This document shows, one piece after another, positions 1-64,000 of a stretch of 64,000 nucleotides of DNA. The stretch covers positions 844,175 to 908,174 of the forward strand of contig NC_087078.1 of NCBI RefSeq assembly GCF_026151205.1, written 5' to 3'. Under the pieces are notes generated by a model, which saw only the letters and a list, made by a program, of their open reading frames with translations, searched no databases and was not told the DNA's origin. The position numbers were made by a program, and so were the translations under genes. This stretch comes from Bolinopsis microptera (Eukaryota; Ctenophora; Tentaculata; Lobata; Bolinopsidae). The stretch's first letter is position 1; each line of letters begins with the position of its first letter.

Positions 1-2846
1 GTCATATCAGCCTCTTCTTCATCTGATGGTTCATGCCACGAGGGAGACTTCCCAAATGCAACACGTCGCTTCTTGGACCTACTAACAGTGGGAGTTTTAG
101 GAGAATCAGGGTTGGCTATCTTGGGTCGTTTAATTGGGCTGGTGAAGGAAGATATGTCACCAACTGCTGGGGATTTAGAGGACACATTGGATAAAACAGC
201 TTCAACTTTGCTCTTGTTGAGCTTCTTAATCTCCTTCTTCAGTTTATCAATAGTCGACTGATATCCCTTCTCGGCAGTAGAGTATTGTTCTAAATTCGCA
301 TTTGCAATTTTTAACTGACCTTCTTTCTCTTTCAACTTTTGACTAGTGACCTTGAAATTCTTTTGTTTGTCCTTCAATACACCCATTTCGGTTTTAAGAT
401 CCTCATATTGAAAACGATATTTAGAATTGTCTGATTCTAACTGCTCCATTTTCAAATGTAGGTCAGCAACTTCATTTTGCTTTTCAGTCAAAAATCCTTC
501 AAACTTTAACTTTTCAGAATCACTCAATTTCTGTTCAGCTTGATGAAGAGACAATTTTTCCAAGAGTTCCTTTTTGGCTTGTTCCAAAAGTCCGATTTTC
601 AAGTTTAACGATTTCAGTTCGTCAGTGGTTGCAGAGGTTGATGTTATTTTGGCATCATCAAGCTTCAGTATTTTGTTTTGGAGTTTGCTGATTTCTTCTG
701 CCAATGCTGATATATCCCCAGCCTTATTGGAAATGGAGCTCTTTAATTGCACATTCTCCTTTTCACAAGCTTCTTTTTGGAATGCGACGTTTTTCAACTC
801 TTTAGACAAATCAATCTTCACTTTAGCTAAATCACCGTTTAAGTTTTTTATCAACATATCTTTCTCACGAAGACTTGCAGTGGCTTCACTCAGTTGATCG
901 TATAATTTCTGTTGACGATCTGAGGAATCAATTACAGCTGAATTTATTGACGATTTAGATTTGTCAACTTCTATCAAAAGCTGATCGACTCTAGCTTGTA
1001 ATTGGAAATTCTTCTGCTCTAGGTCACAGCAGATCTTCATCTTTTCTTCAACTAATTTTTCTGCTTTATCTTTTCTTGAAGAAATGTCCGACAAATTTTG
1101 CTCTAACTTCATAGCAGATTTCAAGAGATCTGTTATCTTCTGAGCTGAGGATTGAATTTGGTCTTTCAGCTTTAAAGCTGCTGCATCTTTTTTGGCAAGT
1201 ATGTTGTCCTGATGTCGTACACTTCCTCTCAATGATTTCATTTCACTGCTGCAGCAGTCAAATGTTTCTTGCATGACTGACACTGTTCTGGTGAGGTTAT
1301 CGTGTTCATCTTTTAAATGTTGCATACTCAGCAACAATTCATTGACTAGCTGTTTTAATGACTCATTTTTAGAAACCAGCTCCCCTAGCTCACAATCTTT
1401 TCCCGACAATGACAAGGCCATAGATTGGTAATCCTGCTCAAGTTGTTCACATTTGCTTTTCAATTCACGATATTCCAACACCATTTTGTCTAAATCAGAT
1501 GCAATTGTTTTTGAGTGATTGTCATGGTCAGATGATTTATTTTCTAACTCTACTAGCTTGTTATCCTTTGTTCTATTGGACAACGTGAGGCCTTCGATTT
1601 CTTGCAAGTATTCAACCTCTTTTAACTGAACACTATTAAGACTTTCAGATATAGAGTTAAGCTGAGTTTCAATCTCTTCTCTGGTACGAGACAGTTCTTG
1701 CATTTTGGCTTCTTTATCTTCAACTAAAGCCTTCAGCTCAAGCTCATTCTTCATTGCTGTGCTACATGTATCAGTTAGATTCTTCACTTCAGCTTCACTA
1801 CATTCTTGCTTTTCCTGTAGATCTTCCACGCATTTGACCAGTTGGGAAACACTATCTTTCAGCGACCTATTTTCACTCTCAATGCGATCATTCTTTGATG
1901 CCATCTCATTATATTGAGTCGACAACTGAGTTAGTGAATCAGTTAGCTCAGTCAGCTCAGTTTGAAGTTCCTCAATTTGCTGCTCAGCATCATCTTTGTA
2001 ACTGTTGAACTGATCTGAAATGTTTTTACTTTCTTGCTGTAGTTTTTCTACATTCTCCTGTGCACACTTATAGGCTGATTTAGTTACATTGATCATATTT
2101 TGAAGTTCATCTAGCTTTGAGTCTTGAGAGGCTATAAAAGCTAGCTGCTTGGTTTTGTCACTTTCTAAATTCTTTATCTTATCTTCGAGGGAAGAGATGA
2201 CACTGCGTTTGTCAAGTAACTGTCTAGAAATATCATCAATGTCCAATTTACAAGAAGCAACTTCCTTTTCTAAAGCCATATTGGTATTTTTGGTGCTCTC
2301 AATTTCATTTTTGGATGAAAATGCTAGTTCTTCAAGGGTAATTTCTTTCTCTTTGACACAAGCTTTCAGAGCATCTACTCTTTTTTCAGTAGCTTCAACC
2401 ACTTCCAGCATTTTGGTTTTCATCTCTTGAATCTGCTTAATGTTATCAGCAGCTAACATTCTTAGCGAGTCTCTATCTTCTTCACCACGGACAATAGATG
2501 TTTGAAGATTTTCAGAGTGATTTTTAAGAGCAATGAACAACTCCCTGGCAGTTTTTAACTTCACATTGATCTGTGCTTGATTCATCTGTTCCTTTTGAAG
2601 TAAAGTCACCAGATTTTCATTTTCGATCTGCTTCTCTAACACTTGATTACGTTGGTTTGTGATAAGACGCTCACACTCTTTGAGCTTGGCGATTTTTTGC
2701 TTAAGCTCAATTTCTGAAGTCGTTTGCCATTTTCGAATTTTCTCAGCTTCTTCTTGAAGTTTGCAGTGAATTGAAGTCATATTCATATTAGATTTTTCTG
2801 CTTCATGTTGTGCTACTGATAGTCGCTGTCTCTGTTGTAACATGTC
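1..2846 (-). CDS. SYCP1: Synaptonemal complex protein 1 homologue, large 3' coding exon (partial)
   Basis: The minus strand is open for about 948 codons from an acceptor-like TTTAG (AG at 2848-2847) to the left edge, where the frame is still open. The first ATG lies at 2843-2841, three bases after the acceptor. The product is almost entirely charged coiled coil, as expected for the transverse filament protein that zips homologues in meiosis. The N-terminal part has an EEAEKIRKW segment followed by a K-rich heptad region that resembles the conserved motif of animal SYCP1. The C-terminal end switches to a basic, Pro/Ser/Thr-rich tail with SPKTPTV and KKRRVAFGKSP, then an acidic EEEAD stretch, matching the DNA-binding tail order of SYCP1. 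Human SYCP1 is 976 residues, so nearly all of the protein is here. Further N-terminal residues or a last exon may lie elsewhere. The coiled coil alone could fit other filament proteins; the two end motifs decide the call. Confidence 0.78.
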
Positions 2847-3268
2847 CTAAATGAGGTGGGTGGATTTATTTTAAACTCTAAGAACAAATATTATCATTAA
2901 AATTATGATTATGTATGGAAAGAGAACAGAAAATTAAAATGAACGAGTGGGGCAATGTTTCAAAATCTTGAGGACTTGATATGAATCTTGAGGACTTGAT
3001 ATGACAGGTATTATATTAGTTATAAACAAGTCAAACAAAAGTAGTAAAAAGTCATAAACTATTCTTGATCTCAATAATAACAGTCACACTCATAACAATC
3101 TTCTGTACATAAAAATCATGATAATAACATTATAAAAATCACTGTATTCATTAACATTAAATAAAATTCACTATACAATATAACAGTAAACTAGTATTGC
3201 ATCTTTTAAGGCATAAATTGCCTTAAAATTCAAGATTTAATGAAATTGAGCATCTAGCTAATAAAACA
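2847..3268 (-). other. Short spacer between FBXL13 stop and SYCP1 exon
   Basis: This AT-rich stretch has no open frame of note. On the minus strand it is the 3' flank of FBXL13 and the 5' flank of the SYCP1 exon. An AATAAA lies on the minus strand at 2870-2865, only about 17 bases before the SYCP1 acceptor AG. A 20-bp direct duplication (core CTTGAGGACTTGATATG) lies at 2964-3003. Confidence 0.5.
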
Positions 3269-5593
3269 TCATCCTACATTTAAAGTATGAACCACTGTAC
3301 ATCCATGTTGAATAAACTTAGCAATGCTACCATAGTTCAATTTCGGACAGTAAGAAACATTAAGATACTTAAGATTCTTACAACCAACACGAAGGTTTCT
3401 GATTCCTTTATCTGTTACGTTTTTAATCTCTGAAATATTCAGTTTGACCAGGTAAATGCAAACACTGGCCATGCTGGTTAGGGTAGTATTAGTTATCAAT
3501 TTACAACCACCAATGTTCAAATGTGTCAAGCATTTGTTTTCAAAAATTAGCATTTTCATACCATAATCTGATATACTAGTACAGTAAGAAATATCCAAAT
3601 ACTTCAAGTTTTCTAGACTTGCCATTCGCTCTATACCGATATCTGTAATGAGATTGCATTCAGCCATTGATAAATAGTCAAGTTTTTGGCATTGACGAAG
3701 ATAACCTGCTCCATAGTCAGTGATGGAACAGCCAGAAACATCAAGCAATCTAAGGGTGGGATGAGTGGCAATCATGGCCATACCAACATCAGTTACATTT
3801 TCACAGTAAGCAATAGAGAGGTATGCCAACTTTGGACAACAGCTCACAAGCCTTTGGATGCTTTTATCTCCAACTCGTATGCAATTAGTCAGGCTGAGTT
3901 CTTGTAGGTAAGGAGCGGCAGGACTATCAAGAATATGCTTGATGCCTGCATCTGTCAGTCGGACACAGTCTGTCAGATTGATGACTGTGAGTGTTCGAGA
4001 GTTTGCAATTGGTTTTAAAGCAGTGTCATAAACTCTGAGACAATCGACAAGATGAATGTGGTGCATGTTTCTTCCTCCCATTATTTCAGCAACACCACTG
4101 TCTGTAACAAATCTGTTCCCTTCAAAGTAAAACTTTTCAAGCTGAACCAAATTAGTAGCAATGTATTTCAGCCCTCTATCGGTTATTTTAATCGCTTGTA
4201 TTAGTGATAAAATCCTTAGTCTTTGACATGTGGCAGCCAATTTAGAAAGGCAATCATCAGTTAGGCCTGGTATGTTGTCTAATAAAAGTGAGTTGAGAAG
4301 AACACAACATTGGCCAATGTTTGCCAAGCAATTTCCATTTATACTTGGACACCCAGACAGATTCAAATGAGAAAGTGTCCTCAGAGACTTGCTTATCACC
4401 AGATAATAAAACCCAGCTTCAGTTAGGTCTACACAATAAGAGACGTCTAAGTATTTCAAACAAGGGAAGTACTTGGCAATATTAGCGAAACAGGTATCAT
4501 CACACTTGCTGTTTGCTAGATTCAGATAGCCCACAAAGGGACAGCTTACGCCTACTTGCTGGAGCAAATGAGACCTCACATTACATCCTGACAAATCAAT
4601 ATCTTGAAGATTCTTACAATCTTTCAAGTTCTCCAAAATTTTAGGGGAAACACTATCACAGTTTTCCATTTTTATATGGTAAAGGAAAAATTTATAACGT
4701 CTTAATATGTTGCAGAAAACGACATCATTGATTTCAAATCCAGCTTTAGTCAAGTCGAGCTCTGTGTAAAGAGTACACTCTTGTAGCAGAACATGCCAGG
4801 TGTTACATACCATTGAGCAAGCTATTCTTGACTTGAGGTCTAAGTTTTTAAAAATTTTAGCAGCAACATTGGGAGGCAGTTTCGAAATGTTATCAACATC
4901 TTGGAGTTTGTCTTTATTTTCTGGATCATCTGGATTATCTGGAGTTTCAAGAGCATTTTGTTTTAAGGCTTGACTTTGAAAATAATTATTTTTCCAGTGT
5001 ATATCCCTAGTGAACAAGTGCCATCTCATAAAGCATCTGGACAAGTATGTGTATGATAAAGATCTCATCAAGATTTGTATGGCTTTTTCAACATTCATGG
5101 AGTAATTCTTGGTTCTGCTTACCCAGATATTAACAATTTTTCGTAAGAGCTTGGAGTAAAAATGATTATCAGCTAACGTGGTGTTTCTATGGATGATTGA
5201 CCTTTTTGTTAGCTGTTGAGTATGGTACTCTTTCAATGCAAGAAAATACTTCTTAAGCTGAACTTTAGAGCTGTGCTCAATAGATATGATCATCTGCTCA
5301 TGTTGCTTTTTCCTCAAGAACGGATTATCAAATATGTGTTGCTCAAGGAAGCATGGTTTAAATACACGTTTAATAGGAAGATCATTTCCCTTAATGAAGC
5401 TGTCCCAAGATAGTGATGTTTCTTTAAATTCTCCAGACTGTATTCTGCGTAGGTGACAAAGGACATCTTTAAGAGGATTTGCTGGTTTATAGAACGTCAA
5501 AACTGTCAATAATCCTTCTATAGTCTCAGGCACTTGATAAGAAAGAAGATATTTTCTTACCTCATGGTTATCATACATATTTTCTTTTGTCAT
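3269..5593 (-). CDS. FBXL13: F-box and leucine-rich repeat protein 13 / dynein regulatory complex subunit 6
   Basis: This 774-residue protein comes from one uninterrupted exon. Residues about 10-50 (VRKYLLSYQVPETIEGLLTV, then NPLKDVL) look like the RIIa/DPY-30-type dimerisation helix pair found at the start of this family. An F-box follows at about 239-285 (LPPNVAAKIF, then CNTWHVLL). The rest is a run of cysteine-containing LRRs with repeated C..LT..G, DVSYC and LNLSGC signatures, ending in CPKLNYGSIAKF and a short tail. In ciliated animals FBXL13 is DRC6 of the axonemal nexin-dynein regulatory complex. The domain order and the poorly conserved linker between N-terminus and F-box fit that better than FBXL2/FBXL20, which lack the N-terminal part. 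The start at 5593 is the first in-frame ATG after an acceptor-like TTACAG ending at 5601. The same strand carries SYCP1 422 bp downstream. Confidence 0.85.
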   Translation of the reverse strand: MTKENMYDNHEVRKYLLSYQVPETIEGLLTVLTFYKPANPLKDVLCHLRRIQSGEFKETSLSWDSFIKGNDLPIKRVFKPCFLEQHIFDNPFLRKKQHEQMIISIEHSSKVQLKKYFLALKEYHTQQLTKRSIIHRNTTLADNHFYSKLLRKIVNIWVSRTKNYSMNVEKAIQILMRSLSYTYLSRCFMRWHLFTRDIHWKNNYFQSQALKQNALETPDNPDDPENKDKLQDVDNISKLPPNVAAKIFKNLDLKSRIACSMVCNTWHVLLQECTLYTELDLTKAGFEINDVVFCNILRRYKFFLYHIKMENCDSVSPKILENLKDCKNLQDIDLSGCNVRSHLLQQVGVSCPFVGYLNLANSKCDDTCFANIAKYFPCLKYLDVSYCVDLTEAGFYYLVISKSLRTLSHLNLSGCPSINGNCLANIGQCCVLLNSLLLDNIPGLTDDCLSKLAATCQRLRILSLIQAIKITDRGLKYIATNLVQLEKFYFEGNRFVTDSGVAEIMGGRNMHHIHLVDCLRVYDTALKPIANSRTLTVINLTDCVRLTDAGIKHILDSPAAPYLQELSLTNCIRVGDKSIQRLVSCCPKLAYLSIAYCENVTDVGMAMIATHPTLRLLDVSGCSITDYGAGYLRQCQKLDYLSMAECNLITDIGIERMASLENLKYLDISYCTSISDYGMKMLIFENKCLTHLNIGGCKLITNTTLTSMASVCIYLVKLNISEIKNVTDKGIRNLRVGCKNLKYLNVSYCPKLNYGSIAKFIQHGCTVVHTLNVG

Positions 5594-6203
5594 ATTTCTC
5601 CTGTAATCATTATTATTGAAAGTTTTGGTTGTTTATAAATTAATCATAATATAATCAATTATTAACCATCCAGTGGGCAACAACATATTCTAAGTGAATC
5701 TATCATAAAATACTTCTTTGCTTACCCTGACAGGTTCTGATCTGCGGGTTTGAAATCCCAATAACAGTGTGTTGGGACATATTGGACCTTCCAGATGGCA
5801 GCTAAGAATAGTGAGCTGTTGTAAATGTAATCCATTATTTGGCTGTCTAGACCTTTACTTGTGTGCTGGCCGAAGAAAAGTGTTTTTCTCTAGAAGCAAG
5901 CCAATGTTTCTGATTTTTAAAATTGCACCAAGTAACATACTCTTTTTGCTAGAAGTGCAGTGATTTTTTTATAGAAAAGATGTCTACAACAGCTTCAATC
6001 CAAGTCCTCTGTTTGTAGTCGTAGTTATTGATTGATTGAATCAGCCTGGTTATTTTGTTAGCTAACTAATTCGTGGTTTAAGCTCTTATTTTATTTATGA
6101 TTAAAGGAATGTAAAACCTTTTTGTTTCATTGAAAACTTTTCGTTTCATTGTGCCAACTCTTTGAAGTAGACTTTTCTAGAGTGCCATTGTCTTTGGTCA
6201 AGG
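5594..6203. other. Upstream flank of FBXL13, no gene seen
   Basis: No coding potential is visible. On the minus strand GATTACAG ends at 5601, eight bases before the FBXL13 ATG, and looks like a 3' splice site of a 5'-UTR intron or a trans-splice acceptor. No clear TATA box or CpG-rich promoter stands out. Short open frames on either strand have no protein-like composition. Confidence 0.4.
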
Positions 6204-6484
6204 CAGTGTCGTAACGAAGGGCCCCGCCGACCCCGCTGTGCGTGCGCCATCTTAGGGGGGGGCGCAAATCGTCGTTTGAATGTGGGACAATTTGGAAAAC
6301 TAAACTACGGTACTATAAAACTGTGCGTTTTGCTCTAGAACCACACTATTTTAGAGATTTTACCAGCTATCTTCTCAAATCATATAATTTGTTCAATTTT
6401 AGGGAGGGGCGCCAACAGGAGAGGGGGCGCCAACAGGGGGGCGCTTTGTCAGCAGGGGCGCCAACAGGCAACGTTACGCCACTG
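6204..6484. mobile_element. hAT-type MITE (non-autonomous DNA transposon)
   Basis: The element starts CAGTGTCGTAACG and ends CGTTACGCCACTG, imperfect inverted ends with the CAGTG start common in hAT elements. The flanks GGTCAAGG (6196-6203) and GGTCAAGT (6485-6492) form an 8-bp target duplication with one mismatch, the size made by hAT transposases. The right half carries three tandem GGCGCCAACAGG-type motifs. A second, incomplete copy lies at 24617-24845. It has no transposase coding capacity. Confidence 0.75.
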
Positions 6485-7040
6485 GGTCAAGTCAATGTTG
6501 CTGTAATTCCGGGTGTCCCTTAAATGCAGGGGCTATTACAGAGTGAGCACTACAGCTGCATTCTGCAACTGAGTCTGTGAGAAAATGTTTGCTAGAGTAG
6601 GATGTACACCATTGCATGCGTAGCACCGTCATGGAGCATTTTCACAGATTGTCCAATATCTCACCATTCAATTTTTTTATCTCGGATTGTCGGATTGTTC
6701 TTGGTCCCAATGTTAAGATCATGCAATGCTGAGCTCGGATGAATAAAATAAATCAGGACATGTGCATGCCTGAACATGGATATAATGAGGAGTGTGTTAG
6801 TGGCAGTTAGAGGTGTACGTGGGAATGGAAAGAAGGCATGGACCGCCCCTATATCTAATGTGTCCTTCAACCTGATACCTGAGGAAGAAAACAAGTTTTT
6901 TAATACACCCACCGAAGATATACATTTAATTTCAGAAATATTATCAAAAGCTAGGAAACTTTTAAACGTTCTTAATCCGGCAATGCTTTAAGGAGAGAAA
7001 AAAACATGGAAGTAACAAAATGAATAAAATATAAATAAAA
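6485..7040. other. Intergenic DNA, nothing recognised
   Basis: No conserved frame, repeat copy or RNA gene was recognised. Open frames on both strands overlap one another and look like chance. Confidence 0.35.
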
Positions 7041-7044
7041 TATT

Positions 7045-7165
7045 GAATAAATTACATTCAATTTTAGCAATGGCCAATTGGCTGACTATAAGGTCATGGC
7101 CTGAACAAACAATTTTTTTAAATAGTCAAGTGATGCTAAAGCAGAGCACAAATGTGTAATAAGTT
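7045..7165 (+). repeat. Short dispersed repeat, copy 1 (about 120 bp)
   Basis: The stretch with CAATGGCCAATTGGCTGAC and CAAGTGATGCTAAAGCAGAG recurs at 37403-37526 with only a few differences. Its flanks do not match, so it is a mobile or dispersed unit and not a segmental duplication. A more diverged echo of its right part lies near 24025-24050. The family is not recognised; a short SINE or MITE fragment is possible. Confidence 0.6.
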
Positions 7166-7900
7166 AATAGATTAAAAACTGATTCATGTGATGCATTACG
7201 CAGAGCACAGATAAAAATACTGATTCAATGATTAAAATTATAGCTGTGAGTGTCAATAAATTACTGAGTCATAGAAAAGGAACGATGTACACGTGATCTG
7301 AGATACCAATATCTCAATATCAAAAGGATAGTGTCTAGAAACATTCATAGTCCATGGTGGCAGTTATCAAGTTAAACGAAGTTTTAATACTTTCAACACT
7401 ACTATATAACAAATAATTTGAGGATGTCCAATATGTCCATGGCTTGCTAAAGTCAACTGCATCGGGGGTACTATGATGGTCCAGGGGGTGCTGAATCAGA
7501 AGACTGGCACGCTAACCTGTTAAGAAGTTAAGTAGTTGTAGTGAATAATGTTTCTGTTTGGAAATGTATAACTCCATTCTCACCACAATCCACAATTGGA
7601 CAATTGGACAACCCTGATTAATGTATAGATAGTGTTGAAAGAATTTTGAGCTTAAATCTTGAACCAATACTTCTGATAACTTTTGGGGCTGTGCTCCAAG
7701 AACAGGCTGACATATATATGGCTTATGGATTATATTTAATGTATTCTGATTAAATGATAGGGCTTGCCAGTCCAACCACCTCATATTTTTCATACTCACT
7801 CACTCTCTTGTCCCATGTGTCGTAGTCCGTCAGTCTGTTCAATTTTTCAATCTTTTGAATCATTTTGACTAATCCAGTTTAAATACACTTTCATTGTTTT
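7166..7900. other. Intergenic DNA, nothing recognised
   Basis: AT-rich sequence with a partial echo of the preceding repeat at 7185-7215 (GTGATGCATTACGCAGAGC). No gene was recognised. Confidence 0.3.
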
Positions 7901-8013
7901 CCACAACGGAACATTTGAAATTGCTATCTGCTTTTCTTTCTTTCCAGGGAGTGTGCTGGTTGGACGTGAAGGTGCCCCCTGGATTGCCTGGTACCCCCAA
8001 TTGCTTCTACGCC

Positions 8014-9585
8014 ATGAACGATACACCCACTGACTCTTCTCAATCTGTTCCGGACCAGACTTCAACTACTACGGTTCCGGATCAGACTACACCTGCACCC
8101 ACGACTCCTACCATTATGGTGGAAATTGACGAAGTACTGAAGGATGTTGAAAATATAATTCTTTCAGAATACCACGAATCAGAGGAAAATAAAGATTGTA
8201 GCAGCCTCCTTAGTTTCTTCTCAGGGTCTACCCCCCTTGACAACTTCCTGTTGACTCACTCGCAGAGCCTGCGCTCAGAGGTAGATATCATTAAGCTCAA
8301 CATCTGTAACATTCTAAAACTTGATGTGAACAAATTTGCAATCATAACGCCATCTATGGTTAAGAGCTGCCCATCTCTTAAAAAACTCACCTTAGCAGAG
8401 GGTCTACTATCCCTGCTTGGCCTTGCAGAAAATGTCTGTGCTGTAATAAGTGGCAAGAGATGTGACCACGAGGTTAAGTCCCCTTCTTATTTGTCAGCCC
8501 CCTCCAGCATTCCAATGGGTCATACTACTTCTAACGAAAGCTCTATACACAAGTCCTTAGAAGATATTCAAACATCCATTAAAAACTTGAAAGACAATGA
8601 TAGCCACCTTAGGACTCTTGACTCCATAAACACCAAGCTTGCTGAGCTCAAAGTTGATATTAACTGTTTCAAAAACAGCAGATCCTCAAACGTATCCACT
8701 CCTGACCTGCCCATGCCTCCTTTTATCATAGGGCCACCAGCAGCCTGTGAAACAGACCATGAACAGCTCCTGCTAGATGCACAGAAGCCTTCAAGTGCAG
8801 ACGACCCTAAGTCTAAGCACATCATGTCTTATTTACCAGAATTCATTGATACAACCTTGAACTCTCAGCTATTAGATTTCCTTGCTCAACAGAACGATGA
8901 TTTTGTCAAGAACACAGAAAACGGGCATGGAGTTATAAGCTTTGGTGAACGATATGATTACCCCGGGGCAAAAGCTGCTAAGCCCATATCAGAAGACCTG
9001 CCTGAAGTTCTTGCTGAACTTGCCTCAAGGATAAAGAAGCTTTGCCCTGAAACAGTTATTAATCAATGCCTGATCAACCGGTACAATGATGAGAGCAGTT
9101 TTCTCCCTAAACACTCGGATAACGAGAACTCGCTTGTGCATGATAGTTCGATTTTCACTGTATCGTTAGGAAGCCAGTGTTCAGTTAAGTTCTCAATGAA
9201 AGGATCAGAAAGTGGGGAAGTCATTGAGACAATAGAGGGACGCAGTCTATATATCATGAGCAAGCAGTCTCAGTTCCTCTGGGACCACAGAATAGATAAG
9301 AGCAGTGAAAGGAGGGACGTGAGATTCAGTATAACGTTCCGCTACGTGAGCAGCAGTAGCAATGCAACATTGATTATTGGTGACTCAAATACCCGGTTCC
9401 TCCGATTTGGTGCTGGAAAAGGGACATTCGGTCACAAACTGCCTGGAAAAAGACTTGAATGCTTCACAATAGATCAGTTAGACCCTGCCCTTTGTGTAGG
9501 ATATAAGAATGTTGTAGTACACTGTGGTGTAAATAATATTAAGAGGGGAGGGGGTGATGTTACCAATCACGTTATTTTTGTCAAA
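8014..9585 (+). CDS. LINE A ORF1: AlkB-like dioxygenase plus SGNH hydrolase (3' part deleted)
   Basis: The frame is open from about 7894; the ATG at 8014 (MNDTPTDSSQ) is the likely start because the preceding codons look non-coding. Residues 1-250 are Ser/Thr/Pro-rich with a short helical stretch. Residues about 270-450 form an AlkB-type Fe(II)/2-oxoglutarate dioxygenase: SYLPEFID at its start, the iron-binding H-x-D in LPKHSDNE (H367, D369), a second His in WDHRID, and the 2-oxoglutarate Arg in VRFSITFR. An SGNH hydrolase follows directly, with GDSN and HCGVNNI. The frame then leaves this domain near 9585, where an internal deletion joins it to the middle of the endonuclease. Esterase domains in ORF1 are known for CR1-like LINEs. 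The AlkB domain is the unusual part; it may act on alkylated RNA or DNA of the element. Confidence 0.8.
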
Positions 9586-9587
9586 AG

Positions 9588-10062
9588 AAAAACCAGTTCA
9601 AGGGTAAAGGATCAGGAGTGTGTCTTTACCTGCACAACTCCTTTAACTTTAACAAAATCCCTGGCTTATCTCTCTGTAATGAACACATAGAATCACTGTT
9701 CGTATCCATCACTAGCTTGCAAGACCCAACTGTTGTAGGGGTTATATACCGTCCCCCAAACGCATCACTTGAACTGTTCAACGAAGCATATGAATGTATT
9801 CTCTCAAAACTGAATGGCAAAAAAGTATATATTCTTGGTGATTTCAATATAAACATGTTGAAGGACCCATCTCCATCAGAGGACAAATTCCAAGAAATAA
9901 TATTTAACAACGGCTTCATACCAACCATATCAGTACCAACTCACCAAATGCCTGGCTGTTCCAGGACCTGTATTGACAATATCCATACCAATGTAGTAGA
10001 TCAAACCCTTATTTCTGGTGTGATATCTGACAAGATCTCCCACCATCACCCTATATTCACTC
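9588..10062 (+). pseudogene. LINE A ORF2: endonuclease fragment
   Basis: From about 9588 a different frame reads as the second half of an apurinic-type LINE endonuclease: GKGSGVCLYLHNSF, VVGVIYRPPNASLELF, YILGDFNINML and the catalytic-type SHHHPIF. The N-terminal half of the nuclease, with its Asn and Glu motifs, is missing because of the internal deletion after ORF1. A poly-T run at 10063 interrupts the frame where a SINE has inserted. The same domain is seen in LINE D. Confidence 0.8.
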
Positions 10063-10376
10063 TTTTTTTTTTTTTTTTTTTTTTTAAACAAATTTAAATT
10101 TTGGTATTTATTAATAACAATCAAAACATATCATATCATAAAAATAAAGCCGCGCGTTGGTTGACTGCCTCAGTATGGTGAATAATTTAAGCTTGAAGGT
10201 GCCCTACGCATTTACAGAACATTATGCGGCGATCACATGATCACGAGGACCTGTGAGCGCCAAATTTAATTTAAACTTTCTAGAAATCGTACATCACTAC
10301 GAGTTACTCATGCTTTTGAATTATAGGAGTGCGGATTGTCAGGTATTTCATTCATTCATACTTAATCGGTTTAACT
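10063..10376 (-). mobile_element. SINE-1 copy inserted in LINE A
   Basis: A 23-base poly-T at 10063-10085 is the poly-A tail of a minus-strand insertion. The body has GGTATTTATTAATA, CGCGCGTTGGTTGACTGCC and GATCACATGATCACGAGGA. Copies recur at 24361-24578 (minus) and at 38175-38420 plus 39470-39495 (plus), where the shared 5' edge is TTAAACCGA followed by TATGAATGAATGA. The LINE A frame resumes right after it (FPDSVPTPDSSDK), which confirms insertion into the LINE. No protein is encoded and no clear tRNA, 5S or 7SL head was recognised. Confidence 0.8.
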
Positions 10377-10377
10377 T

Positions 10378-12143
10378 TCCCCTGACTCTGTGCCAACACC
10401 TGATTCATCAGACAAAATTACTATACACTACGACTATAGTAATGCTAACTTAGAAAAGCTCTGTCTTGAAATAGAAAACGATGTAGATAGGTTCCGCCAC
10501 AGCTGTAACACATTTGATTCTTTCATGCAGTTATTTCAAGAAAAGATAGATTTGTCTTGCAAACTTCTAACTCCTAGAACCACTAAACGTAACAGCATAA
10601 CCAACCCTTGGATTACCCAGGGCCTAATTAATTCCATCGATAAGAAAGCTAGGTTGTATTTCGAATGGAAGAAGACTTGTACATTAAAACTACCTGACGG
10701 GGACCCAAACAAGCACATCTACTACAAGGAATTCGACAAGTTTCTCAAAAGGTCAATAAATATGGCAAAGGCTATGTGCTATACTCAAAAATTCGAGAAG
10801 TACAGCATGAATTCGAAAAAGACTTGGGAAGTTATAAATGAACTCCGTGGTAAAAATTTGTCTAGATGTAAGGACGATTTTGTCATAGATGGCCAGAGAG
10901 TTACTTGCAGACGAATAATTGCTAACAAATTTTGTGAATATTTTACATCTCTTGCAAGTAATCTCAATAAAAATGTATTGTCAAACAATAGTATTTCTCT
11001 GGAACCAGTAGAATCATTTGCTCAGTTCATGTCTAATTTAGTATCTGACTCCATATACCTAGAAGAAACTAATGAAGACGAGATTGTCGAGGTCATCAGA
11101 GATTTTCAAAATGGCAAGGCGAGTGACATACCTATAATCGTTGTAAAAAAATCGGCAAAGCTCATTGCTGGTACCTTGGCCAGGCTTTACAACACATGTA
11201 TACAAAGTGGTACATTCCCAAGTATATTTAAAACTGGTAAAGTTATTCCTATTTACAAGAAAGACAATAAGGAATGCATTGAAAATTATCGGCCTGTATC
11301 AATATTACCTTTATTTGGAAAAATCTTCGAGAAGATCATTTACAAACGCCTTTATAATTTCTTCACATCTAAAGGTGTACTAACAGACTCACAGTTTGGA
11401 TTTAGAAAAGGCCATTCTACCACTCATGCTCTACACAAATCTATAGACTCCGTTACAAAGTCTCTGGCTAGCAATAAACATGTATTGGGCATATTCATTG
11501 ACTTGAGCAAAGCCTTTGACACCCTTGATCACAATATTCTTCTAAGCAAGTTAAATTCCTACGGTATTAGGGGTTCAGCACTTACCTTACTTAAAAGCTA
11601 TTTGACTAACAGAAAGCAGTATGTTATGTATAACGATGTACCATCAGTAACAATGGACGTGAAATTTGGAGTACCACAAGGGTCAATTCTTGGGCCACTA
11701 CTCTTCCTACTGTATATGAACGATATAGTAAACTGTTTTTCAGACAGTGAGGTGAAATTTGTACTTTATGCTGATGACACTAATATCTTCATATCAGGAC
11801 CATCTAGAGAAGCAACATATAAAAAAGCCAACTTAGTACTTAAACATGTCTCGATTTACATGAAATGTAATCTACTTCATATCAACATGTCCAAATGCTG
11901 CTACATACATTTTAAACCTGCCTCTGAATATGATGACACCTGTGCGCGGACTAGACCATTTGCTAACCTGCTAGATGAATCTAGATCAATATTCATCGAT
12001 GGTAAGGTTATCACTAAAGTCAAGGATACCAAATTCTTAGGTGTTGTTATAGATAGTAAGCTAAACTGGATTGCCCACATGCACTACATCCGTAAAAAGC
12101 TGCGGACCATGACTGGTGCAATCTGTAGAATCCGGCACTCTAT
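10378..12143 (+). CDS. LINE A ORF2: reverse transcriptase domain (interrupted)
   Basis: The frame resumes after the SINE and runs through a full reverse transcriptase: YRPVSILPLFGKIFEKII, QFGFRKGHSTTHAL, the catalytic FIDLSKAFDTLDH, GVPQGSILGPLLF and LYADDTN. Near the end is the family motif TCARTRPF. The protein is cut at CRIRHS (about 12143) by LINE B; it continues at 22750 with IPAELYLKIYNALFES. The best homologue in the window is LINE D. The clade is CR1/L2-like by RT motifs; this is a motif-based judgement. Confidence 0.88.
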
Positions 12144-12149
12144 GATGAT

Positions 12150-13063
12150 ATGGAAATTAGCAGTTCTGATATCAAGAAGCAGCTTTTAAAGCTTAATGTT
12201 TTTAAGAGTTCTGGTCCGGATGGCGTTCATCCAAAGTTGTTGAAATCCTTAGCATACGATGAAAAGTTTGTTGAAGCTGTAACTAAATTATTTGTTAAGT
12301 GTTCAGAAACAGGAGTCCTGCCTGACATTTGGAAGACAGCATCTGTTGTAGCATTGTTCAAAAAGGGTGTTAAATCTGATCCCTTAAATTATAGACCTGT
12401 CTCATTAACTTGTATTTTGTGCAAAGTGTATGAAAAGTTGGTGAGGGCACATTTATTAACATTTTTAGAAGAACGAATTTCAAAGCATCAGCATGGATTT
12501 GTGAAGGGTAAATCTTGTCTATCTAATCTCTTAGAGACATTTGATAATATTCTTGACATTTTAGACGAAGGTGCTCCTGTCGATCTTTTGTATTTTGATT
12601 TTAGTAAAGCGTTTGACACAGTCCCCCACTTTAGACTTCTATCTAAATTGGAGGGGTTTGGGGTCAAGGGAAAAGTTTTAGATGTTATAAAAGACTTTCT
12701 GACAGACAGAACCATGAGGGTTTGTGTAGAAGGACAATGGTCTGAGGTGAAACACGTGTTATCTGGTGTTCCCCAGGGGTCAGTATTGGGTCCTTTGCTA
12801 TTTATTCTTTATATAAACGATTTACCTGACAATGTTAAAAATAAGATTAAATTATTTGCAGATGATCTCAAGTTAGTTTGTAATGCAGCTAACCATAGAA
12901 GTGTATCTGATGATATTTTAGAACTCGAAATTTGGGAGAGTATTTGGCACTTAAACTTCAATCCTGCCAAGTGTAAAGTAGTCCATATTAATCTGAATAA
13001 TAATCCTAACTCGAATTATATTGTAAATGGAGTAGAACTAGAAGTATCTGCACAGGAAAAAGA
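12150..13063 (+). CDS. LINE B reverse transcriptase, 5' part
   Basis: The frame encodes RT motifs of the CR1/jockey group: SSGPDGVHPKLLKSLA, NYRPVSLTCILCKVYEKL, HQHGFVKGKSCLSNLL, YFDFSKAFDTVPH, GVPQGSVLGPLLFILYIND and a variant FADDLK at the catalytic site. Everything before the fingers domain (endonuclease, ORF1) is absent because of 5' truncation. It is cut after SAQEK by LINE C. The divergence from LINE A is large, so this is another family. Confidence 0.85.
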
Positions 13064-14008
13064 ATAGGGGCTCCACGGTCGCTTGAGTTTGTGCTTGATA
13101 CAACCCAAGTAGAACAACGCACAACTAGGGCCTCTAGGTCAAGGCCAGCCCGAGAGTTGATTAATGCAGACTTCACCCTCCCTGCCACCAATGGCACACT
13201 GAACATAATGAAGCCTGGTGCACAACAAGTCATGAGGCACAGGATTGCCCCAGGAGATGCACCTTCTGACAATGAAATTTGTTGGAGGTATAGTCTCTCC
13301 TTCAGAAAGTTAACCACACCCTCCTCTTCCCCTTCATCTCCTATTCTTCCCTCTCCTACATCCGACAGTCCTAATAAAGTATCTCCAAAAGCCCCTATCA
13401 CAAACTCCCACAAACACCAGAAGTCTATCATCCTCATTGCTGGTGACTCCTTTGCTGCCCGATTGGACGCTGATCGCCTCAGTAGAGGTAAAGAAACTGT
13501 CACCAACATAGCTAAGGGTGGGCTTAAGATCTCAGCTATACAGAACTCTATTGAGGCCTTTCATACAAAGAACCCTCTAGTGCAGGTAAAGAAACTGTTC
13601 TTAAGCTTTGGTGCCAACGACATCCGGTACTGTACCCAGGGTGTCAATCATCTCAAGACCCCTGTGAGTGACCTTATGAAGACAGCAAAAAAACTTTATC
13701 CAAATGCACGTGTTTTTGTACAAGCAATTCCACCAGTCCACCCCAACGGACAAGAGAAAATCCCTGGTAATGTTTGTGCTATGAATAATTTGATCTTTGA
13801 TCGCTGCTCTAGACATAAACTGTTTTACCTTGATGTTTTTTGGGCTTTCTTAGACCGATTTGGAAACAGAAATGAGAGATTATTTCCTAAGTGTGACAAT
13901 AGGGGCTTTTATGATATTCATCCCAGCCCCAAGGCTGGGATGCCAGTGTTGGCAAAGTTCTATCTCAGAATTATACACTCAAAGTGGTTTAATCCATTGG
14001 GATACTGA
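13064..14008 (+). CDS. LINE C ORF1: end of AlkB-like domain plus complete SGNH hydrolase
   Basis: The frame opens at the truncated edge with IGAPRSLEF. Its first 85 or so residues match the end of an AlkB-type dioxygenase: NGTLNIMKPGAQQVMRHRI with the second iron-binding His, and WRYSLSFRKL with the 2-oxoglutarate Arg. A Ser/Pro linker follows, then a complete SGNH hydrolase: IAGDSF (block I Ser), NIAKGGL, SFGANDIR (block III), and YDIHPSPKAG with the Asp-x-x-His pair. The stop is at 14006-14008. The first half of the dioxygenase is lost with the 5' truncation. The same two-domain order occurs in LINE A, although their reverse transcriptases differ strongly. Confidence 0.82.
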   Translation: MGAPRSLEFVLDTTQVEQRTTRASRSRPARELINADFTLPATNGTLNIMKPGAQQVMRHRIAPGDAPSDNEICWRYSLSFRKLTTPSSSPSSPILPSPTSDSPNKVSPKAPITNSHKHQKSIILIAGDSFAARLDADRLSRGKETVTNIAKGGLKISAIQNSIEAFHTKNPLVQVKKLFLSFGANDIRYCTQGVNHLKTPVSDLMKTAKKLYPNARVFVQAIPPVHPNGQEKIPGNVCAMNNLIFDRCSRHKLFYLDVFWAFLDRFGNRNERLFPKCDNRGFYDIHPSPKAGMPVLAKFYLRIIHSKWFNPLGY

Positions 14009-14257
14009 TGTGGTAATTCAATTCAATTTTTCATTGTCTGCATCAGTACCCTATTGGATCTGATCATTTGGATGTTATTTATATGTATTCAAACGAAGTG
14101 ATAACATAATGTATGTTACTTCTTATTATAGCACAATACCTAACAAAACACAACGGCGAGACACAATTCTGTTAATAATATACTTATAAGTTTCATGGGA
14201 ATATCAGCTCAACAACACCGTGTTGCAACTGGTATGTTTTCTAGGTATGTTATCATC
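14009..14257 (+). other. LINE C spacer between ORF1 and ORF2 (left part)
   Basis: AT-rich sequence after the ORF1 stop. It continues on the far side of LINE D from about 17946 to the ORF2 start. No coding potential was seen. Confidence 0.5.
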
Positions 14258-17200
14258 AGTAAAACAAAGTATTTTTTAGTAAAACAAAGTATTTTATTTA
14301 TTAGCAGTGCAATCAATTCATATGATATAATTATAAGAATATAATAGTATGTCACACCTATTTAACTGTTACGTTCGAGTAGTCGTGCCATGGCTAAATT
14401 TAACTAGGACCAGTGGTGTCGATTAACATTTTAAAAGGTGATTCTAAGTGACACAAATGGAAAATTTTAAGAAAAGACGGATCAAAACACAGATCCAAGG
14501 ACAAGGAGACCCCACTGCAGGACCATACATGCTATTGGCTTGTGCATGGCCCAAAAGGTTCCAGCTGTCCAGGAAACTGTACGTAGCTGGTCAACTAGTT
14601 TTGAATTCAGACTAGGCTTGATGAGTTCTGGGGTTTCTAGAGTAAGATTTGATGGTGCCAGGTTTGTTCAGGCGGACATGGAAATTATGCGAGGAATATA
14701 TAGGTATATAAAAATCATATCAATATAAAAATAGATCCAAAAATAGATCCAAAGATTCACACGGCAGTCAGGGAACTTCCAGACAGGATGCTTTTGAAAC
14801 AGGTATAATTAGCGCTTTTGTAATTAGTTGTATGCAAGGGATGGGATGCTGATTGACTAAGCTGGTTCAATGCCCCAGCTATTTAGGGGGAGCCACTCAA
14901 TTTCACGCCCAGGTGTTGTCAATTGCTGGGTTTCAAGTAAGAGCTTTTTGATACGGCTCTTGATAATTGAGATGGGGGAGGAAAGGTCGGAAAATTTACT
15001 AGAGCCAGGGACCATGACATTGTTTTCATTAGGAGTGCATTTGTCGAATATTTTATCAACCAAACTGTTCCATATAGTCGTACCTTTGAAGACAAAATTG
15101 TGTTTAGAAATTTCAAGTTTGTGTCGGGGGACCCGCATAGTTTGGCTACATGCTCTGGAACTTGCTTGGAATAAACTTGTCAGAGAGATAGGTTGATGCA
15201 GTTTCAAGATTTTAAACAGTTCAGTGGATATATGTTGGGTGTACAGGTTGTGGATTGACATGATTTTCTCGGTATTGAATATTGGCTTAGTGTTTTCCAA
15301 AGCAAAGCTCCTTTTTGCGATGTGTTCACTGTATGGTCTTGCACGTGCACATGTTTCATAATACTCTGCCCGGTCAAAGCTTGGTTTGCTTCCAAATAGA
15401 AGGCGTACACATCTTTTTTGGATGGAGAACAGTTTAGATAGTCTATAAGGTGTGACACCACCCCAGCTACTGATACAGTAGCTCATATGAGACTTGAATA
15501 AGGAGTCATACAGCTTATGGTACTCTGTTTCTGGAATAAACTTCATAATACGTTTAATTATAGCTATACTTGTAGTTAGTTTACTTTTTATGTTATCTAG
15601 TTGGGGTTCCCAGGATAGTTCATGGTCTATGATAACACCAAGGAATCTCACTTTATCTACTCGTGTAAGCGTGTTGCCTGATAACGTGAGTGAGTTCTCA
15701 GAGCCATATTCACGAGCACGTGCACAGGACGAGTACCGGCCAGGTCTGAATAACATGTAGACCGATTTGCTTTGGTTAATGTGCAGCAAGTTAGATTCCA
15801 TATAGTCATTTACAGATTCAAGTACTTTATTAGCATTCAAATAGGCTTCTTGTTCAGTTTTTCCAGCAACAAATATGTTCGTGTCATCTGCAAACAGTAT
15901 GAAGTGTCCAAGTTTGCTAGAGTTGGTGATGTCATTAATGTAGAGTAAGAAGAGGAGAGGGCCTAGAACTGATCCCTGTGGTACCCCATATTCAATTTTG
16001 CAGTGATCAGAGTGTGTATTTTGGAAATCAACATACTGCTGTCGGTTACACAAATAGCTTTCAATTAGGTCAAGACAGGGCCCTCTTATGCCATAGTGTT
16101 CAAGTTTGACAAGTAATTTTCTGTGGTCGATTGTGTCAAACGCTTTGCTTAAGTCAATGAATATGCCAATTACATGATTCTTACTTTCTAGGTTTTTAAG
16201 AATGTGGTCAATGGAGTAATTGATGGCATGTGCCGTTGAGTGGTTGGATCTGAATCCAAACTGTTTATCGTATATGACCATATGTGAAGTAAAGAAGCTA
16301 TATAGTCGGCAGTAAATTACTTTTTCAAATATCTTACCAAAGATAGGTAGAATGGATATAGGCCTGTAGTTATCAAACAGCTGTGGGTCTCCTTTCTTAA
16401 ATACGGGGGTGACCTTACCTATTTTTAGAATATTTGGAAATAGACCCAGCTTCATGAATGAGTTTAGGAAACCAGCTAGGTGTTTAGAGATTGTAGTGCA
16501 ACATTTCTTAAGAACAGCTATTGATATGTCACTAGCTTTGTCACCCTGGAAGGTTTTAACAATTTTTTCGATTTCCTCAGAATCACAGGGGTTTAAGAAC
16601 ATACTGTTGGTAACTCTTTTGTTAAAGTAGTTCTTATAATTAAGGGGCCTCTGGCAAGCTGTGTCACGACTTATTGGTTTGGAGGAGCAGAGCTTCGCAT
16701 TAAGTTTACCTGCAATGGAAGAGAAGAACATGTTAAAGCCATTCGATATGACACGCTTGTCTTTTACTAAACTACCATCTATTTTGAACGAGGCCTTTAT
16801 TCCAGTTTTTGTTTTTCCCCTCAGTTCATTGATCAGTGCCCATGTTTGCTTCATATTACCTGAGACTTTTGAGAATTTTCTGCAATAGTACAATTTCTTG
16901 GCAGATCTGATAATGTATTTTAACTGTCGACGGAATTTACTATAGGTTAAGTATAGATCAGAGTCTCCAAGAGGGTTGGGTTCCTTAATTGTACTCTTCC
17001 ACTGCTTGTAAAGATATTCTTTCTTTTTCACTGATGCAATGATCCCTGGTGTGATCCAAGGGTTTGCAATCATATTTCTTTTTGACTTTTTGAACGATTC
17101 AGATTCAATTAAAAAGTTTTCTTCGATCAGAAGTTTTATCTTATTTGCAAAAATTTCAAAGTTTTCTACGTTGTAGCACACCTGCCCACAAAAATTTGTT

Positions 17201-17945
17201 TGAATATCTTCTAAGAACTTGGTCATATTAGATTCACAGTAGTCGTATTTTGGTTTACAAGGGTCAAGTTCTGGTTCTTCAGGCATGCTACATTCGAGAA
17301 TACAGAAAATTGGAGAGTGATGCGAAACCCTGGTATCCAGTAGTCCAGCTGACACAATATTGTCAGTGGAGTTTGTCAGAATATTGTCAATAAGCGATGG
17401 GACACAGCCTGGTTTATGGTGCGTTGCCAGTGATATAAGTGGGATGAAGTTATTTCCATATAAAATGTTTTCAAAGCTGGCAGAGCCTTTATTAAATAGA
17501 TTAAAGTTGAAATCTCCAAGCAGGATAACGTTCCTATCAGGAACCTGATTAAGAAGGCTCTCAAATTCGTGTAGGGCATCTTTGTCAGATCCACCAGGTG
17601 GTCTGTATAGGACGCCAACTGTTTGGGGCCTGCCAACATTTGTTATGGAGACAAACACTGATTCAAGGTTAGGGGTAAGTAAGTGACTCATTGATGTAAA
17701 TTCCCACTCCACTACCTTTAGATTTGTCACGTAATTTATTGGTGTATTCAGAGAGATAACCGGGTATCCTATACAGGTCTTTGAGGTTTGCATCAATATT
17801 TGTCTCAGCCAAGCCAATAAACGAGAGTGGATGACTGTACTGTGAGATTTCTGTGACAAATGTATCAAAATTTGCAGCATTTCCATCAATATTGTTAAAA
17901 ATACCAGTAAGGTTCTGCCCATTTCTATGTTGAAAGTATTAAAAG
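14258..17945 (-). mobile_element. LINE D (CR1/L2-like, related to LINE A), inserted in LINE C
   Basis: This minus-strand element begins within its endonuclease (5' truncation near 17945). It ends with two identical 20-bp tail units (core TACTTTGTTTTACT on its own strand) at 14297-14258. It is the youngest layer of the nest. Its 3' untranslated region is about 560 bp. RT motifs and the CARARP motif tie it to LINE A and LINE E. Confidence 0.85.
14857..17930 (-). CDS. LINE D ORF2: endonuclease (frameshifted N-part) and reverse transcriptase
   Basis: One frame is open from 17994 to 14857. From about 17680 down it encodes endonuclease (VGVLYRPPGGSDKDALHEF, LLGDFNFNLF, VSHHSPIF) and RT (YRPISILPIFGKIFEKVI, FIDLSKAFDTIDH, GVPQGSVLGPLLFLLYIND, LFADDTN). 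The family motif occurs twice (SSCARAREYG, ETCARARPYS). The true start of the nuclease is read in a different frame above about 17700 (NGQNLTGIFNNIDG, SFIGLAETNID, GSGVGIYIN), so one frameshift lies near 17700. The C-terminus ends in WLPLNSWGIEPA. Apart from that frameshift and the 5' truncation the protein looks whole. Confidence 0.88.
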
Positions 17946-17994
17946 TAATAGAGGTAACGGGGAAAATTTGTTGTCCTGTCTTCTGTCTCGTCAT

Positions 17995-20900
17995 ATGTTA
18001 TGTGCTCTATTGGGTCTATTTTATTTTTATGTTATTTTGTATATATTTTCTTTGACTATCGATGCTAATATACTCCCTAGTGCTCCCCTCCAACCTAAAA
18101 TACACTCTGTACCATGTTTGAGGTCATCCATAAATCTTTACTTTATGGTAATATTTTGTACCATTTTTCTCAGACACTTTAAACTTGTGTATAGGGGGGA
18201 GAGGGGCATTGGGACAGCCTTAGCTGCAATTTCTGTAAAATTGCTATCTACCACAAAAACCGAACTGTCACCTACCATGTCACCGAAACAGACTGTTAAG
18301 TTACTTTTCGGTATTACCAGCAGCTGGCTTGGGGTCATGTCTAGGTGTGGTCTGGTTTTTCTATCTCTCCTTAATATTTCCCTGATAGTAATTTGTAATT
18401 GTTCCTTACTGAACCCTGGACCAAATTTATCCGTTGTTTACAATAATGTCCATGGTTTCCTTAATACCCGCGATCTAGCATCAGGAACACCACCACTAAA
18501 TATGACCAAGATACATGAATTCCATGGTTATATCTACAAACATAAGCCTCACATCATTATTCTAAACGAGACATGGCTGAAAAATTCCATTCTCAGTAAT
18601 GAGGTGCTCCCTGACAAATACAAAGTATTTAGGCTTGATCGATCCTTAAGATCGCATCCTGTGGATGCAACCCAGCCCAAGAAATTCAGAAAAAACGGTG
18701 GTGGTGTTCTGATTGCCCATAGAACAGACATTGATATCTCGAGTCTAAAGTTCTCAAAGGTTAGTGTTCAAGCTGAATTGTTATCCATCATAATTAAAAC
18801 TCAGTGTGGAAGAAACTTTTGCATATCTACATTCTATAGAGTAGGAACGCTTGGCTTAGATAATTTTGAATCTTTCAAGAAACATTTTGTTACTTTAGCA
18901 TCTGCCAGAAAGTTACAAAGGCACATTCTGGTAGGGGACTTTAATTTAGCTTCGATTTCCTGGCCAGATGGTCAGTCATCTTGCCAGCTACATTCTAGCT
19001 TTGTAAATTTTCTCACTGATGACCTCGGACATACACAACTTATTAGCTCCCCTACTCACAAGTCAGGCAACACCTTAGATCTTGTGTTCACTAACATTCA
19101 GAACCTTATTAAGAATGTTAAAGTTTTAGATCAAAACGAAATGTGTATGTCCGACCACTTTTGTATCACATTTGACATTGATGTTAAGACCAAGTATATT
19201 AAGCAGCCTAAAAGAAAGATCTTTAATTATAGTAAAGGTAATTTTAGGGGCCTGAATTCTGAGTTATTTAGCATCGATTGGGATAGTATATTTGGGTGTA
19301 ATGATCCTTATCTTGCCTGGAGTCGATTCAGAGGAGTTCTTGAAGCAGCCTGTGACCGATGGATCCCTAAAAAGACCATTAAGTCTCAGTTCAAGCCCCC
19401 ATGGTATGACTCCGAATGTGATCGTCTCCTACGAAATAAGGAGAAATGGAGAATAAGGCATAAGGGGAGCAACTCTGAGTCTCATAAACAAAAGTTTCGT
19501 GCATTTCGAACAAAATTTAAAAATATGATGGACGAAAGAATGAGACTCAGTGTTGAGGATGACTCCGATGATGCTCTTATCTCCAAGAAATTCTGGACCT
19601 ACGTTAAATCTAAATCAAAGTCAACCAGGATTCCTGAAACTGTCAAATATCATAATCGCTTTCGAAACAATCCATCTGATCAAGCTGCCCTTTTTAACGA
19701 ATATTTTTATGAGCAGTTTTCTCAAGAGAGCGATTATGGCATTGACATAGATTTTCGTGATGATTGTTTTTCAAGCCTTGTGTTTAGTAAAGAAGATGTT
19801 CTGTTGATTCTTAAAAAGTTAAATCCTAACAAGGCCCCTGGCCCTGATGGGATTCATGGGAAAGTTCTCAAAAACTGTGCCCAAAGCCTTGCATACCCAC
19901 TTAGTGTTTTATTTAACCAGTCTTTCTCGAGCGGATGTATACCCCCTGATTGGAAGCTGGCACTTGTAGTACCAGTGCACAAAAAGGGCGATAAGTCTTC
20001 GGTTGAGAACTACAGGCCTATCTCGTTAACATCTCTTGTAATGAAAGTCTTTGAAAGGTGCATAAAGACTGCATCATACGCTGCATGTTCTGATCTGTTG
20101 GATGACCGACAACACGGTTTTGTTAATGAACGTTCATGCACAACCCAAATGATACCTTTCACGGACAATCTTGCACTTGCACTGAATAACAGGTCCAGGA
20201 CTGATATAATATATTTTGATTTTGCGAAAGCTTTTGATAGCGTTTCGCATGACCTTATTTTAAGTAAATTAAAGAATATTTTTAATGTCGATGGACTAAT
20301 GCTTAAATTTATTAAGTCCTATCTTGAGGGGCGACAACAACAAGTAGTGATAGGAGGCCAAACGTCTTCTTCTCTACCAGTTCGGTCTGGTGTCCCTCAA
20401 GGTTCTATACTTGGCCCTTTATTGTTTGTGATATTTATAAATGACATGTTCTCCTGTGTCTCTGAAGGCACCAATATCGCCCTTTATGCAGATGACACTA
20501 AAATTTGGAGAGAGATTCTTGGTTACCCTGACCATCACATAATCCAAAATGACATCAATAGATTGTATGATTGGTCAGTGAGAAATCGAATGAAGTTCCA
20601 CCCACAAAAGTGCAAAGCCCTCTCTGTGTCCCTGCAAAGAAACGTGCTGGATAACTTGCCATTCAATACCTTCTTCTATAAACTTTCTGGAAGTGATATT
20701 GACTTTGTGCCCTCTCAGTCAGATTTAGGAGTCGCAATAAACTCCAGGTTTAATTGGGGTGCACAATGTAAAGCGCTTGTTTCCAAAGCTAACTCTAGAC
20801 TTGGACTACTTAAGAGAACATGTCATTTCACTACTGATAAAAGGCAGAAAAGATCGTTCTATTTAGCGTTAATTAGGTCTATATTTGAACATTGTTCTGT

Positions 20901-21381
20901 CATATGGTCCCCTCAATCTGCAACTCATCTTCAACAGTTTGTTGCTATCCAAAAGAGGGCTATTAAATGGATCAATGGTGAACCCTACTCCAGTTATAAT
21001 GACGATAAACTTGCTACCGAGCAAAAGAAGCTAAATATTCTCCCTGTCATGCAGAAGTTTATTTATAACGATCTTATGACCTTCTATAAAATAGTGAATA
21101 GCATAATCCCAGTTTCGCTTCCTACTTATATAGTCCTATGCCGTCCAGAGGGCACCCGATACACTAGGCACAATGCTCAAATAATTGATAGGTCGGATAC
21201 TTCAACTTACATGAGTACCACTGTGCCCTGCTCAGATGCCTTCCGAAATAGCTTCTTTCATAGATCTATGCTGAAATGGAATAGTCTACCAGTATGTATC
21301 CGGCAGTCAGAGCGGATTTCTACTTTTAAGGCCAATCTGATCAAGTACCTATGGGCTGCCGATACAGTCTGGCCAGACTAG
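17995..21381 (+). CDS. LINE C ORF2: endonuclease and reverse transcriptase (intact frame)
   Basis: From the ATG at 17995 this is an open frame of about 1128 codons. A hydrophobic N-terminal stretch of roughly 140 residues precedes the nuclease, which starts near LSVVYNNVHGF and has IILNETWLK, HILVGDFNLA, THKSGNTLDLVFTN and MSDHFCITF. The RT has NKAPGPDGIHGKVLKNC, ENYRPISLTSLVMKVFE, QHGFVNERSC, YFDFAKAFDSVSH, GVPQGSILGPLLF and LYADDTK. The end has WSPQSATHLQQFVAIQKRAI and WNSLPVCIRQSERISTFK. All catalytic motifs look present. The hydrophobic leader may not be part of the working protein. Confidence 0.9.
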   Translation: MLCALLGLFYFYVILYIFSLTIDANILPSAPLQPKIHSVPCLRSSINLYFMVIFCTIFLRHFKLVYRGERGIGTALAAISVKLLSTTKTELSPTMSPKQTVKLLFGITSSWLGVMSRCGLVFLSLLNISLIVICNCSLLNPGPNLSVVYNNVHGFLNTRDLASGTPPLNMTKIHEFHGYIYKHKPHIIILNETWLKNSILSNEVLPDKYKVFRLDRSLRSHPVDATQPKKFRKNGGGVLIAHRTDIDISSLKFSKVSVQAELLSIIIKTQCGRNFCISTFYRVGTLGLDNFESFKKHFVTLASARKLQRHILVGDFNLASISWPDGQSSCQLHSSFVNFLTDDLGHTQLISSPTHKSGNTLDLVFTNIQNLIKNVKVLDQNEMCMSDHFCITFDIDVKTKYIKQPKRKIFNYSKGNFRGLNSELFSIDWDSIFGCNDPYLAWSRFRGVLEAACDRWIPKKTIKSQFKPPWYDSECDRLLRNKEKWRIRHKGSNSESHKQKFRAFRTKFKNMMDERMRLSVEDDSDDALISKKFWTYVKSKSKSTRIPETVKYHNRFRNNPSDQAALFNEYFYEQFSQESDYGIDIDFRDDCFSSLVFSKEDVLLILKKLNPNKAPGPDGIHGKVLKNCAQSLAYPLSVLFNQSFSSGCIPPDWKLALVVPVHKKGDKSSVENYRPISLTSLVMKVFERCIKTASYAACSDLLDDRQHGFVNERSCTTQMIPFTDNLALALNNRSRTDIIYFDFAKAFDSVSHDLILSKLKNIFNVDGLMLKFIKSYLEGRQQQVVIGGQTSSSLPVRSGVPQGSILGPLLFVIFINDMFSCVSEGTNIALYADDTKIWREILGYPDHHIIQNDINRLYDWSVRNRMKFHPQKCKALSVSLQRNVLDNLPFNTFFYKLSGSDIDFVPSQSDLGVAINSRFNWGAQCKALVSKANSRLGLLKRTCHFTTDKRQKRSFYLALIRSIFEHCSVIWSPQSATHLQQFVAIQKRAIKWINGEPYSSYNDDKLATEQKKLNILPVMQKFIYNDLMTFYKIVNSIIPVSLPTYIVLCRPEGTRYTRHNAQIIDRSDTSTYMSTTVPCSDAFRNSFFHRSMLKWNSLPVCIRQSERISTFKANLIKYLWAADTVWPD

Positions 21382-21814
21382 CTCATCAGTCTTATGAGTC
21401 TCAGAAATGTGTTTTTGTTGGTTACAATTCTGTCCGTCCAATTTCCTATCCGCTTGTCCTTCTTTTTTCTTCTATCAGTTGTGACGGAATTGTAATGAAC
21501 AAAATCCATATAATATAATTATTTATGATATGTTTGATTTCTTGTTATTGTATGTCATTTAAATTTTGGTAGACGGCCCCAACGTTAATGTGGCTCTTGC
21601 TATGTGTTGGTTCAGCCGAATTAATTATTATGTAATCAAGTTTATTTTTCTCTTTCAGTTAGTTGTCATCCGGCCAAACATTAAGCAACTTATATTGCAG
21701 TACCATTTATCAATTAGTTTATCAAAATATGTCATTGTAATTTTGCATGGCTGAAATGTAACGCTTGATTTATATATAATAATTAATTGAATTTTCAAAT
21801 AAAAAAAAAAAAAA

Positions 21815-22575
21815 TTACCCATAGCTCCTTGCTTTGGAATGAACAGATAAAAGCATGTATTTCTAAAGCAAATCGTATGATCTGCTGGATTGTAAGGAAC
21901 TTAGTTATTAGAGAAAAGGTTGTAATGATAGCTATTTATAAAGCTTTGATAAGACCTCATCTTGAGTATTGTGTCCAATTGTGGAATCCAGTTGCGGCTC
22001 ATGGAAGTTGGGGGACTGTTTTGGAGCTGGAGAGCGTCCAGAGGCGGTTTACCCGTCTTATTGATGAGGTGGGTACTCTTCCATACAGCTGCAGACTGGA
22101 TATCCTCAATTTGACAACGCTGGCAGAGCGGCGAATACGTGGGGACCTTATCGAAGCTTTTAAAGTAACTAGTGGTTTGACTGAATATGGATCGGGTTTG
22201 TTCAGAATGAGCAGATCTGGTCTTAATCTAGTTTCAACCAATAGGTGTAATAAGAGTGTAACTAAAGTTAAGAATCTCCAGTCTTCTTTTCTTCCGGAGC
22301 GAGTCATTCCTTACTGGAACAAACTCCCTTCAGATGTCAAGAACTGCTCGACAGTTTTAAGCTTTAAAGTTAGATTGGAAGGATTTAAGAAAGAAATGAT
22401 TTCTAAAAACAGTGTAAATGATTTTTATTTTTGGAATGTTTCGAATGAAGTTTTAGGGAAAATTGAAGGACCCAGTTATTTAAGCAATAAGGAGACACAT
22501 AATGAATATCTTTGGTTTCATCCTTTTGTGGCAAAGAAGCGTTTCATAAATCTTTATTCCACTGGGAAGTATTAA
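21815..22575 (+). CDS. LINE B reverse transcriptase, 3' part
   Basis: The frame resumes LINE B after the LINE C poly-A with ITHSSLLWNEQIKACISKAN. It carries the C-terminal thumb region: ALIRPHLEYCVQLWNPVAAH, ESVQRRFTRLI, LPYSCRLDILNLTTLAERR, FLPERVIPYWNKLPSDVKN and the end NLYSTGKY. The stop at 22573-22575 is followed by a 3' untranslated region to the TTAC repeats at 22749. A close paralogue is at 38421-39018. Confidence 0.85.
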
Positions 22576-22749
22576 TGAATTATTTATAGATAATGTATTA
22601 GATTTTATTAATTAATAAAATTGAATTTGATAAATTATTAATGTTGACGGAAAAATATATTTATTTAAATTATTTTTTTATTTAGTGCAATGATATTTTG
22701 TAGACACTTGTGATGATGTTATGTCATAATCTTTACTTACTTACTTACT

Positions 22750-23353
22750 TATACCTGCTGAACTATACTTGAAAATATATAATGCTCTTTTTGAATCACA
22801 TCTCAGTTATGGTATAAGTGTTTGGGGTGTTGTCATCAAGGAACGGTCCAATGACAGTCTTTTTATCACTCAGAAGCACTGTATAAGGATCCTTTTTGGT
22901 GATCTCGACTCATATCTAGATAAACAATCAACATGTGCAAGAACTAGACCATATGGTATGCAAAGATTAGGCCATAAACATTTTGAAAAGGAGCATACAA
23001 AACCCATTTTTAATAGACTAAAAATTCTTACAGTTCAAAACTTGTTCAAGTACCATTGCATTTCAGAATTCTCTAAGATTATCAAGTACCACTGCCCATA
23101 CTCCCTTTATGAGGCCATCAACATTTCAAAGCGTACAACGAGTTTAACGGTTATTCTTCTTAATAAATCAAATACTTTTTTGTTCACTGCAGCCAAGCTT
23201 TGGAACACTGTTCATAAAAAAATTCTAACCTCAAGCAATTGCCTAGAAACTTCCATTAACTTGATAAAATTGAGAACCAAGGCACTATTATTACAAGTAC
23301 AGGCTGCTGATTTAAAAGATACTTGGAATCCAAACAATTTTAAATTGCAGTAA
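22750..23353 (+). CDS. LINE A ORF2, C-terminal part after the LINE B insertion
   Basis: The frame starts at the LINE B edge with IPAELYLKIYNALFESHLSYG, continuing the sequence cut at 12143. It includes FITQKHCIRILFGD, the family motif STCARTRPYG, NRLKILTVQNLFKYHC and a terminal KDTWNPNNFKLQ. The region aligns by eye with the ends of LINE D and LINE E. Confidence 0.85.
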
Positions 23354-23946
23354 TCTATTCTAATCGCAGCAGCACACACTTAACACACTTAATATTACTA
23401 TCATGATTGTATTATAGACTGAAAAGCTCTCAGATCAATTTTGGGCGTTTTTAACCACTTGTTGTAATGTTTTTAATTATTTAATATCTTAACTTAACTA
23501 AATTTTTATTCAGATCGAATTAACAAATAATATTTGATAATTTATTCGATAGTTTAGTCTGATATTGATATTGACTATATTGATATTGTTATTATTGAAT
23601 GAAGTTAACTCCAGACGTACATAATATTACTTCTTTTAACAAAGGGACTTGGAGTATAAACGACCAAGTTAGCATACATTTTCAACCAACCAAGAATTCT
23701 GGAGGCAAAGGTGGGTGCGTAAACTTTATGGTCTGTACTCTCCGATCCTGTATCACCCAGGATTCTTTTCGACGTTTTTGGTAAAAGGTATATACCTTCT
23801 AGTCAATCTCTTGCTACTCCAAGTCCCCCAAGATTTCTAAACTAAAGTTCGTCCTAGTTATATTATATAATATAAAATATATTTTTTGTTTGCTGTAACT
23901 GATACTAAATAAAATTGTTGTTTTCCTGAAATTGTTGTTTTCCTGA
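23354..23946 (+). other. LINE A 3' untranslated region and tail
   Basis: AT-rich 3' end of LINE A, with AAATAAA before the two tandem tail units at 23913-23946. No other feature is seen. Confidence 0.6.
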
Positions 23947-24287
23947 AGTTACACTGACTGGCAATGTATACGATTGCCGTCTCCCTCTCTCACCCCTGAC
24001 CGCTATCAGTAACAAAATCAATTAAATCAAGTGATGCTACTTGTAGAGCACAGGTAACGGAAATGGCCCGTTTCTACCAAAAAATCCTTAATACTTGCAA
24101 GGACACATCAATCTAAGATATTTACGATAACAAAGCTCGAGACTGCATAATTATCGTGTTAAAATCGATAATGCATGATGACTTTTATCAGCTGAAAGTT
24201 TATTCTGCACTAAAATTGCATTTAAGAGGAATCTGTATCAGTTGAAGGAGGAGCTATAAGGATACAGTTGTATAAGGAGCTATTTTG
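23947..24287. other. Intergenic DNA
   Basis: No gene. A diverged echo of the repeat from 7045-7165 lies near 24025-24050. Confidence 0.3.
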
Positions 24288-24616
24288 ATGATTTATGTAA
24301 TGAAATGAAATGAGGTATTTATATCTGATATCCCGCTGATATGATTAGGAAAAAATTTTTATGAAAACAAATTTAAATTTTGGTATTTATTAATACAATT
24401 AAAACATATCATATATCATATCATGAAAATAAAACCGCGCGTTGGTTGACTGCCTCAGTAAGATGAATTATTTGAGCTTGAAGGTGCCCCGCGCATTTAC
24501 AGAACCTCATGCGGCGATCACATGATCAAAAGGACCTGTGAGCGCCACATTTGAATAAGAGTTTCTAGAAATCCTAAATTAACCAACAACACAATGAAGG
24601 TGGTTAACCATGTCAG
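24288..24616 (-). repeat. SINE-2 copy interrupted by SINE-1
   Basis: On the minus strand, CATGGTTAACCACCTTCATTG (24591-24611) and the ATTTC-tail part (24288-24345, reading GAAATGAAATGAGGTATTTA on plus) match the contiguous copy at 39690-39815. Between them lies the SINE-1 copy at 24361-24578. The element ends in short ATTTC repeats. A hAT MITE abuts it at 24617. Confidence 0.6.
24361..24578 (-). mobile_element. SINE-1 copy inserted in SINE-2
   Basis: The body matches the copy at 10063-10376: GGTATTTATTAATA, CGCGCGTTGGTTGACTGCC, TGCGGCGATCACATGATCA. The 5' portion present in the other copies is missing and the A-rich tail is short. Confidence 0.75.
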
Positions 24617-24845
24617 CAGTGGCGTAACGTTGCCTGGTGGCGCCCCTCTCCCTCCCCACTGAAAAAGCGCCCCCTGTTGGCACCCCCTCCTCTTTAAGCG
24701 CCCCTCCCTGACATTTCAAAAAATTAGGTGATTTAAAAGGATATGTACGTTAAAATTTTTAAAATAGTGTGTTTCTGGAGCCAAACGCACAGTTTTGCTA
24801 TTACCTCATTTAAATTTTTCAGAATTGTTCCACATTCAACTCTCC
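24617..24845 (-). mobile_element. hAT MITE, incomplete second copy
   Basis: It starts CAGTGGCGTAACGTTGCCTG, the inverted end seen at 6484, and continues with the GGCGCCCCT-rich part and the AAACGCACAGTTTT segment in the order of the first copy reversed. The opposite inverted end was not found, so it is truncated or diverged near 24845. Confidence 0.65.
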
Positions 24846-26389
24846 ATTTGCTGGTATTTGCAGCATAAAATTGTCATCCGGTCTGATCTTTCCGACCTGG
24901 TCACGGTGTTGAATTGTAGCGCGATGCACTACTGGGTCGCGCGCGCATCAAATAATGCTTCTCGCAACCACAGTAGTGTGCAAACCAACATTCGAACCAC
25001 CAGCAGCTGGTGGTCAATTTCCTACGAACGCGACTTAATTTTGGTTCAGACTGGAGTCGAGCGCTACGTTATAGCTGTATATATAGCTCGTTTCACGACG
25101 AAATCTTTATTTATTGAGTTTGTCTGTCGATTACGTTGGTATCTGCATTTTTAATTTTGTATTCGAATGCCGTTCATTTATTTTATTAAATAGTTGTTTT
25201 TCGTAACAGCACACTAGTACGTGTTTCCTTTTGTTATTTTTACATAATTAGGAAGATTTTAAACTTCAAGTTCAATACTATAAATAATCAAATATTTACG
25301 AACACCGATCATCGGTATGTACCCATTATTGGTATCGAAGTCTTATGTTGAGCTGGATATCGAAAAATTTCAAATTGTAAGGCTGTAATTTTGTACTTGT
25401 TTAGGTTTAAAACTAGGATTAACAACTTGATTGCTAGGAGCTAGGAAGAGATTTTAGTAATGATGACCCTTTAAACTTAAACTGTCTCTCTAGTGCACTT
25501 CGATCGGTTTTCTTTTCAATTTTGACAAAACCTAGTCGTGATCTTTGTTTCAGAACTTCACTAATTTATTAAGTTTTGTAGTTTATATAGACGGAACATG
25601 AGCAGATACCATTTGATTAATAATAATATATCCGATTTGATATATTATTCTGTCGGAGTTTGAGTTCAACATGGACACATTTATTAACATCCCGCATGAA
25701 TTTGTGTCGTCTTCACAATTTTTTGCGCTGAATTTGTATGCTTATTAATACTGCCGCATGATATCAGTAGCTGCTATGAAACTAGAGTGTATAGCATGTG
25801 TATTATACGATGTTTCCCACGTAAAAATCGCAGGTTGTTTTGGTGCGGCTGGGCACTCTACTGGTGATTGACACCAGAGACTGAGAAAAACTTTGACATA
25901 ATTTCCAAGTTTGATATGACCTAATAACTACCACATTTACAGGAAGTATGGTAATACATTCCTTGTCAGCTGTCTGGGCAAATCTTCTCTCGCAGAATTG
26001 ATTAAAATTTAATGTATTTTATTTCTCACTTCCAAACGACAAACGATGTCGCATTGTGAGGTACGTAAGATTTGAAGTTATTTTGAGATTCAATTAATAA
26101 ATTTAGATGCAGCTTGATATCACTTAGTATGTACATGTACTCGTTGCAAGGGTAGAACTTATGAGAATACTATCATAGTATTATTGCACTATACTATTAT
26201 GGGTTCATCAAAGTTCGTATCATGATTTGTCACAATTAAACCATCGAGTCACTTGAGGAAACCCTTAAAGCTCGCAATTGGCGACGAGATAAAGTTTTGG
26301 TACCTCTAGATGTTAAGTTAACTCTCAGGCTCCAATCTTCCTTACTATTACCTACCACTCCTCTTCCTTCATAAGAAGTAGATCCATCT
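24846..26389. other. Gene-poor DNA with one GC-rich repeat fragment
   Basis: No gene was recognised. GATGCACTACTGGGTCGCGC with TGCTTCTCGCAACCA at 24920-24975 belongs to the GC-rich repeat family that is clustered at 57.2-58.3 kb. The remainder is AT-rich and shows no conserved frame. Confidence 0.4.
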
Positions 26390-29300
26390 GGAACAGTGAG
26401 CTGCTTTTTCCCCTCTTTTCCCCGAAAACTACCCTACTCATTTCTCCCCAAACCGGAACAACCACTCCCGGGGCTAAAAAATTTTTAACCGCAAAAATAA
26501 AACAGCAAAATTTCCCTTTCGCTTAATCCATCTGCTGTAAAAATTTGCAAACCGGAAGATTTTTTTAAAACTTGTATGATTCAGCAATCTTTTTCTTTAG
26601 TTTGGTACTGTTACCCCCCCCCCCCAAAGGGCAGGGGTGCCGTTTTTGGTGCCTTGAAATACCCAAAGGCCCCGATATAAAAGACACTATCCAATATCAA
26701 ACCCCCACTCGGGTTCCCAAACCACGACCCTTTTTCGGTCGCCCTGTACCTCCCTTTTTTCCCCCCCCGGCAATTTAAACCTTTTCCCTTTCCCCTTTGG
26801 GGCCGGCCTTTTTCTTAAAAATGTTCATTTTGGCCCTCCACAAGATAACCAAGTTCCCATAATCTTTTGGGGCGGGAAACCTTTCCGTCCCAATAAAATT
26901 TTTTACTTCCCTTAAATTTTAAGAGTTTTATTTTAAACCCCTCAGCAAAATGTGCTAAATTTAATTTTACCCCATCCCTTCCCAAAACTTAATTTTTTAA
27001 AACTTTTTGGAAAAACTTAAAAACCAAAAATCCCCCCAATTTTCCCGGCCCATGGGAGGGGTTTGGGTGGGTGGCCGTACACAAAACTGGAAACCGAAAA
27101 CCCCCCAAAAAAGTAGCCCTACATCGTGTCGAACAAACATTGCATTTTCCCCTTTAATTTTAAATTAAAACAGAATTTTTAAATAAACCAAATTTTTTAA
27201 AATTTTAAAAAAGGTAGAATTTAATTCTATGGCATTTTTTTGAAATTTGTTTTTAAAAAAAGTTGAGAATTGGTTTCAATTCAAGAATATCACGATAATT
27301 TTGGGACCCCAAAACTGTTTCAGGGCACAATAAAGGGTCTAAAAGATATCCCTAATTTGATAAATTTTGGGTACCAATGCTATCATTTTCCCCCCTTTTT
27401 CAAAGTCGAGGTTTCCCCTCCCCCTAACCGGGGAAAAAATTTAAAATTGGGTTTTTCCTATTTGGGGAAACCCAAAATTTTTTACCCTAAAACCTCCAAT
27501 TTTTATTTTTTAATTTAATTACGGGCCCCCCAAATTAAAAACCAACCCAAACCCCTTCTTTATTTTTTGCCTAAAGGGGTTTACTTTTAACCCTTAATTA
27601 AAAAAAGCACCATTTTTGGCCCGAACCAAAAGATTAAAATTTTTTCCACCCGGGATATTAAAACAAAATAAAAGGGAAATTGGGCCAAAATTTATTTTTT
27701 TGCAAAACTTTTTTGGCCTTAAAAAAGCCCCGGGCCCCTTAAAATTTTGGCCCCTTTTAAAAATTTAATTTTGTTCCTGGTAGGGACTTAAACTAAGGAG
27801 GTAAAGGGGATTCCCCGGGAACCCGGGGGTCAAGTCACATTTTTCATCCCCCGGCCCGGCCCCGGGGACAAAATCTGGATTTTTAATGTTTTTTCCCCGG
27901 TCCGGCCCCCCCGGGGTTTTAATTCAGATTCTTGGGGTCCCGGGGGGAAAACATAAAATTAGGGGGAAAAATTTTAAAACCGGATTTTTACAAATTTTCA
28001 ATTACTGGACTTAAAGTTTTTATTTAAATTCCTTTAAATTTAATCTTTAAACAATGGGAACCAAAAAAACAATTTTAAAAATTTTTGTTAAACAATTAGG
28101 GTAAAAATTATTTTAATAACCAAAATTAAAGAAACATAATTTTAACTGGTTACCCCCCTTGTTCAAGGGAAAGGGGGAAAATGAAAACTGGAATTTTAAA
28201 AGGATTCCTTTAAAAATTGGGGAAAGGGAGGAAGGGGAGGGGGAACTTGAGTAAAAAGTAAAAGAAAAATATTGGTGGACATTCCCCTTTTGTTTTGGGT
28301 TTTTTAATTTGGGTTTTTTTTCTTTTAATAACTGGGGTTATTACATTAAAAAAAATTGTTTCAATTATAAAGTAAAGAAATTTGAGTTTAAAAATTTAGG
28401 GAAAAAACCTTTTTTTTTTTGGTGGTACCCCGGTAAATTTGGAAAATTGGGGGGGGGGATTGGGGTTTTTGGGGGGCCCCGGTAAGGAATGGGGGGAAAA
28501 AAGAAAATTTTGGCCCCCGTTCCCGGTAAATTGTTTAACCGTCCCGGGGAACCGGTCCCGTCCCGGGAAAGGGGGTAACCAGTTTTACCCGGGGGGTTTG
28601 GGGTGTCCGGGCCAAAAAAAATTTGTCCCGGCACCCTCCATTATAACCACGGGGGCGGGGGAAAAGGGGGTTAAATAAAACTTTTTGGGTTTTCTTTTTT
28701 TAAAAAAGGGAAGGGGGCTTTTTGGGGGGAAAATTTATTTTTAAATTTGGGAAATAATTGATCAGAAAAATTTTAATTAAATTCTGTTGGTTTTAAAAAT
28801 TTCTTTGGGGGTCGAAAAAAATTTAAAGGATATAAAAAATAATCCCTTTTGAAGGGGGGGAAATGGTGGTAAATAATTTTCCCTTAGTTTAAATTTAAAT
28901 TTAAAAATTTTTTTTAAAAAGGGGTTTTTGGGGGGGAAAATTTAACACAATTACAATTGTCTTTTTTCATTTCACTAAAAGGGGGGGGAAGATAGTTTCA
29001 TTGTTTTGGGGGAAATTTGGGGGTTTTAACCCATTTAAAAAATTTTTGGTTTAAGGGGGTTTTACTTTTTGGAAAATTACTGAATTAAAAATTTTTTTCT
29101 TAATTTAACCATTTTTTGAAAAAAGGAGGGGGGGCCTTAGAATTTTTAATTGGGGATTTAAGTTTGGAAATTTTTTGGGGAAATTTGTGTTTTTTGGGAG
29201 ATTAAATTAAACAAGGGGGGAAAAAATGGCCCCCAGCCCCCAAAATAATTTTAATTTTTAAAAAGTTTTTGTCTTTGGGGAATGTATTTATACAAAAACT

Positions 29301-31900
29301 TTTTTAAATTTTTTAAAAATTTTTATTTAAATTTGGGGGGGGGGGTTTAAAATTTTTGGGGGGGGGGATAGGGGGTTTTGATAGGGGTTTAATGAAAAAA
29401 TAAAAGGGGATTTGAGGGGGTTTTTTGGGAAGGGAAAAATTTTAAATAAAAAATTGGGGGTTTAGAAAAGGGGGAGGGGTTTGTGGGGGTGGAGGGTTTT
29501 TTTAGGGGTTTTAAAAAAATTTTAATTTGGGGGAAGGGGGAATTTTAAATTTTATTTGAGAAAATTATAAAATTATCCCTTTTTTTAAATTATTTAAGGG
29601 GGGGGGGGGATTGGTTTAAAATAGGGAAGAAATGGGGAAAAAATTTTAATTTTTTGGGGGGGGAAATTATTTGGTGGGGGGGTTGGGGGAGTTTTTGGGT
29701 TTTTATAATAGGGGGATTAATAATATTGTAAGTTTTAAAAGTTTGTTTTGGGTTAAAATTGGTTGGGTTTTGGGAGGGTAGGGGGATTTGTTTTTTATTT
29801 TAAGGGGGGAAGGGTTTTGTGGGAGAAGAGGGGGTTTTTTAAATTTTTGTTTTTTTGGGGAAGGGGGATTGTTTGGGAAGGGGGGGAATAAAAGGTTTTA
29901 AGAAGGGTTTGGGGTTTTTTGGGGGGGGATTTTTGGGGTAAAGGGGGAATTTTTTTGGGATTAATTAGGGGGTTAAGGGAAATTGTTGTAGGTTTGGGGG
30001 ATGGAAAAATTTAAGAAGGGGGATAGGGTTTTAAAGGGGAGGTGGTGTATTTGAGGTGGGGAAAAGGGGAATTTAAGGTGGGGGTGTTCCGGGTGAAGGA
30101 TTTTGGGGGGTTGGGGGGTTGGGGGTAGGGTGGGGGCTTTTGGGGTTGGGGGGGGTGGAGGGGTTTGGGATTTTTAAAAAGGGGGGTGGAATTTTTGAAT
30201 TTTTAAAGTTTTTTTTAAAAAAAAAAAAATATGGGGGGTATTTTAAATTTTTTTTAAATTGGGGTTGGGGGGGGGTTTGAGTTTAAATTTTATTTATAAA
30301 TAATTAAATTGGGGGGTTTGTGGTTTTATTTGTGTTTTGGGGGAATTGTTTTAAAGGGGGTTTTGGTTTAAAAAGGTTTAAGGTAATTAAGGTAAATTAA
30401 TTGGGGGTTTTTTAAGTATGGTTTAAATTTGGGGTTAAAAGGGTTTTTTTTAAAATAATTGGTTTGTTTTTGGTTAAATGATTTTAAAAATTTGTTTAAA
30501 AAAAATTTTTCAAAGATTTTTTAAATTTTTTTGGGCCCAAAAATTAAGGGTTGAAAAAAAAAGGAATTTTTTTTGGGAAAAAATCCCCGGCAAAAAACCA
30601 AAAAACCCCGGGCCCGTACCAGTATCCCGGGAAACAAAACGCCAAATACCAAACCGGTTTTTCCGGCAGCCCCCGGTTTTCCCCGGCCCGAGTTTTCTGA
30701 GCCCCAAATTTTTAATCTATTTCTCGTGAAAATTTTAGATCAAAAACAGAAACAAAATTTAAATTTAATAAAAAGGTTTAAAATTATAGGAAATTAAAAA
30801 AAAATTGGGACAATCATTTTTTTAATGGTCCCAATTTTTTACGAAAAAAAAGGGGGTTAATAAAATTTAAAAACACATTTAATATAAAACTTTTAAGAAA
30901 AACATTTTTTTTTTTTCCTGCATTGTACTCAAAAATTTTAAATAGTAAAAAATTATAAAAAAAACCACTTTTCTATTTGAAACGGGGAGCTGTTTGGTAA
31001 ACAACCGTCGCTAAAACATCGACTTTTACAACAACCAAATTTTTAAAAACAAACACATACATTCTCACATTTGGAGGACAAAACTTCATCACAAGAAAAA
31101 AAAGGCCTTTGGTAAAAAAGTATTTTTTTTTCTTTTCACTGACTTGGGTTAAATGATTTCCCATATTTTCACAAAAAATTACGTCGGGTCAAAAAAGGGG
31201 GTTTGGGTTTGGGTGAAATTTAAACTCGGGGCCAGGGGGCCCCCCCCCCCCCCTTTTTTTTGGGAATTTTTTCCACATAAGAAAAATTGCCAAATAAAAA
31301 AATTTTCCCTAAATTCTGGACAGTTACCTAATTACCTTAAACAAGTATTTCTTCAGTCAGTCTTCTATAACCACGAGAAAAAAAAAGCGGGGCAAAAAAA
31401 TTTTGGGAGACGGCGAACGGGGAACACCCCAAATTTGAAGACAGTGGCTGCTGAGTGCTGACCTGCATAAAAATCTATCAGCATCAGTAACTTCAAAACG
31501 GGGAAAAAAACCTCCATTTCATTTCCGACAACTACACCTGTTTTTCCCTAGTTTTTCCCAAATATTAAGTAACTGCATTAGTTTGGGTTTAAATTTTTAA
31601 AAGGGCCCCTACATCGAACAACCCTAAAAATTAAAATTTAAATGCAAGAGTGCACAATTTATCACAAACAAATTTTTCCCCTTTTTTAAATTCTAATCAA
31701 CCCCCGGGTTTTTCGTCTTTTTTTTCCCCCCAATCGGGCGATAATCAGAAATTTCATAAACCTCTCCCACTCTAACTTCGAGATTTTTCCCAAAAGGGTT
31801 TCCCCAAACGTTTTTAAATTTATATCAAAATTTTTTTTTTGAACATAAATCTATTGGGGGTTCACCCAACCCTATTTTTGGCCCACAGGTAACAAATTAC
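26390..31900. other. Homopolymer-dominated, strand-asymmetric stretch; probable poor-quality consensus
   Basis: Almost all of this stretch is built from runs of 3-9 identical bases. From 26.4 to 28.6 kb both C and G runs are common. From about 28.7 to 30.5 kb the plus strand has almost no C and is full of G and T runs; C runs return after 30.57 kb. Ordinary mixed sequence returns gradually near 31.9 kb. Open frames here have only G/K/F/P-type composition forced by the runs and are not genes. The pattern is unlike any known repeat and fits uncorrected low-coverage long-read consensus best. Confidence 0.7.
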
Positions 31901-32750
31901 GTTTACTGACCCACTTCCAGCATTGACAGGACCGAAATCCATAAATATAATCAGTTGTAATAATAATTATGCACACCTATAATTAACGATTATCCATCTG
32001 CCGATGATCGATTACCATTTAATATTTATCATCGTCCGGATCATCATAATATTTTAATTTAAAGTTACAATTGAACGGTGTTAAGAAAGATAATTTAAGA
32101 GAAATGTTTTGAAAGTGCCTGATTTCGAGTATAAGATCTGTACTGATACATTAATTTTCAGATTGTTATTATATAGTTTATTTGTATTTGTTATATTATC
32201 TTATCCGCACAAGTTCGGAAGCCATCTGAACGGTATTGCCAGACACAGGCATATATTTATTTTGGGGTATCATGCTCTCAGAAATTTCAACTCAGTCCGA
32301 TATTATAGTTATACTAACCTGCATTGCATAAGGTTAATTGTCTCTCAGTCTAGTGCATAAACCTTTTATTTTGCATAAACCCTTTATTTTGATTGGGAAA
32401 ACTTAAGTTTAATGTGGTTACCGTCTCTAAAGTTGGCATGATAGTTAATAAACTCTTATCTATTATGTCACTGAAGATGACGCCTTTCAACATGTTTGAC
32501 GATAGCCTGTAGATTGATAGTTTGATCTCAGTATTTACAACAATTCATCTAGTTCGATTGATTCAAAGGGAAACAAATTCCTCTCTTATCTATTATGACT
32601 ATATTTAAATTCAATCCTGTAAAGTAATACTCCTTTTTTAGTAATTTATACATGTGTTTTCTCCTTCTGATTTTTAAACTATTACCGGTCACGCTGAATA
32701 ATAATGACATCAGTGAATTTAAAGCTATCGTTAACATCACTCAGAAAATG
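31901..32750. other. Intergenic DNA with a LINE-like tail duplication
   Basis: No gene. GCATAAACCTTTTATTTT and GCATAAACCCTTTATTTT lie in tandem at about 32353-32393, a two-unit arrangement like the 3' tails of the LINEs in this window. Confidence 0.35.
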
Positions 32751-32870
32751 CGCGTCTTTAGCGCGTGTCTTGTTGTTATGCATCAATCCTTCGGTAGATC
32801 GGCGAGATGCACCACTGTGCCTCACCGAGCTGCGAAGGATTGACATCGTGAATCAAGGTGTTGAAAGATT
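32750..32870 (+). repeat. GC-rich dispersed repeat X, isolated copy
   Basis: Contains CCTTCGGTAGATCGGCGAGA, CTCACCGAGCTGCGAAGGA and TTGACATCGTGAATCAA, matching units at 57360-57430, 57800-57850 and 58195-58235. Family unknown. Confidence 0.6.
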
Positions 32871-32994
32871 TGTATCCACATATCAACAACATTTCAGAGG
32901 TTCAATAATTTTTTCCGCGCAGCTTGTTGCATGGAACTATTTTCACGTTTCAAAGTAAATTACCCAAATCACAAATACGCTTACTGGGTCGCGC

Positions 32995-33180
32995 TTACCC
33001 TGTCATTCCGCCTAATCTCTAATATGTTTATAAACATAATAGCCTTTGTCATACATCATACGTTGTATGACCCGCCGCGCACGAGTGCGCGGCTCCCCCT
33101 GCATCGTCGAAACTCTACAGGGGTGAAGCGACAGTGGGCGTCACCACGTGATACAAAATAGCCTGGGATCCCCAGGTAAA
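32995..33180 (+). repeat. Dispersed repeat Y
   Basis: GTCATTCCGCCTAATCTCTA followed by the palindrome ATGTTTATAAACAT and later GCCTGGGATCCCCAGG. Related stretches occur at 33405-33440, 57485-57560 (minus), 57655-57730 (minus) and 57955-58015. Family unknown. Confidence 0.5.
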
Positions 33181-33785
33181 AATACGCGAGTTATTTAGTT
33201 TCAAGTATGCTAATCTATTATCTAGCATACCATTCCCATCGTGCGAATTGATATCACTTTTGCTACCTGAGAGTAATTTTTAAACAGTCTTTCAAAAGGT
33301 CTTTTAATGAAAAACATTTTCCAAGTTGTTTAAAAATTGTTTCGCACAGCTTTGGCGGCTTTATAATTACATCACATTTTTAACTTTCTTTGCTGCTCGG
33401 CGCCTAGCTTGTCATTCCGCCGAATCCCCATTCGGGCTGAGTGAGTTCAGAATTACAACCTCCATCGCACTGAAAAAAGTTTTTATGCTCATTGGATGTT
33501 ATGTGTTAGTGCGCGCATGACCAGCATTCACGTGATGGCTTATGATCAATTGTGGTCTTAAGAAACCATGTGTACGCTAACGAACTACCAATTGTAAAGA
33601 AAATGACGTATACGCTACAAGAGCCGTGCGCTGAGTTAGATAGTAAAATCTGACTATTGGATCGTAAAATCGCAACAACGCACCCGCTTGCGCGTTTGAG
33701 AGGGTTCAAACTAGTAAGTAAGATATATAAGTTACTCGGGGACCTGGGGTCTCCGAGTAAGACTATTCACAAAACATGAATTACT
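33181..33785. other. Intergenic DNA with a fragment of repeat Y
   Basis: TCATTCCGCCGAATCCCC at 33410-33430 is a short piece of repeat Y. No gene is visible. Confidence 0.35.
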
Positions 33786-34095
33786 TGTTACAGAGAACCT
33801 GTACCGATACCGTTGTTTAATGGAACTTTTTAAGATCATTAAGTCACGAGAACCAATTTCGTTATACTACTTATTCAACATATCAAATAGGAAAGATAAT
33901 CTGTTCATTACACCCTCTCCAACTAATCAATTTATTTATAAATCTGCATGGCTGTGGAACGAATTCCGTAAAGTTGGCCCGTTAAATTTCACCTCCACAT
34001 GCGGATCTGTCAAGAATTTACTTAAACAGTCACTTCTAAGAGCTCAAAACCGGTATGGAACTGAGTGGTGTGACAGAAATTTCACTGAATTCTGA
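33786..34095 (+). pseudogene. LINE ORF2 C-terminal fragment (LINE E-like)
   Basis: A 5'-truncated fragment reads TENLYRYRCLMELFKIIKSR, PISLYYLFNISNRKDNLFIT, FIYKSAWLWNEFRKVG and ends QNRYGTEWCDRNFTEF. Each block aligns with the end of LINE E at 59879-60814. It has no RT motifs left. Its tail may be the pair of TTTTTCTTTCC units near 35865-35900, although intervening DNA makes that uncertain. Confidence 0.8.
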
Positions 34096-35819
34096 TTATG
34101 AAGTGATATTTATTTGCCTGTTATTCCCACTTAAGCACTTACTGACTGACAAGCTTATCTATGAATACCATGCTTGAATTTAGGTAAACAACATACAACT
34201 CATTCCCAGTAACGCTGAGCGCAACCGCCGAATGACACAGTAATATGAGACCGCGCATAGCATTGCGCGCCCATGCTGTGCGCGTTGTCGGCCGAAACTT
34301 GGGAAGTTCCCGCTCTAATATTCAGACGACAGTGATGACTCATTAAGAGCACTAATTTCGACCACTTTCCCGGTCGAGCCATACCAAATCAAACTAATTG
34401 ACCCACGTGTATAGCCAATGTCCTGGCGGTGCTGAGCCGATGTAAAACTCTTCTGTAAACTCTTTTGTCTCTTGTAACTTGTTTATATTTTATATTTTAG
34501 TTATACTGTGTACTGTGTACAATAGTTATAGCGTATAGTGTGTGTAGTGTGTAGTGGTTATTTTGTTGTGACGTGTCACTTTATACTTTGCTACCAACGT
34601 CAGCCTTGACTTACCATTTATTGTAATTGGTACAGCATATATCAAAACTAAAACACTGTTTTCGATCTGACGGGTGATGGGCTCTCTCTGATGGGACACA
34701 GTTCTAGGGGGTACCCGGGGTACGAGTTAACGAATAGTGTTCGTGTCCTTCCACAATCCCCTCTCATTGTGTTTTTGACGGAGGAGAAGCCTAGTTCATC
34801 CGTCTGCATCGCTTAATCGAGTTGAAAATTTAGCCAATAACAAACTAAATTACATGTTAGACTGATAGCAGGTGTAGAGTTTATAACATACAAATTCTAA
34901 ATTTTTGACGGCTGACGATGGTAAGTCGCTACGTTTAATTCGGGACTTTTATAGTCTTGGAGCTCAAAATGTCTCGTGCTGTAGGCCGTATAAACGGCGC
35001 ACACCACCGCCCCGCCTTACTTCACGGTTGCGGGGCGGAGCTGGTGCCGTTTGTCTCGGCCTCAAGTGGCGAGTGCTTGCCCATCGAATACACGATTGAA
35101 ACACTAATTATTTATTGGAATTCTACAGTTTCCAAAACGAAGTACGAAGATATATTAACTTTGAGCTTTGTTTTGGCGACTGCTTCATCGATGGGCGAGT
35201 AGGTATTTGTTGTTTAGCAGTGTTGAATATTGGAACAATTATATAATGTATATCTCCATCATAATATAGGCTAGTGTAAAGATATATAATCAAGAATACA
35301 AACAAACGCGAACGGTATTAGTAACTCGCTAGATTATAGATGTTATTTAAACACATATGTTTACGTCAATTATTACTAAAATTAATATTCTTTTTTGTTT
35401 TTGCTTTAATATAATTACATTGTACATGTCACATGGATTAATGGATTAGTTGAATGAAACGTGTGCTACAAATGTCTACGCCTCACGCAGAACTGCGTAC
35501 CGCTCAGTACTAATTCATGCTCATGCTTGAGCGGTACTGCTGTTCACAGTGGCGCGCACTCAATTTAATCACAATAAATAACGAGCGCGCGGTTTTTTGG
35601 AATCTCTCCATTATTATATTAATTAGATCGCAGTGCTCACGGCCTGTACTTAGTAAAACAAAATTTCTAGTAATTAAGAAATGTGACATGTAATTGTAAG
35701 TTAACAATTAAATAGATCCTGTGCGCGGCGCCTACATCTGACCTACGAATTTCTGAACAATTTTAAATTGTGGCTGTGTGCGCGGCGTACTGTATATGTG
35801 TTTGAAATTGAAATTTGAA
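34096..35819. other. Gene-poor DNA downstream of a LINE fragment
   Basis: No recognised gene. A GC-rich hairpin-like segment lies at about 35008-35048 (CACCGCCCCGCC and GCGGGGCGGAG). The rest may be LINE 3' flank plus old repeats. Confidence 0.3.
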
Positions 35820-35905
35820 TTTATTTATGAATATAACATTATGTATTGATTATTTGTGGTAAATAAAAATTTTTCTTTCCAAAAAAAAATTTTTCTTTCC
35901 TTTGC
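35820..35905 (+). mobile_element. LINE 3' terminus with duplicated tail unit
   Basis: ATGTATTGATT, TGTGGTAAATAAAA and two tandem AAATTTTTCTTTCC units match the layout of the LINE A, D and E termini and of 39960-40057. Confidence 0.55.
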
Positions 35906-36149
35906 GAGAAGCAGGCAATATAATAGCAAGCTAAGTATTATGTAAAGGATTAACACTGTCAATCAATTGAAACGGATGTTGCAAAATAAGGCAAAAATTT
36001 TGATACTGATTTTGTTAGATTTAAAAAATAAGATTTTCAAAATTTTAAATTCTGTGTATATGTTATTATTAAGACCACCTATCAAGAATATGCTGTCGCA
36101 TACTTTAAGAGACTGTCCAAAATGTGTTATATTGTTAGCTATTTTAGAT

Positions 36150-36200
36150 TTAATAATAATACAAATTTTGTTTTACTTAAAATTTTGTTTTACTTAACAA
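36150..36200 (+). mobile_element. Short LINE 3' tail remnant
   Basis: Two tandem units of ATTTTGTTTTACTTAAA follow an AATAATAATAC stretch, the same tail arrangement as LINE E. No coding part precedes it. Confidence 0.4.
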
Positions 36201-36386
36201 CACTAAACAATTACTGTTTAATCTGTCTGTACCACCAGCACTTACATTATCATATGGTACCAACGAACAAGATGTGCAAAATAATGACAACACTTATATT
36301 CTGAAGTTTATTAGGAATAAGATAGGCACATAATATTATATGTCATGACAGACGTTTCTCAAGCCATGCACCGGTTGCATGGAAAT

Positions 36387-36522
36387 CTCTTCCACTGATG
36401 TGAGATTTATTACTGATATTGACTGTTTCAAGCGAATGTTTAAGAACCATTTATATAACAACAAAAGCGGTAGTAAAGTTAAGATATCAGATTTAGATAT
36501 TAATTTAGAGCCAACAAATTGA
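36387..36522 (+). pseudogene. LINE C-terminal fragment (another family)
   Basis: The frame reads DVRFITDIDCFKRMFKNHLY, then KVKISDLDINLEPTN and a stop; a WKSLP block lies just before in a neighbouring frame, implying a frameshift. This is the usual CR1/jockey ORF2 ending. The 3' end is TAA repeats at about 36655-36680. A related 3' untranslated stretch lies at 58790-58890. Confidence 0.6.
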
Positions 36523-36689
36523 ATTGGCTACTTTTACTACTACAACAAAGGGTTTTTATGAAATTTTCTAAGATTTTTTATTGAATTTCTATATAGAAAT
36601 TTTATGTAGGGTTATTGTTATATTATGTGTATATTGTTTTAACTGACTGTTTACTCTTTATATAATAATAAATAATAATAATTTTAAAC

Positions 36690-37325
36690 TTTTAAATTAT
36701 AGTGGCACAACAATTTAAAATGCACAAGTGTGGCACGAAAACAGTTCAGGACACAATAAAACCTGAAAAAGCAACCCACATTTATGTTCTAAACCAGGCA
36801 AGTTAAGGGTAATAAACTTGATACACTAAATAAACGTTAATGTGTATGCATTTTCTAGAAATATGTAGGGAAAAACTTGATAGTGGCAGCAGGCTAAGAC
36901 TAGGTTCAATCAGATAGATAAGATGATTAATATAGTTAAAAAGAAAAGCAGATATGGACTGCTTTAAAACTTTTATTTTGGAAAAAGTTTGTTTCAGTAA
37001 CCATTGAGAACCAGTGGCCTTTTGTAACTGCATCTTTAACCTCAGTTTCACTTTGAAACGTCAAGTGACTGGTAAAGTCAAGTATTCTGTTCTATGAACA
37101 TTTATTCTAGTATTTTGAAGTGTAGAAATTGTTAAGATCTTTAATTTTGTACTAAATTACTGATGTTTTATAACGTTTTAACGGGGTGTAATTTTGTTAG
37201 GTAGGTATTTAAAATTATTAGTCTTTTGGAAATTGAAGTTTTGATCTTTACTATTTATTGTTAATAAAATGCTCATTGTAGCCAGTTATTTTAAGATTTT
37301 CATCATCAATAGGTTGACGGGGAAA
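36690..37325. other. Intergenic DNA, nothing recognised
   Basis: AT-rich, no conserved frame or repeat was recognised. Confidence 0.3.
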
Positions 37326-37328
37326 AGG

Positions 37329-37352
37329 AGTGTGTGTGTGTGTGTGTGTGTT
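37329..37352 (+). repeat. TG dinucleotide microsatellite
   Basis: About eleven perfect TG units. Confidence 0.95.
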
Positions 37353-37402
37353 GTTCGCTATTGCTCACACCAAACGGCAACCTAGTAAAAGAATGAATAG
37401 AA

Positions 37403-37526
37403 TAAGTTACATTCAATTTCAGCAATGGCCAATTGGCTGACTATAAGGTCATGGCCTGAACAAACAATTTTTTTAAATAGTCAAGTGATGCTAAAGCAGA
37501 GCACAAATGTGTAATAAGTTAATAGT
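37403..37526 (+). repeat. Short dispersed repeat, copy 2
   Basis: Nearly identical to 7045-7165 in the same orientation (CAATGGCCAATTGGCTGAC, GGTCATGGCCTGAACAAAC, AGTGATGCTAAAGCAGAGCA). Only a few differences are visible, so the copies are young. Confidence 0.65.
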
Positions 37527-38174
37527 AAAAGTGTTGTACTGGCACCAGTCTCCATCTTGGCTACTACTGGGAACTGTCATATGAAATCTTTGATAGGATA
37601 GATGAGTCTGTCTAATAGGAATAGTTATATGAAAGAGAATCCAATGATAGCTAAGAGGAAGAAAGTTAATATCAAAGGTATTTAGTTGAATTTTTTTAGT
37701 TTGTAATTATGGTTTTAAACGTAAATCGTTAATTTTCTGTGAATTTCCTGTTGAGATGCCCAGAGAGGCATTATTTATATTTATAATCAGGTAAACTAAA
37801 GGCTGCAATCTGGCAACTTTAAAATTGGTTCTTTTTATCATTTATTAAATGTTATTAAATATTCCATTAAGACACTTACAATCAAGGAGTTATAACTTGT
37901 ACTGAATTATGTTATGTTATGTTATGTTGTGAATTCTGTAACTGATAGGCAGCCAATGAAGGTCTTACAGAGTATCTCCTAGATGATCATGTTTGTAAAG
38001 TCCTAATCAGTTTTGATGTTTTTTCTTTCCTTTTGTCTTCACTTTGCAAGATACTTAGTCTTTTCAAGAAAACAACAATTTCAAGAAATTGTTGCACTGC
38101 ATTTTATGGTATATTGTCCTTTATCTGCGTTCTGCTTTCATAGTTTCAACAATAGTGAGTTCTAAATATACAGC
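37527..38174. other. Intergenic DNA
   Basis: No gene seen. A short TTATG microsatellite lies at about 37906-37927. Confidence 0.3.
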
Positions 38175-38420
38175 TTTAAACCGACTATGTATGAATGAAT
38201 GACATTCCGCACTCCTGCAACTCAAAAGCATGAGTAACTCGTAATAGTATGATGTATGATCAAATTAAATTTGGCGCTCACAGGTCCTCGTGATCATGTG
38301 ATTGCTGCGTGAGGTTTTATACATGCGTGGCGCACCTTCAAGCTTAAATTATTCTCCTTATTGAGGCAGCCAACCAATGCAATGCGCGGCTCTATTTCTA
38401 TGATATGATATGTTTTGATT

Positions 38421-39165
38421 GTGGAATCCAGTTGCGGCTCATGGAAGTTTGGGGATTGTTTTGGAGCTGGAGAGCGTCCAGAGGCAGTTTACCTGTCTTA
38501 TTGATGAGGTGGGTACTCTTCCTTACAGCCGTAGACTGGAAATTCTCAATTTGACAACGCTGGCAGAGCAGATAATACGTGGGGACTGTATTGAAGCTTT
38601 TAAGGTTATTAATGGTTTGACCGATTACGGCTCAGATTTGTTCAAAGTGAGCAGATCTGGTCTTAATCTTGTATCATCCAACAGATGTTGTAAGAGTATG
38701 GCAAAGATTAGGAATCTCCAAAGTTCATTTCTTCCAGAGCGAGTTATTCCTTACTGGAACAAACTCCCTCCAGATTTTAAGAACTCAGTGACTGTTTTAA
38801 GTTTTAAGACTAAATTAGAAGGGTTTTAGAAAGATATGATTTCTAAGGATATTTCTAATGATTCACATTTTTGGAATGTTTCAAACGAAGTGTTAGGGAG
38901 AATTGAAGGACCTAGCTATGTTAGTAATAAAGAGAAGCATAATGATTATCTTTATTTCCACCCTTTCGTGGCAAAAAATCGATTTGTAAATCTTTATTCC
39001 ACTGGGAAGTATGAATAGGGTTATCTTTTGTGGATGCTTTTTGAATTTATTTTAATAATGTTAATAATTTATTAATTTTGGTGGTAAGATATTTATATTT
39101 TTCCATATAGTGATTTGATACTTTGTAGACATGTGTGATGATGTTATGTCATAATTTTTACTTTT
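38421..39165 (+). mobile_element. LINE B 3' fragment, plus strand
   Basis: The frame 38421-38829 reads WNPVAAHGSLGIVLELESVQ, LPYSRRLEILNLTTLAEQ, FLPERVIPYWNKLP; one in-frame stop (38827-38829) separates it from the end (38836-39018, NLYSTGKYE). It closely resembles 21950-22575 but has clear differences, so it is a separate and older copy. The 3' untranslated part ends with GATGTTATGTCATAAT and a TTAC-like tail. Confidence 0.85.
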
Positions 39166-39455
39166 CTTTAAGTAAGTAAGTAAGTAAGTAAGTAAAGATT
39201 ATGACATAACATCATCACAAGTGTCTACAAAATATCATTGCACTAAATAAAAAAATAATTTAAATAAATATATTTTTCCATCAACATTAATAATTTATCA
39301 AATTCAATTTTATTAATTAATAAAATCTAATACTAAATCTATAAATAATTCATTAATACTTCCCAGTGGAATAAAGATTTATGAAACGCTTCTTTGCCAC
39401 AAAAGGATGAAACCAAAGATATTCATTATGTGTCTCCTTATTGCTTAAATAAATT
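39166..39455 (-). mobile_element. LINE B 3' fragment, minus strand, joined tail to tail
   Basis: TAAG/GTAA repeats at 39172-39196 lead into the reverse complement of the LINE B 3' end (AAAGATTATGACATAACATC, then ACTTCCCAGTGGAATAAAGA). It is nearly identical to 22470-22749. It breaks off near 39450, so only about 280 bp of 3' end inserted. Confidence 0.85.
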
Positions 39456-39529
39456 ACTTAAATTTACTTAACATTGTTTTTAATAAATACCAAAATTTAA
39501 AACTTGTTTTGTCTTGATCTCTACCTTTC

Positions 39530-39815
39530 TAGGATCTGTTCCTCTTTTGGTTGATTATGTCATTGTACTAACCTTTATTATACCTACATGTATTGTATGG
39601 CTTCTGCTTCCTTTTAGTTTAGTGTGGTTTACAATAAAAGATGTTTTAATTTTGTCATAGCCTCATAATGAGTTATATTTTTGTTCACTTTTACACATTT
39701 GCTCACATCACTCACACTCAGCCGCTCTGACATGGTAAACCACCTTCCTTGTGTTGTTGGTTAATCATATGAGCAGGATATAAATACTTCATTTCATTTC
39801 ATTTCATGTTTGAGA
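39530..39815 (+). repeat. SINE-2 copy
   Basis: CATGGTAAACCACCTTCC, TTGGTTAATCATATGAGCAG and the tail ATACTTCATTTCATTTCATT match the interrupted copy at 24288-24616. The 5' limit is unclear. Confidence 0.55.
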
Positions 39816-40057
39816 TAAATGAATGACAGGTTTATCATGAAAGGTATTTTTTGGAGAGGTTGGGCCTGAGTGGCCCACGGGAGGATAGCAGAAGTCATTT
39901 AGTTGCCTTTTTTAAGATTCACTTGATTATGAGGTAATCACAATCCAACATTCTGGTTATATATAGTATATTGTAGGTACTGTATATAATTCAATATGTA
40001 TTGATTCTTCTGTGGAAAATAAAAATTGTATTTTACTTAAATTGTATTTTACTTGTA
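39816..40057 (+). mobile_element. Intergenic DNA ending in a LINE 3' terminus
   Basis: From about 39960 ATATGTATTGATTCTTCTG, GGAAAATAAAA and two tandem AAATTGTATTTTACTT units at 40023-40057 give the tail layout of the LINE A/D/E group. The preceding 140 bp show no feature. Confidence 0.5.
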
Positions 40058-40283
40058 AAAGCTAGTTGGTGTATTCTTCATATATATTTATTTATACACT
40101 TGTTATCATTTAACTTACTAATTTGTAGTAAGTATCAACTTAAAACATGAAATAAAGTAATGTGTTGTGAATTTGACTAAATTATCCATTTAATCCATTT
40201 CAGAAAGAATGTTCAGACACAGTTAAATATAAATTGTGTCAAAATGTACTGCTGGCGATCCAACTTTAAAGCCTTATATCAAA

Positions 40284-40298
40284 ACTTGTTTCAGATTT
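40284..40298 (+). promoter_or_regulatory. Probable 3' splice site before the NST1-like start codon
   Basis: CTTGTTTCAG followed by ATTT and ATG. Another acceptor-like CCATTTCAG lies at 40195-40203. Either could join an upstream leader exon to the coding exon. Confidence 0.45.
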
Positions 40299-43007
40299 AT
40301 GGCTGCACATTGCTTACAACCCACTGAGCATAGTGCTGTTAATATAGTTGATGTTCAATCAGAAAAACGGAAAAAGAAGCGCAAGAAAAAGAAGGAACCT
40401 TCTTACTCTGTTCATGGGGAAGTGATTTGGAATGATAACATTTGGGATGATAATGAATTAACTTACTATAGGAGACTTAGAGAGTTTTGGTCAACTCTAT
40501 GTATTGATGATCGAATTCAAATAGCATCTTTAGAAAAAGACTTAGTTGTTTTAAAAATGAAAGAGCAGCAGCGGATAACTTGCAATTGCGACTGTTGTAC
40601 TCAGGAAAGGCGGGAATTTGAAGTTGATGTTGAAGAGTGTTTTGCTCTTTATCATGACGAATTAATTCGAATGGATATGAGGAATGATTATGGTGATAAG
40701 CTTTCTCAAATGCCATTGGAAGAATGTGCTTTAAATGACACTGAATTTGTTTTCTATTGGAGTCTTTCATCGGATGGACATCAGATATCAGTTAGTCCTG
40801 AATTAGTTGAGGGTGGTGCTTTGTTTATTGACCTTTTAGAAAGTAGTCAGTATGATGATGTTGATGAAGACTTTTATGATAGGGATTTTGAAGATATTCA
40901 AGAAGCTACAGATGATCTTACAGAAGTTCAACTTGCATGGGCCAGGTTATTAGTGGGTAGGAAATTTTTTCAGACATTTATTGCCAGAATGTTTGAAGAG
41001 AGATTACTTGTAGCTTATCGAGAAAAGCTTGCATTTGACAAGCAGCAAAAACTTATTGCTGAAGAAGAGGAGGAAGAGAGACTACGAAAGGAACGAGATG
41101 AAAATAGACAAATTGCCCGGCAACGAAAACGTGAAAGGAAAAAGGAGCAGAAAAAAGCTGCTGCAGATAGGAAAAAGGCTGAAGTTGAGGAATTTCAAAA
41201 AGCTGAGCAAAAGAAGATTGAACAAGAAATTCTTCACAAGCTTGATGAAGAGAAGAAAAGGAAGGACAAAAGAAGATTAACTCGGACCTTTTCAAACAAT
41301 GATATTAATGATGATGGTTCTTCTAATTCCAGTGGGAGTCGAAGCTCTAGTGTAGAGCGTGCTCTCATGGAAAATGTACCTGAACAAGCAAAGCTTTCAG
41401 AATGCATGAAGAAGAAGAACATATCATCAGAAAAGAAGAATCTAGACTCTTTAAAGCCGTCTACGAAGTTAAAGAAGGAAAATAAACCTCCATCAGCAGT
41501 GCCTACCAAAAATGGACTACAATCTTCTCCAAAGAACAGTTCGGTGAACATTATTGAGGAGGAAAAACCTTTGGAAACATCAAGGTCAAACAAAAAGCGC
41601 AGGCGGAAGAAGAACCAAAAGGTCAAAGATGTGGATACAGACATTCTTGTGAACAACACAAACATTCCTGGAAGTTCTAGCATTATTCCAAATACTGCCA
41701 CTAAAAAGGATGATCCACTGAGGATAGTCAGAAAGACAGCTGAGACTCCCATATCTAAGAACATAACTGTAGGTTCTAATAGGGTTTCTCCTCCAAATAT
41801 TACTAAAGCTGCTGCTGCCGTTTCTGCCACATCACCAGAATCTCCCAAGATAGTTGCTTCAAAGCCTCAAGTTATTCCTGCTGCCCCAAAACCTGGTAAA
41901 GTTAGTCCCAAAGCTTCTTCGAAACCTCTATATGAAAAGTCTATCCAAATACCTATTCCTCAACTGAAACCTGTATCTAAAAATTCTATTCCTAAGAATA
42001 TCACGATCAAGAAAACTCAAGCTCAGGTTGTAACAACAACTACTACAACAACTGTTGTAGCTAGCAGGGCTGCGCCTGGTTATGAAAGGTCTATGAATTC
42101 TGCTGCAGTTTCTTCTTATGTAGCGATGACAACTTCTCAGGCAATGCAGATTCTTAACTCGCATACCTCGACAGCAGTGTCAATGGGAGCAACTACACAA
42201 TCCGTGTGGGGAAATACTAGTCCAATTCCAATAACATCTGTGATAGGTGATTCCAAGACCACGCCAGTGAAGTCAAAACCAATACAAATGGAGAGTGAAA
42301 TGCCTGAGCCTAGAGTTCCTACTCCTAAAGCTATCGGAAGTGAAAGAGCTGCAGACAGAGCAATTGGAAGTGAACGGGCTAAGTCTTACCATAAAGAAAT
42401 GCCTCTCAATGGTTTTGGTGATGCTACAAACTGCTCTCCTTTTGCCAATTCGAATCCTCAGTTCTTTTTGGGTCTTCAGGAGATTTTGTCTTCGGCAAAA
42501 CCGAATGATAAGAATCCTTCAGAAATGCTTTTTGAAAATTTGGATCCAGATTTCAGTTCAGGGTTTCCAACGTCTTGGACAGCAAGTTCTCAGAATTCAC
42601 TATGGTCTGCAACCTCTCCGTCTTTACAGCAATCTAACATGAGCAACGCTCCTGTGTCAAACTCACTTGACTCCAGCAACAGCTCGAGGAGTAGTCCGGA
42701 AGTGAACTCACTGTGGATGCAACAACCTCCGCCCAGTCAGACTCCGCCGTGGTCTTGCACCCCAATTGGTACGCCCAAAGTTCCTTTAACACCCCCTCCG
42801 TTAACTCAGCAGCAGCAACAGCAACAACAGCAGCAGGCAAACTCGAACATGCCCATTCCTGGCATCATCCACATACCTCGGTCTCTGGCACCCAGCCTGT
42901 CACCATTCCAAGCTTTCTCAGGGCTGGATCAACGTGGTGTCCGGCAGCCTTGGACTCAACAAAAGTTGCACTCGGGGTTTGAAATGCAGCCGATGAGACC
43001 ATCATGA
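40299..43007 (+). CDS. NST1-like stress-response family protein
   Basis: The 902-residue product starts at ATG 40299, the first ATG after an acceptor-like TTGTTTCAG; the open frame upstream to 40236 has no ATG. Residues about 15-25 are very basic (KRKKKRKKKK). The next 110 residues hold the family core: RRLREFWSTL, VVLKMKEQQRITCNCDCC, and VEECFALYHDEL. An acidic segment and QTFIARMFEERLLVAYREK follow, then a long Glu/Lys/Arg helix to about residue 350. The rest is Ser/Pro/Thr-rich with basic clusters and a run of ten Gln before the end. The order REFW, CxCxxC, MFExR and charged helix is that of the NST1-type proteins best known from fungi; in animals FAM193 proteins are possible relatives. 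Function is not known with confidence. The protein is likely nuclear or cytosolic with disordered tails. ZIP7 follows 800 bp downstream on the same strand. Confidence 0.75.
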   Translation: MAAHCLQPTEHSAVNIVDVQSEKRKKKRKKKKEPSYSVHGEVIWNDNIWDDNELTYYRRLREFWSTLCIDDRIQIASLEKDLVVLKMKEQQRITCNCDCCTQERREFEVDVEECFALYHDELIRMDMRNDYGDKLSQMPLEECALNDTEFVFYWSLSSDGHQISVSPELVEGGALFIDLLESSQYDDVDEDFYDRDFEDIQEATDDLTEVQLAWARLLVGRKFFQTFIARMFEERLLVAYREKLAFDKQQKLIAEEEEEERLRKERDENRQIARQRKRERKKEQKKAAADRKKAEVEEFQKAEQKKIEQEILHKLDEEKKRKDKRRLTRTFSNNDINDDGSSNSSGSRSSSVERALMENVPEQAKLSECMKKKNISSEKKNLDSLKPSTKLKKENKPPSAVPTKNGLQSSPKNSSVNIIEEEKPLETSRSNKKRRRKKNQKVKDVDTDILVNNTNIPGSSSIIPNTATKKDDPLRIVRKTAETPISKNITVGSNRVSPPNITKAAAAVSATSPESPKIVASKPQVIPAAPKPGKVSPKASSKPLYEKSIQIPIPQLKPVSKNSIPKNITIKKTQAQVVTTTTTTTVVASRAAPGYERSMNSAAVSSYVAMTTSQAMQILNSHTSTAVSMGATTQSVWGNTSPIPITSVIGDSKTTPVKSKPIQMESEMPEPRVPTPKAIGSERAADRAIGSERAKSYHKEMPLNGFGDATNCSPFANSNPQFFLGLQEILSSAKPNDKNPSEMLFENLDPDFSSGFPTSWTASSQNSLWSATSPSLQQSNMSNAPVSNSLDSSNSSRSSPEVNSLWMQQPPPSQTPPWSCTPIGTPKVPLTPPPLTQQQQQQQQQQANSNMPIPGIIHIPRSLAPSLSPFQAFSGLDQRGVRQPWTQQKLHSGFEMQPMRPS

Positions 43008-43810
43008 ACGATGTTGTGATATTGATGTATTGTAGCAATTTGGGTGATGTCTCCTGCCGAGTATGTTAGTTTTTGTTTAAGATTATTTCTTTTCTGCCTG
43101 ATATTATGAATAATTTAGACGATAGTGATGATAATTTGTGTTCAAGAAAATATACGAGTGTTTTTTATGAAAGCATTTAATGTACACTAATCTTAATCTT
43201 TGGTAAATTTAAGTTATGCTTTTTTAAGAAAATTAAAAGCTATGTATTGATATGAATGTTGTTGAAATACGAGTACACTGTTTACTGCTGCATTGAATCA
43301 AGAGCTTGTTGAGTTTATATGATCTGCAAATGAGTGCCATCCCATTCTAATGAGTACACAGCATGTCACGTGAACAACTTCCCATGACCTTCTGAGAGTT
43401 TGAACAATTTTAAGCTTTTGATAAAATATATGTGTCGACTGGGTATATTGTTGTTTTGAAATTTGTCGTTAGGTTTAGAAATGCGAACGTTCGTGTTGAA
43501 TTACTAATACTGGGTTTGAGAAATAATTGAACTGATCATGTCTTAATTACCAAAAAACTGTAGTTCAATTTGTGTGTTTCATTGTCGTGTTACAGTTTTC
43601 TTCTAACCTGACTTTTATTTCAAAACCTGAAAAAGTTGATTCAACTGGAATTATAGCGATTATTCGAAAACTAAATGCTTAAGTTTCTCAGTTTTGATTA
43701 ACATTATCAATTACATATATTTTAATTTCATAATTTGTGTGCATATTTTTATGTATAAATTAAAATATCTCATTATACGATTACTGACAATATTACTTTA
43801 TTCTATTAGG
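43008..43810 (+). other. 3' flank of the NST1-like gene and upstream region of ZIP7
   Basis: AT-rich spacer without a gene. Just before the ZIP7 ATG, TTTATTCTATTAG ends at 43809 and looks like a 3' splice site one base before the start codon. No clear TATA box is seen at a useful distance. Confidence 0.45.
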
Positions 43811-46800
43811 ATGGTTCCAACTCGACTACTCCTCCTCGCTGTTCTCGTTGCTGTTGTCAAGATAACAGATGGGAACGGTAAAAGCAAATGGACTGACCCG
43901 TCACTAAACACGCCTGAACAGAATGAACGGGTTTTAGAGGAAGTTCGACAGGGTCTCCACAAAGACCATGGACATGAACACGATCACGGACACGATCACC
44001 ATGGCCACGATCACGGACACGACCATGGGCACGATCATGGACACGATCATGGACACGACCATGGACATGATCACGGACATGATCACGGACAGGATCACGG
44101 ACATGATCATCACCACGAAGCTCCTGCGGAACCAGAAAATGTTTGGCTCAAAGCATTTGGGGCCACTATACTTATATCATTAGCTCCTTTCCTTGTTTTA
44201 TACCTCATTCCTATCGACAGAAAAAACAAAGAACAAGAAAACTTCCTTAAAGTTCTACTCGCATTTGCCTCTGGGGGATTATTAGGTTGGTAAGTAATTT
44301 TACTAACTTCATTTTGATTGCTAAATTCAGAACCTTGAAATTGCAACAAACGTCATCGAATCAAATCAATGACCAAAGCTGGTTTTATTTAATGTAAAAG
44401 TAAGATTAGTTCCAATTATCAGCCCACCGACATGACCATTAATTTCTTCCCGGTTCAATATTTTCTTTCAATCTGTGTATTTTAACCAAACACTTCTTCA
44501 TTGATAATTTTATTTTTCAGGAGATGCGTTCCTTCACCTTATACCTCATGCCATATCACCGCATAGTCATGGAGGTTAGTAGACAATTAACATCTTATCA
44601 ATTCTTATCTCTTTTTTACTATGTCTGTTGAGACTTTGTAATAGTTCCCTCAGTCGAGCTATCAATTACGTAATTTTTAGCCGATTTAGGAAATTCTTTG
44701 CAGTTTGCTAAAATAGAAATTATAGAAGCTCAGAGCTGCATTAATTGCATTCCAATACTATCGAGTATCGGCTACAATACTAGCCACTACATTCCATAGC
44801 ATGCACGAACTTGCAGCCGTAGTATTACTGTGTAGCTATAATAGTATTTCAAGTTTGTGAGGTTTTGTAATGAACTAAATTACTCATACCTCTAGACACA
44901 AGCTGTCAAAATATAGAAAGGGAAATACCTGTAGAAAGGGAAATACCTCAATCTAGAGAGAAACAGTCCTGTGAAACCTGTTTCTAGTTAATAATCCTGG
45001 ACACTGTAACACGTGTGTCACAGTGTAACACGTGACACTAAACACAGTGTAACACAGTGTGACACTGTGACACGTGTGTCACAGTGGGACGCCACGTGTA
45101 ACACAGTGGGACGCCACGTGTAACACAGTGGGACGCCACGTGTAACACAGTGGGACGCCACGTGTAACACAGTGGGACGCCACGTGTAACACAGTGGGAC
45201 GCCACGTGTAACACAGTGGGACGCCACGTGTAACACAGTGGGACGCCACGTGTAACACAGTGGGACGCCACGTGTAACACAGTGGGACGCCACGTGTAAC
45301 ACAGTGGGACGCCACGTGTAACACAGTGGGACGCCACGTGTAACACAGTGGGACGCCACGTGTAACACAGTGGGACGCCACGTGTAACACAGTGGGACGC
45401 CACGTGTAACACAGTGGGACGCCACGTGTAACACAGTGGGACGCCACGTGTAACACAGTGGGACGCCACGTGTAACACAGTGGGACGCCACGTGTAACAC
45501 AGTGGGACGCCACGTGTAACACAGTGGGACGCCACGTGTAACACAGTGGGACGCCACGTGTAACACAGTGGGACGCCACGTGTAACACAGTGGGACGCCA
45601 CGTGTAACACAGTGGGACGCCACGTGTAACACAGTGGGACGCCACGTGTAACACAGTGGGACGCCACGTGTAACACAGTGGGACGCCACGTGTAACACAG
45701 TGGGACGCCACGTGTAACACAGTGGGACGCCACGTGTAACACAGTGGGACGCCACGTGTAACACAGTGGGACGCCACGTGTAACACAGTGGGACGCCACG
45801 TGTAACTTCATGACCAGTCCAGTGTATACTTTACAGAAAATGTTCAGTTAGATTTCCCAGATTTAGCCGGTCGTATTGTGTGACCAGTTTTAGCCGGTCG
45901 TATTGTGTGACCAGTTTTAGCCGGTGGTATTGTGTGACCAGTTTTAGCCGGTCGTATTGTGTGACCAGTTTTAGCCGGTGGTATTGTGTGACCAGATTTA
46001 GCCGGTCGTATTGTGTGACCAGTTTTAGCCGGTCGTATTGTGTGACCAGTTTTAGCCGGTGGTATTGTGTGACCAGTTTTAGCCGGTCGTATTGTGTGAC
46101 CAGTTTTAGCCGGTCGTATTGTGTGACCAGTTTTAGCCGGTCGTATTGTGTGACCAGTTTTAGCCGGTCGTATTGTGTGACCAGTTTTAGCCGGTCGTAT
46201 TGTGTGACCAGTTTTAGCCGGTCGTATTGTGTGACCAGTTTTAGCCGGTCGTATTGTGTGACCAGTTTTAGCCGGTCGTATTGTGTGACCAGTTTTAGCC
46301 GGTCGTATTGTGTGACCAGTTTTAGCCGGTCGTATTGTGTGACCAGTTTTAGCCGGTCGTATTGTGTGACCAGTTTTAGCCGGTCGTATTGTGTGACCAG
46401 TTTTAGCCGGTCGTATTGTGTGACCAGTTTTAGCCGGTCGTATTGTGTGACCAGTTTTAGCCGGTCGTATTGTGTGACCAGTTTTAGCCGGTCGTATTGT
46501 GTGACCAGTTTTAGCCGGTCGTATTGTGTGACCAGTTTTAGCCGGTCGTATTGTGTGACCAGTTTTAGCCGGTCGTATTGTGTGACCAGTTTTAGCCGGT
46601 CGTATTGTGTGACCAGTTTTAGCCGGTCGTATTGTGTGACCAGTTTTAGCCGGTCGTATTGTGTGACCAGTTTTAGCCGGTCGTATTGTGTGACCAGTTT
46701 TAGCCGGTCGTATTGTGTGACCAGTTTTAGCCGGTCGTATTGTGTGACCAGTTTTAGCCGGTCGTATTGTGTGACCAGTTTTAGCCGGTCGTATTGTGTG

Positions 46801-49800
46801 ACCAGTTTTAGCCGGTCGTATTGTTTGACCAGTTTTAGCCGGTCGTATTGTGTGACCAGTTTTAGCCGGTCGTATTGTGTGACCAGTTTTAGCCGGTCGT
46901 ATTGTGTGACCAGTTTTAGCCGGTCGTATTGTGTGACCAGTTTGACCACACCCTCTGAAGGCTTCTGTAAGGGAGCCTTTTATACCAAGCTTGGACAGTA
47001 TGAGCTCAGTTATGTGTTTTGTAAATTGCTCAATGCTCTTTGACTATATAAGAATAAAAGCTGACTCGAAAATGGGACTTTCCCACCCCTCATTTCACAA
47101 TAAGGGAAATAAGGGACATTTCAAGATCACCTGAAATGCGGTTATATTTTGCAATCCTCAGCCAGTCAAAGCTACATATTACACATATATTATGTTTGTT
47201 ATACAATGTATAAATGTATGTTCAGTTTAGATTCGGATGATAACGTGTTGTTACTAATCTGGCCACGCCCCAACGAGATAAGAAATTGATCTAATGAGTA
47301 AGCTCAGGAGAGTACAACATCATCTGAGTTATATGTTTTACTAAATGCTTATTTAATAGTTCTTCACTTGTAGATCAGGTACTACAAGTTATTCAGATAG
47401 TCACTACAAGAACTACAAGCGAAGAAATATTAAATAAAAAGGGGTTCCAACGAGAACATTTTGTCTAGTTTTCTCTGATAATTACTTTTATACCATTGTA
47501 TGTAGATTATAGTGTACTGTAAACATAGTACTACGCTCTGACTCTATAGTTATTAAGGAGAACATCTTAATTCTTCGTATTAACTTTACTACAGCCCTGT
47601 TTTTACTCAACAACAGTTCCACTGTATCTGTTTAATAACACTACACGTTATGTAATGTTACATCACACGTGCTGTGACGTCATCACACGTGCTGTGACGT
47701 CACCATCCTACACACCATCCACACAATAGCTAAATCTTTTAAACCTGTATGTAACATTACACGAGCTTTAGGAGCCTGCGTCATTCAACACATGCTGCTA
47801 ACGCTTACTTTTACTTCTGCTGTTTAGTGTTCAGCTGAACTTAAGGTAGTTCCCCGGAATATAACTAAACATGTGACGTCATCACACGTGCTGTGACGTC
47901 ATCACACGTGCTGTGACGTCATCACAATCAAAACTAAACAACAATATTAGCACTCTCGCGTGTTAGATCGAAATGTGTGTGTGAAGATTGCGTGTAACCA
48001 AACAATTGGAAGTTATGATACTTTGAAAGTTTAGTTTAGTTACATATAGAATAATAATCTAGAACTAGGAACCCTTGCTGCTGCTAGTAGTTGTCCACAC
48101 ACAATAGGTGTTGTGTTGCAGAGGGCGGCTCTGTTTAGTTATCCTTGTCAATCAATTCCTTAAGTAGATTTTTAAACATATTTCCAGCTAACATTGCTGA
48201 ATAGTTGTTACTGTGGGACTGTAGAATCAGGTTCCATATCGATTAGGACTTAAATTTTACTCACCAGCATTTGATTTTCTGATGCTACACTATGTACGTA
48301 ATTATAGTCTGTAATTTATGCTAGCAAACTTACGTCACGATTTCTGCTATTTAGTATTCTGCTATTTAGTAATATGTACTCAATTTCTTTGTTTCAGATC
48401 ACGACCACGCACACGACCACGCACACGACCACGCACACGACCATGGACACGACCATGGCCATTCTCACGGAGCCGAAATGGCCGTTGGAATGTGGACGCT
48501 TGGTGGAATACTTACATTCTTGCTTATAGAGAAGTTTGTGATCGCAATAAAGGGAGGACACTCACACAGCCACGGGTAATTAATTAGTGAACTACTCATT
48601 AATTAGCGAACTATCAATTAATTAGTGAACTACTATATAAGGATTAAGTTTGCAATTAAGGAACTTTGCTTTATGTTGGGAGTGCTGTCTCGGGCGACTC
48701 TGTCAATTGGACATGCATGCAACATTTCTAATTGCTGTTCCGAAAGAGAATAATAGCAACGTCCACTAAGATGTAGTATACCCAATACCCATGTGTATAG
48801 TACCTATGTCAAGTAAGTAGTAACCCTGTGTAAAGTGTGGTAAACCTATGTCAAGTAAGTAGTAACCCTGCGGCTACTGGCTTAGTATTCTACACTTGTT
48901 GGACATGTCAGTGATGGGTTTATAAGCTTAAGCAACCAAACCTGAGAGCAATTGTTACGTGTCCTAAACAAATATACTCCTGCGAGAAACTTAGGCAAGG
49001 TGGAGTCCAACTTCAATTCTAAAATCAATTTGATCCTTTTTCATCTAACAGAAATTGAGGTGGCACCTAATTATGTATCTGGTATTTTTGACTCAAACCT
49101 TGCACGTTAGTTTGTAATGCTATCCTTAGATACAAAATGGGAGGCCGACCCTTTGTCGTGCAGCCTACAAAATGATGAGTCACCTCTATTTTGTTTCATC
49201 GTTACGTTTGCTAGTGATCAGGTGATATAATATCTTTATCTTACAGGCCGGTAGCACCTGTAGAAACACCTAAAGAAGCTAAGAAGAAGGAGAAAGACTC
49301 AGATGATGAAAGTGATGAAAAAGAAGAGAAGGAAGATGAGAAGATAGAAGAACCAGGTACTGATCAATATTACTCATCAGGATCATACCACTCCCACCGC
49401 CGCGCTAATTACGCTTCGGTCAAACGGTCGAAAAAGGTCTTTTAATCTCGATCGTTGGAACCAACAGTTGCGCTTCCTACCTAACATTACAACTTTCATG
49501 GTATGTTGGGCAAGCATAGTATACAGGTAAATATATGTGCTTGCATACACCCCACAGTGGGCTGTGAGTGGGGGTCATGCTAGCATAGGGTATTTTAGAC
49601 CATCACACATGCCCCTAACTTTGTTTCTAAGGTAATTTGGGTACAAAAATACGATTCCAATCATTTACAGGGCAGAAAATGTCTCAGAAAAAATTTTTGG
49701 GCCGATTTTGAGCAATCTTGTAGTCCAAAAATAGGAGGCTGATCCCAGGAAAAGTTGTTTTTTTAGAGGTTTAATCAATTTTAAAGCTCTTCTATGAACT

Positions 49801-52800
49801 GTAAACGAAGGACAGCTATCTTAGGAACTCAAATCTTTTTGAATTATGAAAAAATATTGATCAGAACAAAAGTTGTGCCCATTTATATGACCAAAATTTT
49901 CTGAAACACCAAAATTGTTCCTGTTATTTTCAAAAATTTCGTTTAAAATCACGATTTTTTGGATTTTTATCAATTTTAACTATAATAATTGTGATATTTT
50001 GATTTTTCATCCATATGCATCTGGTCTAGGATGCAAAAAATGCCACAAACATGGAGAATAACTAAAATATGTCAATTTAATAGCAAAATTGAGCTCATAA
50101 ATTATCTAAAAATGCAGCAAATTTTACCCAATTTTTGAGTTTCTTAATTTTGTAAACAGAGTTCCCCCAAAAGTGCCCAAAGTGATTCTTATTGCATCTG
50201 ATAGGGAATTGTCTAAGCTTTCTGATGATACCATGCATTATACCGAACTATTGCAAACCAACAACGATTTCTGTCGTTAAATACCCCAAAAATTGCCTAA
50301 AATACACGCCATAAAAAAGGCGCGGTCAAAAATCAGGTGAAAATGTTAAAGTCACACATTTTTTTTTAGATGGCTGAGTATTCTTAAGTACTATACTATA
50401 TTTCAATTATTAAAAACTGCCTTGATCAGGCATTTTAGCCCAAAATAATAAATATTAGGCAATTTTTGGCTAAAAAAGGCAAAATTTCTTGACAGTGAAA
50501 AATGCTATTTTTTCACGCGACGCCATTTTGGCATCTTGCAAAGTTTTTAATTACGGTTTCTTGCATGAAATCGGGCTAGCGTTTTACAATAAGGAAAGCT
50601 TATTTTCAAAGAAATTTAAGAAAGTCGATTTTAGGCCTATGCTAGCATGGTAGCCCACTGTGCACCCGCCACTTGACACGCTGGCCTCTGGGACACAACC
50701 CGTCGCAGTTTCCGCCATATTCGTTCTCGAAGTTTCTACTCGATCGCTTACAGACAGGACTGCGTTTAGCATTTCGTGACGCGCGCAATTTGCGCGCGCT
50801 CGTAAACTGGATTGCTACTTGTATGAAAATATGTGCGTGTACAAACCGTTGAAATTCCGATGTAGGATTACGAGTTAGATTACTAGTACAGACAGATCCG
50901 TCTGAAAAAATCGATTTGCCGACACACAAAGCTTACAAAGGATTTTTGACGTTTTTGAGTCCTAATAGATGTCCTTTATGGCTGACCAACTTTTCCAAAC
51001 TTTTCCACGTGTCTTAAGGCCACTTTTTGCCACTTTACCACTTTTTACCACCTTTCTTGTTTGTCGAATATCTTTAGTTGTGAACATCGTAAAAGGTTGC
51101 GGATCAATCGAGTGTGTTCATATTACCATGAAGAAAAACTTTTGTTCTAGCAATTTTTACGTCAGATAATCATTTAATTGGATAATTATCAATTACTATT
51201 AGCTAATTAGCAAAATTCTAAAAATTTTTATTGGCTCAAAATGATCGGAATAGCTTAAAACACGGAGAAAAGTAGTTTTTAGAAAAACTTTGAAAATTTT
51301 TCACTTACATTTTTTTTCGAGACTTGGAAAAATTTCGAAAATTCAAAAAAAAATTTTCCGCCAAAAGTGATCAAATCGCATGAAACGCGGAGAAAAATGC
51401 TTTTCAAAAAAACTTAGTGAATTTTTCGTTTCAAGAATACTTAAATCACCAATATTTGTAGTTGGAGTTCAGTAAATCGCGGCAGATTTTAGTAATCAGG
51501 AATTAATAAGTGGAAAGGTATGAAACTGAAAAACGTTAACCATACGATATAAGAGTTTCATAACTAATTACAATACAGCCTTATCGATTTTCACAGAAAC
51601 TGCACCAATGGCACAGTCAAGATCGAAAGACGAAACGATAGCCTGCTGTACTATCATTTTATTGACTTCAATGATGAATCAGTGGGGTTAAGATAATCAC
51701 ATTTGTAATGAATAAAACCTCTCTGTACCGTCAATTGTGCTAATCTAAACCGGCCTACCTGGATTACCAGACCTCTTCTTTTCCTCAACAATCAAACCAA
51801 GTTGTTCATATAGTATTTGGTGGGCGATGTAAGTACTTATCGAGCTGTATTCAATCACAATACGACACAATACGTGTATATTATATGGCTCTTAATGAGG
51901 TTTATGAAACGCTTAATACCGTGAGAAACCCGGTATAGAGACGTTTTACAGTTTATCACGAAAACGTATACTTGGCCTCATGGCTCATTTACAGTTCGAA
52001 GAAGGCAAGAACAGACCAGGGAAACTAAGGAACAGCCAGATCCAGGAAGCAAGTGTAAATACACCTTCCAACATCTACTGTGACTTGTTTTGTATTGTAC
52101 TGCATACCGCTTCATTTGCTATGCGGTATAAAATCACCCCCATATGTCAGGGTCGGCTAAAAGTAAAATCAACAAGGGTAACATACGGGCAAGGATAAGA
52201 TTTAGATACGAGCGTCGGGCAAGGGGTAGTAAAGAACCGGTAATAATTCATTCAGTAAAATGTTCCACGAGGGCCATAATATAATATACACGTATTGCAT
52301 TGTGTCGTATTGTGATTGAATACAGCTCGATATGTACTTACATCGCCCACCAAATGCGATATGAACAACTTGGCTTGATTGTTGAGGAAAAGAAGAGGTC
52401 TGGTAATACAAAACAAGTCACAGTAGATGTTGGAAGGTGTATTTACACTTGCTTCCTGGATCTGGCTGTTCCTTAGTTTCCCTGGTCTGTTCTTGCCTTC
52501 TTCGAACTGTAAATGAGCCATGAGGCCAAGTATACGTTTTCGTGATAAACTGTAAAACGTCTCTATACCGGGTTTCTCACGGTATTAAGCGTTTCATAAA
52601 CCTCATTAAGAGCCATATAATATACACGTATTGTGTCGTATTGTGATTGAATACAGCTCGATAAGTACTTACATCGCCCACCAAATACTATATGAACAAC
52701 TTGGTTTGATTGTTGAGGAAAAGAAGAGGTCTGGTAATCCAGGTAGGCCGGTTTAGATTAGCACAATTGACGGTACAGAGAGGTTTTATTCATTACAAAT

Positions 52801-55800
52801 GTGATTATCTTAACCCCACTGATTCATCATTGAAGTCAATAAAATGATAGTACAGCAGGCTATCGTTTCGTCTTTCGATCTTGACTGTGCCATTGGTGCA
52901 GTTTCTGTGAAAATCGATAAGGCTGTATTGTAATTAGTTATGAAACTCTTATATCGTATGGTTAACGTTTTTCAGTTTCATACCTTTCCACTTATTAATT
53001 CCTGATTACTAAAATCTGCCGCGATTTACTGAACTCCAACTACAAATATTGGTGATTTAAGTATTCTTGAAACGAAAAATTCACTAAGTTTTTTTGAAAA
53101 GCATTTTTCTCCGCGTTTCATGCGATTTGATCACTTTTGGCGGAAATTTTTTTTTGAATTTTCGAAATTTTTCCAAGTCTCGAAAAAAAATGTAAGTGAA
53201 AAATTTTCAAAGTTTTTCTAAAAACTACTTTTCTCCGTGTTTTAAGCTATTCCGATCATTTTGAGCCAATAAAAAATTTTTAGAATTTTGCTAATTAGCT
53301 AATTGATAATTATCCAATTAAATGATTATCTGACGTAAAAATTGCTAGAACAAAAGTTTTTCTTCATGGTAATATGAACACACTCGATTGATCCGCAACC
53401 TTTTACGATGTTCACAACTAAAGATATTCGACAAACAAGAAAGGTGGTAAAAAGTGGTAAAGTGGCAAAAAGTGGCCTTAAGACACGTGGAAAAGTTTGG
53501 AAAAGTTGGTCAGCCATAAAGGACATCTATTAGGACTCAAAAACGTCAAAAATCCTTTGTAAGCTTTGTGTGTCGGCAAATCGATTTTTTCAGACGGATC
53601 TGTCTGTACTATACGAGTGTTCAGCCTTCTTGTGGCTTCATCACTGTTAAAAGTATTGGATCTGAGAATTATGATTGTATTTTAACAAATGTACACAAGC
53701 TTTTAAGCGCGAAGAATCTTGCTAATAACCTCTGAAGGTATAATTACCGTGTTTTTCAGAAGAACCACACAGAGAGGTAAAAGTGTCTGCTTACCTAAAC
53801 ATGGCAGCTGATATGACGCACAATTTCACGGACGGGCTAGCTATCGGTATGTTTTAAACTGATTCTTGTAAAATTAGCTTATCTTCGTTCAGTTCCCACC
53901 AAAACACGAGGTGATGAGATATCTGATGTACACATTGCTTTCTAGCATTTACTAAGCCGCAAATTTGATTTCGTACAGAGAGTTTGATATCCCTCACTCT
54001 CCCAGGCTCCTCCTTCTTAATAAGCGATAAGATGGGATACATCACTACATTCCTTATCTTGGTACACGAAATACCTCATGAGATCGGTGACTTTGCTATC
54101 CTTGTACAATCTGGATTTACCAAGAGTGATGCTATGAACTTCCAGGTATGCGATCTAATCCTGTGTTTCTCAGACTGATAAATATTTTCTGTTGTGATCT
54201 GATTTAAAGGCTCTAACTCTGTTAGAAATATCTGATAACGGTCGTCTTACGAGCCTACATTAAATGTAATTATACCAAATGGCTCATATCGTTCACTTGC
54301 AGAAAGTGGAAGTTTAAGATGTGGCAATAACTAGTAATACTGACGTTTGACATATAAACGGACCTCTAAATATTCCTCTTAGCCCAAATGTCAGATATAT
54401 TTTATGTTACTACTATAACATCTATATATATTATATACCTGACACAAACATATTGTAACATCTTCCCATTTCCAGTTGTTAACAGCCCTTGTAACATCTT
54501 CCCATTTCCAGTTGTTAACAGCCCTTGTAACATCTTCCCATTTCCAGTTGTTAACAGCCCTTGTAACATCTTCCCATTTCCAGTTGTTAACAGCCCTTAT
54601 AACATCTTCCCATTTCCAGTTGTTAACAGCCCTTATAACATCTTCCCATTTCCAGTTGTTAACAGCCCTTGTAACATCTTCCCATTTCCAGTTGTTAACA
54701 GCCCTTGTAACATCTTCCCATTTCCAGTTGTTAACAGCCCTTATAACATCTTCCCATTTCCAGTTGTTAACAGCCCTTATAACATCTTCCCATTTCCAGT
54801 TGTTAACAGCCCTTGTAACATCTTCCCATTTCCAGTTGTTAACAGCCCTTATAACATCTTCCCATTTCCAGTTGTTAACAGCCCTTGTAACATCTTCCCA
54901 TTTCAGTTGTTAACAGCCCTTATAACATCTTCCCATTTCCAGTTGTTAACAGCCCTTGTAACATTTTCCCATTTCCAGTTGTTAACAGCCCTTGTAACAT
55001 CTTCCCATTTCCAGTTGTTAACAGCCCTTATAACATCTTCCTATTTCCAGTTGTTAACAGCCCTTGTAACATCTTCCCAATTCCAGTTGTTAACAGCCCT
55101 TGTAACATCTTCCCATTTCCAGTTGTTAACAGCCCTTATAACATCTTCCCATTTCCAGTTGTTAACAGCCCTTGTAACACCTTCCCATTTCCAGTTGTTA
55201 ACAGCCCTTGTAACATCTTCCCAATTCCAGTTGTTAACAGCCCTTGTAACATCTTCCCATTTCCAGTTGTTAACAGCCCTTGTAACACCTTCCCATTTCC
55301 AGTTGTTAACAGCCCTTGTAACATCTTCCCATTTCCAGTTGTTAACAGCCCTTATAACATCTTCCCATTTCCAGTTGTTAACAGCCCTTATAACATCTTC
55401 CCATTTCCAGTTGTTAACAGCCCTTGTAACATCTTCCCATTTCCAGTTGTTAACAGCCCTTGTAACATCTTCCCATTTCCAGTTGTTAACAGCCCTTGTA
55501 ACATCTTCCCATTTCCAGTTGTTAACAGCCCTTGTAACATCTTCCCATTTCCAGTTGTTAACAGCCCTTGTAACATCTTCCCAATTCCAGTTGTTAACAG
55601 CCCTTATAACATCTTCCCATTTCCAGTTGTTAACAGCCCTTATAACATCTTCCCATTTCCAGTTGTTAACAGCCCTTATAACATCTTCCCATTTCCAGTT
55701 GTTAACAGCCCTTGGTGCTCTAGTAGGAACTGCTGGAGGGTTACTCGCTGAGAGTTTCTTCGCTTCCGCTTCCCTGTTCATCTTGCCCTTCACTGCAGGT

Positions 55801-56095
55801 ATTTTATTACACTTTATACAGTTGTGGAGCTCTTTAATGGGCTCGGAAAAACGATTAGGTTGCTTGTATCTCAATCTCTATATTACTGTAAAGCACTTAC
55901 ACCGGGACAGTCAACTCTTGCTTACTCTGCTCTAGCTAATTTTACCTTATTTCAGGTGGATTTATATACATAGCGACAGTAACTGTCCTGCCTGAGTTGC
56001 TGCATGGAGGTTCCTCGCTGTGGCAAGGAGTAAAGGAGATATCAGCTCTGACAGTTGGAATCGGAATCATGGTTTTAATCGCAGAGTATGAGTAG
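43811..56095 (+). CDS. SLC39A7: Zinc transporter ZIP7 (SLC39A7/KE4/Catsup type), eight exons
   Basis: Exons: 43811-44285, 44521-44574, 48398-48575, 49247-49356, 53760-53846, 54006-54145, 55699-55798, 55956-56095. All phases fit and give 427 residues (human about 469). ZIP7 releases Zn2+ from the ER/Golgi into the cytosol. The start has a signal peptide ([15 protein letters not shown]), then a lumenal His-rich repeat of HDHGHDHG type, a first membrane helix ([20 protein letters not shown]), [11 protein letters not shown], a second His-rich loop, an acidic Lys/Glu loop (exon 4), [10 protein letters not shown], the signature [51 protein letters not shown] and a final IMVLIAEYE. The HNFTDG and HEIPHE metal site is complete. 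Acceptors are YAG; donors are GT. Exon 1 uses GTTGGT, four bases before a better GTAAGT that would break the frame. Introns 2, 4 and 6 hold large repeats and elements. Confidence 0.95.
44286..44520 (+). other. ZIP7 intron 1
   Basis: Short intron with a tandem donor (GTTGGTAAGT) and acceptor TTATTTTTCAG. Nothing else is visible. Confidence 0.8.
45000..45079 (+). repeat. Imperfect GTGTCACAGTG/CACGTG repeats next to the 22-bp array
   Basis: Irregular short palindromes of ACACGTGTGTCACAGTG type precede the ordered array and look like its seed or decayed edge. Confidence 0.6.
45080..45805 (+). repeat. 22-bp minisatellite, 33 perfect-looking units, in ZIP7 intron 2
   Basis: The unit is CACAGTGGGACGCCACGTG plus TAA, repeated 33 times without visible change (726 bp). 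Each unit holds the E-box CACGTG and the string CACAGTGGG. Because 22 is not a multiple of three, all three minus-strand frames read the same repeated peptide; these are not genes. The uniformity means recent expansion or active homogenisation. Confidence 0.97.
45859..46938 (+). repeat. 27-bp minisatellite, 40 units, in ZIP7 intron 2
   Basis: The unit has TAGCCGGTCGTATTGTGTG followed by ACCAGTTT. Exactly 40 units fit (1080 bp). Variant units (GGTGGTATT, AGATTTAGCC) cluster in the first eight; one TTTGACC variant lies near 46825. Since 27 is a multiple of three, long frames stay open on both strands by chance; they are not genes. Confidence 0.97.
46939..47660 (+). other. ZIP7 intron 2, middle part
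   Basis: No gene or known repeat. Ordinary AT-rich intron sequence. Confidence 0.4.
47661..47702 (+). promoter_or_regulatory. CRE/E-box-like cluster 1 (two TGACGTCA)
   Basis: Two 20-bp units hold TGACGTCA at 47675-47682 and 47695-47702, alternating with CACACGTGCTG. TGACGTCA is the consensus site of CREB/ATF-type bZIP factors. Confidence 0.5.
47871..47927 (+). promoter_or_regulatory. CRE/E-box-like cluster 2 (three TGACGTCA)
   Basis: TGACGTCA at 47874-47881, 47894-47901 and 47914-47921, exactly 20 bp apart with CACACGTGCTG between. The repeat is the same unit as in cluster 1, so the sites may reflect local duplication as much as regulation. Confidence 0.5.
48576..49246 (+). other. ZIP7 intron 3
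   Basis: Contains short local duplications (AACCTATGTCAAGTAAGTAG-like, 48797-48870). No other feature. Confidence 0.5.
49553..50662. mobile_element. Non-autonomous DNA transposon with CACAGTG ends (Transib/RAG-like)
   Basis: The left end reads CACAGTGGGCT, then 12 bases, then CATGCTAGCATAGG (49553-49589). The right end, read inward on the minus strand, has the same CACAGTGGGCT, then two bases, then CATGCTAGCATAGG (50662-50636). The flanks are CACCC on both sides (49548-49552 and 50663-50667), a 5-bp target duplication. CACWRTG-type ends with 5-bp GC-rich duplications are typical of Transib and ProtoRAG transposons. The interior is AT-rich with no transposase frame, so mobility would need a helper. 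It lies in ZIP7 intron 4. Confidence 0.65.
50663..50883 (+). other. ZIP7 intron 4, spacer with GC-rich segment
   Basis: Short GC-richer stretch (GTGACGCGCGCAATTTGCGC at 50778) between the transposon and the palindrome. No gene. Confidence 0.35.
50884..53611. repeat. 2.7-kb inverted repeat (palindrome) in ZIP7 intron 4
   Basis: The arms 50884 to about 52093 and about 52408 to 53611 are near-identical in reverse; position pairs sum to about 104495-104501. The arm ends carry ACAGACAGATCCGTCTG, a small palindrome of its own. TA flanks both ends (TA-GTACAGACAG and CTGTCTGTAC-TA), as for TA-target elements. The 315-bp centre holds a third copy (52260-52405) of a segment that is also in both arms. 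No protein domain was recognised in the arms; matching frames on opposite strands are mirror copies. Confidence 0.85.
54146..55698 (+). other. ZIP7 intron 6, mostly splice-site minisatellite
   Basis: About 300 bp of ordinary intron (54146-54452) is followed by the 36-bp array, which runs right into exon 7. Confidence 0.85.
54453..55714 (+). repeat. SLC39A7: 36-bp minisatellite made of the exon 7 splice acceptor, about 35 copies
   Basis: Each unit has a pyrimidine tract with TCTTCCCATTTCCAG, followed by TTGTTAACAGCCCTT, the first 15 bases of exon 7 (codons LLTAL). The genuine exon start is 55699; 34 upstream copies begin at 54476 and on. One unit, ending at 54906, is a base short. The 22 acceptors from 54907 onward are in frame with exon 7 (36 = 12 codons) and open throughout. 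The 12 acceptors before it run into a stop at 54911-54913. Some units carry CTT-GTAACA after the exon-like part, others CTT-ATAACA. Confidence 0.95.
55799..55955 (+). other. ZIP7 intron 7
   Basis: Short intron with donor GTATTT and acceptor TTATTTCAG. No other feature. Confidence 0.85.
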
Positions 56096-57240
56096 TTTCC
56101 TCTGTTCTTTTAAATTAAATTTTGGGTATTCAGATCATAAAAATGGTTTTAGCTGTTTTGGTATATTTATTGTGTTTTAACTAATTTGCATGCGAGGGGT
56201 CATAAGATGCTTTCAGTCTACTTTTTGCTGAGTTTCAATAAAAATGGTTCACAATTCCTTGTAAAGTAAAGCAGTCAATTGTTATTGAGACAACATATAA
56301 CTGTGGACCGCTTCCAGCTTCACTAACCAGAATTATATAATGTTGACTAAAGGATTGACATTGTTAGTTTATGATTGATCTGATCTACTTAAATTGATTT
56401 TAAAAGTTACCCAACAAAATCGAAGGCTCCAATTTGAGTATTATAGGCTTACCTTAGGGCCAAAGACCGTTCACAAGTTACGTATTACTACAGAATAAGG
56501 TGGAATAAAATTAGCGACATCATTTCCCCACTTTCACCTTTCTTTTCTACACGTAAAATTTTACAAAGACTTTCTCCCCGCTGCCGTGAATACATTATCT
56601 AAAATCAGAAAACGTATTTGTATTCTATACACTATAATTGATATGATAGTATTAATCTTATTATATGGTTTCGGCATTTCTGCATGAAATGAATGATTTG
56701 TTAGGTATGTACATTGTGCTTACAATTTGCATTATATGCATGACTTTATTTTTCCATTTTTATTACTGGTAAACATTTATTTTAACCCTTCTTTTGAATC
56801 CCTGTTAACCAATATTTTTATGTAATATAATTTATTATTCTAATCCAAGTTACAGTTGAATTTTGGCTCGATGGTTCTGATTTGCATTGTAGTGGTTTCG
56901 AATTTCCATGCAATTTTTATGTTAGATAAATTAATTCGGTTGTAAACAGTAAAAGAATTTTGATTTTAATCATTGCATCACTTAACTATTTTGGCAAAAC
57001 ATTTCTTTTTTTCTGAATATTCTATTGCTTGATGTGAAACCAAGAATTATCATTTTGTCAGATGAAATAGAGCACATACACCACAAGGTGTCTGTCGTTA
57101 CATATTCATCCCATTTGAACGAAAACCTATTAAATCTTAGTTAAATTTGGCCATTGTTCAGTCGGGAGAAAGTACAATTCTTAGCCTTTCAAAAGTATTC
57201 CAAGCGATCTGTATAATATAAGTTTGATACACGTTGTAAC
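56096..57240. other. 3' flank of ZIP7, nothing recognised
   Basis: AT-rich DNA without recognised gene or repeat. Confidence 0.4.
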
Positions 57241-58240
57241 CCGCTTTCGCGCGCTCCGACAGGAGTCAGAAGTGCACGCTTCACCGTCGCGTGTATGGTG
57301 TACGAGAGTTTTAGCGCGATGCACTACTTAACTGGGCCGCGCATCTTCTCGCAACCACAACCTTCGGTAGATCGGCGAAATGTACCACTGAGCCTCGCTG
57401 AGCTGCGAAGGATTGACATCGTGAATCAAGTACGAGTCAGATAAGAGAGGCTTACAACGTGTAATTGCATATATTTAATGTGGTTACCTGCGCACCCAGG
57501 CTATAATGTTCAAAAAAATAAAGAATTGGTAGAATGACAGGCCGCGCCGCCCAGTGAGCACGAGCGAAATAATAGGAGCCCTTTCTTTTGTATTGCCAAG
57601 CTTAACCACATAATTAATAATGATAAATAATGGTCGGCTACAGGCTAAGCAACGTTTACCTGGGGACCTCAGGCTATCATGTTCATAAACACAATAGAGA
57701 TTAGGCGGAATGACAGACTGAGCGCGGCCCAGTAAAGCAACGTGAAATCTTGTAGCACGATGCACTACTGCGCCGCGCATCAAATAATTATTCTCGCAAC
57801 CACATATGCAAATCGGCGAAATGCGAAGGATTGACATTGTGAATCAACGTGAAATCGTGCATACAAGTCGGCCTCCGCGAGCGAAAAGAGGCATACGCGT
57901 ACGACGTGTATTTGGTATGTGTCCATTGTTAGTGGACTTACTGAGCGGCGCTCAGTCTGTCATTCCGCCGAATCTCTATGTTTATAAACATTATAGCCTG
58001 GAGTCCCCAAGTAATAATAAACTAGCCCTAAGCGCGTTACTTCGTAGCAATTGCTTAGGGCGCTTTCAAGAAAAAAGCGGCGCGCGCTACTTCGAAGAAA
58101 TTTAGACGAGTAACATTGAACATCCGTCAAACAAATGGTTGTAGCGTGATGCGTTACTGGGCCGCGCCGCGCACTCAATTATGCTTCTCGCAATCAACCT
58201 CGCCGAGATGCGAAGAATTGACATCGTCAATTAAACAAAT
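57241..58240. repeat. Cluster of GC-rich dispersed repeats X and Y in both orientations
   Basis: Repeat X (GATGCACTACT, GGGCCGCGC, CTTCTCGCAACCA, GAGMTGCGAAGGATTGACAT) occurs at 57310-57430, 57750-57850 and 58140-58235. Repeat Y (CATTCCGCC, TTTATAAACAT, AGCCTGG) occurs reversed at 57485-57560 and 57655-57730 and forward at 57955-58015. The alternation suggests a composite element or repeated insertion. No protein is encoded. Confidence 0.6.
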
Positions 58241-58276
58241 GGCAGTGTTTGATCGAAAATTTGGTTTCAGCCCCCC

Positions 58277-58350
58277 GTGGTTGCTCTAACCAGAGCCCTC
58301 TCGCTTGCAGTATAGTAGCAGTACGCAGTACGCGTATACACATGGCTATA
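58277..58350 (+). repeat. Dispersed repeat Z, copy 1
   Basis: TTGCTCTAACCAGAGCCCTC and GTACGCGTATACACATGGCTA recur in the same order and strand at 61203-61325. The two copies bracket LINE E. Confidence 0.6.
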
Positions 58351-58939
58351 TGAACCCCTGTGGAGTGAAAATAATCAAACTTCGTTCAAGTGGGTATTTC
58401 TCGGAAAGGAAAAATTTAGGCAAACATAATACGACTATTATATTTTTGAGCTGATTTAATACGATTGCAGATTGCAGATTGCAGAAAATTATTTCAAATT
58501 TAAGCAAAAAAACACATTTCGACCACTTTTTTGTATTTTTAACCGAGAAAATTCTGGAATAGTAGCTTAATTTTAATGCCATCATGTGCGGCTGTGTTTC
58601 AACTATATTCATGCAAATTTCGTTGATATGCCAACGAAATTAACTTGCTCAAAACTTTTAAAAACATGGTTTTCGGCTTATTTTTGCCCCAAAAATCGGT
58701 TAAAAAATCAAAGTCATTTATTGCCATACTAGATCTTAACTTGGAGCCACAAGGCCAAGGGTAATTTTTGATTTTTTAGGAAACTTTTTTAATTCTTAAA
58801 GGGTGGATTTTATATAGGGTCATTGCTATATTATGTGTATACTGTTTGAATAATTTTATACTATATATTTATTGCCTTTAATAAAGACTGGGTACTGTCC
58901 TTATTATATAATCTGTCCAGTTCGACAATGAGTTTATCA
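58351..58939. other. Intergenic DNA with a LINE 3' remnant
   Basis: The stretch 58790-58890 (GGGTCATTGCTATATTATGT) resembles the 3' untranslated end at 36600-36650. Nothing else was recognised. Confidence 0.35.
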
Positions 58940-60830
58940 AGTAAAACAAATTTTTTTTAGTAAAACAAATTTTATTTTATACCCACAATCAATTCATATT
59001 TAGTTCAAATATTTAAAGTCAAAATAACTATTTCACATAAGTGGTTATATTATAATAAAATAATTTGTGATAAATTAATAAATTAATTTACACTCAAAAA
59101 TGAACAAAATATACGTACAATTTTTACCTAGTGCAACACTGGTTCAGCGCGCGGCTGATCGAAAAAGTTTGATTTGATTTACTAACTACAGTGTACAGCG
59201 TACATGAAAAAATTACTTACTGAATCTTTTAATACTAGACACATTTTAATTCAGATGTTGTTCAATGAGTTAGCCACAAAAATGTTCAAATTATGTAGGA
59301 GGGTAAAGGACACAATTGCTAGTAGTGCTTCTTTGTGCCCGTTGACTACAATGAACATTTTGCGGAGTTTCTCCAGACGGCTTTTATCGGAGTGCGTGTT
59401 ATTTACTTGGTTATGCACAAGCCAGGCCAACATTTTGTTTTTGTGTCAGCCGTGCTACCAGGTTGCAGAGTATTATAAACACTAAACAATTATACACTAT
59501 ACAAATTTGCTAATACAATATCATGCAGAGTCCGATCTAGCTGCAAACGTCAGACACCACAGTTCAGCCGCCAAGTACCGTTTAAGTGAACACCGAAACA
59601 CGAGGTTTAGGTGTCATTTTGTAAATCACTTTATGGATGGATAATTCAGTAATTGTTGAAGAAAATTACAGTCACTGCCACCTATAGCGTTATGTCATGG
59701 GTCTGATTAACGGCCAAGAATAAACGTACGTGCGCGCTTAAGAAACCCGCGCAAATGTTGAGGTAGGGAGTAGCTGCGGCGCGCTTTTAACATATATTAC
59801 GTATAGCGCCGTACGGAAACGGCAATATTTAAGTAATTAAGTATTTGTTTACATAAATTCCACGTTTTTATCAATAATCTAGCATGGTCCAAAACTGTTA
59901 AAGTTGTCATTATGCCACTCATTATCGAACCTGCTTTGGGCATCTAGAAGAGATCGGTTTAGCCTTGATTTGATTGAGTTACAGGATGTGTTCACAAAGT
60001 CAGGTTTATTCTGTGGATTGGAGTCCTTGAATTGATTCCAAAGCCAAGAAGATTTATAAATAAAGTTATGGCTTGGCTTTGGTGGTATTAGACGGTCATC
60101 CCTCAGTTCAGACATGTTAAGTAAAGAGTAGAGAGATATGGGTACCCTATATTTCACTATTTTAAAAAGTTCAGTTATAGTACGAAGTTTGTAAAGATTA
60201 TGAACAGTAAGGAGTTTATGACTGTTAAATAATGGTTTGGTTGATTCCTTGGAATAGAATTCAGCTCCTAGTTTTTGACAACATAAGGGTCTAACAAGTT
60301 TATTATGAACTACCGATTTAGAGCGGACACACTTTGCACATGGTTTAATACGTGGATTAACAGAGTTATTAACATTAGACTCATATTTACCCAGTATTTT
60401 ACATTGAATAGGTCTAGAACGAGCACATGTTTTGAATTTGTTTTGGTATGAGTTTGCATCTCCAAAAATTATTCTAATACATCTCTTCTGTGTTAAGAAT
60501 ACAGGGTTGATAACTTGGTTAGAGACACCACCCCATACTGAGATGGCGAACGTAAGGTGTGATTCAAATAGTGTGTGGTATATCTGCTTGTGCAGTTTTA
60601 TAGGTAGACAGTTTTTTATGCGGTAAATACGTCCACAAGCACTTCTTAGTTTCTTATTTAGTGATTCGATGTGAGGTTTCCAGTTCAGTTTATCATCAAT
60701 CAGCACACCTAGAAACTTAGTTGTTTTAACACGTATTATTATGGAGCCGTCTATGGAGAGATTTAAATCATCGGGTGTACTGCATATCAACTCCATCTTC
60801 AGCCCGTAGTACATCTATTGTCATGTTTAT
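58940..60830 (-). mobile_element. LINE E (CR1/L2-like), 3' half
   Basis: A 5'-truncated minus-strand element. Its tail is two tandem AAATTTGTTTTACT units at 58977-58940. The 3' region between stop and tail is about 940 bp, longer than in LINE A or D, so it may contain a further insertion (GC-richer part at 59700-59820). Confidence 0.75.
59879..60814 (-). CDS. LINE E ORF2: end of reverse transcriptase and C-terminal domain
   Basis: The frame begins after the catalytic RT motifs with IIIRVKTTKFLGVLIDDKLN and continues with KLHKQIYHTLFESHLTFAIS, FLTQKRCIRIIFGD, KLLTVHNLYKLRTITELFK and FIYKSSWLWNQFKDSN. The family motif occurs as KTCARSRPIQ, followed by an insertion with CAKCVRSK and LCCQKL that LINE A and D lack. 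The frame is open to its stop at 59879. The element is dead because the RT active site and endonuclease are missing. Confidence 0.85.
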   Translation of the reverse strand: MYYGLKMELICSTPDDLNLSIDGSIIIRVKTTKFLGVLIDDKLNWKPHIESLNKKLRSACGRIYRIKNCLPIKLHKQIYHTLFESHLTFAISVWGGVSNQVINPVFLTQKRCIRIIFGDANSYQNKFKTCARSRPIQCKILGKYESNVNNSVNPRIKPCAKCVRSKSVVHNKLVRPLCCQKLGAEFYSKESTKPLFNSHKLLTVHNLYKLRTITELFKIVKYRVPISLYSLLNMSELRDDRLIPPKPSHNFIYKSSWLWNQFKDSNPQNKPDFVNTSCNSIKSRLNRSLLDAQSRFDNEWHNDNFNSFGPC

Positions 60831-61973
60831 AGAGACCTCTTGTAGCTTTCCTTTCATGTTCATAATCAGTTTACTAGCTTGTTGTTTCTTTGTTGCTGCG
60901 GTGCCAAGCTGCCATATTAAAACTTGTTTTCCATGCGCTATAATCAGCGCTGTCGTCTAAAACTGGTATCTTACAAAGACTTAAAATCTATCTCTAAAAT
61001 TGTCTCTAATAAAAAATTAGTCTCTAATTGTCTCTAAATAATAAACAAAGTTCCATGTACAAAACCTGTAAAACAAATACGCAACTGCCTGCCCCAACCG
61101 GTTATCTCTGGTGACTTGTCATTGCTAGAAATGATAAACTTGGTTATATTGAAGTCTATCACAGAAAAGGAAATAAAGGTGTTATCAGACTAACATCTGT
61201 GGCGTTGCTCTAACCAGAGCCCTCTCGCTTGCAGTAGCGCGTGACCGCCGAAGGTGGAAAAGATATTCTACTTGTGAAACAAGCGCGTCATGCAGTACGC
61301 GTATACACATAGCTATGTGAATCTGTGGCGGGTGTAGTGGAAAGACACAAAATCGTCTTTCAGCCGATTAAAATGTAGCACGCACTTTAAACACAACTCA
61401 ATTACCATAAGACCAATCAAAATGTCGCTCTCAAATCTTTGCACATACACTTTTGAACACCGTTACCATGGTTACTATGCAACTTCCTATTTTTCATATT
61501 AGGACGTTGTGTGTGGGCAGCCAATGTTAATTCAGAGAAGCAATGACACACGTTGATAAGTCAGGAAAGAAGTCAATAGATATACAAAGACCCCACGGCT
61601 AACAGAGACATCATATATATAACATACTCCTGAAATATAGGGAGTTAACTCACATTCAAATATAGATACAAACATATAAAATATAATAGGAGAATATCAA
61701 GTTCACAATCTCCCTAAACTTTCTCTCAAATATTAAAAATGTTTAAATATTAAAAATCCCTAAAAACAACATACCCAAGTATCAAACTGGGCTACCTTTA
61801 AAACACAGATTCTGCCGTGGGTCAATTCAATCAAAACAATAGAATTATATCAAATAATTCATTCTCATTCATTCACACTTTTTATTTTAAAAGTTCAGTT
61901 CTAACTTTCATTATACATTACAGTTTAATAGTTCAATTCCAACGTTCATTACACATTACATCAATTACTGAGC
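60831..61973. other. DNA between LINE E and the copia-type coding region, with repeat Z copy 2
   Basis: Repeat Z recurs at 61203-61325. The stretch from about 61400 to 61973 may include the 3' untranslated part and an LTR of the copia-type element, but no second LTR is in the window to compare, so its limits cannot be set. Confidence 0.35.
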
Positions 61974-64000
61974 TTACAATACAGAGTACTGTCTCAGTTC
62001 ACTAGGAAGTGTCCCTTTTTCTAACACCTCACGCAACAAAGACGAAGATGCACCAGCCTTTGTCAAACAGTCTGCAAGCTGGAGATTTGTTGGAACCCAC
62101 ACATAACGTACTTCATTTCTGTTGAATCGTTGTCTTAGACAAGCCATGGGAATCCTCAACCCTTTGTCTTCAAGGGTGTTTGTTGTTTTCACAGCATCAA
62201 AGAGAGACTTGCAATCCGTTATACAGACTATAGGAACATCTATTTTCACAATTTCATTCCACTGCGCTTTAATCAGCTCAGCAGACTCCAGGCCGTCAAC
62301 TAATGCCCAACTTTCAGCAGCTAATGTGCTCTTACATACTTTCTTTATCTTTCTACTCTGCCATGTAAGTGGACAGCACTGACCAGATCGGTCAACCATC
62401 AATACAAGATGCCCACCTTGTGAGGATCCATCAGCCAGGTTACCAAAGGAAGCATCACTGAATACAACCATTGTTGTGTGTTGAAGGTCAAGTGAAGGAA
62501 ACCTGATTGACAGTGGGTTTTTCTGCATAAACACAATTGTCTTGTTCACCAGTTTCAGATCTTTGATCGTTCCCGAAGCATAGGAGTTGGATGCAATGCA
62601 TGTGCCATACGCAATATCTGGTCGTGACTGTGTTGCTGCCCAGAGCAGCTGTCCTGCTACTGATCGCAACTGACTTCTTTCTGCCTCATTGATTGGACAT
62701 GCATTCAGTTTTACTTTGTTCTGGTCGATTTTGATTCTGCTCACTTGATTTACATAACCCAGCTGTGATATTTTGATTGCCCTGTAACTTTGACTGAGAT
62801 CGAGCCCAGTGTACGTAAAGGATGTATCGACTTCCATACTGAGCTTGTATTTCATTTTTAAGGCACCAATGACCTCTTTGATGAATATTTCCAGTCCTCC
62901 AAACATAAGATCATCAACATGGATCACTATGATCCCACACGGCTTATCATTTCTCTGTAAAAAGAAAAATGATTCATCGTACACTGACACTGTTACACCA
63001 AGCTCTACTAGGGTATCTCTTAGTTCGACATACCACATTCTTGGACCATCGACCAAGCCATAGATGCATTTGAGGAGTTTCCACAATTTTCCAGATACCT
63101 TAGCTTCATTTGGTGGTTTAATGTATACTGTTCTTGAGATATCTTTTCCCTGTAGAAAAGCAGCCTGTACATCAATGTGCTGCAGTTTCCAATGCTCTGC
63201 TTGCAAAAGAGTAATTGCCAATCTGATTGAGTCCCTACTGCATGTTGGGGAATCTGATCGTATTGCTTGATTTTTCTCCTGATAGCCTAGAGCAACTAAC
63301 CGTGCCTTGTACACATTCGTGGTATTCTTTATCTTCTTTGTGATTACCCACCTCACACCAATCGTTTTCTGACCTTCATCAGGAACTTCCTCATAGACTT
63401 TATTGGTACAAAACTTTTCAAGCTCTGCCTCCTTAGCATCAACAATTGCTTGTTCACATGAATCTGTAACGCTTGTAAACATAACTTCATGTTCCTGCTC
63501 CTCTTCTGTATCTTCGTGCCATTCCTCTGTTAACTCAAACCAGTCGACACAATGAGTTTCTTCCTCCCCATCAAGCTGAATGTTCAGGCAGTTTTTGTAT
63601 TTTCCTCCAGCCTTACCTGCTCTACTAAGGATGTAAGCCTTCTCCCAGACATCCTCTTCTCCCTCTTCAGGGTACTTGGGTTTGTACATCACAGAAGTTT
63701 TCGTCTTAGGCAGGTTTTTATTTCCATTACCATTAACACTGGCTGTGCTTACAGGAGCACTAGAAGGAGTATCTATTTCATCAGTTATTTGCGCCTGAGC
63801 CAATGGCAAACTGTCATTTTCATCCAGATTTCTTTCTTCTGTTCTTGTCATATTTTTCTCAAAGTCAGATAATTCATCATCGTTCGATTCTGAAGGAGCT
63901 TTGACACTGACGGGATCACTTTTGTCCTTCAAATTACCAGTTTCTTCTAATTCAGGGACATATGTTGGCTTAATGTGACAAGGATGTACCTTGATGATTT
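61974..64000 (-). mobile_element. Ty1/copia-type LTR retrotransposon, pol end (continues beyond the right edge)
   Basis: This fossil element lies on the minus strand. The visible part starts at the right edge with the end of the integrase region, then a linker, then a copia-type reverse transcriptase (VRWVITKKIKN, VDVQAAFLQG-like HIDVQAAFLQ, YGLVDGPRMW, IIVIHVDDLM) and a copia-type RNase H (VVFSDASFGN, AAESWALVDGLESA, ITDCKSLFDAV). The family looks like the GalEa-type copia elements of aquatic animals. The frame seen is open, which suggests a fairly young copy; gag, protease and most of integrase lie outside the window, and its LTRs were not identified. Confidence 0.85.

Follow-up and report, generated by a model that had tools for sequence, protein, structure and literature searches.

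How a conserved gene could be spliced normally when one of its introns ends in 35 near-identical acceptors is the question raised by the gene for a ZIP7 (SLC39A7-like) zinc transporter in the ctenophore Bolinopsis microptera. In the 64,000-nucleotide stretch of DNA analyzed here (the window, to which all coordinates refer unless a contig is named), a 36-bp tandem array of 35 units occupies positions 54453-55714 of the forward strand and runs across the boundary between intron 6 and exon 7. The array is a minisatellite whose unit holds a complete splice acceptor together with the start of an exon, and what is remarkable about it is that 34 decoy acceptors, each with its AG intact, persist in a conserved gene. 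We favor the reading that the array is an acceptor-side 'mirage', normally spliced out whole to the native acceptor at 55699 and near neutral, and we put the probability of this reading at about 0.77.

The host gene lies on the forward strand at 43811-56095, and its model comprises eight coding exons (43811-44285, 44521-44574, 48398-48575, 49247-49356, 53760-53846, 54006-54145, 55699-55798, and 55956-56095). The spliced model encodes 427 aa without an inner stop, and the Pfam Zip domain covers residues 111-424 as one stretch (E = 1.7e-71). The donor of exon 1 was picked by frame, which gave gttggt and not the stronger-looking gtaagt four bases on. The protein contains His-rich stretches, the motif HEIPHEIGD, and another 10-residue motif, which we take to be marks of ZIP7 rather than of another ZIP. 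A genome search for other Zip-family exons gave 24 matches, with 113 of 202 candidates scored. Exon 6 (54006-54145) carries the HEIPHEIGD motif and ends in ...SDAMNFQ. It is followed by intron 6 (54146-55698), a phase 0 gt...ag intron, 1553 nt long with the native acceptor and 330 nt long with the first decoy AG, that falls between residues 348 and 349 (Q348/L349) of the protein. The start of exon 7 (55699-55798) is placed by the gene model and by the alignment of a bacterial ZIP of known structure in the PDB, which passes through Q348/L349 without insertion in a match that is weak overall (E = 0.0005).

Other repeats were also found in this gene. Two more minisatellites adjoin in intron 2, at 45071-45806 (22 bp x 33.5 copies, 99%) and 45857-46943 (27 bp x 40.3 copies, 98%), and ZIP7 thus contains three large arrays. 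Intron 4 holds, at 50884-53611, a long near-perfect inverted repeat with 308 nt between its inner arms (50884-51195/53300-53611, 100%; 51220-51365/53135-53280, 97%; 51329-52096/52405-53172, 99%), which looks like a young foldback-type element. Additionally, His/Asp-rich coding repeats of 12 bp were identified at 48398-48455 and 43978-44109, and the former, in exon 3, starts two bases past the acceptor and includes no intron sequence.

TRF described the array in intron 6 with a period of 36, 35.1 copies, 97% matches, and a score of 2377. When the array was split unit by unit, each unit proved to consist of 21 nt from the 3' end of intron 6 and the opening 15 nt of exon 7. By direct count, this exon fragment, TTGTTAACAGCCCTT, is present in 35 exact copies, the first at 54476 and the last at 55699, and these alternate with 35 intron fragments, 34 of them 21 nt long and one 20 nt long. 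All 35 units keep an intact AG. Acceptor number 35, at the start of exon 7, is native, and hence the array contains 34 decoys and one native site. These results agree with a preliminary description of the window, which had counted about 34 in-line decoys of the exon 7 boundary and had placed the pyrimidine tract, the acceptor CAG, and the first 15 coding bases of exon 7 in a 36-bp unit.

Variation among the units is confined to the intron-derived part, which occurs in seven versions (15, 12, 3, 2, 1, 1, and 1 copies) and has six variable positions. Position 1 is G or A (22 G, 13 A), and the other substitutions are T/C at 7, C/T at 8, C/T at 13, and T/A at 15. The sixth variant is the loss of one C from the CC at 18-19, which leaves one C before the AG; by the unit split and the frame check it belongs to unit 13, whose intron fragment (54887-54906) is the short one of 20 nt. 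The AG and the word TTAAC are invariant across the array. Thus, 0 of 15 exon-derived sites vary, compared with 6 of 21 intron-derived sites (one-sided p = 0.028, in a post hoc test), and the invariance of the exon-derived 15 nt could hint, and only hint, that the decoys are under selection. Neither end of the array is divergent, the opening unit belonging to the most frequent type (15 of 35) and the closing unit to the next most frequent (12 of 35), but the whole array is 97% uniform.

The array stands at a single place in the assembly. Two units with the exon start were compared with the 264.65-Mb assembly and gave 17 matches, every one within the array; very common words were skipped in this search and scoring was limited to the best candidates, among which no second copy of the array was found. 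Retrocopies of ZIP7 mRNA that might record the spliced form were also sought, and the spliced DNA of exons 5-8 gave four matches, which were the four exons themselves at 100% identity.

Minisatellites, counted as arrays with a period of 7-100 and at least 5 copies, are widespread in this genome. They were present in 7 of 13 ten-kb stretches taken 200 kb from contig starts, where they made up 13.5% of bases, mostly in two stretches, and in 3 of 8 four-kb mid-contig stretches (2.6%), and they account for 5.0% of the 64-kb window. Because minisatellites are common in the genome, an array that reaches an exon edge would need no special cause. Three TTTYCAG words spaced 20-50 nt apart gave 934 + 633 matches, while the reversed pattern gave 135 + 234; these are matches and not array counts, one long array being counted many times and much of the excess coming from a few long arrays in the listed part. 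The matches listed (contig C1 and the first 0.91 Mb of contig C2) were grouped as 13 places, and 11 stretches around 10 of them were inspected, leaving out C1:1986224, C1:10039000, and C1:25580811. No evident exon boundary was seen, by eye in three-frame translations, at the 10 inspected places, which are a small and non-random part of the pattern. At one of them, C1:6601331, TRF reported no array.

Several other features were identified in the window. The stretch 28001-30000 has a GC skew of 0.61 and only short TRF rows, and at 28600-30300 G-runs alternate with stretches rich in T and A, and C is scarce on the forward strand; its origin may be biological or an error of assembly. Two reverse-transcriptase frames with RVT_1 domains lie head to head at 14860-17997 (reverse strand) and 17911-21378 (forward strand), with endonuclease matches, the one in the first frame falling below the Pfam cut-off. 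An RVT_2 frame at 61974-63998 (reverse strand) is presumably Copia-like. An open frame at 7873-9687 (forward strand) has a 2OG-Fe(II) oxygenase domain (Pfam 2OG-FeII_Oxy_2, E 1.7e-16) and is possibly retroelement cargo; the frames downstream of it, at 10375-13067, look reverse transcriptase-like by eye.

The reading frame was checked for all 34 decoys. Use of decoys 13-34 (22 sites) would keep the frame, add 12n residues, and rejoin the normal end of ZIP7. Decoys 1-12 are out of frame and run across the 35-bp unit into a stop codon at 54911-54913, which lies 887 nt upstream of the point where exon 7 ends. This stop was pinned directly for decoys 1 and 12, and the predicted protein lengths for decoys 1-12 drop by 12 each, so that it is common to all twelve. 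Both halves of the earlier account therefore held, namely in-frame insertions of 12n residues from the last 22 decoys and truncation of the 12 upstream ones by a one-base-short unit. Transcripts from decoys 1-12 would be expected to undergo nonsense-mediated decay. The frame break hangs on a single missing base in the CC run of unit 13; the assembled copy does contain this 35-bp, out-of-frame unit, but an error of assembly could have produced it.

The decoys closely resemble the native acceptor. Eleven of the 34 are identical to it from -23 to +15, and four from -60 to +15. A script identified a branch-point-like word (yUnAy), CTGAC, at 54439-54443, upstream of the array and not repeated; its A precedes the end of the first decoy acceptor by 33 nt, and this word is the probable original branch site. 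Within the unit, the sole yUnAy word is TTAAC, found once per unit in the exon-derived part, and in the copy in unit 34 (55666-55670), which may act as a branch site, the A precedes the end of the native acceptor by 29 nt. A branch-like word, a pyrimidine tract, and an AG are consequently present in each unit, and every unit appears self-sufficient because the exon start itself supplies the branch-like TTAAC. A second AG in the unit, directly after TTAAC, is probably too close to the branch word to serve. As had been proposed at the outset, a donor-like GTAACA follows some acceptors by 15 bases: GT stands directly after the 15-nt exon fragment in 21 of 34 decoys, and it opens 22 of the 35 intron fragments, the lower figure coming from a fixed offset that misreads the short unit. 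This donor is weak, since it is preceded by CTT whereas G occupies -1 in all seven donors of the gene model. A new intron opened by a unit GT would have only 21 nt before the next acceptor, less than splicing in animals would require. Every one of the five substitution sites in the units alters the would-be residue (V/I, S/P, S/F, H/Y, and H/Q), and in this small sample of predicted residues no protein-level constraint on the would-be insert is visible.

Arrays of this architecture have been called mirages in amphioxus, and the original report on them is said to be that of Canestro et al. in 2002. In amphioxus, a mirage is a tandem duplication of an intron-exon boundary, and the units of the BflGb6 mirage, which number 6 in one haplotype and 3 in another, combine the 3' end of an intron with the 5' portion of the exon behind it (PMC3087553). 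RT-PCR suggests that regular splicing of BflGb6 is undisturbed, and the same authors considered that repeated AG/GT signals could be cryptic sites giving alternative, possibly aberrant, transcripts (PMC3087553). Like the amphioxus mirages, the ZIP7 array has tandem units that straddle an intron-exon boundary, many with splice signals (AG in 35 of 35 units, GT in 22 of 35). It differs in dimensions, with a 36-bp unit that is a multiple of three and occurs 35 times, as against 150-160 bp and 6 and 3 units in BflGb6 and 10-72 bp units in Adh3 (PMC3087553). The 35 copies exceed the 3 and 6 of BflGb6, that acceptor-side case alone being compared. In addition, the host is a ctenophore, an animal distant from amphioxus. 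Mirages of the amphioxus type are also characterized by lengths that differ between haplotypes or tissues and by homogenization of the inner units but not of those at the boundary. The amphioxus parallel makes it plausible that the copy number in ZIP7 varies between individuals as well.

Two further systems bear on duplicated acceptors. When a beta-globin 3' splice site was duplicated with 14, 55, or 205 nt of exon behind the first copy, only the distal site was spliced, and very inefficiently, according to a passage that also refers to exon length as reported elsewhere to affect 3' splice site choice (PMC5389562). In potato, an intron gain backed by RNA-seq reads has been described in an RNA-dependent RNA polymerase gene, by tandem duplication across an intron-exon boundary (PMC4974935). 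As in ZIP7, the duplicated potato segment runs from the intron end into the exon, with an acceptor, a pyrimidine tract, and a putative branch site. The potato case has one duplication and a new intron, whereas ZIP7 has 34 extra copies and a weak GT.

Donor-side minisatellites form a separate class. The human gene IFI6 (6-16) contains a splice-donor minisatellite with a 12-bp unit, reportedly described by Turri et al. in 1995. It offers several usable splice sites per transcript, and two downstream units are reported to serve as donors (PMC4526556). The IFI6 array is of donor type with reported use, whereas the ZIP7 array is of acceptor type with candidate decoy sites. In intron 18 of human ABCA7, a VNTR with a 25-bp unit and about 12 to 427 copies gives an isoform that retains one unit (PMC5954066). 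Like the ZIP7 array, it lies at an exon edge and its unit includes an authentic splice site; it differs in that it repeats a donor, that retention of one unit breaks the frame, and that it reaches about 427 copies rather than 35. Assignment to the donor-type class (IFI6, ABCA7) was rejected, as the ZIP7 array holds the acceptor of intron 6 and its GTs follow CTT. Likewise, NAGNAG and tandem alternative acceptors, which are defined by sites a few bases apart, do not describe sites that are spaced 36 nt apart (35 once) and have a pyrimidine tract each. A search of the open-licence literature gave no paper that was, by its title, about ctenophore minisatellites, and the text of a Mnemiopsis genome paper contains neither 'minisatellite' nor 'tandem repeat' (PMC13231562).

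We propose that the minisatellite arose through tandem duplication of the intron-exon boundary. The first duplication would have copied 21 nt of intron end and 15 nt of exon 7 between ends that share a 3-nt TTG microhomology; the first unit opens with TTGTAAC and the bases past the last unit are TTGGTGC, with 3 nt in common. Slippage or unequal exchange could later have lifted the copy number to 35. The spliceosome most likely pairs exon 6 with the last acceptor, because the main part of exon 7, with its donor, follows only 55699, whereas each decoy is followed by 15 nt of exon and then by another unit. The array would then leave with the intron, and rare use of a decoy would produce 12n-residue insertions or decayed transcripts. 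By analogy, the amphioxus and beta-globin cases both favor the last, native acceptor. The preference required of the native site nevertheless places, under simple models, a strong demand on the mirage reading: if sites are taken first come, first served, half of the messages would be normal only if each decoy is taken at about 2% or less, and if all compete equally, the native site needs a 34-fold advantage. The array might also lower ZIP7 expression, and beta-globin is not a clean parallel.

The main alternative is that decoys are used, the 22 in-frame acceptors yielding a ladder of ZIP7 proteins lengthened by 12n residues between 348 and 349, possibly with individual variation. The unit length divisible by three, the lack of an in-frame stop in the unit, the return of decoys 13-34 to the ZIP7 end, the presence of AG, pyrimidine tract, and TTAAC in every unit, and the 11 decoys that match the native site exactly from -23 to +15 are consistent with such use. 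A period divisible by three has, however, a one-in-three chance of arising, the five non-synonymous substitution sites give no sign of a conserved insert, the bacterial ZIP aligns (weakly) without one, and regular splicing is reported as undisturbed for the amphioxus mirages in the material cited (PMC3087553). We regard the ladder as improbable, and appreciable use of the 22 in-frame decoys, with a ladder that shifts with copy number between individuals, as slightly less probable still, although it would make the minisatellite a length dial for a zinc transporter. The related proposal of the preliminary description, that the array creates length-variable ZIP7 isoforms or buffers splice noise, gained no positive support; the out-of-frame 35-bp unit (if it is not an assembly error), the insertion-free bacterial alignment (itself weak), the five non-synonymous sites (a small sample), and the regular splicing reported with amphioxus mirages, in the portion cited (PMC3087553), all speak against it. 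A different use of the decoys would be as poison acceptors, in which decoys 1-12 lead to premature stops and decay and the copy number or a splicing factor sets the level of ZIP7. These twelve are the decoys nearest the donor and CTGAC, and all lead to the stop at 54911 far upstream of the exon 7 end (887 nt), and duplicated 3' splice sites were spliced very inefficiently in the published construct, as far as it is described (PMC5389562). Yet the stop depends on one base missing from the CC run of unit 13. The Bolinopsis microptera assembly described in PMC10232365 was made, in the section concerned, with wtdbg and short-read polishing, and a one-base error within the repeat is possible if the present assembly is that one; the annotation of Bolinopsis drew on Iso-Seq, according to the same paper. 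Such a device is accordingly quite unlikely, more so than the ladder in either form.

Base pairing between units has also been weighed, with decoys hidden two by two from the 5' end so that the odd number of 35 would free the native site. The word GUUGUUAACAGC, which spans the splice junction, is self-complementary with G-U pairs, which allows neighboring units to fold into 12-bp hairpins whose loop holds the pyrimidine tract. A two-unit hairpin is predicted at -12.3 kcal/mol, and six tiled units reach -34.8, whereas tiled shuffled units average -18.3; an equally low value came from 20 of 500 shuffles, which is weak. The last five copies with exon 7 have z = -3.0, with 0 of 200 shuffles as low, for shuffles that break the repeat. 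In the partition function, however, GUUGUUAACAGC is 94-100% paired in all 35 copies, the native one included, at every span limit tried. Because all 35 copies are about equally paired, structure would give no acceptor preference at equilibrium, and selective hiding of decoys was rejected; self-pairing of the array might still affect splicing, but the two-by-two scheme is very improbable. Equally improbable is an assembly artefact, whether in the array as a whole or in its number of copies. Assemblers have difficulty with long tandem arrays, but ordinary long reads exceed the 1.26 kb of this one, its units differ at six positions irregularly and not as block copies, and the exon 7 directly behind it matches one place only. 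A precedent for such an error is the BflGb6 mirage, which appeared aberrantly assembled in the draft amphioxus genome, as noted in that report (PMC3087553).

Taken together, the array is most likely harmless repeat growth confined to an intron; a function is possible, and nothing points to one. We would call the array an acceptor-side mirage, a known kind of structure that occurs here probably in a new phylum. The presence of mirages in a ctenophore would mean that they are not a peculiarity of cephalochordates and can arise in very distant animals. Moreover, the locus is a natural 35-way contest among near-identical 3' splice sites, which share a nearly equal branch-like word, tract, and AG and differ mainly in their order and in the sequence downstream. 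Junction use in this gene could therefore separate choice of the first site after the donor from choice of the site next to the real exon.
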